Below, piece by piece: positions 1 through 64,000 of a stretch of 64,000 bases of DNA (positions within the stretch are counted from its first letter, which is position 1; each line of letters opens with the position of its first letter). The stretch is from Salicibibacter cibi (GTDB lineage Bacteria; Bacillota; Bacilli; Bacillales; Marinococcaceae), in the NCBI RefSeq assembly GCF_016495865.1, contig NZ_CP054706.1:682001-746000 (forward strand). Direction: 5' to 3'. Position numbers and translations under genes: made by a program. The notes beneath the pieces are model-generated. The model searched no databases and was not told where the DNA came from. It worked only from the letters and a program-made list of their open reading frames with translations.

Positions 1-150
1 TTTATGGCGTCATAACTATCCGATGCCGCCATTATATGCTGGATTCTGTAGATTCATGGCGTCAAACGTTTGTACTCTGACATCATTTGTAAACACGCTT
101 TCCACTAACGTTTCGCTACTCTAAAGCTTCATTTTAATTTTGGCAGAGGC
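1..150 (-). repeat. MITE A, copy 1 (partial, cut by window edge)
   Basis: This is the reverse complement of the first ~150 bp of the element also found at 5788-6186 and 14346-14796. It keeps the conserved outer end (GCCTCTGCCAAAAT on the minus strand, ending at 150) and the internal 'gacgccat...atggcgtc' palindromic units. The distal end lies outside the window, so no target duplication can be read. It carries no gene. Confidence 0.8.
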
Positions 151-165
151 TTTCAGGAAAACCAA

Positions 166-214
166 AAAGAACAGCAACTGTGCGACTTAGAGCAGGTCTG
201 CTGTTCCTTAAAGT
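166..214. other. Intergenic hairpin, possible terminator
   Basis: The arms AACAGCA and TGCTGTT are separated by about 29 bases between MITE A copy 1 and MITE B copy 1. No clear T-tract follows, so the terminator reading is weak. I see no gene between 151 and 312. Confidence 0.3.
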
Positions 215-312
215 TGGACGTTTTTTTGAGCCGTGATGTCAGCAAGCACATTGATTTCAACGGTTTGAACCGAAAACTACCGTTCGATTGACTCCTTTTT
301 CCGAGTTAGATT

Positions 313-605
313 AGGGATTGCTGAACAACTTGCAGCTATCAGCTGAAGCCGGGATGCCGCTTCCATGGCTTCGCTTTCCGCGGACGAACGGTCAAGCCTC
401 CTCGCGCAAAACCGGCGCTGCGGGGGCTTGACGCGTCCGTTTTTCCGCTGGAGTCTCGCCATTGCAGCACCGTCCCTCCGTACGTTGCCAGAAGTGCAAG
501 GGTTTTTTGATTATAGGATGGATTTCCTTGCATCTAGCTTTGACAACACCAACACCAACGGCAAATGCTTATGTGCCAGTCTTTTTCCATTATTAAGCAG
601 TCCCT
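313..605. repeat. MITE B, copy 1 (293 bp, 5-bp target duplication)
   Basis: The element is bounded by terminal inverted repeats AGGGATTGCTGAA at the left and TTAAGCAGTCCCT at the right (11 of 13 positions pair). Direct repeats AGATT at 308-312 and 606-610 look like a target-site duplication. A second copy lies at 45624-45903. The interior is GC-rich and palindromic, with no coding potential beyond shadows. The right-hand AGATT overlaps the stop codon (609-611, minus strand) of the beta-CASP gene, so the element inserted exactly at the end of that gene. Confidence 0.85.
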
Positions 606-608
606 AGA

Positions 609-3326
609 TTAGTTCTTCAATTCGATCCCATACCCAGTTACTTGTTTAATTGCGTCTTCTACTTGTTTTGCTTCCTCCGTATCGGGCGAAGTCCCCACTT
701 TTAACCCAAGGATGCTCTGTTCACGATGAATCGAGGGGTTTTTCTTTAACGCCCATGACGCGGGTATGCGGGTAACGGCTTCATTTATAATTTCATTTTG
801 TTTCGGATTTTCGGCATATGTGACCGGAAACCCGGTCCGATAAGAAAGTTCCTCCAGATCAATCTCATGCCGCTTGGCCACTTCCGGTGAAATAAAGTGC
901 ACTTCCAACACGCTATTTTCGCCTTGTCCTTTGAAACTGACTTTATACAACGTGATGTTGCGATCCTCCGCCCATTGTTTTGCCTCTTCCCTTGCTTCAT
1001 TATTTTCCATTCGCACGCTTCGGTCCGTAACTTCGAAGAGATCGTTCGATTGTGTCGGGCCAGTTGCTTCAGAACCTTTCTCCTGAAAATAAAAACCGGT
1101 ACGTTGCTTGAATCGTTCAGCGACCTCTTTGGCATCGCTCGTTTCCGGGAGGGTTGCACGAACGGTTTTTTCTTGCAAGTGGAGGGAGAAACTCTCGGGT
1201 TCGCCGTTCTCGGTAAGGTCTGAGAGTACTTGAAACAGCAAGTCTTGTCTCGTTGAAGGGGAAATGACGACCTCCCAGCCTGTTTGGTCGGCAATGGACG
1301 AGATCATTCGTTCTTTTTGATCATCTGTATAAGCCTCCGGAAAAGCAAAGAAAAGCGTCAGTTTTTCCCCTGATTGATCAGCCCCGCAACGCGTGAAATC
1401 AGGCTCATCCGCTAACGTCTCCCGCGCAATATCCATCGCCTTCGCCGCGTTCATTTTCTTGCCCTGCATAGGTAGCGTTCCATTTTGCGCTTGAACCATA
1501 AAATCATCATCAGGCTTGTATTCTTTTTGCCCGGACTGTCCTTCTCTTTTTTGCTCCTCAGGCAGGGCTTGTAACGCGAGGGCTAATACGAGCCGTTCTT
1601 CAAGTGAATCATGTACGGTGACATGACGCAGCAAACCTTGAAAGGTGTAAACCCCTTCGGTCACCTGGCTCCAGTCTAAAGCTTTCAGTTCCGGGCGGTT
1701 AAAATCAAGCAGCGGTTGCAGCGACTCACGGACGTCGTCAATCGTGCGCGTTGTTTGCCCCAAGGCTTGTATGAGTTGGTGTGGTTGAATTTTTACCGGC
1801 TTTCCTTTGAGCGTTTGCGAAAACAAAACATTCGTTTTCGGATGAATACCGGTGCATAGGGCTACTTTCAGCGGGTCATCGTCTTCGGGTTCATAGAGGA
1901 TAAATTGTCCATTTAAGGAACGCAACGCCTCATGCTCTTTGTTAGGTTTATATCGCTTGCCTTTGATGCCTTTTTTCGAATCCCGGAGTTCAAAAGGATA
2001 GTTGTCTCCGTTTTCAACGAGGGTAGGGCTGTACCGTTCGTCCAGCAAGTCGGACAAAGCTGTTCGCGCGTCGTCATCGCCATGGACGAGCAGGGTATGC
2101 GTAGGCGCCAATTGCTGAATGAACAACTGCATTTCCGAAGCATCGGCATGGGCAGACAGGCCGTACTTGCTAATTCGCGCTTTTGCTTCATACGCCGTCC
2201 CGTTAATCGAAAGTTCCACCGTTTTTCCTTCCGCAACATCCAGCAACGCTTTCCCTGGACTTTCTTCATCCTGGTAGCCAGTGAGTAGCACAGCGTTTTT
2301 ATCGTTTCCGATAAGTCGTTCCGCATACCAACTGCTCGCCCCTCCGGTCAGCATGCCGGAAGACGCCACGATACAGGCAGGTTTGCCTTGCAAGATCGCC
2401 TCGCGCTCCTTCGGATGAACCGCTTGACACCGTCCTTCTTTTAAGAAAACATCGCCCTCCCGATGGACACGATGGGCAAGGTTTCCTTTTAAAAATTGCG
2501 GGTATTGTCTGTAGACACGGCTGACAGGTGTCACGAGACCATCGACATAGATTGGAAACTCTGGAATTAATCCTTTATCCATGTAATCTTGCAGCACGAG
2601 TAAGACTTCTTGGCCACGTCCGAGCGCAAAAGCGGGAACAAGGGCAAACCCACCGCCCGCAACGACTTCCGCCACGTGTTCGGCGAGTCGCTTTTCTTCG
2701 GTGTGGCGATCCGTGTGGGCACGATTTCCATAGGTGGACTCCATGATAACGACATCGGGTTTTAAATGGTGCGGCACGTTGGCACCGGAAATCGTCCTTC
2801 CGGCTTTAAAGCTAAGATCGCCGGTGACGAGCAGTTCTGCGCCCCCGCCAATAAGCGAAAACATCACCGCGCCCAGGATATGACCCGCTTGATGACTTTC
2901 GATACGCAATTCCCCGATGCGAAGCGTGTTGCTCGCGGGGATCTCCAGCATGGCTGCCAAGAGCGCTTCAACTTGGGTCTCAGAGTATGGAGGAATCGTC
3001 TCTTCTCGTCGGCTGCGTTCCTCGATAATTTTTAACGAGTCCTTCATCATGATGCGCATAAGCGCGATCGTTGGCGCCGTCGCGTATATCGGCGCTTCCG
3101 GAAAAAGTTTATGTATAACGGGTAACGCCCCGATATGGTCGGCGTGGGCATGGGTAACAAGAATCGCTTGCGGTCGCGGCAAATCTTCAAGCATCCCGAG
3201 CGCCGGCAATAATTGTTCCCCCTGCATGCGCATCCCCGCGTCAATTAAGATCGATGTTTCCGCCATTTCAATATGCAAACAGGAAGCGCCGACCTCGTTT
3301 CCCCCGCCAAGCACGGTTACGTTCAT
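609..3326 (-). CDS. MBL-fold/beta-CASP metallo-hydrolase with long C-terminal extension
   Basis: The N-terminal metallo-beta-lactamase domain has the zinc motif HAHADH at residues 59-64. It is followed by a beta-CASP/RMMBL segment with the late motif GLSAHAD near residue 400. This architecture is typical of RNA-processing nucleases of the CPSF73/RNase J superfamily, so an RNase role in the cytoplasm is likely but unproven. At 905 residues the protein is roughly twice the usual beta-CASP length; the last ~450 residues are acidic and I do not recognise them. I chose ATG at 3326 because GAGG lies at proper spacing; the GTG three codons upstream sits on the ribosome-binding site. Its stop codon overlaps a MITE B target duplication. 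Confidence 0.85.
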   Translation of the reverse strand: MNVTVLGGGNEVGASCLHIEMAETSILIDAGMRMQGEQLLPALGMLEDLPRPQAILVTHAHADHIGALPVIHKLFPEAPIYATAPTIALMRIMMKDSLKIIEERSRREETIPPYSETQVEALLAAMLEIPASNTLRIGELRIESHQAGHILGAVMFSLIGGGAELLVTGDLSFKAGRTISGANVPHHLKPDVVIMESTYGNRAHTDRHTEEKRLAEHVAEVVAGGGFALVPAFALGRGQEVLLVLQDYMDKGLIPEFPIYVDGLVTPVSRVYRQYPQFLKGNLAHRVHREGDVFLKEGRCQAVHPKEREAILQGKPACIVASSGMLTGGASSWYAERLIGNDKNAVLLTGYQDEESPGKALLDVAEGKTVELSINGTAYEAKARISKYGLSAHADASEMQLFIQQLAPTHTLLVHGDDDARTALSDLLDERYSPTLVENGDNYPFELRDSKKGIKGKRYKPNKEHEALRSLNGQFILYEPEDDDPLKVALCTGIHPKTNVLFSQTLKGKPVKIQPHQLIQALGQTTRTIDDVRESLQPLLDFNRPELKALDWSQVTEGVYTFQGLLRHVTVHDSLEERLVLALALQALPEEQKREGQSGQKEYKPDDDFMVQAQNGTLPMQGKKMNAAKAMDIARETLADEPDFTRCGADQSGEKLTLFFAFPEAYTDDQKERMISSIADQTGWEVVISPSTRQDLLFQVLSDLTENGEPESFSLHLQEKTVRATLPETSDAKEVAERFKQRTGFYFQEKGSEATGPTQSNDLFEVTDRSVRMENNEAREEAKQWAEDRNITLYKVSFKGQGENSVLEVHFISPEVAKRHEIDLEELSYRTGFPVTYAENPKQNEIINEAVTRIPASWALKKNPSIHREQSILGLKVGTSPDTEEAKQVEDAIKQVTGYGIELKN

Positions 3327-3374
3327 TTTGATCACCTCTCTACCAGTCTATCATATTCCCTGGATCGTTTCGGA

Positions 3375-4067
3375 TCAAGAATTCGATTGATTCGATGATG
3401 TCGTTGTCACCGCTATAGCCGCGATGATCGCTACATCAATAGCCTGGATGATTTCTTTCACTGCCTTGGAAACGGGGAGATTTTTATTGACGTGCTTGAG
3501 TTGTTTCTGGACGGCACGTGCTTCTTTTCCGTTCGGATAAACGATGGAAAGTAATTTGCTTGCCTCGATTAGGGACAAAAGCACAATGTGACGTTCGTCT
3601 TCTTGGTTGAATGGGGTACCTGCTTCCCCTTTACGAAGAACCTCCGAAAAAGAATCCCTCAATCGTTCAAGATGGTTGGGATCGTTTAGTTGATAGGTTT
3701 GACTGTTAAAGAGTCCTAAAATCTTTTTCTCATCGATGGTGATTTGGTTATCGTTTTCCAAATGGTGTGCGACCACTTTTTGAATTTGTTTGAATTCCGA
3801 CTTGAGTTTGGATACCCAGTGTTTAGGAGTCATTGGTCTTTTCTTTTTTTGAATTATGGCGAGTGTTTCCTGGAGCAAAGGATGGTCCACTTGATCATTA
3901 ATAACGACGATTTTCTTTTTTTGCAACTCGACATTGGCTCGCAGCATCAATTCTGCGATAAGGGCACCACTGAGACTGTAAGGCAAGGCGCTGCTGCTAC
4001 GTGCATAAGGTTTCCCGTCCTTAGGCTTGATAGCGGTGAGAAACAGTTGTTCGGCTAACGTTGACAT
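3375..4067 (-). CDS. GPP34 (GOLPH3/Vps74-like) family protein
   Basis: This 230-residue protein matches the GPP34 family: an N-terminal AEQLFLTAI-type segment, the hydrophobic LPYSLSGALIAELML stretch, and a helical body. In eukaryotes the family binds phosphatidylinositol-4-phosphate on Golgi membranes; in bacteria the role is unknown. The C-terminus is a hydrophobic segment (AIIAAIAV) followed by a Thr/Ser/Asn tail, which may touch the membrane. The start ATG has AAAGGAG ten bases upstream. It is divergent from the universal stress protein gene. Confidence 0.8.
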   Translation of the reverse strand: MSTLAEQLFLTAIKPKDGKPYARSSSALPYSLSGALIAELMLRANVELQKKKIVVINDQVDHPLLQETLAIIQKKKRPMTPKHWVSKLKSEFKQIQKVVAHHLENDNQITIDEKKILGLFNSQTYQLNDPNHLERLRDSFSEVLRKGEAGTPFNQEDERHIVLLSLIEASKLLSIVYPNGKEARAVQKQLKHVNKNLPVSKAVKEIIQAIDVAIIAAIAVTTTSSNQSNS

Positions 4068-4131
4068 AAATGCCGCTCCTTTCGATTTGATGGAAGTTAA
4101 ATCGGGTATAGCTATTAAAAGGGGAGTGAGG

Positions 4132-4563
4132 ATGTATAAAAAAATTTTAGTAGCCGTGGATGGATCTGTCCAGTCTGAACAGGCCCTGGAAAAAGCGATT
4201 GCAATGGCTAAGCTCCACGATACTCATCTTTTCATTGCCCATGTGATCGACCTTCGCAATTTTTCCACGCATGCGTATAATCGGCAAGGGATTCTCACCG
4301 ATGCCGAAACAAAAGAAATATTGGAAAAATACAAAAATAAGGCTGTTCAAGCAGGATTGAAGAATGTCCAAACTATTCTTAGCTCCGGCAACCCACGGGT
4401 CCAACTTTCAAGAAATCTATTATCCGAGTATAACATTGATTTGTTGGTCACCGGTTCTACCGGACGCAACGCCTTCGAACGCATGCTTATCGGAAGCGTA
4501 GCCGAAGCCTGCGTCCGACACGCGCCGTGTGATGTGTTTACGGTAAAGACTGGAGAAGGTTGA
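4132..4563 (+). CDS. Universal stress protein, UspA family
   Basis: This 143-residue single Usp domain opens with the usual beta-strand MYKKILVAVDGS. Near the C-terminus is the ATP-binding loop G-x2-G-x9-G(S) (TGSTGRNAFERMLIGSVAE). It is therefore probably an ATP-binding cytosolic stress protein. I start at ATG 4132, which has GGGGAG seven bases upstream; a longer reading from 4027 lacks a ribosome-binding site and would add 35 non-family residues. It is followed closely by the pRiA4b_ORF3-like gene, possibly in one transcript. Confidence 0.88.
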   Translation: MYKKILVAVDGSVQSEQALEKAIAMAKLHDTHLFIAHVIDLRNFSTHAYNRQGILTDAETKEILEKYKNKAVQAGLKNVQTILSSGNPRVQLSRNLLSEYNIDLLVTGSTGRNAFERMLIGSVAEACVRHAPCDVFTVKTGEG

Positions 4564-4592
4564 TCGCAATCTATCAAGGAAGGGTGAAAATA

Positions 4593-5786
4593 TTGGAAGA
4601 AATAAATACAACGTTGAATGAATTCGAAACATTCATGCGTTATATCGAAAAGGAAAGACCACTATTATCACAGAAACATGGCGTGTTGGGAAAGAAAGAC
4701 GCCTTTCGGTTGAATGCAAGCCTCAATTATAAAAGAGAAGTGAAGGGACCCCATTATACTCAAGCACAATACCCGGAGATAGACTTGATGTTTTTTCTGG
4801 CAACTGCCGGCAAGTTGTATGCAAAGGGGAATAATGAGAGGGGAAAGCCTGTATTAATAGAGACCGATGCGATGAAAGAATTCAAGACTTTGAATCCTTA
4901 TGAGAAATACGTTTACCTCACACAAATCTATTGGTCCAAATATGGTTTCAATGAACGAACAGAGAAGTATGTCTCCCTTGTGCGTTTTTATGACCAGCTT
5001 GAGTCGATCCATCATGTAGATCTTGGTGAAAAAATACCAGAACCTGATTCATATTTTTATGTGGAATGGCAAGATAAGGGCGTTACATTTTTTCATCATC
5101 TCCGTTTCTTCGGTTTCGGGGAATTTGAAGAAACATCGGATTTCGGAGAACCTATGCAATTTTTCATTCCCAATCAATGGGGAATAAATATGAGTGGTTT
5201 GCTGATTGAGCATACCGTTAAGTTTTGGAACGGGGATGGTTTGGAGCGGCTACTTCGCTCTTTGCGGAAAAGAAAGGATAGGGTCAAGAAGGAACCTTTT
5301 GATGTTTTCAAAAAGATTTTCCCTGCGCGTAAAGTGCAGAATACAGTGACTTCGGAAGGGAAGATTGACCGAAGCGGTATGTACACATTCAAAGTCATTT
5401 TATGGAAACACTGTTGGAGAAAAATCATTGCTTCTCATGAGCATACATTCGAGGAGCTCCATCATGCCATTCAGGATGCTTTTCAATTTGATGACGACCA
5501 CTTGTATTCCTTTTATATCAATGGAAATAAAGAAACGGGCCAGCCGATCTTCTGTGCTTTCATGGACAATGACAAAGGTTACGCCGCTGACAAAACAACC
5601 ATTGCAGACGTTGGTCTTTTTAAAGGACAGAAACTCTATTACCTGTTTGATTTTGGCGATGAATGGCATTTTGAGATTAACTTGAGTAAAATAGATAAAC
5701 AATCACCGCTACCGGAGCATCCCACAATCATCGAAGAAGAAGGCGAAGCGCCGGATCAGTATAATACGTGGACCGCTTTGTTTTAA
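4593..5786 (+). CDS. Plasmid pRiA4b ORF-3-like family protein
   Basis: The C-terminal ~150 residues (from about nt 5340) match the pRiA4b_ORF3/IS1096 TnpR-like domain: YTFKVILWKHCWRKI, a HAIQDAF helix and the YLFDFGDEWHFEI motif. The first ~240 residues are an extension I do not recognise. The family is often found near mobile DNA, but its biochemical role is unknown. The likely start is TTG 4593, eight bases after AAGGAAGGG; GTG 4584 is an alternative. The TAA stop touches the end of MITE A copy 2, so the element may even supply the final bases of the gene. Confidence 0.75.
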   Translation: MEEINTTLNEFETFMRYIEKERPLLSQKHGVLGKKDAFRLNASLNYKREVKGPHYTQAQYPEIDLMFFLATAGKLYAKGNNERGKPVLIETDAMKEFKTLNPYEKYVYLTQIYWSKYGFNERTEKYVSLVRFYDQLESIHHVDLGEKIPEPDSYFYVEWQDKGVTFFHHLRFFGFGEFEETSDFGEPMQFFIPNQWGINMSGLLIEHTVKFWNGDGLERLLRSLRKRKDRVKKEPFDVFKKIFPARKVQNTVTSEGKIDRSGMYTFKVILWKHCWRKIIASHEHTFEELHHAIQDAFQFDDDHLYSFYINGNKETGQPIFCAFMDNDKGYAADKTTIADVGLFKGQKLYYLFDFGDEWHFEINLSKIDKQSPLPEHPTIIEEEGEAPDQYNTWTALF

Positions 5787-5787
5787 A

Positions 5788-6186
5788 GCCTCTGCCAAAA
5801 TTAAAATGAAGCTTTAGAGTAGCGAAACGTTAATGAAAAGCGTATTTACAAATGATGTAAGAGTACAAACGTTTGACGCCATGAATCGACAGAATCCAGC
5901 ATATAATGGCGTCCATGGGCAACAAATGACACCATGAAAGTTCCTACGCCTGATTATGATGGCGTCAAAAATGAAAAGACAATGGCTTTCGTTCACCATA
6001 TATTTCCATGAAATTACGCGTACCCTGCTCAGAAGAAAACCACGTCAAATGACGGCCAATCACCGAATTTGAACATTGACAGATGAAGACACATGTCCAT
6101 CATTTTGCTTTAACGGAAAAAAGGACGATAAATGTCATTAGGTTTTAAACTGTCATGGCTGGGATTTATGATTTTGGCATTGGCAC
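5788..6186 (+). repeat. MITE A, copy 2 (about 399 bp)
   Basis: The sequence is nearly identical to 14346-14796. The ends are imperfect inverted repeats: GCCTCTGCCAAAAT at the left, and ATTTTGGCATTGGCAC at the right, which reads GTGCCAATGCCAAAAT on the other strand. TTAAA occurs on both sides (5783-5787 and 6187-6191), but all three copies also share AAA before GCC, so the exact boundary is uncertain. Compared with copy 3 it lacks 52 bp between two TAATGGC direct repeats, consistent with a slippage deletion. The distal end carries an outward ribosome-binding site and start codon (see 6132). Confidence 0.85.
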
Positions 6187-6272
6187 TTAAAGAAAGCGAT
6201 CCGCAAAGTATGGATAGCACGCACACACTTCCAACACTACGTCGTCTAACGACGCTGTCAATTCCCAATTAG
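6132..6272 (+). CDS. Small ORF starting inside MITE A (46 aa)
   Basis: AAGGACGATAA precedes ATG 6132. The first 18 residues ([18 protein letters not shown]) are encoded by the MITE and are hydrophobic; the remaining 28 come from flanking DNA. The same 18 residues open a different reading frame at 14742. No homology is recognised. It may simply be a by-product of the element, but it shows that the MITE end can donate a start codon and membrane-like segment to adjacent DNA. Confidence 0.3.
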   Translation: MSLGFKLSWLGFMILALALKESDPQSMDSTHTLPTLRRLTTLSIPN

Positions 6273-6412
6273 CAAGTTGGGTGAAATATCGGACAAGCTC
6301 CTCAAACTCAAACTCGATACTGGGGCAAGCACTGAAGTGATAAAAAGAAACCTCGGCATGGAAATGTTCGATGTCGCGTGGAAATATTTGATCTTGCCGG
6401 GGAGAGATTGAA

Positions 6413-6547
6413 GTGAAAAAAGGGTTATTTTCAGCAGTCGTTTTAGGCGCATCCTTCACGTTAAATAGCCTCTCGGCATTCGCCGAGGCTGATGCGGCAA
6501 GGGATTCCTTGACGCATACTTTTTGCTATCCTCCTCCGGTAACGTAA
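6413..6547 (+). CDS. Short signal-peptide ORF, possibly a truncated exported protein
   Basis: GTG 6413 is preceded by GGGGAGAG and starts a 44-residue reading frame with Lys-Lys, a hydrophobic core and an A-F-A-E-A signal-peptidase-like site. It ends about 20 residues after the predicted cleavage site. This looks like the surviving 5' end of an exported-protein gene, or a small secreted peptide. From 6548 to 6797 I see only AT-rich sequence with no gene. Confidence 0.35.
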   Translation: MKKGLFSAVVLGASFTLNSLSAFAEADAARDSLTHTFCYPPPVT

Positions 6548-6797
6548 TATTGTTTTTAATTAATTTTTTTTCGGTTGCTAAAATACAAATTAAAAAAACC
6601 GTCACCGTCATCCATCTTATTTGTTCCCGCCTTTCTGAGTTTGTCCATTGCTGAATCTAGATGACTAAATAATATAAAAATTATATGTATGTAGTATTGG
6701 ACGTTTGATCTTTTAGTCATCATATCACGAAATGCTCATCAGCGGAGTGTTATTTGGCATCATTCGTATAATTTTTTAAATAGACGGAATCATATGC

Positions 6798-6803
6798 TAT
6801 AAT
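6798..6803 (+). promoter_or_regulatory. Probable -10 element of the toxin-antitoxin operon
   Basis: TATAAT stands about 20 bases before the antitoxin ribosome-binding site (GAGGTGAT). No good -35 box is seen at the expected spacing, so the promoter may depend on another factor. Confidence 0.45.
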
Positions 6804-6821
6804 AACCGTGAGGTGATGCAA

Positions 6822-7100
6822 GTGAATCCAAATAAGGAAAGAATTATTGAGCTAATTGAGGATATCTCGGAGAAAGATATGGCAGAGATCATTGACTTTA
6901 TTGGATATCTTAAAATGAAAAGAGAAAAAGAAGAATACCAAGATGTGCTGCAAGCCAGTGAAAGCAGTATTGATTTTTGGGACAATAAGGTTGATGACGA
7001 GGTCTGGAATGATGCTTTAGCAGGGAGAGATTGTGCTCATTCCGGTCCCTTTCACAGATTTGTCCTCCAGAAAAAGAAGACCCGTATTGGTTTTGTCTAA
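6822..7100 (+). CDS. Antitoxin of a PemK/MazF-type pair, C-terminus altered by lost stop
   Basis: The N-terminal ~65 residues (NPNKERIIELIEDISEKD, then MAEIIDFIGYLKMKRE) are helical and charged, as in small antitoxins that precede PemK/MazF toxins. The reading then runs on past WNDA into the toxin coding region in another frame. If base 7018 were A instead of T, codon 7017-7019 would be TAA and the antitoxin would end at about 65 residues. The gene overlaps the toxin reading frame. GTG 6822 fits the GAGGTGAT ribosome-binding site; ATG 6816 is an alternative. Confidence 0.65.
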   Translation: MNPNKERIIELIEDISEKDMAEIIDFIGYLKMKREKEEYQDVLQASESSIDFWDNKVDDEVWNDALAGRDCAHSGPFHRFVLQKKKTRIGFV

Positions 7101-7350
7101 TAATCGGTATAACTTAAAAAGTACGGACGTGCTTGTTGCGGCGGTCACCTCAAACCTAAAAGAGATGGAACATGCGATAACGATTTCAAATCAAGACTTA
7201 ATTGATGGACATTTGAAGCAAACTTCAAATATTAGAACGGATAAGATCTATACTTTGGCGCAGGATATCGTAATCAAAAAGTTCGGGAAGCTCAATAAAG
7301 AAGTATTCCATCAAGCAGTTCGCAGTATCCATGAATTAATTTCAGAATAA
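7033..7350 (+). CDS. PemK/MazF-family mRNA interferase toxin, 5' end interrupted
   Basis: This 105-residue frame has the PemK/MazF core: PFTDLSSRKRRPVLVLSN near the start, the central VAAVTSNL strand and IRTDKIYTL. The family cleaves mRNA and is neutralised by the preceding antitoxin. The normal beginning appears to be ATG-ATG-CTT-xAG-CAG-GGA-GAG from 7009, but a TAG stop occupies 7018-7020. Translation from GTG 7033, with AGGGAGA just upstream, would lose about eight residues of the first strand. Activity is therefore doubtful. Confidence 0.75.
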   Translation: MLIPVPFTDLSSRKRRPVLVLSNNRYNLKSTDVLVAAVTSNLKEMEHAITISNQDLIDGHLKQTSNIRTDKIYTLAQDIVIKKFGKLNKEVFHQAVRSIHELISE

Positions 7351-7381
7351 TGTGTATAAACAAATGGTAGCTACTCATTAA

Positions 7382-7413
7382 AACTCCCCGGGCGCTTACG
7401 TCCACCCGGGGAG
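7382..7413 (-). terminator. Terminator downstream of htpG
   Basis: The perfect arms ACTCCCCGGG and CCCGGGGAGT enclose a 12-base loop between the toxin gene and the end of htpG. Read on the minus strand it is followed by a short T-rich stretch. Confidence 0.7.
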
Positions 7414-7419
7414 TCATCC

Positions 7420-9291
7420 TCACACCATCACCTTGCACATATCATTCGTAAATTCCACCGGATCTTCCACCGGCAAACCTTCAATCAGCAGGGCTTGGTT
7501 GTATAGCAAATTGGTATAAAGCGCCAATTTTTCTTTGTCATTGTCGTAGGCTTCTTGCAGGGATTGGAATACGTCGTGGTTGACGTTGATCTCTAAGACT
7601 TTTTCGGCGCTGATTCCTTGGTTATTGGGCATGCTTTGCAAGACTTTTTCCATCTCGATGGATATTTCACCGTCTGACGCCAGGACGACGGGGTGGGATT
7701 TTAGTCTTTTTGATGCTTTGACGTCTTTCACCTTGTCGGAGATTGCTTCCTTCATGGCGGCGAAGACCTCTTTGTTTTCTTGTTCTTCTTCCGTATTGTC
7801 GTCTTCGTTTTCAATGTCGAGGTCGCTGCTTGAGACGGATTTGAATTCTTTTTCTTTATAGTTCGTGAGCATTTTGATCGCGAATTCGTCCACTTCTTCG
7901 GTGAAGTAGAGGATCTCATACCCTTTGTCAGCAACTAATTCGGTTTGCGGCAACTTGTCGATTTTGTCATAGCTGTTGCCGCTCGCGTAGTAGATGTACG
8001 TTTGATCTTTGGGCATGCGGGAAACATATTCGTCCAGCGTGACTAGTTTTTTCTCGGTAGATGAATAGAACATCAACAAATCTTGCAGGTCTTCTTTATT
8101 CATGCCGAAATCGTTGTAAACGCCGAATTTAAGCTGTCTGCCAAAGGCTTTATAAAATTTCTCGTAGTTTTCGCGGTCGTTTTTAAGCATCGTTTGCAGG
8201 TTGTTCTTGATTTTGTTCTTAATATTCTTGGCGATCGTTTTTAATTGACGATCGTGTTGCAACATTTCCCTGGAAATATTAAGCGACAGGTCTTCGGAAT
8301 CGACCATGCCCTTCACGAATCCAAAGTAATCCGGAAGCAAGTCCGCGCTTTTGTTCATGATGAGCACGCCGCTGGAGTACAGTTCTAATCCTTTTTCAAA
8401 ATCGGCAGTGTAATAGTCGGGCGGCGCGCTTTCCGGAATAAAAAGAATGGCGTCGTAACGGATCTGCCCATCCACGTTAATATGAATGTGTTTTAACGGT
8501 TTGTCGAAGCCGTACCGTTTTTCGGCATAAAAATTCTCGTAGTCTTCATCCGTTAGTTCACTTTTATTTTTTTTCCAGATCGGCACCATGTTATTGACCG
8601 TCTGTTCTTCTTGATACTCCTCGTATTCATCCTCTTCGTCTTCTTTCGGTTGTTGGACGGTGACGTCCATCTTGATTGGATAGCGAATGAAATCGGAGTA
8701 TTTTTTAATGACCGTTTTTAGTCCTTGTTCTTCAAGAAAATCATCATAGTTTTCTTCTTCGCCATTGTCTTTGATTTTCAAAATAATGTCGGTGCCGACG
8801 GTTTCTTTTTCATAAGGCTCGATTGAGTAGCCGTCTGTGCCTTCGGATTCCCATTTGTACGCTTCATCGCTATCCAATGATTTGCTAATGACTGTGACTT
8901 GGTCAGCGACCATAAAAGAAGAGTAGAAGCCGACACCAAACTGGCCGATGATGTCATGCCCGTCTTGCAACTCGGTTTCATTTTTAAATGCTAACGAACC
9001 GCTTTTTGCGATGATGCCGAGGTTATCTTCCATTTCATCCTTCGTCATGCCAATACCGGTATCGGAAATGTGCAATGTTCGGCTCTCTTTGTCAGGCGTC
9101 ACCTTTATGTAGTATTGGTCCTTGTCAAAGGTCAAGGAGTCATCGGTTAACGCCCGATAATAAATCTTGTCAATGGCATCGCTCGCGTTTGACATTAATT
9201 CTCGTAAAAAAATCTCTTTATGCGAATAAATGGAGTTGATCATCAGTTCCAACAATCGTTTCGATTCTGCTTTGAATTCTGTTTTTGCCAT
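7420..9291 (-). CDS. htpG: Molecular chaperone HtpG (bacterial Hsp90)
   Basis: This 623-residue protein is full length for HtpG. The N-terminal GHKL ATPase domain contains the N-box [14 protein letters not shown], the DTGIGMT motif and GQFGVGFYS. The middle domain contains [11 protein letters not shown]. It acts in the cytoplasm as an ATP-dependent chaperone. The start ATG has AAAGGAG upstream. A perfect CIRCE operator and a sigma-A promoter lie directly upstream, so HrcA repression is expected. In B. subtilis htpG is not a member of the HrcA regulon, so the control here differs. Confidence 0.97.
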
Positions 9292-9312
9292 GAGAATGCT
9301 CCTTTCAAAAAG

Positions 9313-9339
9313 TTAGCACTCAAGATCGGTGAGTGCTAA
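9313..9339 (-). promoter_or_regulatory. CIRCE operator (HrcA site) of htpG
   Basis: TTAGCACTC-N9-GAGTGCTAA is an exact match to the CIRCE inverted repeat. It lies between the htpG promoter and the start codon, the normal position for HrcA repression of heat-shock genes. Confidence 0.95.
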
Positions 9340-9345
9340 CTTTAT

Positions 9346-9373
9346 TATTTAGCATTTGGGCGTTGCTTGTCAA
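9346..9373 (-). promoter_or_regulatory. Sigma-A promoter of htpG
   Basis: On the minus strand TTGACA (9368-9373) and TAAATA (9346-9351) are separated by 16 bases. Transcription would begin just before or within the CIRCE element. Confidence 0.7.
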
Positions 9374-9515
9374 TAGAAGAATGGTGCCGTGCAAGGGAAA
9401 ACACCTCAATAACTTGTCCGTGAAATCGCAAATATGGTTCGAACTTTATCATATACTGGCTTAAGTGATAGAATGTGAATAAAAGAGCGGGTAGTGGAGG
9501 AGATGGAAACCCTAG

Positions 9516-12500
9516 ATGTTTAAAATAAACCAAGATAGTTTGCATCCGGATTATATTTTTCAAGCCGTGGATAACCCTCGGACCTATACGCGCGGCGAAA
9601 TCTATTATTACAATGATCGTGTGGGGCCTGTGTCTTTTTTTCAGCATGAGAAGACGACAAAAGCGGCGGTTCATGGGTCAAGAAGCTATCAGTGCCAAGC
9701 AACATTTCAACGCAATGGGGATTTGGACCGAATGAGTTGTTCTTGCCCTGCGTTTGATTCCTATACGGGGATATGTAAACACCTCGTTGCGTTTTTGTTG
9801 GAACTCGATGAATTAATGTCCACGGAGGAATATGGACATAAATATGGTGCTATCCAAGGACACCAAATGATTGATGTTTTTAAAGAGGCGTTTAAGCCTG
9901 AAAAGCCATCCGCCATCATGGAAAAAGAGACGCTCGACATTCGGTATGAGCTGGACTGTAACATTCATCCGTTTTCCGGGATCGTGCAAGACATTTCCAT
10001 TCGTCTGCGTGCCGGCGTGAGTCGTCCGTATGTTGTGAAGAATATTAAACGGTTTATTGACGACGTACAAATGGGAAAAGGCCATTTCTTCACGAAAAAA
10101 TTTAGTTATCATCCGGAAAATCACCAAATCGCTGAAAAAGACCGGGAAGTGTTGGACTTGTTATGGAAAATAAGCAAAAGCGAACCTTCCGGTTATTCCA
10201 TCTATAGGCAAGAACGTGAGCTGGATATTCCCGATCTGATGGTTCCGGATCTATTCGAGTTGCTGGAAGGGCGTGACGTTGATATCATTTCCGGGCATAC
10301 GCCGGAAACAGTCATGATCGACTCCTTTCATTCTGGCGCGCGACTTGAATTCTTGTTGCAAAAAAGTGCAGATGAAGATGAGGTCGAATTATATTTAAAG
10401 GAAGGAAACTATTTATTTTTTTCGACGGATCATCAGCTTGTGCAAAACGGAGGAAGCCTTTATCGATTAAGTCAAGAGCAAGCAACGATTATACAAAAAC
10501 TGTTAAGCACCTCAGAGATGGACGGGGCGTTGACTCGTTTTTCGCCAGAGGAAATGGAACCTTTTTGTTCATACGTGCTGCCGAAGTTAAAAGAAATTGC
10601 GGCGGTTGAAATGGACGAAGCGTTAACGGATGTGATCCGGCAGTATCCGCTGAATGCGAAAATGAAGATTGACTATAGTGAAGAAGCCCTCAGTGCTCTT
10701 GTGACTTTTCAATATGGGGACACGGAGATCAACCCCTACGGGGAGCAAGGGCAAGATGAGGATATGAAAGCGATTATCGTTCGCGATGTGGAAACAGAGG
10801 CAACGATTGAATCGCTGCTCGATCGAATCCCATTTACACAATCGGATGGTAAGCTCGTGCTTGATGATGAAGAAGAAATGGCTGTGTTTCTTTTTGAAAA
10901 ACTGCCTTTGCTGCAGGAATATCTTGATATTTATACGACGTCGACCGTAAGGCAAATGATCGCTCCCCTCGAGAAAAAGCCGAGCGTGTCCCTTTCAACA
11001 GACGAGGAAACAAATTGGCTTGATGTTTCTTTTTCCGTGGAAGGCATTCCTTCAAACGAGGTGGAGCAAGTGCTGGAAGCGCTGAAAAAGAATCAGACGT
11101 ATTATCGCCTTCCGAGCGGAGCTTTTCTTCATCTTCAAGGAGAAGAGTTTGGAAATGTAAAAAATGCCGTTGATCATTTTGCTCCTGAAAAAGGAACATT
11201 GAAAGAAGATATGAAGGTCCCTCTTTATCAGGCGCTTTCCCTGGAGGATGACAAGGCGCAGTCGTTTAAGCTGTCCTCTTCCTTACGGCAATTAATGAAT
11301 GATGTCCAAAAACCGGATTTTGTTGATGCTGATCCTCCGGAAGCGATCAACGCTACGCTCCGGGAATACCAATTAACCGGCTTTCGTTGGCTGAAAACGT
11401 TATCCCATTTCGGGCTCGGCGGAATATTGGCCGATGATATGGGCCTTGGCAAGACGTTGCAAACCATTACGTATTTGCAAGCGTTGACGGATGAAAACCC
11501 GAATATGCGGGCGCTTATCATCACACCTGCGAGCTTAAGTTATAATTGGGAAAAAGAATTCCAGCGTTTTGCTCCCGACATGGATACGGAGGTTATCGTA
11601 GGACCAAAAGCGGAAAGGCAAAAGAAGTTGGAGCAAAGTTCAAACGCGCAAGTGCTTATTACGTCTTATCCACTCATCCAACGGGAGGCGGATATTTACC
11701 AATCCGAGCCCTTTGATGTCCTAATTCTGGATGAGGCCCAGGCAATCAAAAATCAAGCGTCGAAGACAGCGCAAGCTGTACGCTCGCTAAAAAAGGCTAG
11801 CGCGTTTGCCTTAACGGGAACGCCGATAGAAAATCACCTTGACGAGCTCTATTCTATTTTTAATACGCTCCTCCCGGGCATTTTAGGAACGAAAAAAGCC
11901 TTTAAAGCGATGGAAAACGATGAAGTTTCCAAACGCGTGCGTCCCTTTATATTGCGGCGCATGAAAAAGGATGTCCTTACGGAATTGCCTGAAAAGGACG
12001 AGCAGGTACAATACACGAACCTCACCGATGATCAGAAAAAGCTCTACGTGGCTCAAGTCAATCGGTTGGCGAAGGATGTGGATTCGGCCATCGATGGAGG
12101 TCAATTTCAGGAACAACGCATGCAAATTCTTGCCGGCTTAACGAAGCTGCGCCAAATTTGTTGCCATCCTCAGCTTGTTTTGCCGGATGAGAGCTATAAA
12201 TCCGGGAAATTCGAACGGTTATTGGAATACGTGGATGAAGGGCTCGCTTCAGGACGGCGCATGGTCATCTTTTCTCAGTTTACATCGATGCTTTCCATGA
12301 TCCGGGCGGCTTTTGACGAGCGGGGCTGGTTGTATCATTACTTGGACGGCCAAACGCCGGCAAAGGACAGGCTTGCGCTCACCGAACGTTTTAATGAAGG
12401 GGAACATTCCCTCTTTTTAGTGTCGATGAAAGCCGGCGGCACCGGTTTGAATTTAACCGGCGGCGACACCGTCATCCTCTTTGACACGTGGTGGAACCCG

Positions 12501-12713
12501 GCAGTGGAACAGCAAGCAGCGGACCGTGTCCACCGTTTCGGCCAAGAGAACAACGTTCAGGTGATCAAACTAATTACATCCGGAACGATCGAAGAAAAAA
12601 TGCTGGAGATGCAAGAACGAAAAAAAGCGCTCGTAGAAGAAGTCATCCAGCCGGGTGAACAACAGCTCACGAGCTTACGGCCGGAAGATGTGAAAGAGCT
12701 ATTGAGCGTGTAA
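9516..12713 (+). CDS. SNF2-family helicase/ATPase with N-terminal SWIM zinc finger
   Basis: This 1065-residue protein begins with a SWIM zinc finger (C75, C77, C87, H89). A long SNF2-associated region follows, then a two-lobe helicase core: motif I DDMGLGKT near residue 640, DEAQ Walker B, LTGTPIEN, and C-lobe motifs GLNLTGGDTVILFD and QAADRVHRFGQ. Such proteins translocate on DNA or remodel nucleoprotein in the cytoplasm; the exact bacterial role is unsettled. ATG 9516 is about 13 bases after GGAGGAG, which is rather long spacing. It is a single gene followed by a hairpin terminator. Confidence 0.92.
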   Translation: MFKINQDSLHPDYIFQAVDNPRTYTRGEIYYYNDRVGPVSFFQHEKTTKAAVHGSRSYQCQATFQRNGDLDRMSCSCPAFDSYTGICKHLVAFLLELDELMSTEEYGHKYGAIQGHQMIDVFKEAFKPEKPSAIMEKETLDIRYELDCNIHPFSGIVQDISIRLRAGVSRPYVVKNIKRFIDDVQMGKGHFFTKKFSYHPENHQIAEKDREVLDLLWKISKSEPSGYSIYRQERELDIPDLMVPDLFELLEGRDVDIISGHTPETVMIDSFHSGARLEFLLQKSADEDEVELYLKEGNYLFFSTDHQLVQNGGSLYRLSQEQATIIQKLLSTSEMDGALTRFSPEEMEPFCSYVLPKLKEIAAVEMDEALTDVIRQYPLNAKMKIDYSEEALSALVTFQYGDTEINPYGEQGQDEDMKAIIVRDVETEATIESLLDRIPFTQSDGKLVLDDEEEMAVFLFEKLPLLQEYLDIYTTSTVRQMIAPLEKKPSVSLSTDEETNWLDVSFSVEGIPSNEVEQVLEALKKNQTYYRLPSGAFLHLQGEEFGNVKNAVDHFAPEKGTLKEDMKVPLYQALSLEDDKAQSFKLSSSLRQLMNDVQKPDFVDADPPEAINATLREYQLTGFRWLKTLSHFGLGGILADDMGLGKTLQTITYLQALTDENPNMRALIITPASLSYNWEKEFQRFAPDMDTEVIVGPKAERQKKLEQSSNAQVLITSYPLIQREADIYQSEPFDVLILDEAQAIKNQASKTAQAVRSLKKASAFALTGTPIENHLDELYSIFNTLLPGILGTKKAFKAMENDEVSKRVRPFILRRMKKDVLTELPEKDEQVQYTNLTDDQKKLYVAQVNRLAKDVDSAIDGGQFQEQRMQILAGLTKLRQICCHPQLVLPDESYKSGKFERLLEYVDEGLASGRRMVIFSQFTSMLSMIRAAFDERGWLYHYLDGQTPAKDRLALTERFNEGEHSLFLVSMKAGGTGLNLTGGDTVILFDTWWNPAVEQQAADRVHRFGQENNVQVIKLITSGTIEEKMLEMQERKKALVEEVIQPGEQQLTSLRPEDVKELLSV

Positions 12714-12719
12714 AAGAAG

Positions 12720-12746
12720 AGCCCCTTGCCGGTTTGGTGAGGGGCT
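12720..12746 (+). terminator. Terminator of the SNF2 gene
   Basis: The AGCCCCT and AGGGGCT arms begin five bases after the stop codon. No strong T-run follows, so efficiency is uncertain. Confidence 0.5.
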
Positions 12747-12813
12747 TAGTCGTCAGAGACACGAGTGGGGTAGGGAACCGGGGTTCATGAGTTATTCCTG
12801 TGGTTTCGGTTAC

Positions 12814-12957
12814 CATGAACGAGTTATAGATCCTGAAATCATGGTTGACCCAGCAATACAGGCGTCATGAACGAGTCATGGAACCCGAAATCAGGATGAG
12901 CGACGCGTTACAGACATCATGAGCGGGTCATGAAGCCCGAAATCCTTGCCACGTCGA
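12814..12957. repeat. 52-bp-period tandem repeat, three degenerate units
   Basis: Units begin at 12814, 12866 and 12918, exactly 52 bases apart, each with CATGA-C/G-CGxGT-A/C-ATG and later CxGAAATC. The conserved block GGAAC..GAAATC..GAGC resembles the unit of the larger array at 16094-16663. The array fills the gap between the SNF2 terminator and the MATE gene and contains no gene. Upstream bases 12747-12813 hold a more degraded piece. Confidence 0.7.
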
Positions 12958-14298
12958 TCAATCTCCCCGAAACAATTCCTTCTCGCGCCATTTTCCGAAT
13001 CGATAATATAGATAAGCAGCCAAACTGCCCAGCATAAAGCTTACGCCCATGCCAAGTGCAATACCTATATCGCCGAATATACTTGATAGTAAATTCGTCA
13101 GGGGATAACGCAAAACCCAAAAAGAGATGATATTCAACACGAGCACTTGATACATCGCACCCGATGCGCGCACGATGCCGTTTAAAACAAAATTAATGCC
13201 GAGAAACGGGTAGCAAAGCGCGACGATTTGCAAATATCTCGTGCCAAACGCCACAGCTTCCTCGTCCCGGATGAACATTTGAATGCTGTATTCGGCAAAA
13301 AGTACGATGAACAGGCCGACCCCAACCATGACGGCAAAATTATACATTACTGCATATTTGGTGATCGCGTTTACCCGCGACCAATATCCAACGCCGATGT
13401 TTTGCCCGGCCATGCTGTTCACCGCTGTTCCGAGCGCCATGGCCGGAAGCATGATCAAGCTATCCAACCGTTGCGCAGCGCTGAAACCAGCGACGACATC
13501 TTCTCCGAATGTCGTAACGACGCTCATAATCGCGGCCACACCCGCGGATATGACAGCCATCTGCAGCCCCGAAGGAATGCCAAGGTTCAAAATTAAACCG
13601 ACTTCTGTTTTTTTAGGCAAAGAGGGAATGGTAAAAGGTGCAAGTCCCCGACGCAACACAAAAAACAACCCATATAGAAACGCGCTCCCTTGTGAAAGGA
13701 TCGTCGCGTAAGCCGCACCTTCGACACCCATGTCTAATCCGGTAATGAAGAGCGGGTCCAGGACAATATTAAGCAGCACAGCAATAATGACAAACCGTAT
13801 CGGCGTTTTGCTGTCGCCCAATGCGCGTAACGTCGTCGCAATAAAGTTGTATCCGAAAAGAAAGATCATCCCGAGAAAATTAATCTGTAAATAAGCAGTG
13901 GCGGGTGCCATCATGCTTTCCGGTGTGCCGAGCAACCGCAGAAATTCCTCCGAAAAAAAAGAACCCGTAAATCCAAGCGATAATGATAAAATCGAGAGCA
14001 CAACGACAAACGCATTGAGGTAACGGGTGAGTCCTTCTTCATTTTCCTTCCCCTTTTGCTGGGAAAGGATGGTTAATGATGCATTGTTTAAACCGATCAC
14101 AAACGAAAGCATCGTGAAAATGATCGTACTGGAAACCGCCACCGCGCCTAACGCGGCTTCGCCAAGCAAATTTCCAACCCATAAGCTGTCGGTAAACTGA
14201 AAAGACGTTTGCAAAAGATTCGTGAGTATGATCGGTCCGGAGAACATGATCAGCGGTTTGAGAATATTTCCTTGTGTGAAATCCTGATGCTTGCTCAT
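12958..14298 (-). CDS. MATE-family multidrug/Na+ antiporter
   Basis: This 446-residue integral membrane protein has the length and about 12 hydrophobic segments of MATE transporters (NorM/DinF type). The pattern IMFSGPIILTNLLQTSFQFTDSLWVG at the N-terminus is typical. It probably exports cationic compounds with Na+ or H+ counter-flow across the cytoplasmic membrane. ATG 14298 has AAAGGA seven bases upstream. MITE A copy 3 is inserted 47 bp upstream of the start, within the likely promoter region. Confidence 0.92.
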   Translation of the reverse strand: MSKHQDFTQGNILKPLIMFSGPIILTNLLQTSFQFTDSLWVGNLLGEAALGAVAVSSTIIFTMLSFVIGLNNASLTILSQQKGKENEEGLTRYLNAFVVVLSILSLSLGFTGSFFSEEFLRLLGTPESMMAPATAYLQINFLGMIFLFGYNFIATTLRALGDSKTPIRFVIIAVLLNIVLDPLFITGLDMGVEGAAYATILSQGSAFLYGLFFVLRRGLAPFTIPSLPKKTEVGLILNLGIPSGLQMAVISAGVAAIMSVVTTFGEDVVAGFSAAQRLDSLIMLPAMALGTAVNSMAGQNIGVGYWSRVNAITKYAVMYNFAVMVGVGLFIVLFAEYSIQMFIRDEEAVAFGTRYLQIVALCYPFLGINFVLNGIVRASGAMYQVLVLNIISFWVLRYPLTNLLSSIFGDIGIALGMGVSFMLGSLAAYLYYRFGKWREKELFRGD

Positions 14299-14345
14299 AT
14301 ACGCGCGTCCTTTCAGCTTTTGCTAAATATTTATTTTATCATAAA

Positions 14346-14796
14346 GCCTCTGCCAAAATTAAAATGAAGCTTTAGAGTAGCGAAACGCTAATGAAAAGCG
14401 TGTTTACAAATGATGTCAGATCGCAAACGTTTGACGCCATGAATCTACAGAATCCAGCATATAATGGCATCATCTGGATTGTTATGACGCCATAAAACAA
14501 CGCATGTGTACATTTAATGGCGTCCATGGGCAACAATGACACCATGAAAGTTCCTACGCCTGATTATGATGGCGTCAAAAATGAAAAGACAAAGGCTTTC
14601 GTTCACCATATATTTCCATGAAATTACGCGTGCCCTGCTCAGAAGAAAACCACGCCAAATGACGGCCAATCACCGAATTTGAACATTGACAGATGAAGAC
14701 ACATGTCCATCATTTTACTTTAACGGAAAAAAGGACGATAAATGTCATTAGGTTTTAAACTGTCATGGCTGGGATTTATGATTTTGGCATTGGCAC
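14346..14796 (+). repeat. MITE A, copy 3 (about 451 bp)
   Basis: This is the longest copy of MITE A, with the same imperfect terminal inverted repeats as 5788-6186 plus the 52 bp missing there. ATAAA at 14341-14345 and ATAAG at 14797-14801 are a possible imperfect target duplication. TTGACA at 14686-14691 and AAGGACGATAA-ATG near the right end point outward. It separates the MATE promoter from the AraC-family gene and explains almost all of the 14299-14895 gap. Confidence 0.85.
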
Positions 14797-14870
14797 ATAA
14801 GGAACAAGTGAAGGCAGAACCGACAAATTTGTGCATGAAATGTCGGGCAAAAAGAGCCATTAATCGGTAA
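14742..14870 (+). CDS. Small ORF starting inside MITE A copy 3 (42 aa)
   Basis: The first 18 residues are identical to the 6132 ORF and are encoded by the element; the remaining 24 (with a C-M-K-C motif) come from flanking sequence and end 25 bases before the AraC-type start codon. No family is recognised. It could act as a translated leader, or be meaningless. Confidence 0.25.
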
Positions 14871-14895
14871 CCTTCACATAGGGGAGGTCATTCAC

Positions 14896-15765
14896 ATGGA
14901 TGCTTTGAAAATGATGAATGAAGCAGTTAACTATATTGAAAATCATTTGACGGAGACGGTTGATTTCGATGAAGCAGCGAGAGTCGCTTGCTGTTCTCGG
15001 TATCATTTTCAACGGATGTTCTCTTTTCTCGCCGGGGTTACGTTGTCCGAGTATATCCGCCGCAGACGATTGACGTTGGCTGCTTTTGAGTTGGAGAATG
15101 AGGACACAAAAATCATTAATATCACGATGAAGTATGGCTATCAATCGCCTGACTCTTTTGCCAGGGCATTTCAAAACCAGCATGGAGTAACGCCGACGGA
15201 AGCGAAGAAAAATGGCACCTCTTTAAAAGCATTCCCGCGGATGACCTTTCAATTATCTGTTAAGGGAGGTACGGAAATGAATTATCGGATTGAAGAAAAA
15301 GCGGCTTTTCATGTCGTAGGGAAAAAGAAAAAAGTGAACCTGATCTATCACGGTGCGAACCCTGAAATTGCCGAATTCGTGGGGAGTATAGGCCATACCA
15401 CTATTCGCCAAATCGAATCGCTCTCTGACCAGGAACCCACGGGGCTGCTAAGTGTATCCGCTAATTTCACGGAAGATCGATCGAAAAAAGGGCAATTGGA
15501 TTATTACTTGGCGGCCGCCACGACGAAGCAAGCCTCTGCAAATTTGGAACGGCTCGATATTCCTGCGCTAACATGGGCGGTATTTACAGTGGAAGGCACC
15601 TTCCCGGATGCCCTTCAGGATGTATGGGGACGCATTTTTTCGGAATGGTTTCCTTCGTCAGACTATGAACTCGCGGAAGGCCCGGAAATTCTTTGGAACG
15701 AGGAGGACGTGGAGGAAGGAAGCACGGTAAAAAGTGAAATATGGATTCCGGTGGCGAAAAAATAA
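14896..15765 (+). CDS. AraC-family regulator with GyrI-like effector domain
   Basis: Residues 1-100 carry two helix-turn-helix units of the AraC/XylS type ([21 protein letters not shown] and the [16 protein letters not shown] region). Residues ~130-289 are a GyrI-like/AraC effector-binding domain. This domain order is that of Rob/SoxS-like regulators that sense small, often cationic or aromatic, ligands. ATG 14896 follows GGGGAGG. It neighbours the MATE exporter in the opposite direction, so it may control efflux, but that is only inferred from position. Confidence 0.9.
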
Positions 15766-15801
15766 GGAGAAGACCTTGTTTCCAGGGTCCTCTCCTTTTT
15801 C
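15764..15801 (+). terminator. Terminator of the AraC-family gene
   Basis: AAGGAGAAGACC and GGTCCTCTCCTT form a 12-base stem with one mismatch that overlaps the stop codon, followed by TTTTT. Confidence 0.85.
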
Positions 15802-15879
15802 AAATGGAGAGTTTGACTGATAAATGTACGTTTACGGCTGATAAAAAAATGTGTATTGCACTTGAATAACGGACCTTTT

Positions 15880-16046
15880 TTAATCGGATTGGGCTTGTTC
15901 GGCTTCTTTAATATCTTGGGCGGTTTTGCCGACGTAATGATCGTATTGGGATCAACGTCTTTAAAAAGGCTATCAAGCATGTTTGTATCACCTTCATCAA
16001 CGAGCGCGATAATAAATGGGTTATTCGCATCGATATCACTTAAGAG
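15880..16046 (-). pseudogene. C-terminal remnant of an unidentified gene, frameshifted
   Basis: On the minus strand the sequence reads LLSDIDANNPFIIALVDEGD... through LDSLFKDVDPNTI in one frame and then HYVGKTAQDIKEAEQAQSD-stop in another. One frameshift near 15945 joins them into a coherent protein tail. The upstream part is replaced by the 52-bp array at 16094-16663. I do not recognise the family. The plus-strand reading of the same DNA has no ribosome-binding site and looks like a shadow. Confidence 0.4.
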
Positions 16047-16093
16047 GTATATCGCGGGCGGGGGACGACCGGAAACGGAGAAATCGCTGCCGT

Positions 16094-16663
16094 CTGCGGA
16101 CTGAAAAGGGAAAAGGAACGATTCGAGTCTTCAGGCTGGTCATCTGTGGACTGGAAACGGAGAAATCGGTCGAGCAGAGTCTTCAGAATGGTCACCTGCA
16201 GACTGGAAAAAGAAAAATGGACCATGTTGAGTCTTCAGGAATGCCATCTGCGGACTGGAAACGGAGAAATCGGTCGAGCAGAGTCTTCAGAATGGTCATC
16301 TGTGGACTGAAAAAAGAAAAATGGACCATGTTGAGTCTTCAGGAATGCCATCTGCGGACTGGAAACGAAGAAATGGACCGAGCAGAGTCTTCAGAATGGT
16401 CACCTGTGGACTGAAAAAAGAAAAATGGACCATGTTGAGTCTTCAGGAATGCCATCTGTGGACTGGGAACGGAGAAATCGGTCGAGCGGAGTCTTCAGGC
16501 TGGTCATCTGTGGACCGGAAACGAGAAAACCGCACATGTTGAGGTTCCGGGGGAGCGTACAGCGAACCGGTAAGGGGAAATCCAATCGTGTCGAGTCCCT
16601 AGAAGAGTGTGCTACATACCGGGAACGCGGAAATTGCCGGGAGCTGTCAACAGGAGTTGTCAT
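16094..16663. repeat. 52-bp tandem repeat array, about 11 units
   Basis: Units start every 52 bases from 16094 (16144, 16196, 16248, 16300, 16352, 16404, 16456, 16508, 16560, 16612). Two unit types alternate in the middle: one with ACGGAGAAATCGGTCGAGCA, the other with AAAAAGAAAAATGGACCATG. Both share CTGTGGACTG and GAGTCTTCAG. The outer units are degraded. Since 52 is not a multiple of three, the open frames across it change each unit and have no ribosome-binding sites, so I treat it as non-coding minisatellite DNA. Partial unit sequence starts near 16065. Confidence 0.92.
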
Positions 16664-16748
16664 TGGGGTATTTTTCTAATGGCTTTATTTTCGTCTCACA
16701 TTCCATTATCCTTAAAATGGAGAAGTTTATTTAAAGAAGGGTTTTCAG

Positions 16749-17810
16749 ATGAAAAGCATATACAGCGATATCATCCAATTTCGCGGTTCCCACTATGATT
16801 TTGGATACTGTCAAGGGGAGAAGCTGAAAAACACCTTATCCGTCATAAATCGGGAAAACCAATGGAAGGTGCGCACCCCCAGGTTTGACATAGACATCGG
16901 AGAGACAAAAGAAGCGATACGTGCATTTGCCCCCGGCGTATGGGATGAATTGCTCGGCTTGCAGGATGCGTTGGAATGGCCGCTGGAGCGTGTGCTGCAG
17001 GAGTATGGAGGTTATCGGGTGAATAGCTCGCCTTCAGGTTGTTCAGTGCTCGCCGGGGAAAATTATCTCATCCGCAATTACGACTATCACCCCAAGACCT
17101 ACGACGGCCGTTTTCTTTTTTTCCAACCTACGGATCAAGGGTACGCGATTGCCGGACCGAGCCAACGCATCACTGGTCGGATGGATGGCATTAATGAAAA
17201 AGGACTCGTCATGGCTTATAATCTGACGAATCGAAAGAAGCCGGGTGCCGGTTTTATTTGCAGCATGATCGGGCGTTTGCTGCTGGAATCCTGCGCGGAC
17301 GTAACAGAAGCGGTAGAGATGGCAAAAGAAATCCCTCATCGTCATTCGTTTAGTTATCTCGTTTATGATGCGAGGGGAGAAATGATGGTTATTGAAGCCT
17401 CGCCGCGGGGTGTCCATGCCCGGAATACAACGGCGTGCACGAATCATTTCGAGATCCAAACAAGGGAAAATCGCTTTCATCTTGATGATTCCAAAAAAAG
17501 GTTGGAATCATTGCAAAATAATGCCAGTCTAAACGCCCGCGATGCGTTTCGCCTTCTAAACGATCCAAAACAGCCCATATTCTCTGAGCGTTATAAAAGC
17601 TGGGCGGGAACGATTCATACGTCTGCTTATTTTCCGGAAGAAAGGAACGTTTGGATCGCTTTGGGCGGTGATCGTGAACCGGTGGTCTTTGATTTTTCAA
17701 GTTGGCTTGCGGGTGAAGACGTAACTCCGGATCGACTCACCGGAGAGGTGGAAACGGATTTGCCATTTTTGCATATGGACGAAGGGGCCGATTGGTTTAG
17801 GAAAAAGTAA
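16749..17810 (+). CDS. C45-family autoproteolytic acyltransferase/hydrolase
   Basis: This 353-residue Ntn-hydrolase resembles acyl-CoA:6-aminopenicillanic acid acyltransferase/peptidase C45. The probable self-cleavage Gly-Cys pair is in SSPSGCSVLAG near residue 99, which would free the catalytic N-terminal Cys. It is followed by the RNYDYHP motif typical of choloylglycine-hydrolase-like folds. It should hydrolyse or transfer amide-linked acyl groups; the substrate is unknown. ATG 16749 has AAGAAGGG upstream. The gene stands alone between the tandem array and the ABC exporter genes. Confidence 0.85.
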   Translation: MKSIYSDIIQFRGSHYDFGYCQGEKLKNTLSVINRENQWKVRTPRFDIDIGETKEAIRAFAPGVWDELLGLQDALEWPLERVLQEYGGYRVNSSPSGCSVLAGENYLIRNYDYHPKTYDGRFLFFQPTDQGYAIAGPSQRITGRMDGINEKGLVMAYNLTNRKKPGAGFICSMIGRLLLESCADVTEAVEMAKEIPHRHSFSYLVYDARGEMMVIEASPRGVHARNTTACTNHFEIQTRENRFHLDDSKKRLESLQNNASLNARDAFRLLNDPKQPIFSERYKSWAGTIHTSAYFPEERNVWIALGGDREPVVFDFSSWLAGEDVTPDRLTGEVETDLPFLHMDEGADWFRKK

Positions 17811-17815
17811 ATGAG

Positions 17816-17843
17816 TGGACAATCTGTTCATTTGTTATAAAAT
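17816..17843 (+). promoter_or_regulatory. Promoter of the DrrAB-like operon
   Basis: TGGACA (17816-17821) and TAAAAT (17838-17843) are spaced by 16 bases, 27 bases before the ABC ATPase start. Confidence 0.55.
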
Positions 17844-17869
17844 AGGCATGGAAGAAGAAAGAGGTGCCA

Positions 17870-18787
17870 ATGTTGATCGACGTGCAAAACTTAAAAAAAT
17901 CCTATAAGTCTTTTCAAGCCGTTAATGATAGCAATTTTCATGTGAAGGAAGGAGAGATCTTCGGGTTTCTGGGCCCTAACGGAGCGGGCAAAAGCACGAC
18001 GATTAACATTTTATCGACGATGCTGCAGCCGACGGGCGGTTCCGTGACCATTAACGGCTATGATGTGGTGAAGGATCAAAACCGTGTGCGGGAGAGCATC
18101 GGCATTATTTTTCAGCAAAATACATTAGATGAAAAGTTAACCGCCAAAGAAAATTTAAAGCTTCATTGCAAATTTTATGGCGTACCCCGCTCAAAGCGAA
18201 AAGCGCGTATTCGCGAGGTTTTGGAAATCGTGGATCTTACCGATAGCCTCAATCTGCTCGTCGAAAAATTTTCCGGCGGTATGCAGCGACGGCTGGAAAT
18301 CGCCCGCGGATTGCTCCATTATCCGAAAGTGCTATTTCTCGATGAGCCGACCGTTGGATTGGACCCGCAAACACGGGCGCATGTATGGGAATACATATTA
18401 AAGCTGAAGGAAAAAGAAAACATTACGATGTTTTTAACGACGCATTACTTGGACGAAGCGGAAATCAGCGACCGAATCGCGATTATGGATCACGGGGACA
18501 TTATCGCCATCGATACGCCGAAAAGTCTTAAACAACAGCTAGGCGGAGATATCATCGAAATTACGACGACGGATAATGAAACCGCGATGAAAGAAATTGA
18601 AGCAGCATTTGATGTCATTGATTTATCAGAAAAAGATGGTGTCATTCACTGCAAAGTTGAAAACAGCGATGCTTTCGTTTCCGAGTTTATTAAAACGTTG
18701 CAAACCCCGCTTACGGGCTTGGATATTCGCAAACCAACATTAAATGATGTTTTTCTCTCCTTTACGGGGCGGGAAATCCGAGATTAG
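17870..18787 (+). CDS. ABC transporter ATP-binding protein, DrrA-like
   Basis: This 305-residue ATPase has Walker A GPNGAGKST, the FSGGMQRR signature, Walker B LFLDEPTVGLDP and the H-loop TTHYLDEAE. The C-terminal extension is that of DrrA/CcmA-type exporters. Together with the permease immediately downstream it forms an ABC-2 export system for drugs, antibiotics or membrane compounds. I start at ATG 17870, five bases after AAAGAGG; GTG 17864 overlaps that site. Confidence 0.92.
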   Translation: MLIDVQNLKKSYKSFQAVNDSNFHVKEGEIFGFLGPNGAGKSTTINILSTMLQPTGGSVTINGYDVVKDQNRVRESIGIIFQQNTLDEKLTAKENLKLHCKFYGVPRSKRKARIREVLEIVDLTDSLNLLVEKFSGGMQRRLEIARGLLHYPKVLFLDEPTVGLDPQTRAHVWEYILKLKEKENITMFLTTHYLDEAEISDRIAIMDHGDIIAIDTPKSLKQQLGGDIIEITTTDNETAMKEIEAAFDVIDLSEKDGVIHCKVENSDAFVSEFIKTLQTPLTGLDIRKPTLNDVFLSFTGREIRD

Positions 18788-18804
18788 ACAGGAGGAAATT
18801 GTTC

Positions 18805-19623
18805 GTGGAAGGCATTATCGCCATTTGGCAAAGAGATATGATCAAGTTTTTTAGAGACCGTCCACGTATGATCGGCTCCTTTTCGATGCCGGTTTTATTT
18901 TTGATCGTTTTTGGGGTTGGCATGGGCGGTGCCATGGAATCATTGGTTACAGCCGGAACCGGCGCGGAAGATTTTAATTACGTCGAATTTATTTTTCCCG
19001 GCATCGTATCAATGACGCTCCTCATGACATCTATTTTTTCATCGCTTTCGGTGATTCAGGACCGTGATTTCGGGTATATGCGCGAGATTCTCGTGTCGCC
19101 GGTTTCCCGGGTGAATATCGCGATCGGGAAAATGTTTGGGTCCGCCTCCGTTGCCTTTGTGCAAGGGGTTATGATGTTGGTGCTCATGCCATTTCTCGGC
19201 ATGCGCATCGATATTGTTTCTTTTCTACAGTTGTTGCCGGTCATGTTTATGATCGCTTGTGCGTTTTCTTCCCTCGGGTTGTTGGTGGCGAGTTTGTTAA
19301 ACTCGATGCAAGGGTTTCAACTTGTCGTCAATATTTTGGTCATGCCGATGATTTTTATGTCAGGTGCCTTGTTTCCATTGAATAATATGCCGGCATGGGT
19401 GGATTTTCTCGTCACCTTGAATCCGGTCACCTACGGCGTGGATTTAATGAAACATATTATGATCGATGTGGAGAATTTGAGTTCGATGGTGCGGGAAGAA
19501 ATGGGCTTGAACCTTACATTTTTCGGCCAACCGGTCACTACTGCCGGAGAAGTGATCTTTTTGCTCGGGTTTACTGCGCTGTTGATCTTTCTTGCCACAC
19601 TTACGTTTAGGCGTAAGAATTGA
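18805..19623 (+). CDS. ABC-2 type permease, DrrB-like
   Basis: This 272-residue membrane protein has six hydrophobic segments and the ABC2_membrane pattern (FPGIVSMTLLMTSIF, VMPMIFMSGALFPLNNMP, LNPVTYGVD). It is the membrane partner of the ATPase 17 bases upstream. I prefer GTG 18805, nine bases after GGAGG; TTG 18799 is too close to that site. The substrate is unknown. Confidence 0.9.
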   Translation: MEGIIAIWQRDMIKFFRDRPRMIGSFSMPVLFLIVFGVGMGGAMESLVTAGTGAEDFNYVEFIFPGIVSMTLLMTSIFSSLSVIQDRDFGYMREILVSPVSRVNIAIGKMFGSASVAFVQGVMMLVLMPFLGMRIDIVSFLQLLPVMFMIACAFSSLGLLVASLLNSMQGFQLVVNILVMPMIFMSGALFPLNNMPAWVDFLVTLNPVTYGVDLMKHIMIDVENLSSMVREEMGLNLTFFGQPVTTAGEVIFLLGFTALLIFLATLTFRRKN

Positions 19624-19654
19624 TGGGGGGCGACCTTTTTGCCCCTTCTCATCA

Positions 19655-19663
19655 TGCTATAAT
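19655..19663 (+). promoter_or_regulatory. Extended -10 promoter of the fic gene
   Basis: TGC-TATAAT forms an extended -10 element 43 bases upstream of the Fic start. No good -35 box is apparent, which is usual for extended -10 promoters. Confidence 0.5.
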
Positions 19664-19706
19664 ATACGTATTAGATAGCTAAAAAAAAACAGAAGATGGT
19701 GATCTC

Positions 19707-20381
19707 ATGTATCTATCTGAAGACTATTATAATGATCTGCTTGTTAGGATGGCCCATCATTCCTCAGCGATAGAAAATAATACGATATCTTTGCCTGAAT
19801 CTGTTTCCATTCTTTTGTATGATACTGTTCCTGCGAAAAAATCATTAAGGGAAGTTTTCGAAGTATTAAATCACAAAAAGGCGTTTGAGATCCTGCTTGA
19901 TCAAGTGAAGCAAACGGAAGATTACATTTCCATCGTGTGTGAGCTGCACGCAAAACTATTGGATCGCCTGCATCACGAAAGGGGTTCGTTTAAAAAAGCG
20001 GAAAATGCCATTCTCGGCGCAAACTTTCAACCAACGCTGCCTTCTCAAGTTCATGTGACGATGAGACAATGGCAAGAAAATATTGCCTATAGAGAAAGTG
20101 CCGCTTCCTCAGAACAAGCTATCATCGATATAGCGGCTTCTTCCCATCTGCAATTTGAGCGTATCCATTCATTTTCCGATGGGAATGGTCGCGTGGGGCG
20201 TATGTTTATTATTTTTCTTTTGTTGAAGTACGATCTTCCTCCTATGGTCATTGAGAAATCAGATAAGGAGCGGTATATTTTTTTATTAGCGAACCAGGAT
20301 GAAGAGGGACTGGCCGCTTTGTTTTCAGAAAAAATCACCATGGAAAAAGACAGACAGAAGAGGTTTGCAAACAAAGGGTAG
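19707..20381 (+). CDS. Fic-domain protein (probable AMP transferase)
   Basis: This 224-residue protein carries the Fic active-site loop HSFSDGNGRVGR, a close match to HPFx(D/E)GNGRxxR, with the catalytic His at its head. Near the N-terminus is the inhibitory motif SSAIENN, matching (S/T)xxxE(G/N), so this is a class II Fic protein that blocks its own ATP site. It would transfer AMP or another nucleotide phosphate to a protein Ser/Thr/Tyr. No separate antitoxin is needed, and none is seen. The ribosome-binding site (GGTGAT) is modest. Confidence 0.9.
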   Translation: MYLSEDYYNDLLVRMAHHSSAIENNTISLPESVSILLYDTVPAKKSLREVFEVLNHKKAFEILLDQVKQTEDYISIVCELHAKLLDRLHHERGSFKKAENAILGANFQPTLPSQVHVTMRQWQENIAYRESAASSEQAIIDIAASSHLQFERIHSFSDGNGRVGRMFIIFLLLKYDLPPMVIEKSDKERYIFLLANQDEEGLAALFSEKITMEKDRQKRFANKG

Positions 20382-20384
20382 ACG

Positions 20385-20747
20385 CTACTGATGATCTAAT
20401 ATTTCTTTTAGCACCCGGGCATGATTATATGATTCTTCCTTTGCCGCGAAGATAAGAGTTATGTTTTTTTCGTGGATCTCGGCGAGGGTTTTTAACCGCT
20501 CCAACGCTTCGTGTTGTTTCTCATTTTCCTGCAGTTCCTTTTTGTAGTCTTCTTTAAACGCCTGGAATTTTTCCGGATCGTGTCCGAACCACTGCCGTAA
20601 TTCTTTTGATGGCCCTGCTTCCTTTACCCATTCATCGATGAGGGCTTTCTCTTTTGATAGACCGCGCGGCCAGACGCGATCGATGAGGACGCGGTATCCG
20701 TCTGATTTTTCCGCCGCTTGGTAAATGCGTTTCATCGCAATTGGCAT
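20385..20747 (-). CDS. DUF488 family protein
   Basis: This 120-residue protein has the DUF488 hallmarks: MKRIYQAAEKSDGYRVLIDRVWPRGLSKE near the start, WFGHDPEKF in the middle and LIFAAKEESYNHA near the end. The function is unknown; members often accompany heme or redox genes. I begin at ATG 20747, preceded by AAAGGGG; a longer reading upstream would extend over the R2lox promoter. It is divergent from the R2lox gene and may share control with it. Confidence 0.88.
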   Translation of the reverse strand: MPIAMKRIYQAAEKSDGYRVLIDRVWPRGLSKEKALIDEWVKEAGPSKELRQWFGHDPEKFQAFKEDYKKELQENEKQHEALERLKTLAEIHEKNITLIFAAKEESYNHARVLKEILDHQ

Positions 20748-20764
20748 GTTTTCACCCCTTTCAT

Positions 20765-20838
20765 TGTAGAATACCCTACATTTGACGTGATTTACAGTCA
20801 ACACGGAATCTGTAAAAATAAAAATGTAAACACTTACA
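20765..20838. promoter_or_regulatory. Three dyads in the DUF488/R2lox divergent promoter
   Basis: Three inverted repeats are packed here: TGTAG-N6-CTACA (20765-20780), TTGAC-N10-GTCAA (20782-20801) and TGTAA-N4-TTACA (20825-20838). The TGTA..TACA form occurs twice. The arrangement suggests a repressor or metal/redox sensor acting on both divergent genes, but no matching regulator lies next to it. Confidence 0.5.
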
Positions 20839-20861
20839 AATATAGGGCGAGGAGGATATCG

Positions 20862-21761
20862 ATGACTCACAAACCGTTTCAAACGACAAGTGCTGCCGGT
20901 CTTCGGGAAGATTCACTACCATTTAAGCTTTTTCAGAAGGCAAAACGTTTTGGGGTTTGGAATCCGTCTGATTTGGATTTTACGCAGGATAAGAAGGATT
21001 GGGAAACATTTAGCGAGCAGCAAAAAGACGGAATCTTACGTTTGATTTCACAATTCCAAGCAGGAGAAGAGGCGGTAACAAGAGATTTGCTTCCGTTAAT
21101 CATGAGCATTTCCAACGAAGGGCGTCTTGAAGAAGAAATGTTTTTAACGACATTTTTGTTTGAGGAAGCCAAGCATACTGAATTTTTCAGAATAGTCCTA
21201 AATGAGCTTGAGGTAAAGTGGGATTTGACGGAGTACCATTCGGACACCTACCATGAAATTTTCAACGAAATCCTCCCTTCGGCAATGGAACGGCTCGTAC
21301 ACGATCAATCTCCAGAGGCGGTAGCAGAGGCGGCAACCGTTTATAACATGTTTGTGGAAGGTGTGTTGGCAGAAACCGGCTATTTTGGTTTTTATCAATC
21401 GTTGCAAAGCATTAACGCGATGCCGGCGTTATTGGAAGGGGTTGGCAATTTAAAAAGGGATGAATCCCGCCATATCGCTTATGGAACATTTTTGTTGCAA
21501 CGTATCATTAGCGAGCACCCGCACATTTATGATTTGGTTATGAAGAAAATGGAAGAATTAACACCACTCGCGATTCGGATCAATGAGGAAGGTTCGGAAG
21601 GGAATACTGATGAAGCAAAACGAAATACGATGAACTTCACGCAAAAGCAGTTGTCCACACGCATGCAAATTTTGGACAGAGCCCGTGACAAAAGACTCGA
21701 AGACATCTATAAACAAAGGGAAGACGAGGTAGGCATGGAAGAAGCGGATGCCGTACAGTAA
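20862..21761 (+). CDS. R2-like ligand-binding oxidase (R2lox)
   Basis: This 299-residue protein has the ferritin-like fold of ribonucleotide reductase R2 but the R2lox signature. Metal ligands are seen in GEEAVTRD, FEEAKHTEFF, VEGVLAETGYF and DESRHIAYG. The Val of EEAVT and a Tyr in the central helices would form the Val-Tyr ether cross-link of R2lox. Members hold a Mn/Fe cofactor and bind a fatty-acid-like ligand; the physiological reaction is unknown. ATG 20862 follows GAGGAGG. No class I reductase large subunit is nearby, which supports R2lox over NrdB. Confidence 0.9.
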   Translation: MTHKPFQTTSAAGLREDSLPFKLFQKAKRFGVWNPSDLDFTQDKKDWETFSEQQKDGILRLISQFQAGEEAVTRDLLPLIMSISNEGRLEEEMFLTTFLFEEAKHTEFFRIVLNELEVKWDLTEYHSDTYHEIFNEILPSAMERLVHDQSPEAVAEAATVYNMFVEGVLAETGYFGFYQSLQSINAMPALLEGVGNLKRDESRHIAYGTFLLQRIISEHPHIYDLVMKKMEELTPLAIRINEEGSEGNTDEAKRNTMNFTQKQLSTRMQILDRARDKRLEDIYKQREDEVGMEEADAVQ

Positions 21762-21762
21762 A

Positions 21763-21787
21763 GGATAGAGGGGGCCCCCCTCTATCC
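21763..21787. terminator. Bidirectional terminator between R2lox and SDR genes
   Basis: GGATAGAGGGGG and CCCCCTCTATCC form a 25-base near-perfect palindrome directly between two convergent stop codons. Confidence 0.75.
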
Positions 21788-21789
21788 TA

Positions 21790-22389
21790 TTAATATACCT
21801 CGTAACTCTGTCCCGTCTGTGCACCTTCGACGCTTTTTTGGTACGCGAGTGCCACCTTGCCGCCGGGAACAGGATCAAAGCCGGCAAATAGATGGCCGAT
21901 TCTTTCCGAGGATTCCTGCAAGAGGCTTGGGCTTACACTGTTAATGCGAATCCCCCGGGGCACCTCAATCGCGGCAGATTTTACAAATGAACGTATCGCG
22001 CCATTGGCCATGGCGGCAGAAGACCCTTGCGGGATGGGATCATCCATCATAACGCCGGATGTTAGAGTAAAACTACCGCCGTCGTTCATATAAGGAAGAC
22101 CAAACAGAACGAGGTTGATTTGACCTTTCATTTTACTGTTGATAGCTGTTTCATTTTTCTCTGGTGTCAGTTCCGTGATCGGTGCAAAACCGGCACTGCC
22201 GGAGGCGTTAATGACAGCATCCACGTTACCTGTTTGTTCATACATGGCGCGAATGCTGGCTTCATCTGTAATATCCACCTGTACATCCGCCCCGTTTCTA
22301 CCTGCGTGTACGATTTCGTGATTTTTGTTTAACAAATCGTACACGTTGCTTCCAATCGTTCCGCTTGCACCAACCAATAGTATTTTCAT
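21790..22389 (-). CDS. Atypical short-chain dehydrogenase
   Basis: This ~199-residue Rossmann-fold protein has the nucleotide-binding glycine motif LLVGASGTIG and NASGSAG. The usual catalytic YxxxK is replaced: the place of Tyr holds Met (SSAAMANGAIRSFVKS). A Met at this position is common in one subfamily of short 'SDR' proteins ending in VEGAQTGQxY, so this is not recent damage. The reaction is unknown. Four consecutive ATG codons follow AAAGGA; the last (22389) or the one before is the likely start. Confidence 0.85.
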   Translation of the reverse strand: MKILLVGASGTIGSNVYDLLNKNHEIVHAGRNGADVQVDITDEASIRAMYEQTGNVDAVINASGSAGFAPITELTPEKNETAINSKMKGQINLVLFGLPYMNDGGSFTLTSGVMMDDPIPQGSSAAMANGAIRSFVKSAAIEVPRGIRINSVSPSLLQESSERIGHLFAGFDPVPGGKVALAYQKSVEGAQTGQSYEVY

Positions 22390-22443
22390 CATCATCATCC
22401 TTTCTTTCCCGCTAACTATAACCGAAAATAGGTTGGTTGAAAC

Positions 22444-22568
22444 CTACATCTTTCGTAAATACTCCCTGATTTCTTTTTCAATAATTTGATCGTTATATAA
22501 GTCCGCATAAATGACAGATTGAACCTCTCCCCGATTATAGGCGGAGCATCCCTTGTCTTAAATACAGC
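22444..22568 (-). pseudogene. Unidentified C-terminal gene fragment beside IS605 debris
   Basis: On the minus strand this stretch reads ...YLRQGCSAYNRGEV... through IIEKEIREYLRKM-stop in one uninterrupted frame, with no start codon and a stop immediately upstream. The composition looks coding, but I do not recognise it. It ends where the IS605-like sequence begins and may be the tail of a gene interrupted by that insertion. Confidence 0.3.
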
Positions 22569-22582
22569 ACAGACTAAGCGTT

Positions 22583-23176
22583 TTAAGTCACCCTCGGCGA
22601 CTCTAATGCTTTCGTAAGGCTAATCAATGAAGACAAGGTCGTATATGTCCTTTTTGCCACTTCAGGTACTTTTGCCTGAAGGGACAACCATCGCTTTTCA
22701 GAAATGGTTTTTTGGATCCCTCGAACAATTTCTCCAAAAATTAGGCGCAGAGATCCATCCGGATGCACGCTGGACTTTGCGAAGTTTGTTGGTTAACGTG
22801 TACAACCGATCTTTTTCTTTGGGTTGATTGATAAACGTTCGACCCAAGACAGTGCCAGTTGCATCGATGATAGAACAAACAGCAGAATTGTTAATCCCGA
22901 GGTCCACAGCGCATATTTTTTGATTTTTGATGCTTGTCTTATTGAGTTTTACATTCGTTTCATAGCTAATATTAAGAAAATATTTTTCCCGATTTTAACG
23001 AGTTTAGGGTTACATGCCTTCCAACCCCAGACGCCGCGTTTGTATAAATCTTGATCTTTAAACGCAATATCAATCCAGACCCAATCGTTTTTGTGAAAAA
23101 TATTGATTTGGGCGGTTGTGTCTGATGTTCGTGTGAAGAGGATCATATTCACATTCTTTTTGAGGCGCCGCTCCAA
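22583..23176 (-). pseudogene. Degenerate TnpB (IS605 OrfB) remnant
   Basis: Pieces of TnpB are readable in different minus-strand frames: KNDWVWIDIAFKDQDLYKRG and GWKACNPKLVKIGK, then NISYETNVKLNKTSIKNQKI running into the RuvC-I motif AVDLGINNSAVCSIID, then LTNKLRKVQRASGW. A +1 frameshift lies in the A/T run near 22977, and another near 22740. The N-terminus and the later RuvC motifs and zinc ribbon are absent. TnpB is an RNA-guided nuclease of IS200/IS605 elements; this copy cannot be active. Confidence 0.75.
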
Positions 23177-23400
23177 GTGCAGCTATCGAAAATCATTAAT
23201 AATTTTAAAACGGTCACTTCTCGATACATTCGCAAAGAGTTTCCCGATCATTTAAGCAAAAATGACGACGCTCGGGGGCTCAAGAAGGAAAGTGTTTATT
23301 TGGACGAATCTGGGGGTGGTCACGCTTGCAGTAGTATTGGCTATATTATCCGTCGTGGCAGAAGAGTTGGTTTCATCATTCGTGAATTTAACGTGAATAA
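23165..23400 (+). pseudogene. Degenerate TnpA (IS200/IS605 Y1 transposase) fragment
   Basis: The plus strand reads QLSKIINNFKTVTSRYIRKE then FPDHLSK, the conserved C-terminal half of IS200-type Y1 transposases. The frame is disturbed after HLSK. The start and the HUH region are missing. It abuts the TnpB fragment back to back, which is not the order of an intact element and implies deletion or inversion. Confidence 0.6.
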
Positions 23401-23430
23401 AAAAACAGCCCGATCGCACGGGCTGTTTCT
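23397..23430 (-). terminator. Terminator of the betaine-binding protein gene
   Basis: CAGCCCG and CGGGCTG arms, preceded by a run of A on the plus strand (T-run on the minus strand), end eight bases from the stop codon of the minus-strand gene. Confidence 0.85.
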
Positions 23431-23437
23431 GCATTAT

Positions 23438-24340
23438 TTATTCTTGGATGTCAGTATCCAACCATTCATCAACCATGTCTCGATTATCATCAATCCACGC
23501 CTGTGCCGCATCTCGCGGTTCCATTTCATTTTCGGCGATGTCGAGCATGACTTCGTTCATATCGTCGGTTTCCCAATAGAAGTTGTCAAGAATCTGATAG
23601 GCTTCCGGTTCATCCTCTTCCAGCCCTTCTCGGACCATCGTGCGGATTTCTTCCTCTTCTTCATAAATGCCTTCCGGATCCTCGAGGAAACGAATGTCAT
23701 ATGTGTTAAATTTCCAGTGTGGTTCCCATGCCGTTACTACAATCGGTTCTTCATTTTCCATAGCGTTCCCTAATGCTGCAGTCATGGCGGCATCACTTGA
23801 CGTTTGTACAGAAATGTCTAAATCATACGCCTCAATGGCCTGCTCTGTTGAATCCACGACCCCGGCCCCAGCATCGATGCCAGTGATTTCATCAAAGTTG
23901 TCGGAATGGACTTCCTCAATACTGGTCACGTCCATATAATCCGGAACGGCTAAACCGGTGCGGTTTCCTTCCAAATTCGGACCTAGATCGATCATTTCAT
24001 CTCCATAACGTTCATAGTCCGTTGCCATATCCGAAGGTAACCAACCGGCAACAAAGCCATCCGCATCCCCTTGGGCGACACTTTGCCACATGATGGCCTG
24101 CTCGACTTGATTTAAATTCACATCATATCCTGCTTCTTCCAAAACTAGCGCAATGACATTGTTTGAAGCCACTTCGGATTCCCAGGCAACGTAGGTGAGT
24201 TCGATTTCCCCGTTTTCATCTTCGGCACCTTGCCCTTCTTCAGCTTGTCCATCTTCTTGTCCGCCATTTCCGCAAGCGCTAATGACTAGCGCACTCAGGG
24301 AGAGGGGTAATATCCATTTGCATTTTATGGAAAAATGCAT
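23438..24340 (-). CDS. Glycine betaine ABC transporter substrate-binding lipoprotein
   Basis: This is a 300-residue lipoprotein with lipobox SACG, an acidic linker and an OpuAC/ProX-type ligand domain. Aromatic-box Trp residues appear in YVAWESE, AGWLPSD and AWEPHW. The half with YVAWESE comes first and the half with GIDAGAG comes second. This is the opposite order to the paralog at 41303-42205. It would bind glycine betaine or a related compound outside the membrane. No ATPase or permease is adjacent, so it must use components elsewhere. The promoter and a palindromic operator overlap the start of the transcript, and gbsR is divergent. Confidence 0.92.
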   Translation of the reverse strand: MHFSIKCKWILPLSLSALVISACGNGGQEDGQAEEGQGAEDENGEIELTYVAWESEVASNNVIALVLEEAGYDVNLNQVEQAIMWQSVAQGDADGFVAGWLPSDMATDYERYGDEMIDLGPNLEGNRTGLAVPDYMDVTSIEEVHSDNFDEITGIDAGAGVVDSTEQAIEAYDLDISVQTSSDAAMTAALGNAMENEEPIVVTAWEPHWKFNTYDIRFLEDPEGIYEEEEEIRTMVREGLEEDEPEAYQILDNFYWETDDMNEVMLDIAENEMEPRDAAQAWIDDNRDMVDEWLDTDIQE

Positions 24341-24374
24341 GAGTAGAAAACCTCCTATTGAAATAATATAGAAT

Positions 24375-24432
24375 GTTTAATATTAACTAAATAATAGTAC
24401 GTTGACTATAACATAAATAGACGCTATGTCAA
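24375..24432 (-). promoter_or_regulatory. Promoter and putative GbsR operator of the betaine-binding protein gene
   Basis: On the minus strand TTGACA (24427-24432) and TATAGT (24405-24410) are spaced by 16 bases. Just downstream, 24375-24392 reads GTTTAATATTAACTAAAT on the plus strand. It matches the palindrome at 25468-25485 in 13 of 18 positions. Confidence 0.6.
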
Positions 24433-24463
24433 CGGATATTCGAATTTTTCGGCACTCCTGCGA

Positions 24464-24492
24464 TTGAATTTTTCATTGGGTGTCGGTATAAT
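24464..24492 (+). promoter_or_regulatory. Promoter of the gbsR-like gene
   Basis: TTGAAT (24464-24469) and TATAAT (24487-24492) are separated by 17 bases, 61 bases upstream of the start codon. A CGTTAA-CT-TTAACG palindrome at 24530-24543 sits next to the ribosome-binding site and may serve autoregulation. Confidence 0.65.
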
Positions 24493-24553
24493 TTAGATTA
24501 AATCAATTTTAAATGATTCGAATTTCTGTCGTTAACTTTAACGAGGTGATGTA

Positions 24554-25105
24554 ATGGATGATATACGAAAGGAAAAAGAAGCCGAGTTGGAAGAGGGTAA
24601 TCGATCCATCGAGGATAGTATTGCCGATACCATGGATATATACGGCTACACGCGTTCCGTTGGGCGGATTTATGCTATATTGTATTTGCATGGCGAGCCG
24701 ATGACGCTTGATGATTTGCGGCATGAATTGGGCATGAGCAAAGGAAGTATGAGTCTGGGCGTACGCAGGTTGATGGACGATAAACTCATTCACCGTGTTT
24801 TCAGAAAAGGAGAACGGAAGGATTTGTATCAGGCAGAACAGGATTATTTTAAATTCTTCACAAGTGTTTTTTCGCGTCGTTGGCAAAGGGAAGCAAGTGT
24901 GAACATGCAGGGCGTCCGTCAGGCTCAGCCACGATATGAAGCATTGATTGACGATCCGGATACGCCCGAGGATATCAGAGAAGATGCCAAACGAAAACTT
25001 GAAAAAATTACAGGGTCTCTGCCTTACTATGATTTCCTGGACTTGCTCGTTGCTAAAACGGAATCCGGTGAGTTATTTCAGATGTTATTAGATGAAAAAA
25101 AATAA
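24554..25105 (+). CDS. GbsR/MarR-type transcriptional regulator of betaine metabolism
   Basis: This 183-residue regulator has the GbsR/OpcR layout: an N-terminal helix, a winged helix (MTLDDLRHELGMSKGSMSLGVRRL) and a C-terminal dimer/effector part ending in ESGELFQML. In Bacillus, GbsR represses choline-to-betaine genes and choline uptake and responds to choline; OpcR and OpuAR are close relatives. It lies divergent to a betaine-binding protein gene and upstream of the HAD/ABC and betBA units. RBS GAGGTGAT. Its TAA stop lies inside the target duplication of MITE C copy 1, and its terminator is now 260 bp downstream. Confidence 0.9.
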   Translation: MDDIRKEKEAELEEGNRSIEDSIADTMDIYGYTRSVGRIYAILYLHGEPMTLDDLRHELGMSKGSMSLGVRRLMDDKLIHRVFRKGERKDLYQAEQDYFKFFTSVFSRRWQREASVNMQGVRQAQPRYEALIDDPDTPEDIREDAKRKLEKITGSLPYYDFLDLLVAKTESGELFQMLLDEKK

Positions 25106-25106
25106 T

Positions 25107-25353
25107 GGGTCAACACTAAAATCAATGGTTGATATTCGTGATTAAATATGGTAACACCACTAGCGAGCGAAGGAAAAACACGTAGACTCCTGTGGGAAAG
25201 CGCAGGGCGAAGACCCCGCAGGAAAAAAGCGAACTTCTTTTTTTTCGAGGAGGCTGAGCTCGGGGCCCACGGAAAGCGTAGGGTTTTTCCGTAGCGGTCA
25301 CTACCAATCATAATTGCCCCTAGTTTGTCAGCCATAGATTTTGGTGAAGAGCC
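25107..25353 (+). repeat. MITE C, copy 1 (247 bp, perfect 8-bp target duplication)
   Basis: The left end GGGTCAACACTAAAATC and right end GATTTTGGTGAAGAGCC form ~27-bp imperfect inverted repeats. AAAATAAT flanks both sides (25099-25106 and 25354-25361), a perfect 8-bp duplication as made by ISL3-type transposases; the ISL3 assignment is tentative. The interior is a long GC-rich imperfect palindrome without a gene. An almost identical copy in the opposite direction lies at 32057-32303. Confidence 0.93.
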
Positions 25354-25364
25354 AAAATAATGAG

Positions 25365-25397
25365 AAAAAAATCAGCGTCTAAGCGCTGGTTTTTTTA
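25365..25397 (+). terminator. Original terminator of gbsR, displaced by MITE C
   Basis: The CAGCG and CGCTG arms are flanked by an A-run and followed by seven T. It lies four bases beyond the right target duplication of the MITE. Before insertion it would have stood about ten bases after the gbsR stop codon. Confidence 0.75.
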
Positions 25398-25424
25398 GTT
25401 CCTCATCTTTAGACGGTACTAAAT

Positions 25425-25486
25425 TTGACTTATTTCGACAACCTGATATAATACAATAATAGTTAACGTTTAATGAAAATTAAACG
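25425..25486 (+). promoter_or_regulatory. Promoter and palindromic operator of the HAD/ABC operon
   Basis: TTGACT (25425-25430) and TATAAT (25447-25452) are spaced by 16 bases. Fifteen bases after the -10 box is the perfect palindrome CGTTTAAT-GAAA-ATTAAACG (25467-25486). The position just after the transcription start suits a repressor. The 18-bp core recurs at betB in 16 of 18 positions. Confidence 0.75.
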
Positions 25487-25539
25487 ATTAAAATATTGTA
25501 AATTAAATATTAAAGTGAGGTGATGAAGTTCTGGCTGAA

Positions 25540-26286
25540 TTGCAAGTAAATGGCCACCAATATAATATACGGGGTATTTTGTTTGATAAAGATGGGACCC
25601 TTCTTGATCTACACTTGCTATGGAGTTCTTGGTTTCATCAGCTTTTGGTGAAGATTAAAAATAAGCAACCAGGGGTTACGTTTAGTGATGAGGAAGTAGC
25701 AAAGGATCTAGGGGTGCATACTGAACAGCATCTTATTTTACCTAGAGGTCCCTTGGCGATAGGAACAATGCGGGACAGTGCCATTATTGTTGCTTTACAC
25801 CTATATCGGCAGAAACTCCCGTGGAATGAAGCAGTTCAAACGGTGCGGAACACTATGGAGGATGTCAATGCAACGATTGATTGGGATCGATATTTGCAAC
25901 CGCTTCAAGGATTGATATCTTTTTTGGAAAAAGCGTCTCAAAATGACGTGCAGATGGCGGTCGTTACATCCGACGATACGGATATTGCCGAGGAACACTT
26001 ACATTTATTGAATATCCATCATTTTTTTCATAGTATCATAGGATCTGACCAAATTGACCGGCCTAAACCTTTTCCTGACATTGGGCATAAGGCATGTCAA
26101 AAACTAATGGTTGATCCGACGCATGTCGCTGTCATTGGGGATACAAACGGCGATATGAATTTGGGTGACAATTTGAATGCAAAGGTTAATATCGGAGTCG
26201 TTGCCCATGACGATCCAAATGCTTCGCACTTGACTGATGCTGATCATATTATTCATGACTATGGTGAATTATCGATCCATACATGA
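25540..26286 (+). CDS. HAD-family phosphatase
   Basis: This ~248-residue HAD hydrolase has motif I FDKDGTLLD (nucleophile Asp first), motif II TSD (VVTSDD), a Lys region at RPKPFPD and motif IV GDTNGDMNLGDN. It has a helical cap and no signal peptide, so it acts on a phosphorylated small molecule in the cytoplasm. Position as first gene before a binding-protein-dependent importer suggests it dephosphorylates the imported compound. The start is uncertain: TTG 25540 is the first usual start codon but lies 19 bases after GAGGTGAT; CTG 25531 is better spaced. Confidence 0.85.
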   Translation: MQVNGHQYNIRGILFDKDGTLLDLHLLWSSWFHQLLVKIKNKQPGVTFSDEEVAKDLGVHTEQHLILPRGPLAIGTMRDSAIIVALHLYRQKLPWNEAVQTVRNTMEDVNATIDWDRYLQPLQGLISFLEKASQNDVQMAVVTSDDTDIAEEHLHLLNIHHFFHSIIGSDQIDRPKPFPDIGHKACQKLMVDPTHVAVIGDTNGDMNLGDNLNAKVNIGVVAHDDPNASHLTDADHIIHDYGELSIHT

Positions 26287-26345
26287 TTCATTTGGGAAAT
26301 GGTCAAAAAATGGTTATTTTTAACTGAAAAGGAGCGATTGAATAC

Positions 26346-27323
26346 ATGAAACTTAAATTACCTGGTGTGTTACTAGGATCCGTTTTTGCATTAACTGCAT
26401 GCGGAGATGATGACAGTGTCTCGATCTATACACATAACGTAGAAGATGAAATGCAACCCATGGTGTCGGATATGGAAGAAGAAACCGGTATAAATGCCGA
26501 TTTTCTGAATTTATCCAGCGAAGAAGGATTTAGCCGGGCTGAATCGGAATTCCCGGATGTCGGAGCAGAGGTACACTGGGGACAGTTGCATAGCTTAGCC
26601 CTTCTTGCTCAAGAAGAAGACATGCTAGGTTCTTATCAATCTCCTGAATGGGAAGATGTCCCTGATGAATTTAAGGATCCGGATGGACAATGGTATGGCT
26701 GGTCTTATTGGTACAACGAGTTGGCCGTTAATACAGATATCGTGGATGAATTAGGCTTGGACACTCCATCTTCTTGGGAAGACCTCATTGACCCTCAATA
26801 TGAAGGAGAAATTGTCATGCCGGATCCCAGTGTTTCAGGAACAGGCTTTCTATTCGTATCCACTATTATTCAAATGTTGGGTGAAGAAGAAGCATGGGAG
26901 TACTTTGAACAATTGGATGAAAATGTAGGCCAATATGTGGAATCAGCTGACGTCCCGGGACAATTGGCTGCTCAAGGAGAATACGCAGTGGGCATTACCT
27001 GGGATCAAGCTGTTGCCGACTTTATCGAAGAAGGCTACCCAATTGAAGGAGTTGTCCCGGATGAAGGTGTAGGTTATGACTTGGATGTCATCTTTATATA
27101 TGAGGGCAATGAAGATAATGAAAATGTTCAAGAAATCATTGATTATGTCGGTTCGGAAGCAGGCATGGAATCTGCTGCGGAACACCGCTCTATGGTAACG
27201 AAGCCGGGTGTTGAAGGCATTGCCGGAGATGAAGAACCGAATATGATTGACTATGACGCGCTTTGGGCAGCGGAAAATCGCCAAGATATTCAAGATGAAT
27301 GGGACAGTCGTTTTAATAGCTAG
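26346..27323 (+). CDS. ABC transporter substrate-binding lipoprotein (iron/AEP/thiamine type)
   Basis: This is a 325-residue lipoprotein (lipobox LTAC at residues 16-19) of the SBP_bac_6/SBP_bac_8 fold used by Fe3+, thiamine, spermidine/putrescine and 2-aminoethylphosphonate importers. It is very acidic, as expected for a halophile. It begins the transporter set SBP-permease-ATPase. Because the operon shares an operator with betB and stands beside gbsR, I infer that the ligand may be a choline phosphate ester; the sequence does not prove this. A ribosome-binding site (AAAGGAG) precedes ATG 26346. Confidence 0.88.
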   Translation: MKLKLPGVLLGSVFALTACGDDDSVSIYTHNVEDEMQPMVSDMEEETGINADFLNLSSEEGFSRAESEFPDVGAEVHWGQLHSLALLAQEEDMLGSYQSPEWEDVPDEFKDPDGQWYGWSYWYNELAVNTDIVDELGLDTPSSWEDLIDPQYEGEIVMPDPSVSGTGFLFVSTIIQMLGEEEAWEYFEQLDENVGQYVESADVPGQLAAQGEYAVGITWDQAVADFIEEGYPIEGVVPDEGVGYDLDVIFIYEGNEDNENVQEIIDYVGSEAGMESAAEHRSMVTKPGVEGIAGDEEPNMIDYDALWAAENRQDIQDEWDSRFNS

Positions 27324-27333
27324 GAGGATAATC

Positions 27334-28983
27334 GTGCGATTTAAATCTACATGGAAACGTTTTTTCTCTGAACCGGGATTTGCAGTGGCAGCCATTATTG
27401 TGGCTGCCCTGCTGATTTTCTTCATATTGCTGCCTCTTTCGGCGGTCTTGCTGCGAAGCTTTGGTGTCGGTGCCGAGGGATTTACGTTGGAGTATTATCA
27501 GCAATTCTTTCAACACTCCTCATACTTTCAGGCTTTGTTAAATAGCGTCGGGGTGGGTATTGTTACAACCAGTATTGTTATTTCTATCAGCGTACCCTTT
27601 GCTTTATATGTGACGCGAACGAAAAGTACACTATCAAAAGCGTATCGAGGGTTATCTTTACTGCCTCTTGTGGCACCTCCCTTTATCTTTTCATTATCAT
27701 TAATTATTTTATTCGGTAGGCGGGGAGTTGTAACCAATTATCTTAACGATATGTTTGGTGTGGAATTTAGCATTTATGGATTTTGGGGAGTAGTCGTTGC
27801 GCAGGTGCTCGGTTTCTTTCCGGTTGCCTATATGATGATTGAAACCTCTTTGCGTTCCATGAATCCAAGTTTGGAACATGCATCAAGGGATTTAGGAGCG
27901 AGTCAGACGCGCACGCTTTTTAAAGTATCTCTTCCCTTGGCCAGTACAAGCATTTTAAAGGCATCATTGATTGTGTTTGTTATGGCACTTGCCGACTTTT
28001 CCAATCCGCTTATTATAGGGGGCGAAACTTCTTTTCTGGCCTCAGATGCATACTTATTGGTGACCGGGCAGCAAAACATGGAAATGGCTGCGGTTCTCGG
28101 TGTATTCTTAATCGTGCCCAGTTTAATCGTTTTCTTGTTCCAGACTTATTTTATAAAAGACACTGATACCACATCGATCAGCGGTTCAGCGGGCAATCAA
28201 AATGCTTCACTTAATAAAGGTTTGCAAGGCATCACGTTTGGCATTAGCACGTTGATGACATTTTTTATTGTCATTATGTTCATCATGGTTGTCTTGGGAG
28301 CTTTTGTGCAAATAATTGGAGTAGATAATACATTTACGTTGGATCATTTTTCGGATCAAAGTGGATGGGGATTCATTTATACGAGTGTAATCGTTTCACT
28401 TTTTGCAGCGTTGTTAGCTGCTGGATTAGGTCTTTTACAAGGATATTTAACCGTTCGAAAAAATATCCCTGCTAAGAAATTCCTGGAATTTGTGGCTTTA
28501 TTCGGTTTGGCAGTGCCAGGTACCGTTATGGGGATCGGTTATGTGTTGATCTTTAATGGACCACCATTTTTCCTAACAGGTACAGTACTATTGCTTGTGC
28601 TAAATATGGCGTTTCGGAAAATTGGGGTTGGTTTGGAATCAGGGATTAGTAAATTGCAGCAAATCGATCCCTCAATGGAGGAAGCATCAGCGGACTTGGG
28701 AGCAAAACCAACACGTACCATTCGTAAAATTGTTATGCCATTATTGAGTCCGGCTTTTATGTCCGGTTTTGTGTATACGTTTATGACCGCGATGGTTTCG
28801 GTTAGCTCTGTCATTTTCCTCATTTCACCGGGAACAAACTTGGCTTCTGCTTACATTCTAAATTTGGCGAATCAAGCAGCTCTTGGCAGAGCTTCGGCCA
28901 TGTCCGTCATAATGATTGCCATTGTGCTCGTGTGTATGGCAATTCTTAAATGGTTAGAACGACGAAGCAACTCAGGGATTTGA
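27334..28983 (+). CDS. ABC permease with two fused membrane domains
   Basis: This 549-residue protein contains two BPD_transp_1 domains in tandem, as in FbpB, ThiP and PhnU/V-type permeases. Each domain has an EAA loop for the ATPase: EHASRDLGASQTRTLFKVSLP near residue 188, and EEASADLGAKPTRTIRKIVMP near residue 455. About 12 transmembrane helices are predicted by eye. GTG 27334 follows TAGGAGG. It lies ten bases after the binding-protein gene. Confidence 0.9.
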   Translation: MRFKSTWKRFFSEPGFAVAAIIVAALLIFFILLPLSAVLLRSFGVGAEGFTLEYYQQFFQHSSYFQALLNSVGVGIVTTSIVISISVPFALYVTRTKSTLSKAYRGLSLLPLVAPPFIFSLSLIILFGRRGVVTNYLNDMFGVEFSIYGFWGVVVAQVLGFFPVAYMMIETSLRSMNPSLEHASRDLGASQTRTLFKVSLPLASTSILKASLIVFVMALADFSNPLIIGGETSFLASDAYLLVTGQQNMEMAAVLGVFLIVPSLIVFLFQTYFIKDTDTTSISGSAGNQNASLNKGLQGITFGISTLMTFFIVIMFIMVVLGAFVQIIGVDNTFTLDHFSDQSGWGFIYTSVIVSLFAALLAAGLGLLQGYLTVRKNIPAKKFLEFVALFGLAVPGTVMGIGYVLIFNGPPFFLTGTVLLLVLNMAFRKIGVGLESGISKLQQIDPSMEEASADLGAKPTRTIRKIVMPLLSPAFMSGFVYTFMTAMVSVSSVIFLISPGTNLASAYILNLANQAALGRASAMSVIMIAIVLVCMAILKWLERRSNSGI

Positions 28984-29004
28984 AAAAGAGGGAGGTAATC
29001 GTTA

Positions 29005-30051
29005 ATGGCACAGCAAGATTCAATAATTAGCTTAAGCCAAGTAAACAAAGCTTTTGATGATGTGCGAGCTGTTCAGGACATTTCGATTGATGTGAATAAA
29101 GGGGAATTGGTGACGTTTATCGGTCCGAGCGGTTGTGGGAAAACGACATTGCTACGAACCATCGCCGGTTTTTATCGTCCCACATCCGGGGATATTTACT
29201 TGAATGGAACACGGATTAATAATCTTCCACCTGAAAAACGGGAAACCGGCATGGTATTCCAAAATTATGCATTGTTTCCCCATATGACGATTTTTGAAAA
29301 TGTGGCTTACGGTTTGGATGTGCGAAAAGAAACAAAGGAAACGAAGAAAAACAAAGTGCAGGATGCTTTGGTCCAAGTGCAGTTGGAAGGGTACGAAGAA
29401 CGCAAACCAAGTGAGTTAAGCGGGGGACAGCAACAACGTGTAGCGATCGCCCGTTGTCTCGTTTTAAAACCAAAAGTACTGCTGTTGGATGAACCCTTAT
29501 CTAATTTGGATGCCAATTTACGTATGATCATGCGGGATGAAATACGCCGTCTTAAGGAAGAATTAGATTTAACCATTATCTTTGTGACACATGATCAGGA
29601 AGAAGCGTTAAGTATTTCAGATCGGGTGATGGTACTGAATGAAGGCAACTTGCAACAATTGGATAAGCCGGAAGTCATCTATCAGCGTCCGGCCAATGAA
29701 TTCGTTGCAAACTTTGTCGGTCATGCCAATTTATTATCGGGCCAAGTGAAACAAGAAAACAGTGATTCCTATTTTGTCGCGAAGGACTTACAATTTGCCG
29801 TTGAAAATATGGATGCCAAAAATGGATTAGTTTTAATCCGTCCGGAAATGATCGATATTCATCTAAATGGCTCCATTCAAGGAGTCGTCTTGAATAGAGT
29901 CTACCATGGGAACTCCATACGTTACGAAGTGAAAGTGGGCGATACCGTTCTTCTTGCCGACGATTATAATGTTTTCGGAAAGGATCTATATACAAAAGGG
30001 CAAACGATACGCCTGGATATTCCAAAAAAACTACATTTAATTTCAGCGTGA
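29005..30051 (+). CDS. ABC importer ATP-binding protein (PotA/FbpC-like)
   Basis: This 348-residue ATPase has Walker A GPSGCGKTT, signature LSGGQQQR, Walker B LLLDEPLSNLD and switch His in FVTHDQEE. A C-terminal TOBE-like domain (~residues 240-348) is typical of ATPases for spermidine, Fe3+ or phosphonate importers. It closes the HAD-SBP-permease-ATPase operon and is followed by a strong terminator. GGGAGG precedes ATG 29005. Confidence 0.93.
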   Translation: MAQQDSIISLSQVNKAFDDVRAVQDISIDVNKGELVTFIGPSGCGKTTLLRTIAGFYRPTSGDIYLNGTRINNLPPEKRETGMVFQNYALFPHMTIFENVAYGLDVRKETKETKKNKVQDALVQVQLEGYEERKPSELSGGQQQRVAIARCLVLKPKVLLLDEPLSNLDANLRMIMRDEIRRLKEELDLTIIFVTHDQEEALSISDRVMVLNEGNLQQLDKPEVIYQRPANEFVANFVGHANLLSGQVKQENSDSYFVAKDLQFAVENMDAKNGLVLIRPEMIDIHLNGSIQGVVLNRVYHGNSIRYEVKVGDTVLLADDYNVFGKDLYTKGQTIRLDIPKKLHLISA

Positions 30052-30066
30052 GACACGCTCCTAGTT

Positions 30067-30100
30067 AAAGAGAGCCGCACCTATTAGGGCGGCTCTCTTT
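30067..30100. terminator. Bidirectional terminator
   Basis: AAAGAGAGCCGC and GCGGCTCTCTTT form a perfect 12-base stem between the convergent ABC ATPase and phosphodiesterase genes, with A/T runs on both sides. Confidence 0.9.
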
Positions 30101-30101
30101 A

Positions 30102-31934
30102 TTATTCATCAACGACTGTAATTTCAGTAGATGTAAGGATGTCATGACCTTCATTTTCAAACATATAAATACGGTATTCTCCCGGTTCAAGAACATCCGT
30201 ATCTCCCCAGCTGCCATCCAACAACAATGAGCCTTCACGATCTCCTCCTAGATACTGCCATTGTAAGGAGCTTATATCATCAGGTGATTCGTCAATTGGA
30301 TAAATCCCTACCCAATCATTTGGAAAACCAGTAGCATCTTCCCATTCAACTTTAACCGGTTCACCATGTTTTTGTTCAGGCTCCACATTTAAGGTTGCTG
30401 ATTCACTTGATGCCAATACTTCAAAGGAAGTTGATGCTCCTTCTTCGTCTCCATCAGCCAGAAATACAGCTTCATATTCTCCGGCAGGAAGCGGCCATTC
30501 ACCGGCAGCAATAGAATCTTCGCCAAAAGAGATTGTACCTTCTTGTTTGGCTTCTCCAGGTTCTTGATTATTGGAACCGGTATAGTTCCAGAGCAGAGGA
30601 TCCTCGTCTCGGTCCCCGTCTTTCGGGTAGATAGCCACTTGATCTTTTTCCGAAGGCTGCTCATCTACATAAAAATTCATATCAATGGTTTCCCCGACCT
30701 CATACTCCATTTGAGAAGGGGATACTTCCGCTTCTGGAGCAGATACTGAATCGGAAGTAAAGGTTGAGACGACCGCGCGATGGTCGGAAGGCCAATTCTC
30801 CAATTCAATATCGGAATAAGGGCCGACTTCGGCTACCACTTCGCTATTCTCTGTGATGGAAGGTCCGGCAGCATAGATAAAGTCAATACGATCATGTACT
30901 TCATCATCATTAATATCTCCCGGAGGGTCTCCCGGTGTCCAAGTATAACTCGGAAATTCTAAGGGGCTTTCATTAATTTCACGATAGGAATCCCGGAAGC
31001 CCAGATCGTCTAAATGCATAGAAACCGGCCATTCGACCACTGTATTGAAATTATCTTCCTTGGTTTCCTCTGTCCAATCAAGGTGGGAAGGGACGTTGAA
31101 GTCGCCTGTTAGAAATACCGGCACGTCATCTTTTTGTAGCTCTGTTAATGAGTCGAAACGGGATCTCATTTCCATCATATGGTGTCGTTCATTTCCGATG
31201 ACTTGTTCAACGGTGAATTCGTCTCTTATGTCATAAGGGCCATAAGGATCGTGCAATAAATGGACATTGCTTACTGCCACCACTTCATCGGGTTCAACTT
31301 CTACATAAACGTAATCAGGATGGCCTACATCGATGATCGGGTAACGGCTAATGATTTCTTGGTTGTGGTCCGCATAATAACCAAGTTCGTCCGCTAATCG
31401 GTCCAAGTTCCCGCTTTCTTCTTGGACGCCGACAATATCCGCATCTGCTTCTTCAACAGCACGAACCGTTTCATCAAACGAAACCTCTTCGCCACCAAGC
31501 CAAATGTTAAAGGACATCACGCGTAATTCATGTTGATCTATCTTTTCCCACACATCCCATTCACCGGAATCATCTGGGTTTTCACCTTGTGTCCACCACT
31601 TGGCTTCATAAATAGTCCCCTCATGTTGAACGCGATCTCCATCTTCGTATGTGTCTTGTTCTGACCAAACGGGCAGGCTCTCCTCCCCATCGTTTGTACA
31701 TTCGGAGGCCACTTTCCATACATCCCATTCACCGGAATCATTCGGGTTTTCGCCTTGTGTCCACCACTTGGCTTCATATATTTCCCCGTCATATGAAACG
31801 CGGTCTCCTTCTGTATATGTGCTTTCTTCCGACCACTCATCAGCCTCGCAGTTGGCTTCCTCTGCATTGGCCATTTGATTAAATGGCACAATCACGAAAA
31901 GAGCTGCCAAGATTACTTGCATAAATCTTTTCAC
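30102..31934 (-). CDS. Secreted endonuclease/exonuclease/phosphatase-family protein with chitin-binding domains
   Basis: This ~610-residue exported protein has a signal peptide ending at ANA. Two CBM5/12 (ChtBD3) modules follow at about residues 33-75 and 88-131, each with YEAKWWTQGENP. An EEP/DNase I-like domain spans ~135-390 (SFNIWLGG, VQEE, TGDFN, DRIDFIYA, SDHR). Two related C-terminal beta modules contain VAIYP and VGIYP. EEP enzymes include nucleases, sphingomyelinases and lipid or sugar phosphodiesterases. Convergence with an importer and a HAD phosphatase suggests phosphate-ester breakdown outside the cell. GTG 31934 follows AGGAGG. Confidence 0.85.
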   Translation of the reverse strand: MKRFMQVILAALFVIVPFNQMANAEEANCEADEWSEESTYTEGDRVSYDGEIYEAKWWTQGENPNDSGEWDVWKVASECTNDGEESLPVWSEQDTYEDGDRVQHEGTIYEAKWWTQGENPDDSGEWDVWEKIDQHELRVMSFNIWLGGEEVSFDETVRAVEEADADIVGVQEESGNLDRLADELGYYADHNQEIISRYPIIDVGHPDYVYVEVEPDEVVAVSNVHLLHDPYGPYDIRDEFTVEQVIGNERHHMMEMRSRFDSLTELQKDDVPVFLTGDFNVPSHLDWTEETKEDNFNTVVEWPVSMHLDDLGFRDSYREINESPLEFPSYTWTPGDPPGDINDDEVHDRIDFIYAAGPSITENSEVVAEVGPYSDIELENWPSDHRAVVSTFTSDSVSAPEAEVSPSQMEYEVGETIDMNFYVDEQPSEKDQVAIYPKDGDRDEDPLLWNYTGSNNQEPGEAKQEGTISFGEDSIAAGEWPLPAGEYEAVFLADGDEEGASTSFEVLASSESATLNVEPEQKHGEPVKVEWEDATGFPNDWVGIYPIDESPDDISSLQWQYLGGDREGSLLLDGSWGDTDVLEPGEYRIYMFENEGHDILTSTEITVVDE

Positions 31935-31994
31935 GTTAATTCCTCCTGTTTGTTTTTTAAAAGTCTTGAGTACACCTCCTATTTGTTTAAAAAT

Positions 31995-32011
31995 ATTTAA
32001 CCATATTAAAC
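31995..32011 (-). promoter_or_regulatory. Degenerate GbsR-like operator upstream of the phosphodiesterase gene
   Basis: On the minus strand it reads GTTTAA-N5-TTAAAT, like the 25468 and 32379 palindromes but with one base less between the arms. It lies 61 bp upstream of the start codon. No clear promoter is identified. Confidence 0.35.
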
Positions 32012-32056
32012 ATACCATAAATTTAATAAAATTAGTATAATGTTTTTAAATGATTT

Positions 32057-32303
32057 GGCTCTTCACCAAAATCTATGGCTGACAACCTAGGGGCAATTAT
32101 GATTGGTAGTGACCGCTACGGAAAAACACGACGCTTTCCGTGGGCCCCGAGCTCAGCCTCCTCGGAAAAAAAGAAGTTCGCTTTTTTCCTGCGGGGTCTT
32201 CGCCCTGCGCTTTCCCACAGGAGTCTACGTGTTTTTCCTTCGCTCGCTAGTGGTGCTACCATATTTAATCGCGAATATCAACCATTGATTTTAGTGTTGA
32301 CCC
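32057..32303 (-). repeat. MITE C, copy 2 (247 bp, perfect 8-bp target duplication)
   Basis: This is the same 247-bp element as 25107-25353 in reverse orientation, with only scattered differences. Its own target duplication AATGATTT lies at 32049-32056 and 32304-32311, so it inserted independently. It sits between the phosphodiesterase and betB promoters. Confidence 0.93.
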
Positions 32304-32334
32304 AATGATTTTTATAGGTTTATATACAATTTCA

Positions 32335-32396
32335 TTGACAGTTTCATCACTTCATGGTAACTTTGAATTATTCAAAACGTTTAATAAAAGTTAAAC
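32335..32396 (+). promoter_or_regulatory. Promoter and palindromic operator of betBA
   Basis: TTGACA (32335-32340) and TAACTT (32358-32363) are spaced by 17 bases. Fifteen bases later comes GTTTAA-TAAAAG-TTAAAC (32379-32396). Core sequence and distance from the -10 box equal those of the HAD/ABC operon. Confidence 0.72.
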
Positions 32397-32429
32397 AAAT
32401 AACTATACTACAAAAAGGAGCGTGATCCT

Positions 32430-33899
32430 TTGCGCTTACAAATGTATATCGACGGTCAATGGGTGGATGCTGTCGACGATGAAACCCGTGATATCATCAA
32501 CCCTTATAATCAGGAAGTGATCGCAAATGTTACGGAGGGCAACGAAGAAGATGCAAAAAAAGCCGTTGCCGCTGCACGCCGTGCATTTGATAACGGAGCG
32601 TGGGCGACGACACCGGCGAGTGAACGGGGGGCGATCGTTCATGACATTGGCCGGCTGATTCGTTCGTCCCGTCAAGAACTTGCTGAGCTCGAAACGCTCG
32701 ATACCGGGAAGACGCTCAGTGAAAGTCTCGACGATATGGACGACATCGCCAATGTGTTTATTTATTTTGCCGGTTTGGCGGATAAAGATGGCGGTGAAGT
32801 GATTGATAGCCCGATTCCGGATTCCACAAGCAAGGTTGTTCGCGAGCCCGTGGGCGTATGCGGACAAATCACCCCGTGGAATTATCCGTTATTGCAGGCC
32901 GCCTGGAAGTTGGCCCCGGCACTTGCCGCGGGAAATACGCTCGTGATGAAACCGAGCGAGATCACGCCGCTAACGACCGTGAAAGTGTTTGAGCTTTTTG
33001 AACAAGCCGGCGTCCCTGCAGGCGTGGCAAACCTTGTCCTCGGACCGGGCAATACGGCAGGTGCGCACCTATCCGAAAGCACGGACGTCGACTTGATTTC
33101 ATTTACCGGCGGAATCGACACCGGGAAGAAAATCATGCAAGCCGCAAGTACGAATGTGAAAAAGCTCGCGTTGGAGCTCGGAGGCAAAAACCCGAACATT
33201 ATCTTCGCAGATGCGGATATTGATGTGGCAGTTGATCAAGCATTGAACGCGGCTTTCTTCCACGCGGGACAAGTGTGTTCGGCCGGTGCGCGCGTACTCG
33301 TTGAAAGCTCCATGCATGACGCATTTGTCGATGCCCTCGTCAAGCGGGCGAAGCATATTAAACTCGGCAATGGTTTCGCGGAAGATACGCAATCCGGGCC
33401 GCTCATTTCTGCCGAGCACCGTGAGAAAGTAGAAGCATATGTCGCCATCGGCCAAGAGGAAGGCGCAAAACTCGCGCTTGGAGGAAAACGACCGGAAGCC
33501 GAAGAACTGCAACAAGGGTTCTTTTATCTGCCGACGATTTTTACCAATTGTACAGCCGATATGCGCATCGTGCAGGAAGAAGTATTTGGACCGGTGCTGA
33601 CGGTAGAACCATTTGAAACAACAGAAGAGGCAGTGGCGAAGGCGAATGACACGATTTATGGACTCGCAGGCGCGGTCTTCACGGAAGACATTGCAAAGGC
33701 GGAAAACGTCGTTACCCAACTTCGTATGGGAACCGTTTGGATCAATGATTTCCACCCTTATTTTGCCCAAGCGCCTTGGGGCGGTTACAAACAATCGGGC
33801 ATCGGCCGTGAACTCGGGCGCCCTGGCTTGGAGGAGTATACGGAGACGAAGCATGTGTTCAGAAACACTAACCCCGAGCCTTTGGAATGGTTTAAATAA
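32430..33899 (+). CDS. betB: Betaine aldehyde dehydrogenase
   Basis: This 489-residue NAD(P)-dependent aldehyde dehydrogenase oxidises betaine aldehyde to glycine betaine. The catalytic Glu lies in LELGGKNPN and the catalytic Cys in FFHAGQVCSAGARV; the cofactor motif FTGGIDTGK is present. The start is TTG 32430, nine bases after AAGGAG. It forms an operon with betA 15 bases downstream. A copy with an identical protein sequence is at 38664-40133 on the other strand; the DNA identity begins at the ribosome-binding site and ends at the stop codon. Confidence 0.95.
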   Translation: MRLQMYIDGQWVDAVDDETRDIINPYNQEVIANVTEGNEEDAKKAVAAARRAFDNGAWATTPASERGAIVHDIGRLIRSSRQELAELETLDTGKTLSESLDDMDDIANVFIYFAGLADKDGGEVIDSPIPDSTSKVVREPVGVCGQITPWNYPLLQAAWKLAPALAAGNTLVMKPSEITPLTTVKVFELFEQAGVPAGVANLVLGPGNTAGAHLSESTDVDLISFTGGIDTGKKIMQAASTNVKKLALELGGKNPNIIFADADIDVAVDQALNAAFFHAGQVCSAGARVLVESSMHDAFVDALVKRAKHIKLGNGFAEDTQSGPLISAEHREKVEAYVAIGQEEGAKLALGGKRPEAEELQQGFFYLPTIFTNCTADMRIVQEEVFGPVLTVEPFETTEEAVAKANDTIYGLAGAVFTEDIAKAENVVTQLRMGTVWINDFHPYFAQAPWGGYKQSGIGRELGRPGLEEYTETKHVFRNTNPEPLEWFK

Positions 33900-33914
33900 G
33901 AGGAGGTTTTAGAG

Positions 33915-35618
33915 ATGAGTCAAACGTATGATTATGTCATTGTCGGTGGAGGGAGTGCGGGTTGTGTACTCGCTAACCGTCTAAGCGAAGATAAATCGAA
34001 AAGTGTGCTCGTTCTGGAAGCGGGGCGCAGTGATTATCCATGGGATTTGTTTATTCAAATGCCGGCTGCTTTGATGTACCCGTCCGGTAATCCTTTATAT
34101 GACTGGAAGTACTATACAGATCCTGAGCCTTATATGAATGGACGGAAAGTCTCGCATGCCCGGGGGAAAGTACTCGGAGGGTCGAGCTCAATAAATGGAA
34201 TGATTTACCAACGTGGTAACCCAATGGACTATGAAAAGTGGGGCGCTGACTCGGGTATGGAAACGTGGGATTATGCCCATTGTCTACCGTATTTTAAACG
34301 GTTGGAAGCAACCTTTGGAGCAAGTTCGTCTGATGAGTACCGCGGACATCATGGCCCGATTAAATTGAAACGGGGTCCTGCAAAGAATCCTTTATTTCAG
34401 GCCTTTTTTGATGCAGCTGTAGAAGCCGGTTACTCGAGAACACCTGATGTCAACGGTTTTCGCCAAGAAGGGTTTGGTCCATTCGACAGTCACGTGCATA
34501 ACGGGCGACGCGTGTCTGCTTCGAATGCATATTTGCGCCCTGTGATGAAACGCGAAAACCTTACAGTAGAGACGCTTGCTGTCGTTACCAATATTAATTT
34601 TGACGCCACTCGAGCTAATGGTGTGACGTGGCAAAGAAATGGGAAACAATTTCATGTTAACGCAGGCGAAGTGATCCTTGCAGGTGGTGCATTCAACACG
34701 CCGCAACTCCTTCAATTGTCCGGGGTAGGCGACGCTGAACACTTACGCTCCCTTGGCATTGACCCACTCGTTGATTTGCCGGGTGTAGGTGAAAACTTTG
34801 AAGATCATCTCGAAGCATATGTTCAGCATGCTTCGCCGGAGCCTGTTTCTGAAATGCCTAGTTTAAATAAAGCAAAAATGCCTTGGATTGGTTTGCAATG
34901 GCTGCTCGCGCGTACTGGCCCCGCAGCAACTAATCATTTTGAAGGTGGAGGTTTTGTCCGCTCGAATGATGATGTTGATTATCCGAATCTGATGTTTCAT
35001 TTCCTTCCGCTAGCGGTTCGATATGATGGAGAAAAAGCGGATACGAAGCATGGATTCCAAGTACACGTTGGACCGATGTACTCCAACTCTCGGGGAAGCC
35101 TTAAAATACGTTCCCGCGATCCTTATCAGCATCCGAGTATCATATTTAACTATTTATCTACCGAAGAGGACAAGCGTGAGTGGGTTGAAGCAATTCGTAC
35201 TGCACGGAATATTCTTTCCCAGCCGGCGTTAGAGCCCTATAATTCAGGTGAAATTTCCCCCGGGGCATCTGTCCAAACGGATGAGGAAATTCTGGAGTGG
35301 GTAAGGAATGACGCTGAAACAGCGCTCCATCCATCCTGCAGTGCAAGAATGGGATCTGTTTCAGATCCGATGGCGGTTGTAGACCCGCTGACCATGAAGG
35401 TCCATGGCCTGGAAAACCTGCGGGTTGTTGATGCGTCCGTTATGCCGTATACGACGAATGGAAATATCCATGCACCGGTGTTGATGTTGGCAGAAAAAGC
35501 AGCCGACATCATCCGCGGACAAAAGCCATTAGAGCCTGAATATAAGGACTATTATCGTCACGGCGTACATTCGAAAGACGCGGGCACCGTAGAAAAAAAT
35601 CGGGTGGTGCGTTCATAA
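33915..35618 (+). CDS. betA: Choline dehydrogenase (GMC flavoprotein)
   Basis: This 567-residue GMC oxidoreductase has the N-terminal FAD motif [20 protein letters not shown] and the GMC signature [20 protein letters not shown]. The C-terminal active-site pair is His in HPSCSARMG and His/Asn in [15 protein letters not shown]. It oxidises choline to betaine aldehyde, probably at the membrane. Bacillus species usually use the iron alcohol dehydrogenase GbsB for this step; the BetA type here is more like Gram-negative bacteria. AAGAGGAGG precedes ATG 33915. Confidence 0.94.
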
Positions 35619-35647
35619 CGAAACCGTCATGTATTTCGCTAGATGAA

Positions 35648-35678
35648 GGATCCAGTTTTCACTGGATCTTTTTTCTTT
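35648..35678 (+). terminator. Terminator of betBA
   Basis: GATCCAG-TTTTCA-CTGGATC is followed by TTTTTTCTTT, 30 bases after the betA stop codon. Confidence 0.88.
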
Positions 35679-35864
35679 GTGATAAAATACAACACAGATG
35701 TGAGAGAGTTTCCATGAAAAAACGACCATGTGAACATTGATGTTTTAAAACTCGACGTTTAGGAAATGAATGGTCATGTAGAGGAATTTTAAAGATCGAG
35801 TCAAAAGCCTGTCGATAGAAGAAGCGTATAACTTTTGCTGAATGTTGAAGGGGGTGTACCTACG

Positions 35865-36221
35865 ATGAATAAAGCAGCAAAATTCATGATTGCCATTTTT
35901 GCGGTCATAGCCGTTGTCGTGAGTGTGGGATTGCTTTATACCTTTATCGTTGGCAGTGAAGCAGACATTGATGTCGAGCAAAACGCCAATGCCGAGGAAA
36001 GCACAGCGGCATTTAATTTAGATAAAGCTGCCGAGAATGCTGAAGATGGAGAAGTCATCTGGAGTGCCGACATTGGTGAACTCCAATTGAGTGATTTCAG
36101 CCTAAACGAAAACGGTGCCGGGTTAACCGTGGCTCTGTCGGATCATTCTTCAGAGGAAGTCGCTGAATGGAATCAAGCACTGGATGATTTGCCCATTAAC
36201 TTTGAAGTAGAAGAAGAATAA
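35865..36221 (+). CDS. Membrane-anchored protein of unknown function
   Basis: This 118-residue protein has one N-terminal transmembrane helix (FMIAIFAVIAVVVSVGLLYTFIV) and an acidic outer domain of ~80 residues. I do not recognise the family. ATG 35865 follows GGGGGTG; an in-frame start 30 bases upstream has no ribosome-binding site. It is a single gene between two terminators. The acidic domain is in keeping with a halophile surface protein. Confidence 0.7.
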   Translation: MNKAAKFMIAIFAVIAVVVSVGLLYTFIVGSEADIDVEQNANAEESTAAFNLDKAAENAEDGEVIWSADIGELQLSDFSLNENGAGLTVALSDHSSEEVAEWNQALDDLPINFEVEEE

Positions 36222-36250
36222 AAATCAACCTCCGCGAGGTTGATTTTTTT
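36222..36250. terminator. Bidirectional terminator
   Basis: AATCAACCTC-CGC-GAGGTTGATT is followed by seven T, between convergent genes. Confidence 0.88.
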
Positions 36251-36596
36251 AAATCCATAAAGGGATATAAATAAAGATCCCTAAGCCGATGATGACGACT
36301 AGAAGTAGGATGCTCTTCCACCTGGTTCGGTTCCAAAATAACACCGCGACGATGATTGCCTGTAAAAAAATCATGCTTGAACCGATGATCATGGTAATCG
36401 GCGAAAACACAAATCCACCGATAATGTTGATGAGTATTCCCGCTGGCATAAGGGCAATGATCGCGATTTTCACCGGGCTTTTTTTAATGCCCTGTAAAAT
36501 GTCGCGTTTTTCAGCTTCATTGAATTTATCGTACTCCAAGAGTGCAAACCAACCGGTAATGATTAAAAGTGCCCCGGTTATGGAGACGCTACCCAT
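36249..36596 (-). CDS. Small multi-pass membrane protein
   Basis: This 115-residue protein has four hydrophobic stretches. The first two are separated by a charged loop (EYDKFNEAEKRD), and the family is not recognised. ATG 36596 follows GGAGGAGG at good spacing. It resembles small DUF3784-like membrane proteins in pattern (short helix, charged loop, three helices), but that is a guess from layout only. Confidence 0.65.
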   Translation of the reverse strand: MGSVSITGALLIITGWFALLEYDKFNEAEKRDILQGIKKSPVKIAIIALMPAGILINIIGGFVFSPITMIIGSSMIFLQAIIVAVLFWNRTRWKSILLLVVIIGLGIFIYIPLWI

Positions 36597-36750
36597 TTTT
36601 ATCCTCCTCCATTGCATTATCTCAGGAAGGCTATGACTTCCACTTCTCTCCATAATATACCCATTTTAAAGCAAAATAAATATACGGTTATCTTAAATGA
36701 TTGGTATAATAATCGGAAAGAATGAACGGTTTTTCGAAAGGAAGGATAGA

Positions 36751-37307
36751 ATGGAAGCGTCTCTATGGACCGAAAATCCTAACAAACAAGCGGTGCCGAC
36801 CGACCATCCGACAGTTAATCCGGAGGCGATGCGTCGCGCGGTTACTTATCATAAAAATGCCCCCGGGTTTGTTTCTGCCTGTCAGTATTTCAGGTTAATG
36901 AGTGAAATTGAATTTATATGTGATCGAATCGGCATTACCAAAAACAATACTCTATTAGCTGTGGAGAATGTAAATAAAACATCAGAGAGGATATATTTAT
37001 CTGTTGACTGGGCTTCTCGGCATGAAAGGGTTCGCTTGCGGGGAGGTAATTCCGCTCGCCTTGGACATAGTAAAAACACCGTAGATGCATTCGTGACTTA
37101 TCCTGATTCCGATGCCGACAAGGGATGCACTTACTCGATCAACCGATGGCGAATGATCCGAAGACCATAGCCGGAGAAGCCGGTGCGGTTTCGCTGGGAT
37201 TGTTGAACGAAATTAACAAAAATGAAGCGTTATCGAATGTAAAAGAACATATTGGTTTGGATGAACATACCCGAGTACTTCTCATTAATACAGAAAGCAG
37301 AACATAA
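36751..37307 (+). pseudogene. Decayed diaminopropionate ammonia-lyase
   Basis: The 5' part, from ATG 36751 after AAGGAAGG, reads MEASLWTENPNKQAV like a short N-terminus. The 3' part, from about 37120, reads LLDQPMANDPKTIAGEAGAV and GLLNEINKNEALSNVKEHIGLDE then RVLLINTES, the C-terminal end of PLP-dependent 2,3-diaminopropionate ammonia-lyase. A full-length enzyme has ~400 residues; the catalytic Lys and glycine loop are lost, and the middle is scrambled with at least one frameshift near 37120. Confidence 0.75.
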
Positions 37308-37311
37308 AAAA

Positions 37312-37334
37312 ACACCGCCAAAAAAGGACGGTGC
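37312..37334. terminator. Bidirectional terminator
   Basis: CACCG and CGGTG arms have an A-run on one side and end next to the stop codon of bshB2 on the minus strand. Confidence 0.6.
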
Positions 37335-37997
37335 TTACGCGTCATCTGCAAATTTATAGTTAAAGAAACGTTCGTTTTCCAGTCGCTCCACAATTTCGGG
37401 ATCTCCGCCGCGATAATGCTTTTCCCGTTCGGCAAAGGTAGCGCCGAATTGGGAATGGTGGGCTCGTAATGCCAGGAGCTTTTCCCGCATGTAATCTTTT
37501 ACGGAATAGACAACATCCGGGTTATCAAGGGTGATGGCAACGGCGTAAAAGGTTGGCCTTGTTTCTTTTGGCATATCGGCGAGTGCTTCAACGACGGCTT
37601 CAGCTGTGGCGTTGTGATCGGGATGTACCGAATGTTCGGGATAAAAAGAAATGACAAGCGTTGGGTTAAGCTCTGCAACTAGTTCCTCCACCATGCTTTT
37701 AAGCACACCGGGAGCGAGAAATTCGAGGGTTTTGTCCCGATACCCCATCATTCGCAAATCGGTGAGCCCCATCGCGTCAGCCGCTTCTTCCAGTTCTTTT
37801 TTTCGTACGTCCGGGAGGGATTCACGTGTGGCAATCGGTGGATTTCCAACGTTTCTCCCCATCTCTCCCAGGGTAAGGCAAGCATAAGTGACCGGCGTTC
37901 CACTGGCAATGTGGGCGGAGATGGTTCCGGAAACGCCGAATGCTTCATCGTCGGGATGAGGAAAAATGACAAGTACGTGGCGTTCTTTTTTCACCAT
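37335..37997 (-). CDS. bshB2: Bacillithiol biosynthesis deacetylase BshB2
   Basis: This 220-residue LmbE-like zinc deacetylase has the metal motif PHPDDEA near the start and HPDHNATAEAV for the third ligand. It removes acetate from N-acetylglucosaminyl-malate in bacillithiol synthesis. Pairing with yojF directly upstream is the same as in B. subtilis (yojF-yojG). ATG 37997 follows AAGGGGG; a longer reading would overlap yojF. It confirms that the host is a bacillithiol-making Firmicute. Confidence 0.93.
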   Translation of the reverse strand: MVKKERHVLVIFPHPDDEAFGVSGTISAHIASGTPVTYACLTLGEMGRNVGNPPIATRESLPDVRKKELEEAADAMGLTDLRMMGYRDKTLEFLAPGVLKSMVEELVAELNPTLVISFYPEHSVHPDHNATAEAVVEALADMPKETRPTFYAVAITLDNPDVVYSVKDYMREKLLALRAHHSQFGATFAEREKHYRGGDPEIVERLENERFFNYKFADDA

Positions 37998-38010
37998 GAT
38001 CAGAGCCCCC

Positions 38011-38361
38011 TTATTTTCTGAACGGTTGTTCGGATATTTCAAGTGTAACGGCAATTTTATCTTCATGATTTAATCCGGCGAGAATAAGTTGGCCATCTTC
38101 ATTGAGCTCGAAATGCGTGAGTCCTTCTCCGTATACCCAACCGATGTTCAGCTCCAAGCCGACACGGTAAGGGCCGTCGCCGATAATTTTTCCGTGCTTG
38201 TAGTTAATGTGCGCGTTACGTATATAAGCGCCTGCTGAAAAGAAAGATTGGTCAAAATGAGATGCGTAGGCGCCATTGGTTGTTTCTAAATGTAAATAAA
38301 CATCTTTTCTGGCAAATGAATCTATTAATGTTTGCACACGGGTAACGGCAATGGGTTCCAC
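38011..38361 (-). CDS. yojF: YojF/DUF1806 family protein
   Basis: This 116-residue protein matches YojF (DUF1806): EPIAVTRVQTLIDSF at the start, YLHLETTNGAYA in the middle and GWVYGEGLTHFE near the end. The function is unknown, but it is constantly linked to bshB2, here 13 bases downstream. The start is GTG 38361 after GGAGG. No gene lies between its start and betB at 38664; that gap holds a terminator only. Confidence 0.9.
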   Translation of the reverse strand: MEPIAVTRVQTLIDSFARKDVYLHLETTNGAYASHFDQSFFSAGAYIRNAHINYKHGKIIGDGPYRVGLELNIGWVYGEGLTHFELNEDGQLILAGLNHEDKIAVTLEISEQPFRK

Positions 38362-38583
38362 GACTAAACCTCCATGTTAGCCTTGAATGGCAGTATTCAT
38401 CTATTATATAGTTCATGGTGCCTCGGGTTCAAGAAATGTGAATCAGGTATTGCGATCGCCGGTGACAACATGCTGTGCGGTATAAAATATTAAATCTGCT
38501 GTTTATAAAATGTGTCACATCAGCTGCCAAAAAAACCGACAATCTATGAAAAGCCATCTTTTGATGTTGCCGTGCAAAAGAAA

Positions 38584-38615
38584 AAATCCTTGTGCCATTA
38601 TCGGCACAAGGATTT
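38584..38615 (-). terminator. Terminator of the second betB operon
   Basis: AAATCCTTGTGCC and GGCACAAGGATTT form a perfect 13-base stem with T-run on the minus strand. The remaining bases 38362-38583 show nothing recognisable. Confidence 0.9.
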
Positions 38616-38663
38616 AGCTCCGGCTGGCGGATACGAAAGTTGGCATTCTTTTGGTATGCTCTT

Positions 38664-40133
38664 TTATTTAAACCATTCCAAAGGCTCGGGGTTAGTGTTT
38701 CTGAACACATGCTTCGTCTCGGTATATTCCTCCAGGCCGGGGCGCCCGAGTTCACGGCCGATGCCCGATTGTTTGTAACCGCCCCAAGGCGCTTGGGCAA
38801 AATAAGGGTGGAAATCATTGATCCAAACGGTTCCCATACGAAGTTGGGTAACGACGTTTTCCGCCTTTGCAATGTCTTCCGTGAAGACCGCGCCTGCGAG
38901 TCCATAAATCGTGTCATTCGCCTTCGCCACTGCCTCTTCTGTTGTTTCAAATGGTTCTACCGTCAGCACCGGTCCAAATACTTCTTCCTGCACGATGCGC
39001 ATATCGGCTGTACAATTGGTAAAAATCGTCGGCAGATAAAAGAACCCTTGTTGCAGTTCTTCGGCTTCCGGTCGTTTTCCTCCAAGCGCGAGTTTTGCGC
39101 CTTCCTCTTGGCCGATGGCGACATATGCTTCTACTTTCTCACGGTGCTCGGCAGAAATGAGCGGCCCGGATTGCGTATCTTCCGCGAAACCATTGCCGAG
39201 TTTAATATGCTTCGCCCGCTTGACGAGGGCATCGACAAATGCGTCATGCATGGAGCTTTCAACGAGTACGCGCGCACCGGCCGAACACACTTGTCCCGCG
39301 TGGAAGAAAGCCGCGTTCAATGCTTGATCAACTGCCACATCAATATCCGCATCTGCGAAGATAATGTTCGGGTTTTTGCCTCCGAGCTCCAACGCGAGCT
39401 TTTTCACATTCGTACTTGCGGCTTGCATGATTTTCTTCCCGGTGTCGATTCCGCCGGTAAATGAAATCAAGTCGACGTCCGTGCTTTCGGATAGGTGCGC
39501 ACCTGCCGTATTGCCCGGTCCGAGGACAAGGTTTGCCACGCCTGCAGGGACGCCGGCTTGTTCAAAAAGCTCAAACACTTTCACGGTCGTTAGCGGCGTG
39601 ATCTCGCTCGGTTTCATCACGAGCGTATTTCCCGCGGCAAGTGCCGGGGCCAACTTCCAGGCGGCCTGCAATAACGGATAATTCCACGGGGTGATTTGTC
39701 CGCATACGCCCACGGGCTCGCGAACAACCTTGCTTGTGGAATCCGGAATCGGGCTATCAATCACTTCACCGCCATCTTTATCCGCCAAACCGGCAAAATA
39801 AATAAACACATTGGCGATGTCGTCCATATCGTCGAGACTTTCACTGAGCGTCTTCCCGGTATCGAGCGTTTCGAGCTCAGCAAGTTCTTGACGGGACGAA
39901 CGAATCAGCCGGCCAATGTCATGAACGATCGCCCCCCGTTCACTCGCCGGTGTCGTCGCCCACGCTCCGTTATCAAATGCACGGCGTGCAGCGGCAACGG
40001 CTTTTTTTGCATCTTCTTCGTTGCCCTCCGTAACATTTGCGATCACTTCCTGATTATAAGGGTTGATGATATCACGGGTTTCATCGTCGACAGCATCCAC
40101 CCATTGACCGTCGATATACATTTGTAAGCGCAA
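38664..40133 (-). CDS. betB: Betaine aldehyde dehydrogenase, second near-identical copy
   Basis: The protein is identical over all 489 residues to 32430-33899. At DNA level the only differences I could find are four synonymous substitutions within about 25 bases near the 3' end (codons around GRPGLEEYTE). Identity begins at AAAAGGAGCGTGATC and stops right after the stop codon. The gene is last in a minus-strand operon with a reductase, betaine-binding protein, Rieske protein and amidohydrolase. It lacks the palindromic operator found before the first copy. Confidence 0.95.
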   Translation of the reverse strand: MRLQMYIDGQWVDAVDDETRDIINPYNQEVIANVTEGNEEDAKKAVAAARRAFDNGAWATTPASERGAIVHDIGRLIRSSRQELAELETLDTGKTLSESLDDMDDIANVFIYFAGLADKDGGEVIDSPIPDSTSKVVREPVGVCGQITPWNYPLLQAAWKLAPALAAGNTLVMKPSEITPLTTVKVFELFEQAGVPAGVANLVLGPGNTAGAHLSESTDVDLISFTGGIDTGKKIMQAASTNVKKLALELGGKNPNIIFADADIDVAVDQALNAAFFHAGQVCSAGARVLVESSMHDAFVDALVKRAKHIKLGNGFAEDTQSGPLISAEHREKVEAYVAIGQEEGAKLALGGKRPEAEELQQGFFYLPTIFTNCTADMRIVQEEVFGPVLTVEPFETTEEAVAKANDTIYGLAGAVFTEDIAKAENVVTQLRMGTVWINDFHPYFAQAPWGGYKQSGIGRELGRPGLEEYTETKHVFRNTNPEPLEWFK

Positions 40134-40196
40134 AGGATCACGCTCCTTTTCATATTTTCATATAGATGTTAAAAGTATCACGAAGCTCCCTTTTAA

Positions 40197-41189
40197 TTAA
40201 AACATATGCGTGCTATGACCAGGTTGAAGCCGGGATCCCGGGTCCATATAGGCTTTTGCATTACTGACGGCAGTTGGAGCTTCACCAAATCCGGTGGCAA
40301 TCAACTTCACTTTGCCATCGAAGGAGGCAATGTCTCCGACCGCATAGATCCCCTTGATGTTCGTTTCCATGCGGGAATTCACAATAATGGAGTTTTTGGT
40401 CGTATCGAGTCCCCACGTTTTAATGGGACCTAGCGATGAAATAAACCCATAGTTGACAATCACATTGTCAACGTCAATGATTTTTTGATCGGTACCTTTC
40501 ACTTCCTGAAGGACAACCTGTTTAATATTTTCACCATTGCCCCGGAGTTCGCTTATTTCAAATGGGGTGTGCATGTTTACGGGAGCCGATTGTAATTCGG
40601 CGATGCTATGCTCATGAGCCCGAAATTTATCACGACGATGGGTAAGCGTCACATTCGCGTCATTGGCAAGCGTCAGCGTCCAATCAACGGCAGAGTCTCC
40701 ACCCCCACAAATAAGGACGTCCTTGTTTTTGAAAGCGCCTAGGTTATCAACAAAATAGTGAAGGTTTTTGCCCTCATATTGTTCGGCCTCCTCAATTTTG
40801 AGCTTTCGGGGTTGAAAAGCACCAACACCGGCGGCAACGATAATCGTCCGTGAGTAATGGGTGTCCTTGTCTGTTTCAATTCTAAACGTCTCGTCGTTGA
40901 GCTTATCGACGGTTTCTACGGATTGATCAAGCACAACGGTTGGTTCAAACATTTGCATTTGTTCAACCAAGTCGTCAACAAGGTCTTGAGCGCGAACTTT
41001 TGGGAAACCGGCCACGTCGTATATATACTTCTCGGGATAAAGAGCAGAAAGTTGACCGCCCAGTTGGGGCATGCTCTCAATGATCTTCACTTTTGCCTGG
41101 CGCATCCCTCCGTAGAAAGCGGTGAACAATCCTGCTGGTCCTCCACCAATAACTGTTATATCGTAAGTATCCATGTAATCATCATCCAC
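40197..41189 (-). CDS. Ferredoxin/flavodoxin-NADP+ reductase, YumC type
   Basis: This 330-residue flavoprotein has the FAD motif [20 protein letters not shown], the central DVAGFPKV, a second nucleotide motif ([10 protein letters not shown]) and GIYAVGDIA near the C-terminus. These are features of thioredoxin-reductase-like ferredoxin-NADP+ reductases without the redox CxxC. It would pass electrons from NADPH to a ferredoxin, here perhaps the Rieske protein two genes upstream. GTG 41189, seven bases after GGAGGTG, is the preferred start. Confidence 0.9.
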
Positions 41190-41302
41190 TATCCTACACC
41201 TCCAATCATGGTTTTCTGTGCACTTGGGGTTCTGGAGATCAGAGCATCCTTCACGATGATAAGTCCCTTGGATCAAACTGACCGTGATATTACAGATGAA
41301 CT

Positions 41303-42205
41303 TTATTCTTCATCCTGTAGGTCTTCAATAGAATCAATATCCATATAATCTGGGACAACAAAACCTTGTTGGGCACCCTCTAAATTTGGACCCAGGTCGA
41401 CGATCTCATCTTCATATTGTTCATAGTAAGTTGATGCACCTACAGGGAGCCAAGCAATCAACATACCATCACTTTCCCCATCGGCAAGGGCTTGAAATGC
41501 CACGCCCATATCAACAGACGACAACTCGACATCGTAACCTAATTCTTCAAGAACTTGCGCAACGACATTCGTTGATGCAGTTTCTGTTTCCCAATTGACA
41601 TAAGCCAACTCGATTGTCTCATTTTCAACTGGTTCGATGCCTTCTAACCAAGCGTCCACCTCATCCCGGTTGTTTTCAATCCACTCCTCCGCTGCGTCGG
41701 GGAATTCCACATCATCTTCTCTGGCATCTAACATAACTTCATTCATATCTTCGATTTCCCAGTGGAAATTATCCAATAATTGGTAGGCGGAAGCATGATC
41801 ATCTTCAAGACCTTCCCTGACCATTGTATGGATATTTTCAGATTGCCCCATCGCTTCTTCCGGGTCATCCAAGAATTCCAAGTCATAGTCATTAAACGCC
41901 CAGTGTGGCTGCCAAAGCGTAACGACGACTGGTTCTTGATTTTCAATCGCTTCTTCTAATTCCGCTATCATGGCTGCTTCTGAACTTGACACTAGATCAA
42001 TGTCTAAGTCATAGGCATCCATTGTCCTCTCAGCCATATCCATCGTACCCGACCCCGGGTCAATCCCAACAATTTCTTCAATGCCGTCTACATCATGATT
42101 TTCTTCCTCTTCTTCAGCGCCTGATGAACGTTCATCTCCGCAGGCTGTAAGTGCAGCTAACATTCCAAAAGATACTAATCCATACACTAAACGATTTTTA
42201 CACAT
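41303..42205 (-). CDS. Glycine betaine-binding lipoprotein, circularly permuted OpuAC (B. subtilis order)
   Basis: This 300-residue lipoprotein has lipobox LTACG. The ligand domain has the order of B. subtilis OpuAC: the [12 protein letters not shown] half first (with TLWQPHW) and the [12 protein letters not shown] half second (with IAWLPVG). The paralog at 23438-24340 has the halves the other way round. The three aromatic-box Trp residues are retained, so binding of glycine betaine or another quaternary amine is likely. A weak terminator lies between it and the Rieske gene, so its expression may be set separately within the operon. Confidence 0.92.
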
Positions 42206-42241
42206 TAAAAATTCCCCTCTTTGTTATATAATTACATTAAA

Positions 42242-42262
42242 AATGCGGAATGAATCCGCATT
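42242..42262 (-). terminator. Attenuator or terminator after the Rieske gene
   Basis: AATGCGGA-N5-TCCGCATT is followed on the minus strand by five T. It lies inside the operon, so it probably reduces expression of the binding protein, reductase and betB relative to the first two genes. Confidence 0.65.
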
Positions 42263-42271
42263 GAAATTATT

Positions 42272-42643
42272 TCATTTGTACAAGATGATATTTCCATCTG
42301 CTACGCTCAGTTCTTCCACACTCAATTTATATTCACGTAGTTTTTGACGTTCATTGGCAAGCATACGGCCACTATCTTTAATATTGAATTCTCTTCCGTG
42401 CCATGGACAGCGTAGAATATTTCCTTCGTTTTTGTAATTGTAGGTTCCAATTTCGTCTGTTGGTTCAGGCGCTCCACATAACTGGCCTTTACTTAAGGGA
42501 GCGCCTTGATGAGGACAAAGATTGGTAAATGCATGGAAATCACCATCTGATGCACGGCAGATCACGACAGGTCGTCCATCAAATTCAGCCTCCATCATTT
42601 CGCCGGGAGCCAGGTCATCCGTATGAGCGACTACTTTTTCCAT
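42272..42643 (-). CDS. Rieske [2Fe-2S] ferredoxin-like protein
   Basis: This 123-residue single-domain Rieske protein has cluster ligands CPH in NLCPHQGAPL and CPWH in RCPWHGREF. It is soluble, with no signal peptide, like the ferredoxin components of Rieske oxygenase systems. The loop between the two ligand pairs contains an extra ~15 residues. ATG 42643 follows GGAGGG; the gene overlaps the amidohydrolase by 29 bases, so the two are translationally coupled. No oxygenase alpha subunit is seen in the window. Confidence 0.92.
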   Translation of the reverse strand: MEKVVAHTDDLAPGEMMEAEFDGRPVVICRASDGDFHAFTNLCPHQGAPLSKGQLCGAPEPTDEIGTYNYKNEGNILRCPWHGREFNIKDSGRMLANERQKLREYKLSVEELSVADGNIILYK

Positions 42644-43700
42644 CCGTTTTCCCTCCTCTGCGAAGCTTGGGGTAAAATTGACGCGCATTTTCAGAAAAGA
42701 GTTTTCGCTTCAAGGCTTCATCGAGGCGTGGAGGCAGTGCACGTTCCGGAGAATCATAATCCCAATGGGGGTAATCGGTCGAAAAAGAAATAATCTGATC
42801 GCTCCCCATTTGCTCAATGATTTGCAAAAGCTCCCACTTTTTCAGTTCTTCCAGAGGTTGGGTGGTAAAACATAAATGGTCACGAATCGTATCGCTCGGC
42901 ATTCGCTTCACCCAGGGGACTTCATGGCGCAAGTCTGTGTATTGTTGGTCCATTTTCCGCATTAAAAACGGAACATACGTAAAGCCGCCTTCGATCATCA
43001 TGAGTTTCAAACCAGGAAACTTTTCAAATACACCCGAAAAAATCATATTCGTTACTTGGTTCATATGGGCGGTGGGAATTAACGTATGCCATTCAATGAA
43101 ATATCTCGGCCACTTTCCATAATAAATGGGTGGTTCATTATGGTGCATACCAATCATCAACTGATGTTTTTCTGCTGCTTCAAATATAGGGTGGTAGAAA
43201 GGATCGCCCCAAAGAATGTCATCAATAGGGAGGAGGATCTGGACCATTTTTGGGTGATCCCCTACTCTTTCAATTTCTTGAACAGCCGCAGCGGGATCTT
43301 GTGCGGCGATATGCACAGAACCATATAGACGTGAATCCTTTTCAAGCCAGTGCTCAATTTGCCAATCATTATAAGCGCTGGCAAGGGCTGTTGCCATTTC
43401 ATACCATCCATGCATCGATGATGGGGAAGGATCAAGCGCTCCAGTAAGAATTCCATACTCATGCCCGTTGCTATCAAGCAGTTGCTCCTGCATGAACCCA
43501 AGATCAGAACCCGCGGGGCGACCATCAGGTAACTGAGCGTCTGCACGGTCAACCCCGGCAACGGCAGGCTGCGTATACGGCATGTGTTTTTCTTGCATCC
43601 AGTGGCAATCAGTGATGTAACGACGCCATGGTTGTTCCAAATAAGGGAGAAGTTGTTCATAACTGACACGTTCATGAATGTCGGTGTCTATGAAACCCAT
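42615..43700 (-). CDS. Amidohydrolase_2 family (ACMSD-like) metal hydrolase
   Basis: This 361-residue protein has the pattern of amidohydrolase family 2: DTDIHE near the N-terminus for the first metal site, GMHHNEPP, HMNQVTNMIFSGVFEKFPGLKLMMIEGGF, and the C-terminal FSTDYPHWD with the metal-binding Asp. The family includes decarboxylases and hydrolases of small carboxylates. It is the first gene of the amidohydrolase-Rieske-OpuAC-reductase-betB operon. Substrate unknown. ATG 43700 is about 13 bases after AAAGG. Confidence 0.88.
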   Translation of the reverse strand: MGFIDTDIHERVSYEQLLPYLEQPWRRYITDCHWMQEKHMPYTQPAVAGVDRADAQLPDGRPAGSDLGFMQEQLLDSNGHEYGILTGALDPSPSSMHGWYEMATALASAYNDWQIEHWLEKDSRLYGSVHIAAQDPAAAVQEIERVGDHPKMVQILLPIDDILWGDPFYHPIFEAAEKHQLMIGMHHNEPPIYYGKWPRYFIEWHTLIPTAHMNQVTNMIFSGVFEKFPGLKLMMIEGGFTYVPFLMRKMDQQYTDLRHEVPWVKRMPSDTIRDHLCFTTQPLEELKKWELLQIIEQMGSDQIISFSTDYPHWDYDSPERALPPRLDEALKRKLFSENARQFYPKLRRGGKTDGKSSRSYG

Positions 43701-43734
43701 TAGATTTACACGACCTTTCTATTGCAAACTTTAA

Positions 43735-43827
43735 TAACTTATCATGGGGTGTTGTGCAGTCACAAATCTACTGAGAGATAGCTAGGTGAGTTTAGCGCAA
43801 GCAGTGAAATTCAGTGATAAAATTTCA
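43735..43827 (+). repeat. Direct repeat D, copy 1 (93 bp)
   Basis: The sequence TAACTTATCATGG...ACAAATCTACTGAGAGATAGCTAGG... is repeated at 44364-44476 with few changes. It lies between the amidohydrolase start and the DUF202 gene. The core of about 45 bp is identical in the two copies. Confidence 0.85.
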
Positions 43828-43862
43828 TTTTTTTCACCCCATACGTCAATGCCCTGCGTTTT

Positions 43863-44222
43863 TTATACTAATATCTGGATAATATAAAGGGTTGCAACTA
43901 GGGCAATAATGATCCATAAAAGAGAAAAGAAATAAATCATAATATAGGATGAATAGAAGGTTTGCTTTCGGATTTGTTTTTCTTTTTTAAAATAACTGAC
44001 GGATGCCAAAATGATCGTTAAAACTCCCAAAAAACCAGTAGAAATCCCCAAGATCACAATAAGTAGATTTTCTGATAACCCCATTGATAAATGGAGACTG
44101 GTGACTAAAAACCCGATGCCCAAAATAGCAACGGCGGTACGCACCCATGCCAAGTAAGTACGTTCATTGGCCAAATGCTGCTGTGCATACTTTAATTGAT
44201 TGTCGTCTTTTCTCGTATCCAT
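43863..44222 (-). CDS. DUF202 (YidH-like) membrane protein
   Basis: This 119-residue protein has the DUF202 signature near the N-terminus (QHLANERTYLAWVRTAVAILGIGF) and three transmembrane helices. The function is unknown; relatives occur in YidH and in the N-terminal part of fungal VTC-linked proteins. It is a single gene bracketed by two direct repeats of ~100 bp, so it may be a small mobile or recombining unit. Confidence 0.9.
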   Translation of the reverse strand: MDTRKDDNQLKYAQQHLANERTYLAWVRTAVAILGIGFLVTSLHLSMGLSENLLIVILGISTGFLGVLTIILASVSYFKKEKQIRKQTFYSSYIMIYFFSLLWIIIALVATLYIIQILV

Positions 44223-44363
44223 GTTGTATTATCTGCTTTCATTTTCGTTTCTCATACAAATCATCCTCTTCCTTTCATCCCCAGCTTATGGAGTTTTATG
44301 AAATGGTTAAAGTTTAATACGCTTTTGTAGAAAAAAACACATCCCTTCTTTTTGCTACTTCAG

Positions 44364-44476
44364 TAACTTATCATGGAGTGTCATGTAGCTACAAATCTAC
44401 TGAGAGATAGCTAGGTGAGTTTAGCGCAAGCAGTGAAGTTCAGTGAATATCAGTGAGCTTCAGTGATAAAATTTCA
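44364..44476 (+). repeat. Direct repeat D, copy 2 (113 bp)
   Basis: This is the same repeat as 43735-43827, extended by an internal triplication of the CAGTGA motif before GATAAAATTTCA. The rest of 44223-44590 holds no recognisable gene. Confidence 0.85.
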
Positions 44477-44594
44477 AAGTTCCAGCCGCTTGATGAATGG
44501 ACACTACCAAGAAAAGGGGTTTTGCGGGGGGTGTATTCTGGTGTTTCAGGGAGATAGTACGTCTGCCGGGCCAAAAAAAACATTGTTCATTTGA

Positions 44595-44623
44595 TTGTTA
44601 CAAAGTATTAAGATCTTTATACT
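44595..44623 (+). promoter_or_regulatory. Promoter of the 44654 gene
   Basis: TTGTTA (44595-44600) and TATACT (44618-44623) are separated by 17 bases, 30 bases upstream of the start codon. Confidence 0.6.
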
Positions 44624-44653
44624 GTTTATATGTATCTGATTGGAGGGCGTGAT

Positions 44654-45385
44654 TTGAAATTTATTGGATGGATAGGTATTATACACGCAGTTTTCATCGT
44701 ATTTTGGATGAGATTTAATATTATTTTTTCGATTATGAATCCAATTGCTATAGAAGAAGGCGAAACATTAGCCCAAATCGGTATGGATTACCACACATCC
44801 TTCATAGGATATTTAGCTATGGATCACGGGAGTAAATCCTTCATGATGCTACTAACGATTGCCGTACCGATCGCTACATTTTATCTTTTAAAAAGGAAAG
44901 TAAAATTTGAATTATACAATATAATAGGTCTTTTTTCGGGATCCTTAGGATTCCTTCTTTACTCATTATCGTTAATGCTACAAGCGTCAAGTGTTGCCTA
45001 TGCTTTTAACTTATATAAGTCGGATGTAAATGAATTTACGGACGCTTTTGCTCTTTTACTCTATGAATGGACAATGTTAGAAGGAGGGTTTTCTACCAGC
45101 ATATACATCCTCGCTAATATTTTAATCGCTATATGGGTCATTATACTGTCAAGAGGGTTGCAGCTATACACAAGCGAACATAAGGTTAGTGTTTTTGGTC
45201 TTATAACCGGGATCTTGCATATTATTGCTTATCTTATATCTTGGGTACTTCTGATGTTTGGGATGCAGGTTATTCATACACTAACTGAAGCTATAGGACT
45301 GTTATTTGTGGTTTGGATTTTTTTAGTAGGGGTTGTGATAGTAAAAGGAAAGTTAAAGTTATCCGAAACTCATTCGCAAAGCTAA
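44654..45385 (+). CDS. Multi-pass membrane protein, DUF4386-like layout
   Basis: This 243-residue protein has about seven transmembrane helices and no clear catalytic motif. The spacing of helices and the N-terminal WIGIIHAVFIVFW segment remind me of DUF4386-type membrane proteins, but I cannot confirm the family. The start TTG 44654 is six bases after GGAGGG. It is a single gene with its own promoter and terminator. Confidence 0.65.
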   Translation: MKFIGWIGIIHAVFIVFWMRFNIIFSIMNPIAIEEGETLAQIGMDYHTSFIGYLAMDHGSKSFMMLLTIAVPIATFYLLKRKVKFELYNIIGLFSGSLGFLLYSLSLMLQASSVAYAFNLYKSDVNEFTDAFALLLYEWTMLEGGFSTSIYILANILIAIWVIILSRGLQLYTSEHKVSVFGLITGILHIIAYLISWVLLMFGMQVIHTLTEAIGLLFVVWIFLVGVVIVKGKLKLSETHSQS

Positions 45386-45443
45386 CGTATCAACTTTTTG
45401 AAGAAGGTGGCATCATATAACAACTTATTTTGCAGTTAAAATG

Positions 45444-45495
45444 AACAAAAACAGTCATAAAACCGCCTCAATGCTGGTTTTTGGCTGTTTTTGTT
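45444..45495 (+). terminator. Terminator of the 44654 gene
   Basis: AACAAAAACAG and CTGTTTTTGTT form perfect 11-base arms with an inner AAAACC..GGTTTT stem. Confidence 0.85.
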
Positions 45496-45568
45496 TGTCA
45501 AAATGTTGTAGTATAAAGCCCCTTATGGAGAAAGCATTCGATCTTTTTGAAAAGGGTAGATCATTGAA

Positions 45569-45620
45569 AGTGCAACGAAGGCTTTCGCCATAAAAGCTTG
45601 ACGAAAAGCCAAGTTTTCTA
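45569..45620 (+). repeat. Mobile hairpin R, copy 1
   Basis: AGTGCAAC-N4-GCTTTCGCC-ATAAAAGCTT-GACGAAAAGCCAAG-TTTTCTA matches 58246-58298 with few differences. It directly adjoins MITE B copy 2 and may be a leftover end of an insertion sequence. Confidence 0.65.
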
Positions 45621-45623
45621 ATG

Positions 45624-45903
45624 AGGGATTGCTGAACAACTTGCGGCTATCAGCTGAAGCCGGGATGCCGCTTCCATGGCTTCGCTTTCCGCGGACGAAC
45701 GGGCAAGCCTCCTCGCGACGCTGCGGGGTCTTGACGCGTCCGTTTTTCCGCTGGAGGCTCGCCATTGCAGCACCGTCCCTCCGTACGTTGCCAGAAGTGC
45801 AAGGGTTTTTTTGTTTATAGGATGGATTTCCTTGCATCCAGCTTTAACAACACCAACGGAAAATGCTTATGTGCCAGTCTTTTTCCGTTATTCAGCAGTC
45901 CCT
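45624..45903. repeat. MITE B, copy 2 (280 bp)
   Basis: Terminal inverted repeats AGGGATTGCTGAA and TTCAGCAGTCCCT pair at 12 of 13 positions. AATG flanks both sides (45620-45623 and 45904-45907) as a short target duplication. The interior is highly similar to 313-605. It is upstream of the Mn-catalase gene. Confidence 0.87.
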
Positions 45904-45988
45904 AATGAATAAATTAGAAGTATGTTTGTTTTTCCATCTATTTTGGGAATAGGTCTACTGTGGTCACATTTTACAAGGAGGTATTAAA

Positions 45989-46894
45989 TTGTTTAAAAGA
46001 GTCGACAAGTTGCAAATTGACCTTCCGAGACCAGAGAAGCCGGATCCCGAAGCGGCAGGTGTTGTGCAGGAGTTATTGGGCGGTAGGTTCGGTGAAATGT
46101 CGACGCTAAACAATTACATGTTTCAGTCGTTTAATTTTAGGAGCAAGAAAAAGCTACGCCCATTTTATGAGTTGATAGCAAATATTACGGCTGAAGAAAT
46201 CGGTCACGTGGAATTGGTCGCTAACACGATCAACCTTAATCTTGACGGTTCCGTTGGAAATGGCAGCACAAACCCGGATGACACACCGCTCGCGCCGGTA
46301 ATGGGGTATGAAAACAAGTTTAATTTTATTTTAGGCGGGCAAAATGCTATACCGGCTGATTCTGCCGGCAAAGCTTGGACAGGTGACAATGTTTTCTCTA
46401 GCGGAAATCTTGTTAACGATTTGTTGCATAACTTCTATTTGGAGTGCGGCGCACGGACGCACAAGATGCGTGTTTACCAAATGACCGATAATGAAACGGC
46501 ACGTGAGCTGGCGGGCTATTTGCTCGTACGCGGCGGCGTCCACGCGGTTGCCTATGCAAAAGCACTTGAAGATATCACAGGCGTAAATATGATGAAAATG
46601 CTACCTGTTCCGGATTTGGATAACTCGAAATACGATCATGCCAGAAAATATGAAGAAAAAGGAACACATCGCAAGCTGTTCCGTTTTAGTGACGATGACT
46701 ATCAATTACTTGATCGCATTTGGAATGGACCGACACCGGTTGGGCCTGAAGGCGAACTTGAAGTCGTTGATGGCATGCCGGAAGGCGGGGAAATCCCGGA
46801 TCTTGATCATGTTCCGGAAGAATTTGTCCCGGGATTTGACGAAGAACAATTCCGGGAGTTATCGAAACGCCTTCAGTACGAAGCGGGAATGTAA
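45989..46894 (+). CDS. Manganese (non-heme) catalase
   Basis: This 301-residue dimanganese catalase has the ferritin-like helices with metal ligands in GEMSTLNNYMFQ, TAEEIGHVELV, LECGARTHKMRVYQM and RGGVHAVAYAKALE. It breaks down hydrogen peroxide in the cytoplasm or on spores; close relatives are B. subtilis YdbD and CotJC. The start is TTG 45989 after AAGGAGGT. It is a single gene followed by a strong terminator. Confidence 0.95.
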   Translation: MFKRVDKLQIDLPRPEKPDPEAAGVVQELLGGRFGEMSTLNNYMFQSFNFRSKKKLRPFYELIANITAEEIGHVELVANTINLNLDGSVGNGSTNPDDTPLAPVMGYENKFNFILGGQNAIPADSAGKAWTGDNVFSSGNLVNDLLHNFYLECGARTHKMRVYQMTDNETARELAGYLLVRGGVHAVAYAKALEDITGVNMMKMLPVPDLDNSKYDHARKYEEKGTHRKLFRFSDDDYQLLDRIWNGPTPVGPEGELEVVDGMPEGGEIPDLDHVPEEFVPGFDEEQFRELSKRLQYEAGM

Positions 46895-46911
46895 TTCCAA
46901 AAATAACTCAG

Positions 46912-46946
46912 GAGGAGGGGAGGTAAAAAGTGCCCCCTCCTCTTTT
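46912..46946 (+). terminator. Terminator of the Mn-catalase gene
   Basis: GAGGAGGGG and CCCCTCCTC arms are followed by TTTT. Confidence 0.85.
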
Positions 46947-46952
46947 ACTTAC

Positions 46953-47651
46953 TTATTTTCCGGTTGCCGATTGTAAAGGCGCTTTGCGCATGATTAAGGC
47001 AGCTGCTCCAAAAAACACACATGCAATCAAGATTAAAGAGCTAAAATACCAGAGGGCATTGTCTTGCCAAAATCCTTCAATCAATTGATTCAGCAGATCA
47101 TTAACACCGGGAATTATCAGAATCATAATGATAACAGCTATGGAAAGATAAGTAATCAAATGACCGTAACGATAGTGAAGACAAGCAATGGCATAGGTGA
47201 TGGCCATGAGGAACAAACAAATCGTAAAGTCCAGCCAAAATACGGAAATAAATTGGTTGGGAACTGTATCAATTTGCCCCAGTGAAGTAAACCCGATATT
47301 TAATCCCCAAGCATCAGACAAACGTTCACTGATCCGCATGGCTATATTAAGGGTCAAGGCACTTAATGCGGCAAGTGCGATAAAGCCGGAAATCATCGAG
47401 CGTTGAAAGTTTCTTCGCGTGCTGCCCATTCCCATGGAAAAGGGATAATAATTTTTTAAAGAAATAAATGCTGTGATTGCCAAATAGATATAAACAGGGA
47501 AATTGATGAAGAAAAAGAAGTCACCTTCCGGCCAATTCATGTTAATGAAGAAAGTCACCAAAAGCAGAAAGCCGAGAATGCTCCAGAAAATCAGAAATGA
47601 TTGCCGCAGGTCATAATAAAAAATCAATAGATTCCCTTTAACCGGATTCAT
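46953..47651 (-). CDS. Membrane component of a YtrA/YtrB-like ABC system
   Basis: This 232-residue protein has six hydrophobic helices and an intracellular GSTRRNFQRS loop typical of ABC-2-like permeases that partner GntR/YtrA-regulated ATPases. ATG 47651 overlaps the ATPase stop (ATGA), so the two are coupled. The substrate is unknown; YtrABCDEF of B. subtilis reacts to cell-wall antibiotics. Confidence 0.82.
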   Translation of the reverse strand: MNPVKGNLLIFYYDLRQSFLIFWSILGFLLLVTFFINMNWPEGDFFFFINFPVYIYLAITAFISLKNYYPFSMGMGSTRRNFQRSMISGFIALAALSALTLNIAMRISERLSDAWGLNIGFTSLGQIDTVPNQFISVFWLDFTICLFLMAITYAIACLHYRYGHLITYLSIAVIIMILIIPGVNDLLNQLIEGFWQDNALWYFSSLILIACVFFGAAALIMRKAPLQSATGK

Positions 47652-48535
47652 AGTGCTTCTCCTTTCTTTTGTTGCGACGTTAAATGGATCATCAGTTTTT
47701 GGATCGGAATGGCACTCACTGTTAGTCCTTCCTGTTTCATCTGTTGCCTTTCTTCCGTAGACAGTGAATGCTGAACGGCAACGGTCTCCTCGCTCCCTAA
47801 CGATTCACGATGGAGAACGGTCTTTTCACGTAAGAAAGGGCTAAGTTTTTCTTTCGGTCCCTGCAAGTAATAACTCGTATTCCGCAAGGCATCCGTTTTT
47901 TCTTGGAGCAATAATGTGCCTTGGTCCATGATCAACACCTCTTCAAAGATTTTGCTCAGTTCATCAATGAGGTGTGTAGAGAGAATCAATGTTCGCGGAT
48001 GTTCAGTATAATCCTCAATCAATAGATCATAGAACGTTTGCCTGGCCGCGGCATCCATGCCGATATACGGTTCATCGAAAATGGTTATTGACGCGCGGCT
48101 TGCGAGCCCAATAATGATTCCCAGGGAAGATTCCATCCCCTTGGACATTGTTTTCACTTTTTGTTTGAGCGTAAGGTTAAAAGTCTCCAGCAACTCTAAA
48201 GCATAATTTTGGTCCCATTTTTTATAAAATGAGCGGGCGATATGAAAGATTTGTTTGACATTTAAATTTTTCATGAAGTTATTGCTTTCTTTGACAAAAC
48301 AAAGGTCTTCCAAAACGGATGGCTTTTCGAAAGGAGGTTTCCCGCCAATTTGGACATCTCCGTGCGACGGATACATTTGTCCGCTCATGATATGCAATAA
48401 AGAGGTTTTTCCTACACCATTTCTTCCCAGTAATCCATAAATTTTGTTTTCTTCCAGCGTTAAACTAACTTGATCCAGTGCTACAGCGGAACGATATGTC
48501 TTGGTAACATCAGAACACATGATACTTGCACTCAT
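47648..48535 (-). CDS. ABC transporter ATP-binding protein, YtrB-like
   Basis: This 295-residue ATPase has Walker A GLLGRNGVGKTS, a degenerate signature MSKGMESS in place of LSGGQ, Walker B ITIFDEPYIGMD and the H-loop STHLIDE. The degenerate signature is common in YtrB-like ATPases. It overlaps the regulator upstream and the permease downstream by four bases each, so this is a tight three-gene operon. Confidence 0.9.
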   Translation of the reverse strand: MSASIMCSDVTKTYRSAVALDQVSLTLEENKIYGLLGRNGVGKTSLLHIMSGQMYPSHGDVQIGGKPPFEKPSVLEDLCFVKESNNFMKNLNVKQIFHIARSFYKKWDQNYALELLETFNLTLKQKVKTMSKGMESSLGIIIGLASRASITIFDEPYIGMDAAARQTFYDLLIEDYTEHPRTLILSTHLIDELSKIFEEVLIMDQGTLLLQEKTDALRNTSYYLQGPKEKLSPFLREKTVLHRESLGSEETVAVQHSLSTEERQQMKQEGLTVSAIPIQKLMIHLTSQQKKGEAL

Positions 48536-48903
48536 TTTGATTCTCCTTCCTGTTTGATCATTTCGATCAATTTCTCTTTTGAAAGGTTTATTTTACGGGC
48601 TTCCAGTAAGGCTGGTTGAACATACGCATCAAAAAACGCTTGGTTTCTTTTTTTAAAAAGAATCTCTTTTGCACCTTCGTTCACGAACATGCCGACCCCT
48701 CGCTTTTTAAAAATAATGCCGTCATCGACGAGTTTATTAATCCCTTTAGCCGCTGTTGCAGGGTTGATTTGATAATAGGCGGCAAATTCATTGGTGGAAG
48801 AGATCTTATCTCCTTCTCGCAGAAAGCCTTCAATGATGTCATCTTCAACTTTTTCGGCAATTTGAACGAAAATGGGGTGGCTGTCATCGAATGAATGGCT
48901 CAT
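48532..48903 (-). CDS. GntR-family regulator, YtrA type
   Basis: This 123-residue protein has an N-terminal winged helix (PIFVQIAEKVEDDIIEGFLREGD, then FAAYYQINPATAAKGINKLVDDG) and a short helical C-terminus, as in YtrA. YtrA proteins repress their own ABC operon through a perfect dyad. Such a dyad is present 22 bp upstream (48925-48948). RBS AGGAGG. Confidence 0.92.
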   Translation of the reverse strand: MSHSFDDSHPIFVQIAEKVEDDIIEGFLREGDKISSTNEFAAYYQINPATAAKGINKLVDDGIIFKKRGVGMFVNEGAKEILFKKRNQAFFDAYVQPALLEARKINLSKEKLIEMIKQEGESK

Positions 48904-48924
48904 GATCCACCTCCTTAGTTCATT

Positions 48925-48948
48925 GGTTATTTACTTATGTAACTAACC
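48925..48948. promoter_or_regulatory. YtrA-type operator dyad
   Basis: GGTTATTTAC-TTAT-GTAACTAACC has 10-base arms pairing at nine positions. It lies in the divergent promoter region between the YtrA-like regulator and the CYP152 gene, and could control both. Confidence 0.75.
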
Positions 48949-49033
48949 ATATAGGTACTTCGATGAATGTCAAGGTGGAAAACGCATGATTTTCATTTTG
49001 GGCGAAAAAATAATGCTAGAGGAGGCAATAATA

Positions 49034-50293
49034 ATGACGCGAGCGACGAAGCAGATTCCGAAAGAAAAAGGATTGGACCAGACTTTAACATTACTGAATG
49101 AAGGGTACCGATACATTTCAAACAGGCGGCGACATCAGCAATCGGATATTATCCAGACGCGCCTTCTTGCCCAAAAAACGATCCTTATCAGCGGGGAAGA
49201 AGCTGCACAGCTTTTTTATGATGAAAGGTATTTTAAACGCAAAGGAATGGCGCCAAGGCGCATAAAAAAATCATTGTTCGGTGAGCATGGCGTGCAAGGG
49301 TTGGATGATGAAGCGCATAAACATCGAAAATTGATGTTTTTATCGCTAATGACGCCGGAACGATTGGAAGAAATCAAAAAAATAACGATGAAACATTGGA
49401 AAAAGAAAGTCCATGAATGGAAGGGAAGGAACCGGGTTGTTTTATTCGATGAAGCAGAGGATGTCATGTGCCGAAGTGCTTGCGCGTGGGCAGGCATTCC
49501 TCTTCGAGAGAAAGAAGTTGAACAACGGGCGCGGGAATTCGGTGAAATGATCGATGCCTTCGGCGGTGTTGGAGAACGAAACCGGCGTGGCAAGAGAGCA
49601 AGGGACAGTTCGGAGAAATGGATACAAACGATTGTGAAACAAATTCGAGCAAAAAAACTGAATCCTCCCGAAAATACAGCCGCTTATATTATGTCTTTTC
49701 ACCGAGACCATAAAGGAAAACGGTTGGATACCCATACGGCCGCCGTTGAAATCATTAATGTGCTTAGACCGATCGTGGCGATTGGCCGATACGTCGTGTT
49801 TGGCGCACTGGCGGTGCATGATCATCCGGAAACATTACCTGAATTACGCGTGGGAGATGACATGTATACGACGATGTTTGTCCAAGAAATCCGCCGCTAT
49901 TACCCCTTCACACCTTTATTGGGGGCGCTCGCTCGCAAAGATTTTCATTGGAAAGGGTATCCTTTCAAAAAGGGGACGCTCGTTATGCTTGATGTTCACG
50001 GCATTAATCATCGTTCGGATTTATGGGAAGCGCCTGATGCATTCAAGCCCGAGCGTTTTAAAGATTGGAAAGGGAGCCCGTTTGCATTTGTTCCGCAAGG
50101 CGGAGGGGATCATTACATGGGGCATCGCTGTGCCGGCGAATGGATTACGGTGATGCTCATGCAGACGAGCCTAGAATTTTTGACGAATCACATTACGTAC
50201 ACCGTGCCCGATCAAGATTTAAGCTATAGCATGGTGCGGATGCCCACGATCCCGAAAAGTAGGTTTGTCATTCGTGATGTGGACACAAAATAA
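49034..50293 (+). CDS. Fatty-acid peroxygenase, cytochrome P450 CYP152 family
   Basis: This 419-residue protein has the length of CYP152A1 (CypC/YbdT). The heme-binding Cys is in HYMGHRCAGEW, preceded by FAFVPQGGGD. The RYYPFTP helix contains the Arg that binds the fatty-acid carboxylate. Such enzymes use hydrogen peroxide to hydroxylate or decarboxylate fatty acids and need no reductase. ATG 49034 follows GAGGAGG. Its divergent position to the YtrA-like operon suggests shared control. Confidence 0.94.
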   Translation: MTRATKQIPKEKGLDQTLTLLNEGYRYISNRRRHQQSDIIQTRLLAQKTILISGEEAAQLFYDERYFKRKGMAPRRIKKSLFGEHGVQGLDDEAHKHRKLMFLSLMTPERLEEIKKITMKHWKKKVHEWKGRNRVVLFDEAEDVMCRSACAWAGIPLREKEVEQRAREFGEMIDAFGGVGERNRRGKRARDSSEKWIQTIVKQIRAKKLNPPENTAAYIMSFHRDHKGKRLDTHTAAVEIINVLRPIVAIGRYVVFGALAVHDHPETLPELRVGDDMYTTMFVQEIRRYYPFTPLLGALARKDFHWKGYPFKKGTLVMLDVHGINHRSDLWEAPDAFKPERFKDWKGSPFAFVPQGGGDHYMGHRCAGEWITVMLMQTSLEFLTNHITYTVPDQDLSYSMVRMPTIPKSRFVIRDVDTK

Positions 50294-50330
50294 GCATGAG
50301 TAGGGGCTGAACCCCCGCTCATGCTTATTT
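50288..50330. terminator. Bidirectional terminator
   Basis: AAATAAGCATGAG and CTCATGCTTATTT form a perfect 13-base stem between convergent CYP152 and MMPL genes. Confidence 0.88.
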
Positions 50331-53300
50331 GTCTCTCTTATGAAACGGCCACCAGTTATATGGACCAAGAATGGTTGCTACGGACGGGACAAATAGCGGT
50401 AGTAACAATAAAGAGTAAAGGAGCAAACCGATGACGACCATCGTGCTGATTTGAAGAAGGGTGAGTACCCCGGATGCGAGTAGGGAGGCGAATGTTCCGC
50501 CCAAGATGAGGGCGGCAGCCAGCACGATCCCACCTATGCGGCGCATGGCCAACATCATGGCTTCTTTCAAATCAAGGGTTTTGCGGTTTTCATCAAAGCG
50601 TGTAATAAGGAAGATCGAATAATCGACACCGAGAGCCATTAAGATGACAAAGCTAAAGAACGGCACGGCCCACATTAAGCCTTGATAACCGGCTAAGTCC
50701 ATAAAAATCCATTCCGTAATCGCGGCCGCGCCAAAGTACGTGGCGGCTAACGAAAAAAGGACATAAAGCGGCATAACGAGGGAGCGGAAAAGAACGGCTA
50801 AGGCAAGGGAAATTCCCGTCAACATAATCGATGCCGTTGTGATAAAGTCGCGATTCGTCAACTCATTTAAATCTCGATTTTGCGCGGCGATGCCATCGAG
50901 CAAAATATTCGCATCTTCGAACGGTGTTTCTTTTAACGAAAACGCAGCGACCTCGTCGATGGCATCCACTGTTTCAATGGCTTCAAGCCCGTAAGGATCG
51001 TTTTCCATCGTGATGTCAATGAAGGAAACAAAACGATCATCCGGCGTCGCGTAATGTTCCCAGAGTTGGTCGAACGCTTCGTTTTCCATGATGTCGTCCG
51101 TAATGAAAATGCCTTCCAATGGGTGAGAAGGTTGGTCAGCCATGCTGGATGTAAAGTCTTCCATTTGCTCAATCGCATCAATGACATCAAGCGTGCCTTC
51201 ATCCACTTCCAACAACCCTTCTTCGAGTTCCGTAAATCCGTCGCCGGCGGCTTCAATGCCTTCCATAAGTTCATGTTGACCTTCCTGGATTTCCGTTAAC
51301 CCTTCGTTTAACTCCTGCGTTCCTTCCTGCATGTCCTCCAAACCGTTTACAGCTTCTCCAAGCCCCTCGGCCAGTTCTTGCATGCCTGTTCCGGCTTCTT
51401 CGAGGTCATTCTGGACATCTTGAAGGGTCGCGTTCGGGTCCGGAATATTCATGTCAGTTAAAGGTGTCTCGAGGGTAAGTAATTCTTCGGCTTCCGCTAG
51501 ATCGGCAGAAACGGCTTCCAGTTCCGATTCAATATCTTGACGCGTTTCCTCTACTTCCGAAACAATGGCAACAGCTTCGTCCGTTTGCTCTGCACCTTCT
51601 TGCAAAGCGGCATTCATGTTGTCGATGTCTTCACTGATGTCGGAGTCCGGCGCAGCCTCGTCCGCCTCTTCACTAAGGTCATTCAATGTCGATTGCCACA
51701 TTTCCAAGTTTTCCTGTAAGCCGATGTCGATATCGTCGGGGTCAAATGCAAGGCCGCCGATCATGTCTTGCAGCGTCCCGAGTTGTTCTTGCCGCTCGCT
51801 GATGGTGCTAAGTGCTTCTTGTCTGGCGGTTTCGGCTTCTTCCAATTGTTGTTCCAACGATTCGGTGCTGGGAATCGCTTCTTGAAACTCATCCAACTGC
51901 GCTTCGTATTCGGCAATTTCCTCAGAAGCAGCCGATACTTCCTCTTGAGCGGTCGCTATTTCACTCGTTAAGCTTGATAAGCCACCTTGTAATTCCTCGA
52001 CACCTTCGAGCGCTTCATCTGTTCCATTCAGTAACGCTTCCACGCCCTCTTCCGCTTCCGAAAATTGTTCGGCGCCGTCTGCCACCCCTTCGAGCAAGTC
52101 GTCATGACCATCGGAAATCTCAGCTAAGCCGTCCAGTGTCTCGCTTAAGCTCGATGATAATATGTCAGCTTGTTCCGGGATGGTCATCTCTTCCAAACGT
52201 TCCCCTTCCGGCCGTGTTACTGTGCGCACATCGCTTACCCCATCGACTTTTTCCAAATTAATCGCCATTAATTCCAAGTAAGGGAGCGCATTCGGTTCTT
52301 CCCACGTTCCTTCAGGGGCTTCCACAGCGAGGGTCGTAAAAAAGACATCCCCTTCCCCGAAACGATCGGCGATTAAGTCATAGGCTTGGACGGATTCATA
52401 ACCTTCCTGGACTTCCTCGGGCATATTAAACGAGATGTCGTTGTCGTACATCCATAAGAGTGGCGCTAAGATAGCGGCAACGATTAGCATTGTGTACCCC
52501 GGCCGGTACACCGAGAAGCCGCCCAGCTTTCTCCACAACCAATTGTCTTGCCGTTTGGCTCTCGGTTTACTCGGCCAAAAAATGCGATTTCCCATAAAAC
52601 TCATCAAGGGAGGCATCCCCGCCAATATACCGATGAGCAACACGAGGATGCCGACTGCAACGCCGACGGCCGATTGAAAGATATTAAAATCGGCCAAACC
52701 GATGGTTGCAAATCCGATAAAGCCGGTGATGGCACCGTAAAGAATCGTTTGCGTAGAGAAGCGAAACGTTTGAATCATCGCTTCATGGGCAGTTTCACTC
52801 GCAGGCAATTCTTCTTGAAAACGCCGCATTAATAAAATGCAATAGTCGGTACCTACGCCAAAAATGATCGCTAAAATGAAAATTTCCGTATAAGTGGAAA
52901 CCGGGAATCCAAACCAATCGGCAAGAAAAGAAACAATCGATATTGAACCGAGAAAAGATAAGCCAAGGAGAATGAGCATCAGTAACGGTGTCAATGGGGA
53001 GCGAAAGATGCTGAGTAGGACGGTAAATACTAACGCGATCGTTATCCATTGGGACGTACCTAAATTTTCCTGTGTCGATTTGTCGTAATCTGTGGAAATG
53101 GCCGCGTCACCCGTTTGGTAATGCGTAAGTCCATCCACAGCTGTTAATTGTTGAATGTCGTTTCGATATGTATCGTATGCTTCGGATGCCATATCCAATT
53201 CAAGGGAAACGAGCAAAAGCGTTTCGTCATCACTGATTAACTGATCGGCCTGTTCGTCCCCATTAAATGGTGAAACGATATCATGGAGGGGCACGTCGCC

Positions 53301-53591
53301 GGGATCATTTTCAAAGGCTTCCATCGTTTCTTCGATCTGATCCGCTTGCGCTTGCGACAAGCCGTCTTCTTCGTGGTACACCACAATGACCTCTGTGCCG
53401 GTGAATGCCCCGTCGGAGGCAACCATATTTTCAAATTGTTGCGTGGGGTATTCACTCGGGATCTCAATTTGCCCTTCTTTACTGACGATTTGATTTAAAT
53501 CGGGTGAAAAAAAGAGCAATACAAACGTAGCCACGATCCATAGGATTGGATAAAAAATGATTCTTTTTTTACCGCTGATGACTTTGATCAT
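50325..53591 (-). CDS. MMPL/RND-family transporter
   Basis: This 1088-residue membrane protein has two six-helix MMPL units; the first is after residue 180 (IFGVGTDYCILLMRRF) and the second near the C-terminus (ALGVDYSIFLITRFDE). These GxDY motifs carry the proton-relay Asp-Tyr pairs. Between them lies an unusually long acidic coiled-coil domain (~residues 440-820) with repeated EGxxEL-type heptads, as in YdgH-like proteins. It probably exports lipids or hydrophobic compounds. ATG 53591, eight bases after AGAGG, is preferred over GTG 53600. Confidence 0.9.
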   Translation of the reverse strand: MIKVISGKKRIIFYPILWIVATFVLLFFSPDLNQIVSKEGQIEIPSEYPTQQFENMVASDGAFTGTEVIVVYHEEDGLSQAQADQIEETMEAFENDPGDVPLHDIVSPFNGDEQADQLISDDETLLLVSLELDMASEAYDTYRNDIQQLTAVDGLTHYQTGDAAISTDYDKSTQENLGTSQWITIALVFTVLLSIFRSPLTPLLMLILLGLSFLGSISIVSFLADWFGFPVSTYTEIFILAIIFGVGTDYCILLMRRFQEELPASETAHEAMIQTFRFSTQTILYGAITGFIGFATIGLADFNIFQSAVGVAVGILVLLIGILAGMPPLMSFMGNRIFWPSKPRAKRQDNWLWRKLGGFSVYRPGYTMLIVAAILAPLLWMYDNDISFNMPEEVQEGYESVQAYDLIADRFGEGDVFFTTLAVEAPEGTWEEPNALPYLELMAINLEKVDGVSDVRTVTRPEGERLEEMTIPEQADILSSSLSETLDGLAEISDGHDDLLEGVADGAEQFSEAEEGVEALLNGTDEALEGVEELQGGLSSLTSEIATAQEEVSAASEEIAEYEAQLDEFQEAIPSTESLEQQLEEAETARQEALSTISERQEQLGTLQDMIGGLAFDPDDIDIGLQENLEMWQSTLNDLSEEADEAAPDSDISEDIDNMNAALQEGAEQTDEAVAIVSEVEETRQDIESELEAVSADLAEAEELLTLETPLTDMNIPDPNATLQDVQNDLEEAGTGMQELAEGLGEAVNGLEDMQEGTQELNEGLTEIQEGQHELMEGIEAAGDGFTELEEGLLEVDEGTLDVIDAIEQMEDFTSSMADQPSHPLEGIFITDDIMENEAFDQLWEHYATPDDRFVSFIDITMENDPYGLEAIETVDAIDEVAAFSLKETPFEDANILLDGIAAQNRDLNELTNRDFITTASIMLTGISLALAVLFRSLVMPLYVLFSLAATYFGAAAITEWIFMDLAGYQGLMWAVPFFSFVILMALGVDYSIFLITRFDENRKTLDLKEAMMLAMRRIGGIVLAAALILGGTFASLLASGVLTLLQISTMVVIGLLLYSLLLLPLFVPSVATILGPYNWWPFHKRDK

Positions 53592-53894
53592 CGTGAGCAC
53601 CTCTTTGCTAATCGGAATGTTCGTTTAAAATAACATCTCATTTTATTATATAACAGATGTTGAACGATCAAAGTCTCAATGTTTTATTGGTTATTAATTT
53701 TCATTCAAACAAGTAATGCTAAGCTCGGACAAATTCCTTGGCTGCTCCCAAATGTTTTAGATTGCCTTACGTGCCCCTTTGACGTGTAAGCATTGGGAAA
53801 CATGGACAGCTTCAACATATGATAAAATAAAAGTTCAAGCGGAACGGCCATCACCAAGACAAGCAATGGCCATGTAAGGGAGTAAGAATCAACG
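53592..53894. other. Divergent intergenic region with one dyad
   Basis: AACATCT-N16-AGATGTT at 53632-53661 is the only structure I see. No clear -35/-10 pair could be assigned to either the MMPL gene or the LLM gene, and there is no reading frame with a ribosome-binding site. Confidence 0.35.
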
Positions 53895-54866
53895 ATGAAG
53901 CTAGGAATTTTGGAACAAATGGCTACCCCTAAGGGAAAGACAGCAGAAGATACCGTCGAGGAAACGCTTGATTTGGCACAACATGCAGAGGCAATCGGTT
54001 ATCAACGTTTTTGGTTTGCCGAGCACCACGCGACGAAAGGGATGACGTCGAGTGCCCCGGAAATCATGATGGCGGCTGTGGCGAGCCGAACAACTCGGTT
54101 ACACGTGGGAAGTGGCGGCATCTTGCTCCCGCAATACAGCGTCTATAAAGTCGCTGCCCAACTTCTGCAATTACAGGCGCTTTTCCCCGGGAGGATTGAA
54201 GCGGGCGTGGGACGGTCACCCGGAGGGGCAGAAAGGGTTCGATCTGCGTTGGCGGATGGGAAAGAAAATCAGTTAAATGATTATCCGGAAAAATTGGAAG
54301 CCCTCGCTAGCTATGTTCGTGGCCAATCACCTAAGGGCGTACGAGCAACACCGAGAACGAATGCAGCCCCACCAGTTTACTCTTTGGGCCTCGGGGAAAA
54401 TAGTGCCGAAATCGCCGCCCGCCTCGGCGTGGGTTATGTATACGGGCATTTTATCGCACCTACTCGTGGAGAAGCAGCTCATGAGGTTTACCGGCAACAA
54501 TTCACACCAGGCAGCTTAAGCGTCCCCCACGCATTAACCGCTGTTTTCGTCATTTGCGGGGAATCAGACGCGCACGCGGAAGAACTGGCAATGAGTCAGG
54601 ATATGTGGCTGTTACGAACGGAAAAGGGGCTAGATAGCCGCGTGCCGAGCGTAGAAGAGGCGAAAGCGGCAAAAAAGACCGAAAGGGATCAACAAAAAAT
54701 AAAGGAAAATCGCAGAAGAATGATTATCGGCGGTCCAGACACGGTACGAGAACAATTAAGCTATTTTTCGGAGCGCTATCACAATGATGAATGGCTGATT
54801 CTAACGAATATCCACGATTTCCAAGAGAAACGCCGGTCATTCGAACGAATCATCTCTCTTTTTTGA
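53895..54866 (+). CDS. Luciferase-like flavin-dependent monooxygenase (LLM class)
   Basis: This 323-residue TIM-barrel protein belongs to the bacterial luciferase-like family (MsnO8 subgroup): LGILEQM at the start, the RFWFAEHHATKG segment, GSGGILLPQYSVYKVA, and FPGRIEAGVGRSPGG. It would use reduced flavin and oxygen; the substrate is unknown. ATG 53895 is about 13 bases after AAGGGAG. Its stop overlaps the start of the S-box promoter region downstream. Confidence 0.92.
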   Translation: MKLGILEQMATPKGKTAEDTVEETLDLAQHAEAIGYQRFWFAEHHATKGMTSSAPEIMMAAVASRTTRLHVGSGGILLPQYSVYKVAAQLLQLQALFPGRIEAGVGRSPGGAERVRSALADGKENQLNDYPEKLEALASYVRGQSPKGVRATPRTNAAPPVYSLGLGENSAEIAARLGVGYVYGHFIAPTRGEAAHEVYRQQFTPGSLSVPHALTAVFVICGESDAHAEELAMSQDMWLLRTEKGLDSRVPSVEEAKAAKKTERDQQKIKENRRRMIIGGPDTVREQLSYFSERYHNDEWLILTNIHDFQEKRRSFERIISLF

Positions 54867-54869
54867 CCT

Positions 54870-54898
54870 TTGCATATAACATAGAATCCTGATATACT
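54870..54898 (+). promoter_or_regulatory. Promoter of the S-box leader
   Basis: TTGCAT (54870-54875) and TATACT (54893-54898) are separated by 17 bases, 30 bases upstream of the riboswitch. Confidence 0.6.
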
Positions 54899-54927
54899 AT
54901 TATTCAGAGTTAAATAATTGGTTTTTT

Positions 54928-55060
54928 CTTATAAAGAGAAGCAGAGGGACTGGCCCAACGACGCTTCAGCAACCCCATCAGGTGGAAGGTGCTAATGCCA
55001 GGAAGATAAGAGGATCTCGAACACACCCCTCTTTTCTTCGGAAGAGAGGGTTTATTTTTT
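54928..55060 (+). ncRNA. SAM-I (S-box) riboswitch with terminator
   Basis: The leader has the S-box core: CTTATAAAGAGAAGCAGAGG and GACTGGCCC, then CTTCAGCAACCCC, GGTGGAAGGTGCTAAT-GCC and a closing AGATAAG that pairs with CTTAT. A hairpin (CCCTCTTTTC-TTCG-GAAGAGAGGG) with a T-rich tail follows at 55026-55060. High S-adenosylmethionine should stop transcription before the MetE-like gene. Confidence 0.95.
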
Positions 55061-55082
55061 AGCAAAAGGAGTTTTGGGGAAG

Positions 55083-56195
55083 ATGGCAGAAATTACAGCA
55101 AAGCATGCGCCATACCGTGCAGATCATGTCGGGAGCATTTTGCGCACGGAGCGCTTGAAAAAGGCACGTGAAGATCGTGTCAACGATGCAATTACGGCTG
55201 AACAATTGCGCCAGGTTGAGGACGAAGAAATTCGCGCGATTGTGGAAAAACAAAAAGAAGCGGGGCTTACGGCTATTACGGATGGGGAATTTCGCCGTGC
55301 ATGGTGGCATCTGGATTTCTTGGAAGGCCTTGATGGGGTAGAAGGATATGAACCGGAACATGGCTATGCATTTAAAGGCGTGGAAACGAAGCCTTGGCTC
55401 GTACGGATTATTGGGCAATTGGATTTTCCGGAAGACCATCCTTTTCTCGATCATTTTCGCTACTTAAAAAGCATCGTCGGCGAAGGTCACGTGGCCAAGC
55501 AAACGATTCCGAGTCCAAGTATGCTTTACGCGGATCATCATTTTGTATCCGGTGTTTATGAGGATCGGGAACGTTTTCGCAAAGATCTTGCTGCAGCATA
55601 CAAAAAAGCTGTTCATGCTTTCTACGATGCCGGGTGCCGTTACTTGCAATTCGATGATGTTGGATGGGCAATTCTTATTCCGACTGAAGACGATACGGAA
55701 GAGCAAAAACAAGACAAACGAAACAAGCAACAGTGGTATAAAGATATCATCAATGAGGCACTTTCGGATCGGCCGGATGATTTAACAGTGACGATGCATA
55801 TTTGCCGTGGCAATTTCCGGTCCACTTGGTCCATGAGTGGGGGTTATGATCCGGTTGCAAAGACGGTATTCCAGGAAGTTGAAGTGGACGGGCTTTTTCT
55901 GGAGTACGATGACGAGCGTTCCGGCACGTTTGAATCCCTGCAGTATGTGAACCGCGATGATTTAAAAATTGTGCTTGGCATCGTAACATCAAAAACGGGT
56001 GAACTTGAAGATAAAGAAGCGTTGAAAAGTCGTATTCGTGAAGCTGAAAAGTATGTACCGCTTGAACAGTTGGCGATCAGTCCCCAATGTGGTTTTGCTT
56101 CCACGGAAGAAGGCAACATTTTATCGGAAGAAGCACAATGGGCAAAACTGCGCCATATTAAAGAAGTCGCAGATGAGGTTTGGGGAGAAAACTAA
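55083..56195 (+). CDS. Cobalamin-independent methionine synthase-like protein (YxjG/YxjH type)
   Basis: This 370-residue single-barrel MetE C-terminal homolog has the zinc-site residues in TMHICRGN and SPQCGFAS, and DHVGSILRTE at the N-terminus. Long MetE proteins are ~750 residues; the short YxjG/YxjH type probably transfers methyl groups to homocysteine from another donor. Control by an S-box agrees with a role in methionine supply. I start at ATG 55083 after AAAGGAG; TTG 55074 is too close to that site. Confidence 0.93.
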   Translation: MAEITAKHAPYRADHVGSILRTERLKKAREDRVNDAITAEQLRQVEDEEIRAIVEKQKEAGLTAITDGEFRRAWWHLDFLEGLDGVEGYEPEHGYAFKGVETKPWLVRIIGQLDFPEDHPFLDHFRYLKSIVGEGHVAKQTIPSPSMLYADHHFVSGVYEDRERFRKDLAAAYKKAVHAFYDAGCRYLQFDDVGWAILIPTEDDTEEQKQDKRNKQQWYKDIINEALSDRPDDLTVTMHICRGNFRSTWSMSGGYDPVAKTVFQEVEVDGLFLEYDDERSGTFESLQYVNRDDLKIVLGIVTSKTGELEDKEALKSRIREAEKYVPLEQLAISPQCGFASTEEGNILSEEAQWAKLRHIKEVADEVWGEN

Positions 56196-56212
56196 AAGAT
56201 GGACGAGCAGGG

Positions 56213-56248
56213 CTGATCTTCCAAAGGAGGATCAGTTCTTCTTTTCAC
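56213..56248 (+). terminator. Terminator of the MetE-like gene
   Basis: CTGATCTTCC-AAA-GGAGGATCAG is followed by a T-rich tract (TTCTTCTTTT). Confidence 0.8.
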
Positions 56249-56292
56249 TCTTGTGATAAAATGAATGAATACTTATTCAGGAGATGATCGTC

Positions 56293-56715
56293 ATGGAACA
56301 GCCTATTAAAAATGTAGAAGAACAATTGCAAAAAAACGCCGAAGGCACGTTGATTGATGTACTTGACATTACTTTTGTGGAGGCAAATCAAGATCGACTC
56401 GTGCTCCGGATGCCGGTGCAACCGAAAACGCATCAGCCTGCCGGTATTCTTCATGGCGGCGCCTCGGTCGTCCTGGCGGAAACGGCAGCGTCAGTAGGAA
56501 CAGCGCTAAATATCGACCAGGAAACAAAAGTCCCGGTTGGCCTCGAGATTAATGCGAACCACGTACGCAGTAAACAGGATGGTGAAGTGACGGCTACGGC
56601 CACCCCTTTCCATAAAGGACGGACAACGATGATCTGGGAGATCAAAATTGTCGACGAAGACGAGAAACTCATCTGTGTGTCACGCTGCACAATGGCTGTG
56701 CTGGATAGAAAATAA
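56293..56715 (+). CDS. PaaI-family hotdog-fold thioesterase
   Basis: This 140-residue hotdog protein has the active-site helix AGILHGGASVVLAETAAS and the later EINANHVRSKQDGEV. It resembles YbgC/PaaI/EntH-type acyl-CoA thioesterases that release aromatic or hydroxy acyl groups. ATG 56293, nine bases after AGGAG, is preferred over ATG 56284, which adjoins the site. It is convergent with the amidase. Confidence 0.92.
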   Translation: MEQPIKNVEEQLQKNAEGTLIDVLDITFVEANQDRLVLRMPVQPKTHQPAGILHGGASVVLAETAASVGTALNIDQETKVPVGLEINANHVRSKQDGEVTATATPFHKGRTTMIWEIKIVDEDEKLICVSRCTMAVLDRK

Positions 56716-56721
56716 ATAATG

Positions 56722-58185
56722 TCACTGCGTTATGCCAGGTTTTTTTCTATGCATCGTCGCCTGTTCATAAGCAAAAGCAATCTGAAATAATGTTTCTTCT
56801 GAAAACGCCTGTCCTGTGAACGTAATCCCGAATGGCCGCCCATTTTCATGGTAGCCGGCAGGAACGGCGATTGATGGCAATCCGGCGCGGGCAGCAACAT
56901 CATAACTACTACTCGAACTTGGAAAAAGGATAGCATCCAAGTTTTGATTGAATAAAACATTTTCCAGGCTTTGCGGATCATCCAAACCTTCGTCGCGGAG
57001 TTTCTGAGTGAGGTAGCTAGCATTGGATAAACTATTTTCCACTGCTGTTCGAATTCTTAGGCGATCATAGCCATATTTATGCAAGTAGGCATGATCCTCA
57101 TACGATTGCAAAAATGCATCAAAGGAACGAAAACCCGTGGAAGGACGTGCCCTGGCAAAAAAATTATTCAGGGAATGTCGGCATTCATAGCTGACAACAG
57201 CATCACTATCCCTTCGATTAATCGCCGGGATGGATACGGCATCGACCAACGTCGCTCCGAGGTCTTTTACTGTGACGATCGTTTCTTCAAAAAGGGAAGG
57301 ATCGATTTGATCGCTCATGCTCGGTTGATAGTCGCGAAAAACACCGATTCTTTTTCCTTGCAAACCATCACTATGGAGAGATTCTACGTAATTCGGAATT
57401 TTGAGCGGTTGTGTTTTTGTCTCTTCATCTTGAGGGTCTTTGCCTGCGATCGTTCCTAAAAGATGCGCGGCATCCGTCACGGTTTGCGTCATCGGTCCGG
57501 CTGCATCTTGTGCGTAGGATAAAGGGATGATTCCCGTACGGCTAACAAGCCCAATGGTCGGCTTGATCGTCACAAGAGAATTGCGTGTCGCGGGGTTTAA
57601 CAACGAACCGGACGTATCAGTCCCAATGCTTACGGGTGCAAAATTAGCCGCAACTGCCGCTGCGCTACCCGTACTCGATCCGCCGACATCAAATTGGGTG
57701 CCGTATGGACAGAGGACATAGCCGCCCCTTGAACTATAGTTTTCCGGCATGTCTGTGCCGATGCGGTGGGCAAGCTCAGTCATATTTGTTTTGCCGAGAA
57801 TAATCGCACCGGCTTCCCGCAATTGTTTGACGAGAAACGCATCCTCGTTTGAACGCCAATTTTCAAGCGCGATCGATCCTGCGGGCGTCGGCAATTTATC
57901 GACGGTTCCGATATTTTCTTTTAAAAGAATCGGGATGCCGTGCAACGCCCCTTTTCGACCGTGGTTTTCCCGCTCTTTATCCAGTGCTTTCGCGATCGGA
58001 ATGGCATCGGGATTGATATCGGAAACGGCATTAATGGAAGGGCCATCCTGATCCCAAAGCGCGATACGGTTTAAATAATAAAGAACAAGGTTTTTCGCAG
58101 TAAGTGTTCCTTTATCATAAGCGTCATGGATTTCGGCAATTGTCGTTTCTTCGTGCCAATAGTCAGCCATTAATGTGGTTTGCAT
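56722..58185 (-). CDS. Amidase signature family hydrolase
   Basis: This 487-residue amidase has the Ser-cisSer-Lys triad: Lys in PILLKENIGT near residue 90, the cis-Ser in GGSSTGSAAAVAAN and the nucleophile Ser in GTDTSGSLLNPA. The usual GGSSGG and GTDTGGS glycine motifs each have one Gly replaced (Thr and Ser), a variation seen in some Bacillus amidases. It would hydrolyse a C-N amide bond; the substrate is not known. ATG 58185, six bases after GGAGG, is preferred. Confidence 0.92.
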   Translation of the reverse strand: MQTTLMADYWHEETTIAEIHDAYDKGTLTAKNLVLYYLNRIALWDQDGPSINAVSDINPDAIPIAKALDKERENHGRKGALHGIPILLKENIGTVDKLPTPAGSIALENWRSNEDAFLVKQLREAGAIILGKTNMTELAHRIGTDMPENYSSRGGYVLCPYGTQFDVGGSSTGSAAAVAANFAPVSIGTDTSGSLLNPATRNSLVTIKPTIGLVSRTGIIPLSYAQDAAGPMTQTVTDAAHLLGTIAGKDPQDEETKTQPLKIPNYVESLHSDGLQGKRIGVFRDYQPSMSDQIDPSLFEETIVTVKDLGATLVDAVSIPAINRRDSDAVVSYECRHSLNNFFARARPSTGFRSFDAFLQSYEDHAYLHKYGYDRLRIRTAVENSLSNASYLTQKLRDEGLDDPQSLENVLFNQNLDAILFPSSSSSYDVAARAGLPSIAVPAGYHENGRPFGITFTGQAFSEETLFQIAFAYEQATMHRKKPGITQ

Positions 58186-58206
58186 CATTAACCTCCGGAT
58201 TTTTTG

Positions 58207-58242
58207 GTAGGTAAGAAAGTATAAATCAACTTTATTACCTAC
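58207..58242 (-). promoter_or_regulatory. Dyad upstream of the amidase gene
   Basis: GTAGGTAA and TTACCTAC form perfect 8-base arms separated by 20 bases, starting 22 bp upstream of the amidase start codon. It may be a leader hairpin or an operator. Confidence 0.4.
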
Positions 58243-58245
58243 ATA

Positions 58246-58298
58246 AGTGCAACTAAGACTTTTCGCCATAAAGGCTTGGCGAAAAGCCAAGTTTTCTA
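58246..58298 (+). repeat. Mobile hairpin R, copy 2
   Basis: This is the same sequence as 45569-45620. The stem CTTTTCGCC-N10-GGCGAAAAG is perfect here. It lies in the promoter region between amidase and the amino-acid importer. Confidence 0.65.
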
Positions 58299-58361
58299 TC
58301 TATATTCATATGGTACCGCTAACTGTCATAAGCATACACTCAATCGTATTCTTTCGCATAA

Positions 58362-58389
58362 TTGCTATATGACCCATTTGTGGTATACT
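58362..58389 (+). promoter_or_regulatory. Promoter of the polar amino-acid ABC operon
   Basis: TTGCTA (58362-58367) and TATACT (58384-58389) are separated by 16 bases, 53 bases upstream of the binding-protein gene. Confidence 0.6.
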
Positions 58390-58442
58390 AGCACATATAT
58401 TATTTTTTTAATATTCCTTAGAAAAAGAATAGGGGGAAAAGA

Positions 58443-59357
58443 ATGAAGAAAAATTTTTGGTTATCTGGAATTTTGGGCGTTTCACTGATGGCTACTGCTG
58501 CGTGCGGTACGGATGATACCGAAGGGGACGCTGACGACGCGGATGTCAACGGTGATGACACTGACGACGTTGAGGCAGAAGACGAAGAAGGGGCAGACGA
58601 CGAAGATGAGGAAGCCGTCGAGGATGATGGGGATGAAAATGGTGGAGACGGTTCTGTAGAAGGAGAGACCTTTACGGTCGCGACCGACAACAATTTCGTG
58701 CCTTTTGCGTTTACTGATTTGGAAACGGATGAATTGACAGGTTTCGATATTGAACTGATGAATGCCATTGCGGATGAAGTGGGTTTTGAGATTGATTATG
58801 AACCGGTAGATTTTGCTGCATCGCTTTCCGGCATTCAATCCGGTTCTTATGACGCGGCAATTAATGCTATGTCGATTACGGAAGAACGGGAAGAAACGGT
58901 TGATTTTTCGGACCCATACTACTTTGATGCCGGGATTATTTTAGCAGTAGCGGATGGAAACGATGAGATTCAATCGCTCGAGGATGCGGAAGAACAAGGG
59001 GCGACAGTCAGTACACGCCAAGGATCCACGAGCCAAGAGTATCTCGAGGATAATGTCGATGGCATTGAGATCGAAGCTTTTCCGGAAATCACCGAAGCGT
59101 ACGAAGCTGTGATCGGCGGCCATGTGGACGCTGTTTTATATGATGAACCGAACGTTGCCTATCATACAGAGGATCTGGCAGATGGCCAAATGGTGACGGT
59201 AGGCGAAACGTTACTGGCAGATGACTATGGCATTGGCATGCCGCAAGATCACGAACTTGTTGAGCCAGTGAATGAAGCTTTGGAGACATTGAAAGAAAAT
59301 GGAACGTATGATGATATTTTCGAAGATTACTTTGGAGAACGCCCTGAAGGGACATAA
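58443..59357 (+). CDS. Polar amino-acid ABC transporter substrate-binding lipoprotein
   Basis: This is a 304-residue lipoprotein with lipobox ATAAC(G), then an extremely acidic linker of ~50 residues, then an SBP_bac_3 domain (FTVATDNNFVPFAF, GFDIELMNAIADEVGF, MSITEEREETVDFSDPYY). It captures a polar amino acid such as glutamine, arginine or cystine outside the membrane. The Asp/Glu-rich linker suits a halophile. A strong hairpin separates it from the permease and would make the binding protein more abundant. Confidence 0.93.
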   Translation: MKKNFWLSGILGVSLMATAACGTDDTEGDADDADVNGDDTDDVEAEDEEGADDEDEEAVEDDGDENGGDGSVEGETFTVATDNNFVPFAFTDLETDELTGFDIELMNAIADEVGFEIDYEPVDFAASLSGIQSGSYDAAINAMSITEEREETVDFSDPYYFDAGIILAVADGNDEIQSLEDAEEQGATVSTRQGSTSQEYLEDNVDGIEIEAFPEITEAYEAVIGGHVDAVLYDEPNVAYHTEDLADGQMVTVGETLLADDYGIGMPQDHELVEPVNEALETLKENGTYDDIFEDYFGERPEGT

Positions 59358-59417
59358 AAATCTTTTTCCGATCTCTGGTTTCTGAAATCTGAGCTCTGGA
59401 ATACCACCGAGATAAAA

Positions 59418-59453
59418 AAAGCTGCTCATGCGGGGATCATGCATGGCAGCTTT
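59418..59453 (+). terminator. Partial terminator between binding protein and permease
   Basis: AAAGCTGCTCATGC and GCATGGCAGCTTT form a stem with one bulge. It is inside the operon and probably reduces transcription of the permease and ATPase genes. Confidence 0.65.
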
Positions 59454-59485
59454 ATCCATCTTATGTTTTTTAAAAGGAGTCCGGT

Positions 59486-60142
59486 ATGAATCTATCACCT
59501 GAAGCATTTGTTGAAGTGACCCCTTATTTACTCACGGGACTATGGTACACATTAATCATCACGATCATTGGTGTGTTAATCGGTTGTGTGATCGGCACCA
59601 TTTTTGGAATTATGCGATTATCAACGAATTGGTTCATCAAAACGGTCGCGTCAATCTATGTGGAAGTGGTGAGGGGCACCCCATTGCTTGCGCAAATCTT
59701 TTTTATTCATTTTGGGATTCCCGCCCTTTTCAATTTTAATTTTGACGCGTTAATTACCGCTTTTGGCGTGATCGCGCTTAATTCCGGGGCGTACTTGGCA
59801 GAGATTGTACGAGGCGGTGTGCAGTCCGTGGATAAGGGACAATTGGAGGCGGGCCGTTCGCTCGGGTTAAACGGACGACAAACGATGCGCCACATTATTT
59901 GGCCGCAAGCCGTAAAAATTATGATTCCGCCTTTTGGGAACCAATTTATCATAAGTTTAAAAGATACGTCTTTATTGTCGGCAATCGCGGTGACGGAATT
60001 GATGTATCAAGGTCAAACGTACGCAAGCATAACGTTCGCGAGTTTTGAAACTTACTTAATGGTTTGTGTATTTTACCTCTTGATTACCATTCCGGCATCT
60101 ATACTGTTACGTTTCACAGAACGGAGGCTTGACCATTCATGA
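59486..60142 (+). CDS. Polar amino-acid ABC transporter permease
   Basis: This 218-residue HisM/GlnP-type permease has about five helices and the EAA loop [22 protein letters not shown] that contacts the ATPase. AAAGGAG precedes ATG 59486. Its stop overlaps the ATPase start (ATGA). Substrate class as for the binding protein. Confidence 0.94.
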
Positions 60143-60861
60143 TTAAGGTGAAGGATTTACATAAATCGTTTGGAAAAAACGAGGTGTTGACCGATATTAC
60201 AACGGAAATTGATGCGCAGGAAGTGGTCTGTGTCATCGGGCCGTCGGGCTCCGGAAAAAGTACATTTTTGCGCTGTTTAAATCGCCTTGAGGATATTACT
60301 TTAGGAGAAGTACTGATTGACGGGGTGAATATTGCTGACCCAAAAACGGATATTAATGCCATTCGCCAAGATGTAGGGATGGTTTTCCAACATTTTAACC
60401 TTTTCCCTCACAAGACCGTCCGCGATAATGTGATGCTGGCACCGCATAAGTTGAAAGGGGAAAGCACGCGAGAAGTTCGCGATCGTTCCCTGAATCTGTT
60501 AGAAAAAGTCGGACTTGCCGATAAAGCGGATGCATATCCTTCTAGTCTCTCGGGGGGACAAAAACAGCGGGTTGCCATTGCCCGTGCCTTGGCGATGAAT
60601 CCGAAAGTGATGCTTTTTGATGAACCGACGTCCGCCCTTGACCCGGAACTCGTTGGTGATGTGCTCGCCGTTATGAAGGACTTGGCTAACGAAGGGATGA
60701 CAATGGTTGTCGTCACACATGAAATGGGTTTTGCAAAAGAAGTCGGCGATCGCGTGTTCTTTATGGATGAGGGCAGGATGGTTGAGGAAGGCACCCCAAC
60801 GCAAGTGTTTGATGACACAACGCATGAACGTACGAGAGAATTTTTGAGTAAAATTTTATAA
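60139..60861 (+). CDS. Polar amino-acid ABC transporter ATP-binding protein
   Basis: This 240-residue ATPase of the GlnQ/HisP type has Walker [10 protein letters not shown], signature LSGGQKQR, Walker [13 protein letters not shown] and the H-loop VVTHEMGFA. It completes the importer and is translationally coupled to the permease. No good terminator is seen directly after it; the 720-bp MITE-like element begins 58 bp downstream. Confidence 0.95.
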
Positions 60862-60919
60862 ATGAAAAAATGCCCCGGCAAGGTAAAGTTAAACATTGTA
60901 AGGGGTCAATCCAATTTAG

Positions 60920-61639
60920 GGGTCAACACTAAAACCTATGGTTGACAAATAGATGTAATTGATGATAATCGCTACGGAAAAACACGACACTTTCCGTGGG
61001 CCCCCCGTGAGTGAAACAAACTGCGGTTCGTGACTTAAAGCTTTCGTGGGCTCCCGTTAGGGCACCATTACGCACGATTCGTGCCCTAACGGCTTACGTG
61101 GGCTCCCGTTAGGTCACCATTACGTACGGTTCGACTTATACCAGAGGATTCCCCTTTTTAACACATTATTACAATTGGTGGCCGCTTAATGTGGTTGAAT
61201 TAATCACTCACACCAATATTGTCATTCAAAACACGTCATAGCGTGGCTTAGCTATTTTCCGGAAATCGCGCCTTCGATGATTCGTCTTTTTAAACATACG
61301 TCCTTTCCAGCGTCCCTCATATTTGGGTTTATTCTTTTTTAAAGGACGCGGGGCTTTCCCAGCGTCCCTCAAATTAAGACTTATTCTTTTTTCAGGGACG
61401 CTGGACCTTCCAGCGTCCTCCAAAATGAGACTTATTCTATTTTTAAGGACGCGGGGCTTCCGGCGTAACCCATTTGAGAATGATTCTAATTAGGGGCACG
61501 ACCCACTATTGTCGCTTTTTGGAAACAATGTTCTTTACCCATTAACACCCATTTAGGGGCCCCTAATTCAGCCGTTCTGCACTAGTGTAAGTACCATAAT
61601 TATTCACTTATATCAACCATAGATTTTGGAGAAGAGTCC
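60920..61639. repeat. 720-bp relative of MITE C with internal tandem repeats
   Basis: The ends GGGTCAACACTAAAACCTATGG and CCATAGATTTTGGAGAAGAGTCC are those of MITE C. CAATTTAG (60912-60919) and CAATTTAA (61640-61647) are an 8-bp target duplication with one change. The interior differs from the 247-bp MITEs. It holds two copies of a ~51-bp unit (around 61042 and 61093, with CGTGGGCTCCCGTTAGG and CACCATTACG) and three of a ~52-bp unit (61306-61460). No gene with a ribosome-binding site is present. Confidence 0.82.
61306..61465. repeat. 51-52-bp tandem repeat inside the MITE C relative
   Basis: Three units with CCAGCGTCC(C)TC, an A/T-rich middle containing TTATTCT and AGGGACG or AGGACGCGGGGC start near 61307, 61359 and 61410. 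On the minus strand each unit contains CTGAAAAAAGAA-type and TTGAG blocks spaced as in the array at 16094-16663, so the two arrays may be related. The minus-strand frame across it (61226-61423) looks like a translation artefact. Confidence 0.65.
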
Positions 61640-61674
61640 CAATTTAAAGTGAAACTTTTATCAAAAATGACAGT

Positions 61675-62775
61675 TTATTGAGTAAATAACCCGCCATAAT
61701 CAGCGACTTTATCCCGCCAAACCGTATGGTAATGCGGGTTGTCGGGGTGACTCTCCCCTTCCCGGGACGTTAGTTCGATCCATACACGCGGACCGTCAAT
61801 TCTTACATAAGCGCCTGTATCTTCAACGTCCGGAGAGCCGGACCAGGCAATATGTGTGTTTTGCAGCGCATCTTCAGAAAGATAGGCGTTAAGCAACGCA
61901 TGACCGGCTTCATCAGGTGCATCGTCCACCCAGGCTTTGATAGCCTTTTGAACGAGGATTTGCTGTTTTTTATCCAGGTTAGCATAAGCAATTCCTTCTG
62001 TTTCTGGATAATTTCCATCTTCCCCGGGACCGACAACAACGTCGTCAAACGTTTTCTCCATTTCAGCGCTCTCCAGTTGTTCGTCATCGAGCGAATGCAG
62101 CATGGCTTCCATACTTGTGATCCGTTCATCGATGGGTCGATATGTCACATTATCCCACATGGTAAACGCTCGCGGTTCAACTCCCGTAAATTGAGGGGTA
62201 GCCCCCGCCTCCTTGCCGTTAAACACAAGATTTTTAGCGAGATGGTGCCCGCTGAACTGTAACATCCATGGCTCGTTATCCGATGGCGTACCGAGAATGG
62301 AAATAAAATACAAGCCGGTTCCTAACGTGTCATCATTGTATTCCGTGCGTTGAAATGCATCGGCTTTCATGATTTCCGTTAATGTTTGGAAACCTTCCTC
62401 GCTTAGGGATGCTTTCATCAGTTTTAAAGCGGCCTTTATGCTTTTTTCGGACAAATCCCCGAGCGCTATGCCATTTCGGTTTTCATAAGTGGCCGGGACA
62501 TTGCTCCATGTCGTAGCGTTTTCTTCGGTTAATTCATTGCGGACGATCTCTTGCTGCTCTTCGCTAAGTGTTTCCAGAAAAGCATCAGCAAGCGACGCTT
62601 GATCCGTTTCATCCACGTTTTCATGAAGGGACTCATTGATCAGTTCAAGAAGTGAAGCTGTTTCTTCCGATTGGGTTTTTGTGATGGATGTTGCTTCAAC
62701 ATCAAGGGGTACGGCAGAAACCATTATAATCATGGCCATTGTTAATCGTTTTATTTTTCTTCCAAGGTTGTCCAT
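61675..62775 (-). CDS. Exported DUF3500-domain protein
   Basis: This 366-residue protein has an N-terminal hydrophobic signal (KRLTMAMIIMVSAVPLDVEA) and a DUF3500 domain: LGLYFISILGTPSDNEPWMLQFSGHHLAKNLVFNG and the C-terminal HNPHYHTVWRD-like motif (DNPHYHTVWRDK). The function is unknown; the conserved His residues suggest metal binding. ATG 62775, preceded by GGAGGAAG, is preferred over an upstream start that would overlap the riboswitch promoter. Confidence 0.85.
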   Translation of the reverse strand: MDNLGRKIKRLTMAMIIMVSAVPLDVEATSITKTQSEETASLLELINESLHENVDETDQASLADAFLETLSEEQQEIVRNELTEENATTWSNVPATYENRNGIALGDLSEKSIKAALKLMKASLSEEGFQTLTEIMKADAFQRTEYNDDTLGTGLYFISILGTPSDNEPWMLQFSGHHLAKNLVFNGKEAGATPQFTGVEPRAFTMWDNVTYRPIDERITSMEAMLHSLDDEQLESAEMEKTFDDVVVGPGEDGNYPETEGIAYANLDKKQQILVQKAIKAWVDDAPDEAGHALLNAYLSEDALQNTHIAWSGSPDVEDTGAYVRIDGPRVWIELTSREGESHPDNPHYHTVWRDKVADYGGLFTQ

Positions 62776-62890
62776 CGTCTTCCTCCATCGTGTATATGTA
62801 TGTCCTATCCATAGCTTGCCCAGAATTTCATCTGCTAAAATAAAAAAATCCAGGGCTCGTAATGGATTCACATGAAGGCACTCGTATTCG

Positions 62891-62919
62891 TTGACAACCC
62901 TATGACCCTGCCTTATAAT
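62891..62919 (+). promoter_or_regulatory. Consensus sigma-A promoter of the riboswitch-antiporter gene
   Basis: TTGACA (62891-62896) and TATAAT (62914-62919) are exact consensus boxes with the ideal 17-base spacer. Such a strong promoter fits a gene controlled mainly at the leader level. Confidence 0.9.
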
Positions 62920-62930
62920 GATCACAGATA

Positions 62931-63052
62931 TCAAAGGGGAGTAGCAGTTTATTTAAAGCCGTCATGACGGGAAATAATGCCCCGGCTTTAAAGGCAACGA
63001 TGACGTTGTTTGCGAGACCTTTGCCTACGCGCAGGCAGAGGTCTCTTTTTTA
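62931..63052 (+). ncRNA. yybP-ykoY (Mn2+) riboswitch with terminator
   Basis: The leader shows the conserved core of the yybP-ykoY family: TCAAAGGGGAGTAGC, then a helix GCCGTCATGACGG..CCCCGGC, a second helix AAGGCAACGATGACGTTG and GCGAGACCTTTGCC. The latter strand also forms the terminator GAGACCTTTGCCT-N6-AGGCAGAGGTCTC with TTTTTT at 63014-63051. Mn2+ binding would prevent the terminator and turn the downstream gene on. Confidence 0.88.
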
Positions 63053-63105
63053 TTGCACCTTTGCCGGATATCGATTTTCATATGGTTCGGTAAAGGAGAA
63101 TTTTA

Positions 63106-64000
63106 TTGATCTACGTTATTTTCATCCTCGCAATTATTGTCACGGTCTTTTCTGCCATAAAAATCTCTGCGTATTCTGATGCCATCAGCCGATTGTCCGG
63201 GATGGGATCGCTGTTGATCGGTACTTTTCTGTTGGCGGGGGCGACCTCGCTCCCGGAAGTGACGACAAGTGTCTCGGCGATCTATCTGAATAATCCTGAC
63301 CTTGCCGTCGGTAACGTCATCGGAAGCAACCTTTTTAATTTATTAATTTTGGCTGTTTTTGATGTTATTTATAGGCAACGAAAAGTACTGACCAGCATCG
63401 ATCAGCAACAACGGTATACTGCTCTGTTCGGTTTTATTATGATGGCCATCGTGCCGATTGCGCTCTTTTTTACAGTAGAAATTCCGTTGCTCAACGTAGG
63501 TGTGGACACGTTGCTCATCATTGTTCTCTACCTGCTTAGTTTATGGGTGATACGCCGAAAACCCCCAAAAGAAGAGAAGGTAAGCGAGGGAAGCGTCAAA
63601 GAAAGGTATACGTTAAAACAAGCGGTGATCGGTTTTTTTGCCGCTGCCATTACGATTTTGCTCGCGGGCACGCTTCTAACGTATGCAGGGGACCAAATCG
63701 CCGTTATCACTGGGTTGGGTTCGAGCTTTGTCGGAAGCTTCTTGATTGCAACGACCACGTCTTTGCCCGAAGCCATGACGGTCTTTATCGCTTTTAAGCT
63801 CAACAATTCAAACCTTGCCGCTGCATCGATCATTGGAAGCAACCTTTTTAACCTGCTCATTTTATGCCTGTGTGATTTTTTATACGAAGGATCGATTTTG
63901 CAATCGGCTTCCCCGAGCCACACGGCGACGTCAGTACTCTTGGCCGTCAACGGCGCAATCTTATGCTATGCCATTTTTTCACGACATGGGCGAAACATTT
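63106..64000 (+). CDS. CaCA-family cation antiporter, 3' end beyond window
   Basis: The frame from TTG 63106 (AAAGGAG seven bases upstream) stays open to the window end, ~298 residues so far. Both alpha repeats of the Ca2+/cation antiporter family are visible: GATSLPEV with GNVIGSNLFNLL, and TTTSLPEAM with SIIGSNLFNLL. The protein should exchange divalent cations for Na+ or H+ across the membrane. Control by a Mn2+ riboswitch suggests that export of Mn2+ is part of its role. The C-terminus is not seen. Confidence 0.9.
   Translation, partial: MIYVIFILAIIVTVFSAIKISAYSDAISRLSGMGSLLIGTFLLAGATSLPEVTTSVSAIYLNNPDLAVGNVIGSNLFNLLILAVFDVIYRQRKVLTSIDQQQRYTALFGFIMMAIVPIALFFTVEIPLLNVGVDTLLIIVLYLLSLWVIRRKPPKEEKVSEGSVKERYTLKQAVIGFFAAAITILLAGTLLTYAGDQIAVITGLGSSFVGSFLIATTTSLPEAMTVFIAFKLNNSNLAAASIIGSNLFNLLILCLCDFLYEGSILQSASPSHTATSVLLAVNGAILCYAIFSRHGRNI

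Follow-up and report, generated by a model that had tools for sequence, protein, structure and literature searches.

Results

The window (the whole 64,000-nucleotide stretch of the Salicibibacter cibi genome that was analysed) exhibits all the genes named in the initial annotation, in the order given there: an OpuAC-type binding protein, gbsR, a HAD phosphatase followed by a binding protein, a permease and an ATPase, an EEP-superfamily phosphodiesterase with two CBM5/12 modules, and betB-betA. The OpuAC-type ORF (23438 to 24340, minus strand) encodes a substrate-binding lipoprotein of the choline/betaine family (Pfam score 212 bits, cut-off 21), and no permease ORF was seen adjoining it. The gbsR gene (24554 to 25105, plus strand) corresponds to a GbsR/CudC-type choline regulator. 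Its score against NF047500 (CudC), 198 bits, is under the cut-off of 218, whereas the regulator of a homologous locus, L119, exceeds it with 257 bits.

The HAD-IA phosphatase (25540 to 26286, plus strand), our candidate phosphocholine phosphatase, has its catalytic motifs intact and matches its S. cibarius counterpart at 96%. The importer genes follow on the same strand: a PhnS2/AfuA-like binding lipoprotein (26346 to 27323), the proposed phosphocholine binder; a fused two-domain, PhnU2-like permease (27247 to 28983, these being ORF limits with an uncertain true start); and a PotA/PhnT2-like ATPase (29005 to 30051). The EEP gene lies on the minus strand (30102 to 31934), with a likely GTG start at 31934 by our reading. 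On the plus strand again, betB (32430 to 33899) and betA (33915 to 35618) encode a betaine-aldehyde dehydrogenase and a choline dehydrogenase. Both exceed the equivalog cut-offs (738 against 669 bits for TIGR01804, 903 against 732 bits for TIGR01810), which identifies them as enzymes of choline-to-betaine oxidation. A second, nearly identical betB, unmentioned in the initial annotation, is present in inverted orientation.

Two copies of a dispersed repeat, also unmentioned there, lie inside the locus, at 25097 to 25367 (plus strand) and at 32043 to 32313 (minus strand), the latter between the EEP and betB operator sites described below. This 271-bp element, found upstream of HAD and EEP, was rejected as a shared control element because long matches to it occur at least 40 times genome-wide (a lower bound, 40 of 102 candidates having been scored); it is a dispersed repeat, an insertion outside the pathway. 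No match to the copy at 25097 was reported in the sister loci L132 and L133. An Rfam scan gave one sub-threshold match, which was disregarded.

The HAD gene is preceded by a putative GbsR operator, a perfect 7-N4-7 palindrome (25468 to 25485), located downstream of the sigma-A-like promoter of the HAD-importer operon (25425 to 25452, plus strand, 11 of 12 positions). A second putative GbsR operator precedes betB (32379 to 32396). The HAD promoter comes from a promoter scan, the region exhibiting 19 sites of such quality against 20.0 expected by chance; the betB promoter is our own reading of the sequence. Less regular operator-like palindromes are found on the minus strand before the OpuAC-type gene (24375 to 24392, two mismatches, downstream of a promoter-like TTGACA-16-TATAGT) and before the EEP gene (31995 to 32011, 3-bp spacer). 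The mapped GbsR operator of Bacillus subtilis is described as an A/T-rich inverted repeat that has a 4-bp spacer and lies downstream of its promoter (PMC7396694), and the putative operators of the window exhibit this arrangement.

With at most one mismatch, the motif GTTTAAT-N4-RTTAAAC occurs at two places in the 3.81-Mb genome, before HAD and before betB; the pattern was derived from the locus itself, so that the HAD site is given and is no independent find. With up to two mismatches the genome holds 38 matches in forward and 53 in reverse orientation, the control giving 34 and 38, and two such sites (24375 and 24486) lie between the OpuAC-type gene and gbsR. Taken as bare 7-N4-7 palindromes, those of the four units mostly do not stand out in DNA this rich in A+T: equally good ones arose in 8 (HAD), 81 (betB), 155 (EEP) and 273 (OpuAC-type gene) of 300 shuffles, the palindrome scored for the last three differing from the named operator site. 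The case for an operator rests on the recurrence of the motif, on how rare it is across the genome and on its occurrence in the two sister genomes (L132, L133). The initial annotation proposed one palindromic operator common to several units. This holds for HAD and betB, with looser sites at the OpuAC-type gene/gbsR and EEP, but not on the palindromes alone, which are mostly at chance level. None of 30 gbsR upstream regions from other loci contained the motif, even in a looser form. Palindromes before the operons of L007 and L118 were set aside, since 152 and 20 of 300 shuffles did as well, which leaves no clear excess over chance.

The nearest solved relatives of the 26346 binding protein are the phosphomonoester binders AfuA and P5PA (27-30% identity in fold alignments, TM about 0.8). 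In AfuA, S37 and T150 are reported to hydrogen-bond the phosphate (PMC4546632). These two residues are kept as S58 (serine in 50 of 54 sequences) and T166 (54 of 54), and the AfuA ring contact Y103 has Y121 as its counterpart. Four of the seven residues listed around the AfuA phosphate are identical in the window (S58, S164, G165, T166), the changed positions being E59, L81 and A201. The sugar-binding H205, D206 and E229 of AfuA are replaced by Q221, A222 and D245, and W116, W122, W219 and D220 are invariant in all 54 sequences. A paralogous importer of the same genome (binding protein 51%) is encoded opposite both a second gbsR-type gene and an operon that includes a gene resembling L-carnitine dehydrogenase (377 of 414 bits); this importer clade may therefore take trimethylammonium compounds.

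The four catalytic motifs of HAD (D16, D18, T143, K176, D201, D205) are kept in all 36 homologues. A class-wide profile search found HAD in 47 and a CudC-type gene in 158 of 398 genomes. Among 87 HAD-bearing sequences, 31 exhibit a gbsR homologue within 8 kb of the HAD relative. By our rough estimate less than 1% would be expected by chance, given 1-5 CudC-type matches per matching genome (among the matches listed) and genomes of 2.0-7.6 Mb. The other 56, among them a branch from Paenibacillus with different surroundings, have no gbsR within this distance. Within the same 8 kb, betA was found in two and betB in three of the 87, one of the latter being a distant aldehyde dehydrogenase.

The surroundings of HAD vary, and it recurs beside PhnS2-type, UgpB-like and Dpp-like importers. 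In L132 and L133, from the same genus, the HAD-importer operon sits between gbsR and betBA. In L119, the strand that encodes HAD and the importer also carries gbsR, 3' of these genes. L003 and L067 carry HAD, a Ugp-like importer and gbsR divergent from betA, betB of L003 being present as two short pieces only. L007 and L118 exhibit the same four genes as the window, followed on the same strand by a sphingomyelinase C (E-value = 9.5 × 10-100, over the TIGR03395 cut-off), an enzyme that yields phosphocholine. In L013 and L061, HAD lies 3' of a permease (an ethanolamine permease in L061) and 5' of what we read as microcompartment genes. Nine loci outside the genus (L007, L060, L073, L114-L119) have a HAD-importer set of the window type; L119 alone has a gbsR match, and none of the nine has betA or betB nearby, some of these stretches being short. 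The importer is absent from one of the four genomes of the genus, and the placement of the window HAD in its tree is weakly supported (86/46). The association with gbsR or betBA elsewhere, on which the initial annotation had staked its reading, is largely upheld: L132, L133, L119, L003, L067 and the overall gbsR count speak for it, but the scarcity of betA and betB and the single gbsR among the nine outside loci do not.

Pairs of homologues on contigs of the same size were counted among the best 120 homologues of each protein, leaving out the window's own proteins and entries lacking a contig. HAD and the binding protein gave 16 pairs (shifted baseline mean 0.47, maximum 4), EEP and the binding protein 4 (0.53, maximum 4), and EEP and HAD 1 (0.5, maximum 3). 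These counts are at most suggestive of co-location.

The EEP protein resembles nucleases in fold and is probably secreted, given a signal peptide by our reading. Assignment as a sphingomyelinase was rejected: it has no match to TIGR03395, only weak exoDNase III matches, whereas the proteins of L007 and L118 exceed the cut-off. An order-wide search for EEP matched 19 of 299 genomes; besides the window, one of the 28 places listed covers the EEP domain and the rest cover the CBM part. The gene is absent from the sister species L133. Release of a choline phosphate ester outside the cell, ascribed to this protein in the initial annotation, is therefore unsupported, and any part it may have in making phosphocholine is one we infer.

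Discussion

In this salt-loving Bacillus relative, the jointly controlled gene set looks built to import phosphocholine, to dephosphorylate it inside the cell and to convert the choline to glycine betaine. Phosphocholine would be freed outside the cell by phosphodiesterases that this or another organism produces. The 26346 protein would catch it through its phosphate-ester site and an aromatic/acidic pocket, and the permease and ATPase would bring it in intact. The HAD enzyme would then strip the phosphate, and BetA and BetB would oxidise the choline. GbsR, predicted to control both HAD-importer and betBA, would sense choline and leave its operators, freeing the transcription units. The importer ligand, the HAD substrate and this regulation are predictions from sequence. 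The scavenging route proposed in the initial annotation is, though unproven, the best explanation of the operator motif, the gbsR linkage, the sphingomyelinase C loci and the phosphate site of the binding protein, and we consider it probable that the locus serves to scavenge choline phosphate under the control of GbsR.

The importer could instead take a choline phosphodiester such as glycerophosphocholine, HAD then acting either once the diester has been cleaved or on glycerol phosphate. Ugp systems take glycerophosphodiesters, and other loci exhibit HAD beside UgpB-like binding proteins and metallophosphoesterases or a CehA/McbA-type hydrolase. We nevertheless hold this to be rather unlikely: the HAD-importer operon of the window has no diesterase gene, its binding protein is best matched by PhnS2 and phosphomonoester binders and not by UgpB, and the product of the L007 and L118 enzyme is phosphocholine itself. 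It is distinctly improbable that the importer takes ferric iron or some other unrelated ligand, or that it is a general importer of phosphate esters serving phosphorus nutrition, and that the betaine genes are mere neighbours. Some relatives carry the database name "iron(III) transport", Fe3+ binders follow as the next class in the fold search, and outside the genus most importers of the window type have no gbsR nearby. However, the Tyr-Tyr dyad typical of iron binders is absent from the sequence, phosphate-ester binders rank first in the fold search (E-values from 6.4 × 10-29 to 1.5 × 10-25, against 5.3 × 10-20 for the best iron protein), and both the motif that the HAD-importer operon shares with betBA and the sphingomyelinase linkage argue against this reading. 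AfuA itself is reported to have been misannotated as an iron protein (PMC4546632).

Import of 2-aminoethylphosphonate (or of an N-methylated aminophosphonate), with HAD as a phosphonatase-like enzyme, is suggested by the best NCBIfam models, PhnS2 for the binding protein and PhnU2 for the permease (for the ATPase, PotA first and PhnT2 second), and by weak PhnX matches of HAD. Yet the scores stay far under the cut-offs (TIGR03261, 216 of 393 bits; TIGR03262, 323 of 593; TIGR03265, 364 of 458; PhnX, 30 of 220). Phosphonatases have D-x-A in place of the phosphatase DxD motif, which all 36 HAD homologues keep. A genome search for aminophosphonate breakdown, covering PhnW and PhnJ, found no PhnJ, and its best PhnW match, at 40 of 401 bits, stayed under the cut-off. 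We regard this alternative as highly unlikely; of the options raised in the initial annotation, iron and, in the form of 2-aminoethylphosphonate, phosphonate are disfavoured.

Phosphocholine scavenging may have a wider frame. HAD, often with GbsR, could be what stays constant in a so far undescribed system that imports intact phosphocholine (or a related amino-alcohol phosphate) in Bacillota and some Gammaproteobacteria; several binding-protein classes would fill the importer slot, and sphingomyelinase C, metallophosphoesterases or, in Salicibibacter, the EEP protein the esterase slot. We see the case for this generalisation as evenly balanced. Searches of open-access literature listed neither a phosphocholine importer nor a GbsR-phosphatase system. 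If our reading is true, the importer of the window would be one of the first ABC importers of bacteria to have phosphocholine assigned as ligand, lipid breakdown would be linked to salt protection, and transporters now labelled iron or phosphonate importers would gain a function.

The Pseudomonas aeruginosa PlcH-PchP-BetAB route is the closest parallel in logic. PchP is also a HAD-superfamily enzyme; it works outside the cytoplasm, and what Pseudomonas takes up is choline. There a secreted lipase frees phosphocholine, a phosphatase frees choline, choline becomes betaine, and regulation (the GbdR regulon) is tied to choline metabolites (PMC3170909, PMC3572970, PMC12323605). The window differs in its unrelated regulator, its dedicated ABC importer and a HAD with no visible signal peptide, the last two implying import of the intact phosphate ester. 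With the GbsR-gbsAB-opuB system of B. subtilis (PMC7396694) it has in common a GbsR-type regulator near choline-to-betaine genes and an A/T-rich inverted-repeat operator with 4-bp spacing, but it has betBA instead of gbsAB, and its motif-sharing set includes a phosphatase with its own importer. The AfuABC hexose-phosphate and P5PA pyridoxal-phosphate importers resemble it in the counterparts of S37, T150 and Y103 (S58, T166, Y121); unlike AfuA, the window protein has Q221 and A222 for H205 and D206, and the invariant W219 for F203, followed by the invariant D220, and its partners differ. The AepXVW/PhnS2-U2-T2 importers of 2-aminoethylphosphonate supply the best models for its binding protein and permease, but the window proteins stay under their cut-offs, in a genome with no PhnJ and no above-cut-off PhnW. 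Finally, phosphocholine, the headgroup of abundant membrane lipids, serves as a nutrient in the Phaeobacter PhoX-BetT system as well, although there PhoX cleaves it outside the cell and BetT takes up the choline (PMC10132767). That 2023 paper leaves import of the intact headgroup by bacteria open, and the locus described here provides concrete candidate genes for it.

Gene content and phosphatase

The S. cibi genome consists of one contig of 3.81 Mb, on which the window spans positions 682001-746000. ORF and family matches across positions 23438-35618 confirmed that the genes named in the initial annotation lie side by side: an OpuAC-type binding protein (23438-24340, minus strand), a GbsR/CudC regulator (24554-25105, plus strand; family match of 198 of 218 bits, just under the cut-off), a HAD phosphatase, importer binding protein, two-domain permease and ATPase (25540-30051, plus strand), an EEP phosphodiesterase-superfamily protein whose start resembles a signal peptide and which carries two CBM5/12 modules (30102-31934, minus strand), and betB-betA (32430-35618, plus strand), both above equivalog cut-offs. 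The HAD protein matches one of S. cibarius at 96%, and the importer binding protein one of S. halophilus at 87%. As the initial annotation proposed, the locus probably serves phosphocholine import and conversion to glycine betaine.

The HAD catalytic residues are present in 36/36 homologues. Their second aspartate favours a phosphatase over a phosphonatase. Among genes for aminophosphonate breakdown, PhnW was not above cut-off and PhnJ was not found. The characterised 2-aminoethylphosphonate binder AepX (Pfam 13343; PMC8316502) shares a family with the window's importer binding protein, but the importer scores below the PhnS2-type cut-offs.

The betB gene occurs twice in the window in inverted orientation (32413-33902, plus strand; 38661-40150, minus strand), with 99.7% identity over 1490 bp. 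Both copies have counterparts at matching places in the sister genome, where they are 97.8% alike. With such similarity inside each genome and about 10% divergence between the species, the copies evolve in concert, probably by gene conversion. The minus-strand run 38664-43700 contains this second betB together with an OpuAC-type binding protein whose halves are swapped (41303-42205), a flavoprotein reductase, a Rieske protein and an Amidohydro_2 protein. At 25097-25367 and 32043-32313 lie two copies of a dispersed repeat that has at least 40 long matches genome-wide, one of them directly upstream of the EEP promoter region.

Ligand site of the importer binding protein

The nearest solved relatives of the binding protein (26346-27323, plus strand; model pLDDT 91.5) are AfuA, VcA0625 and P5PA, whose ligands are pyridoxal phosphate and hexose phosphates; proteins that bind iron rank next, with weaker E-values. 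Published ligand contacts (PMC8427247, PMC4546632) were placed on the window protein by pairwise alignment. Four of the seven residues listed there around the AfuA phosphate are identical (S58, S164, G165, T166), including both said to hydrogen-bond the phosphate; E59, L81 and A201 differ. Of the AfuA contacts so described, ring contact Y103 is kept as Y121, whereas H205, D206 and E229 are replaced by Q221, A222 and D245. W116, W122, W219 and D220 are invariant (54/54), and we infer that they may hold a trimethylammonium group.

Neighbourhoods of the importer and phosphatase

The binding protein has a match in 82/299 genomes, and the importer is present in 3/4 genomes of the genus. A HAD gene is directly upstream at 7/7 listed places with 52-100% binding-protein identity, window included; among the 20 regions fetched no HAD gene had this position at the 51% paralogue of the same genome or at the 13 weaker relatives examined. 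Outside the genus, gbsR accompanies the importer orthologue in one of six fetched stretches (locus L119), or one of nine window-type importer loci when L007, L060 and L073 are added; betA or betB was seen in 0/6. Facing the paralogous importer (L112, 5541-12875, about 2.79 Mb in the genome; binding protein 51%) are a second gbsR-type gene (137 of 218 bits) and genes that resemble those for L-carnitine dehydrogenase (377 of 414 bits), for an enzyme of keto-acid cleavage and for a thioesterase-like domain. On these matches L112 is a candidate GbsR-type carnitine locus, and because of this arrangement it hints that the importer clade handles trimethylammonium solutes.

For the phosphatase, the best 80 of at least 508 relatives, six order-wide loci and the window were scored (87 sequences), a sample biased by selection through HAD and by a large share of Paenibacillus. 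The predicted association with gbsR or betBA largely held: gbsR lies within 8 kb of HAD in 31/87, but betA in only 2/87 and betB in 3/87, the three betB matches being the window, two short pieces in the Virgibacillus locus L003 and, in L078, a remotely related aldehyde dehydrogenase. The L003 betB (8734-9456), beside the HAD set, has only two short reading frames (123 and 108 aa). Within the same distance were found a metallophosphoesterase (26/87), a UgpB-like binding protein (25/87), a window-type binding protein or distant relative (13/87), a CehA/McbA-type hydrolase (4/87) and a sphingomyelinase (2/87). An SMR-family exporter gene, possibly for quaternary amines, is equally near in 25/87 (e.g. 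L005, L024, L025).

Importers beside HAD vary: PhnS2-type in the window, L007, L060, L073 and L114-L119; a distant relative of it (25-27%) in L024, L025 and L031; UgpB-like in L003, L067 and many Paenibacillus; and Dpp-like in the gammaproteobacterial locus L008 and, in our reading, in L002. L048 and L051 have HAD and gbsR with no importer recognised beside HAD. In L003 and L067 the HAD set is divergent from betA. In a tree of 73/87 HAD sequences (14 scoring below 200 bits left out), the label "linked" (gbsR, window-type binding protein or CehA nearby) requires 6 changes against 24.7 in shuffles, with 0/500 shuffles as low, a clustering that near-copies among the HADs favour. Paenibacillus HADs form two branches, one gbsR-linked and one in other contexts (e.g. 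L004). In L013 and L061 (around 6.1-14.6 kb) a HAD relative lies within an apparent ethanolamine microcompartment operon, which also encodes a kinase-like protein and one with a class-III aminotransferase fold; an ethanolamine permease is named in L061.

Phosphocholine is the product of sphingomyelinase C, and a gene for this enzyme follows the four HAD-importer genes on the same strand in L007 (Gracilibacillus halophilus) and L118. Both proteins score above the TIGR03395 cut-off, and that of L007 matches PDB 2ddr (E-value = 9.5e-100). L119 has a metallophosphoesterase with a signal-like start opposite the HAD-importer operon; in L133, a locus of the same genus without EEP, a metallophosphoesterase gene sits between gbsR and HAD. 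Esterases may replace one another between HAD-importer loci. The window EEP protein has catalytic-type motifs, and its 50 listed fold neighbours (TMq 0.47-0.64) include exonuclease III, AP endonucleases, LINE-1 endonuclease, TDP2, Crc and similar proteins, with no sphingomyelinase among them. Its activity may be that of a nuclease, or of a diesterase with another substrate; a role in the proposed pathway is less likely than not.

Shared putative operator motif

Allowing one mismatch or none, the motif GTTTAAT-N4-RTTAAAC has just two sites in the whole genome, 54 bases before the HAD start and 33 bases before the betB start. Of the window's other sites, the two between the binding-protein gene (23438-24340) and gbsR have two mismatches, and that before EEP has a 3-bp spacer. 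Within the genus, sites of this kind precede the HAD, betB and binding-protein units in both L132 and L133, and EEP in L132. Two-mismatch matches number 38 forward and 53 reverse genome-wide, against 34 and 38 for a reversed control, so that isolated ones carry little weight. Promoter-like sites (11 of 12 positions) precede the HAD and binding-protein operator sites and, as we read it, that of betB, but such matches are no commoner than chance (19 found, 20.0 expected). Against an operator, shuffled sequence often gives bare palindromes equally good, and a looser form was found upstream of gbsR in 0/30 other loci. The mapped B. subtilis GbsR operator (PMC7396694) is an A/T-rich inverted repeat whose halves are 4 bp apart, and it acts as a roadblock from a position downstream of the transcription start; the HAD and betB sites are likewise A/T-rich inverted repeats with 4-bp spacing.

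Comparison with known routes

In a Phaeobacter study (PMC10132767), the import step of the intact phosphate ester is left undetermined. The proposed window route would work like PlcH-PchP-BetAB of P. aeruginosa, with the difference that the phosphate ester would be imported whole.
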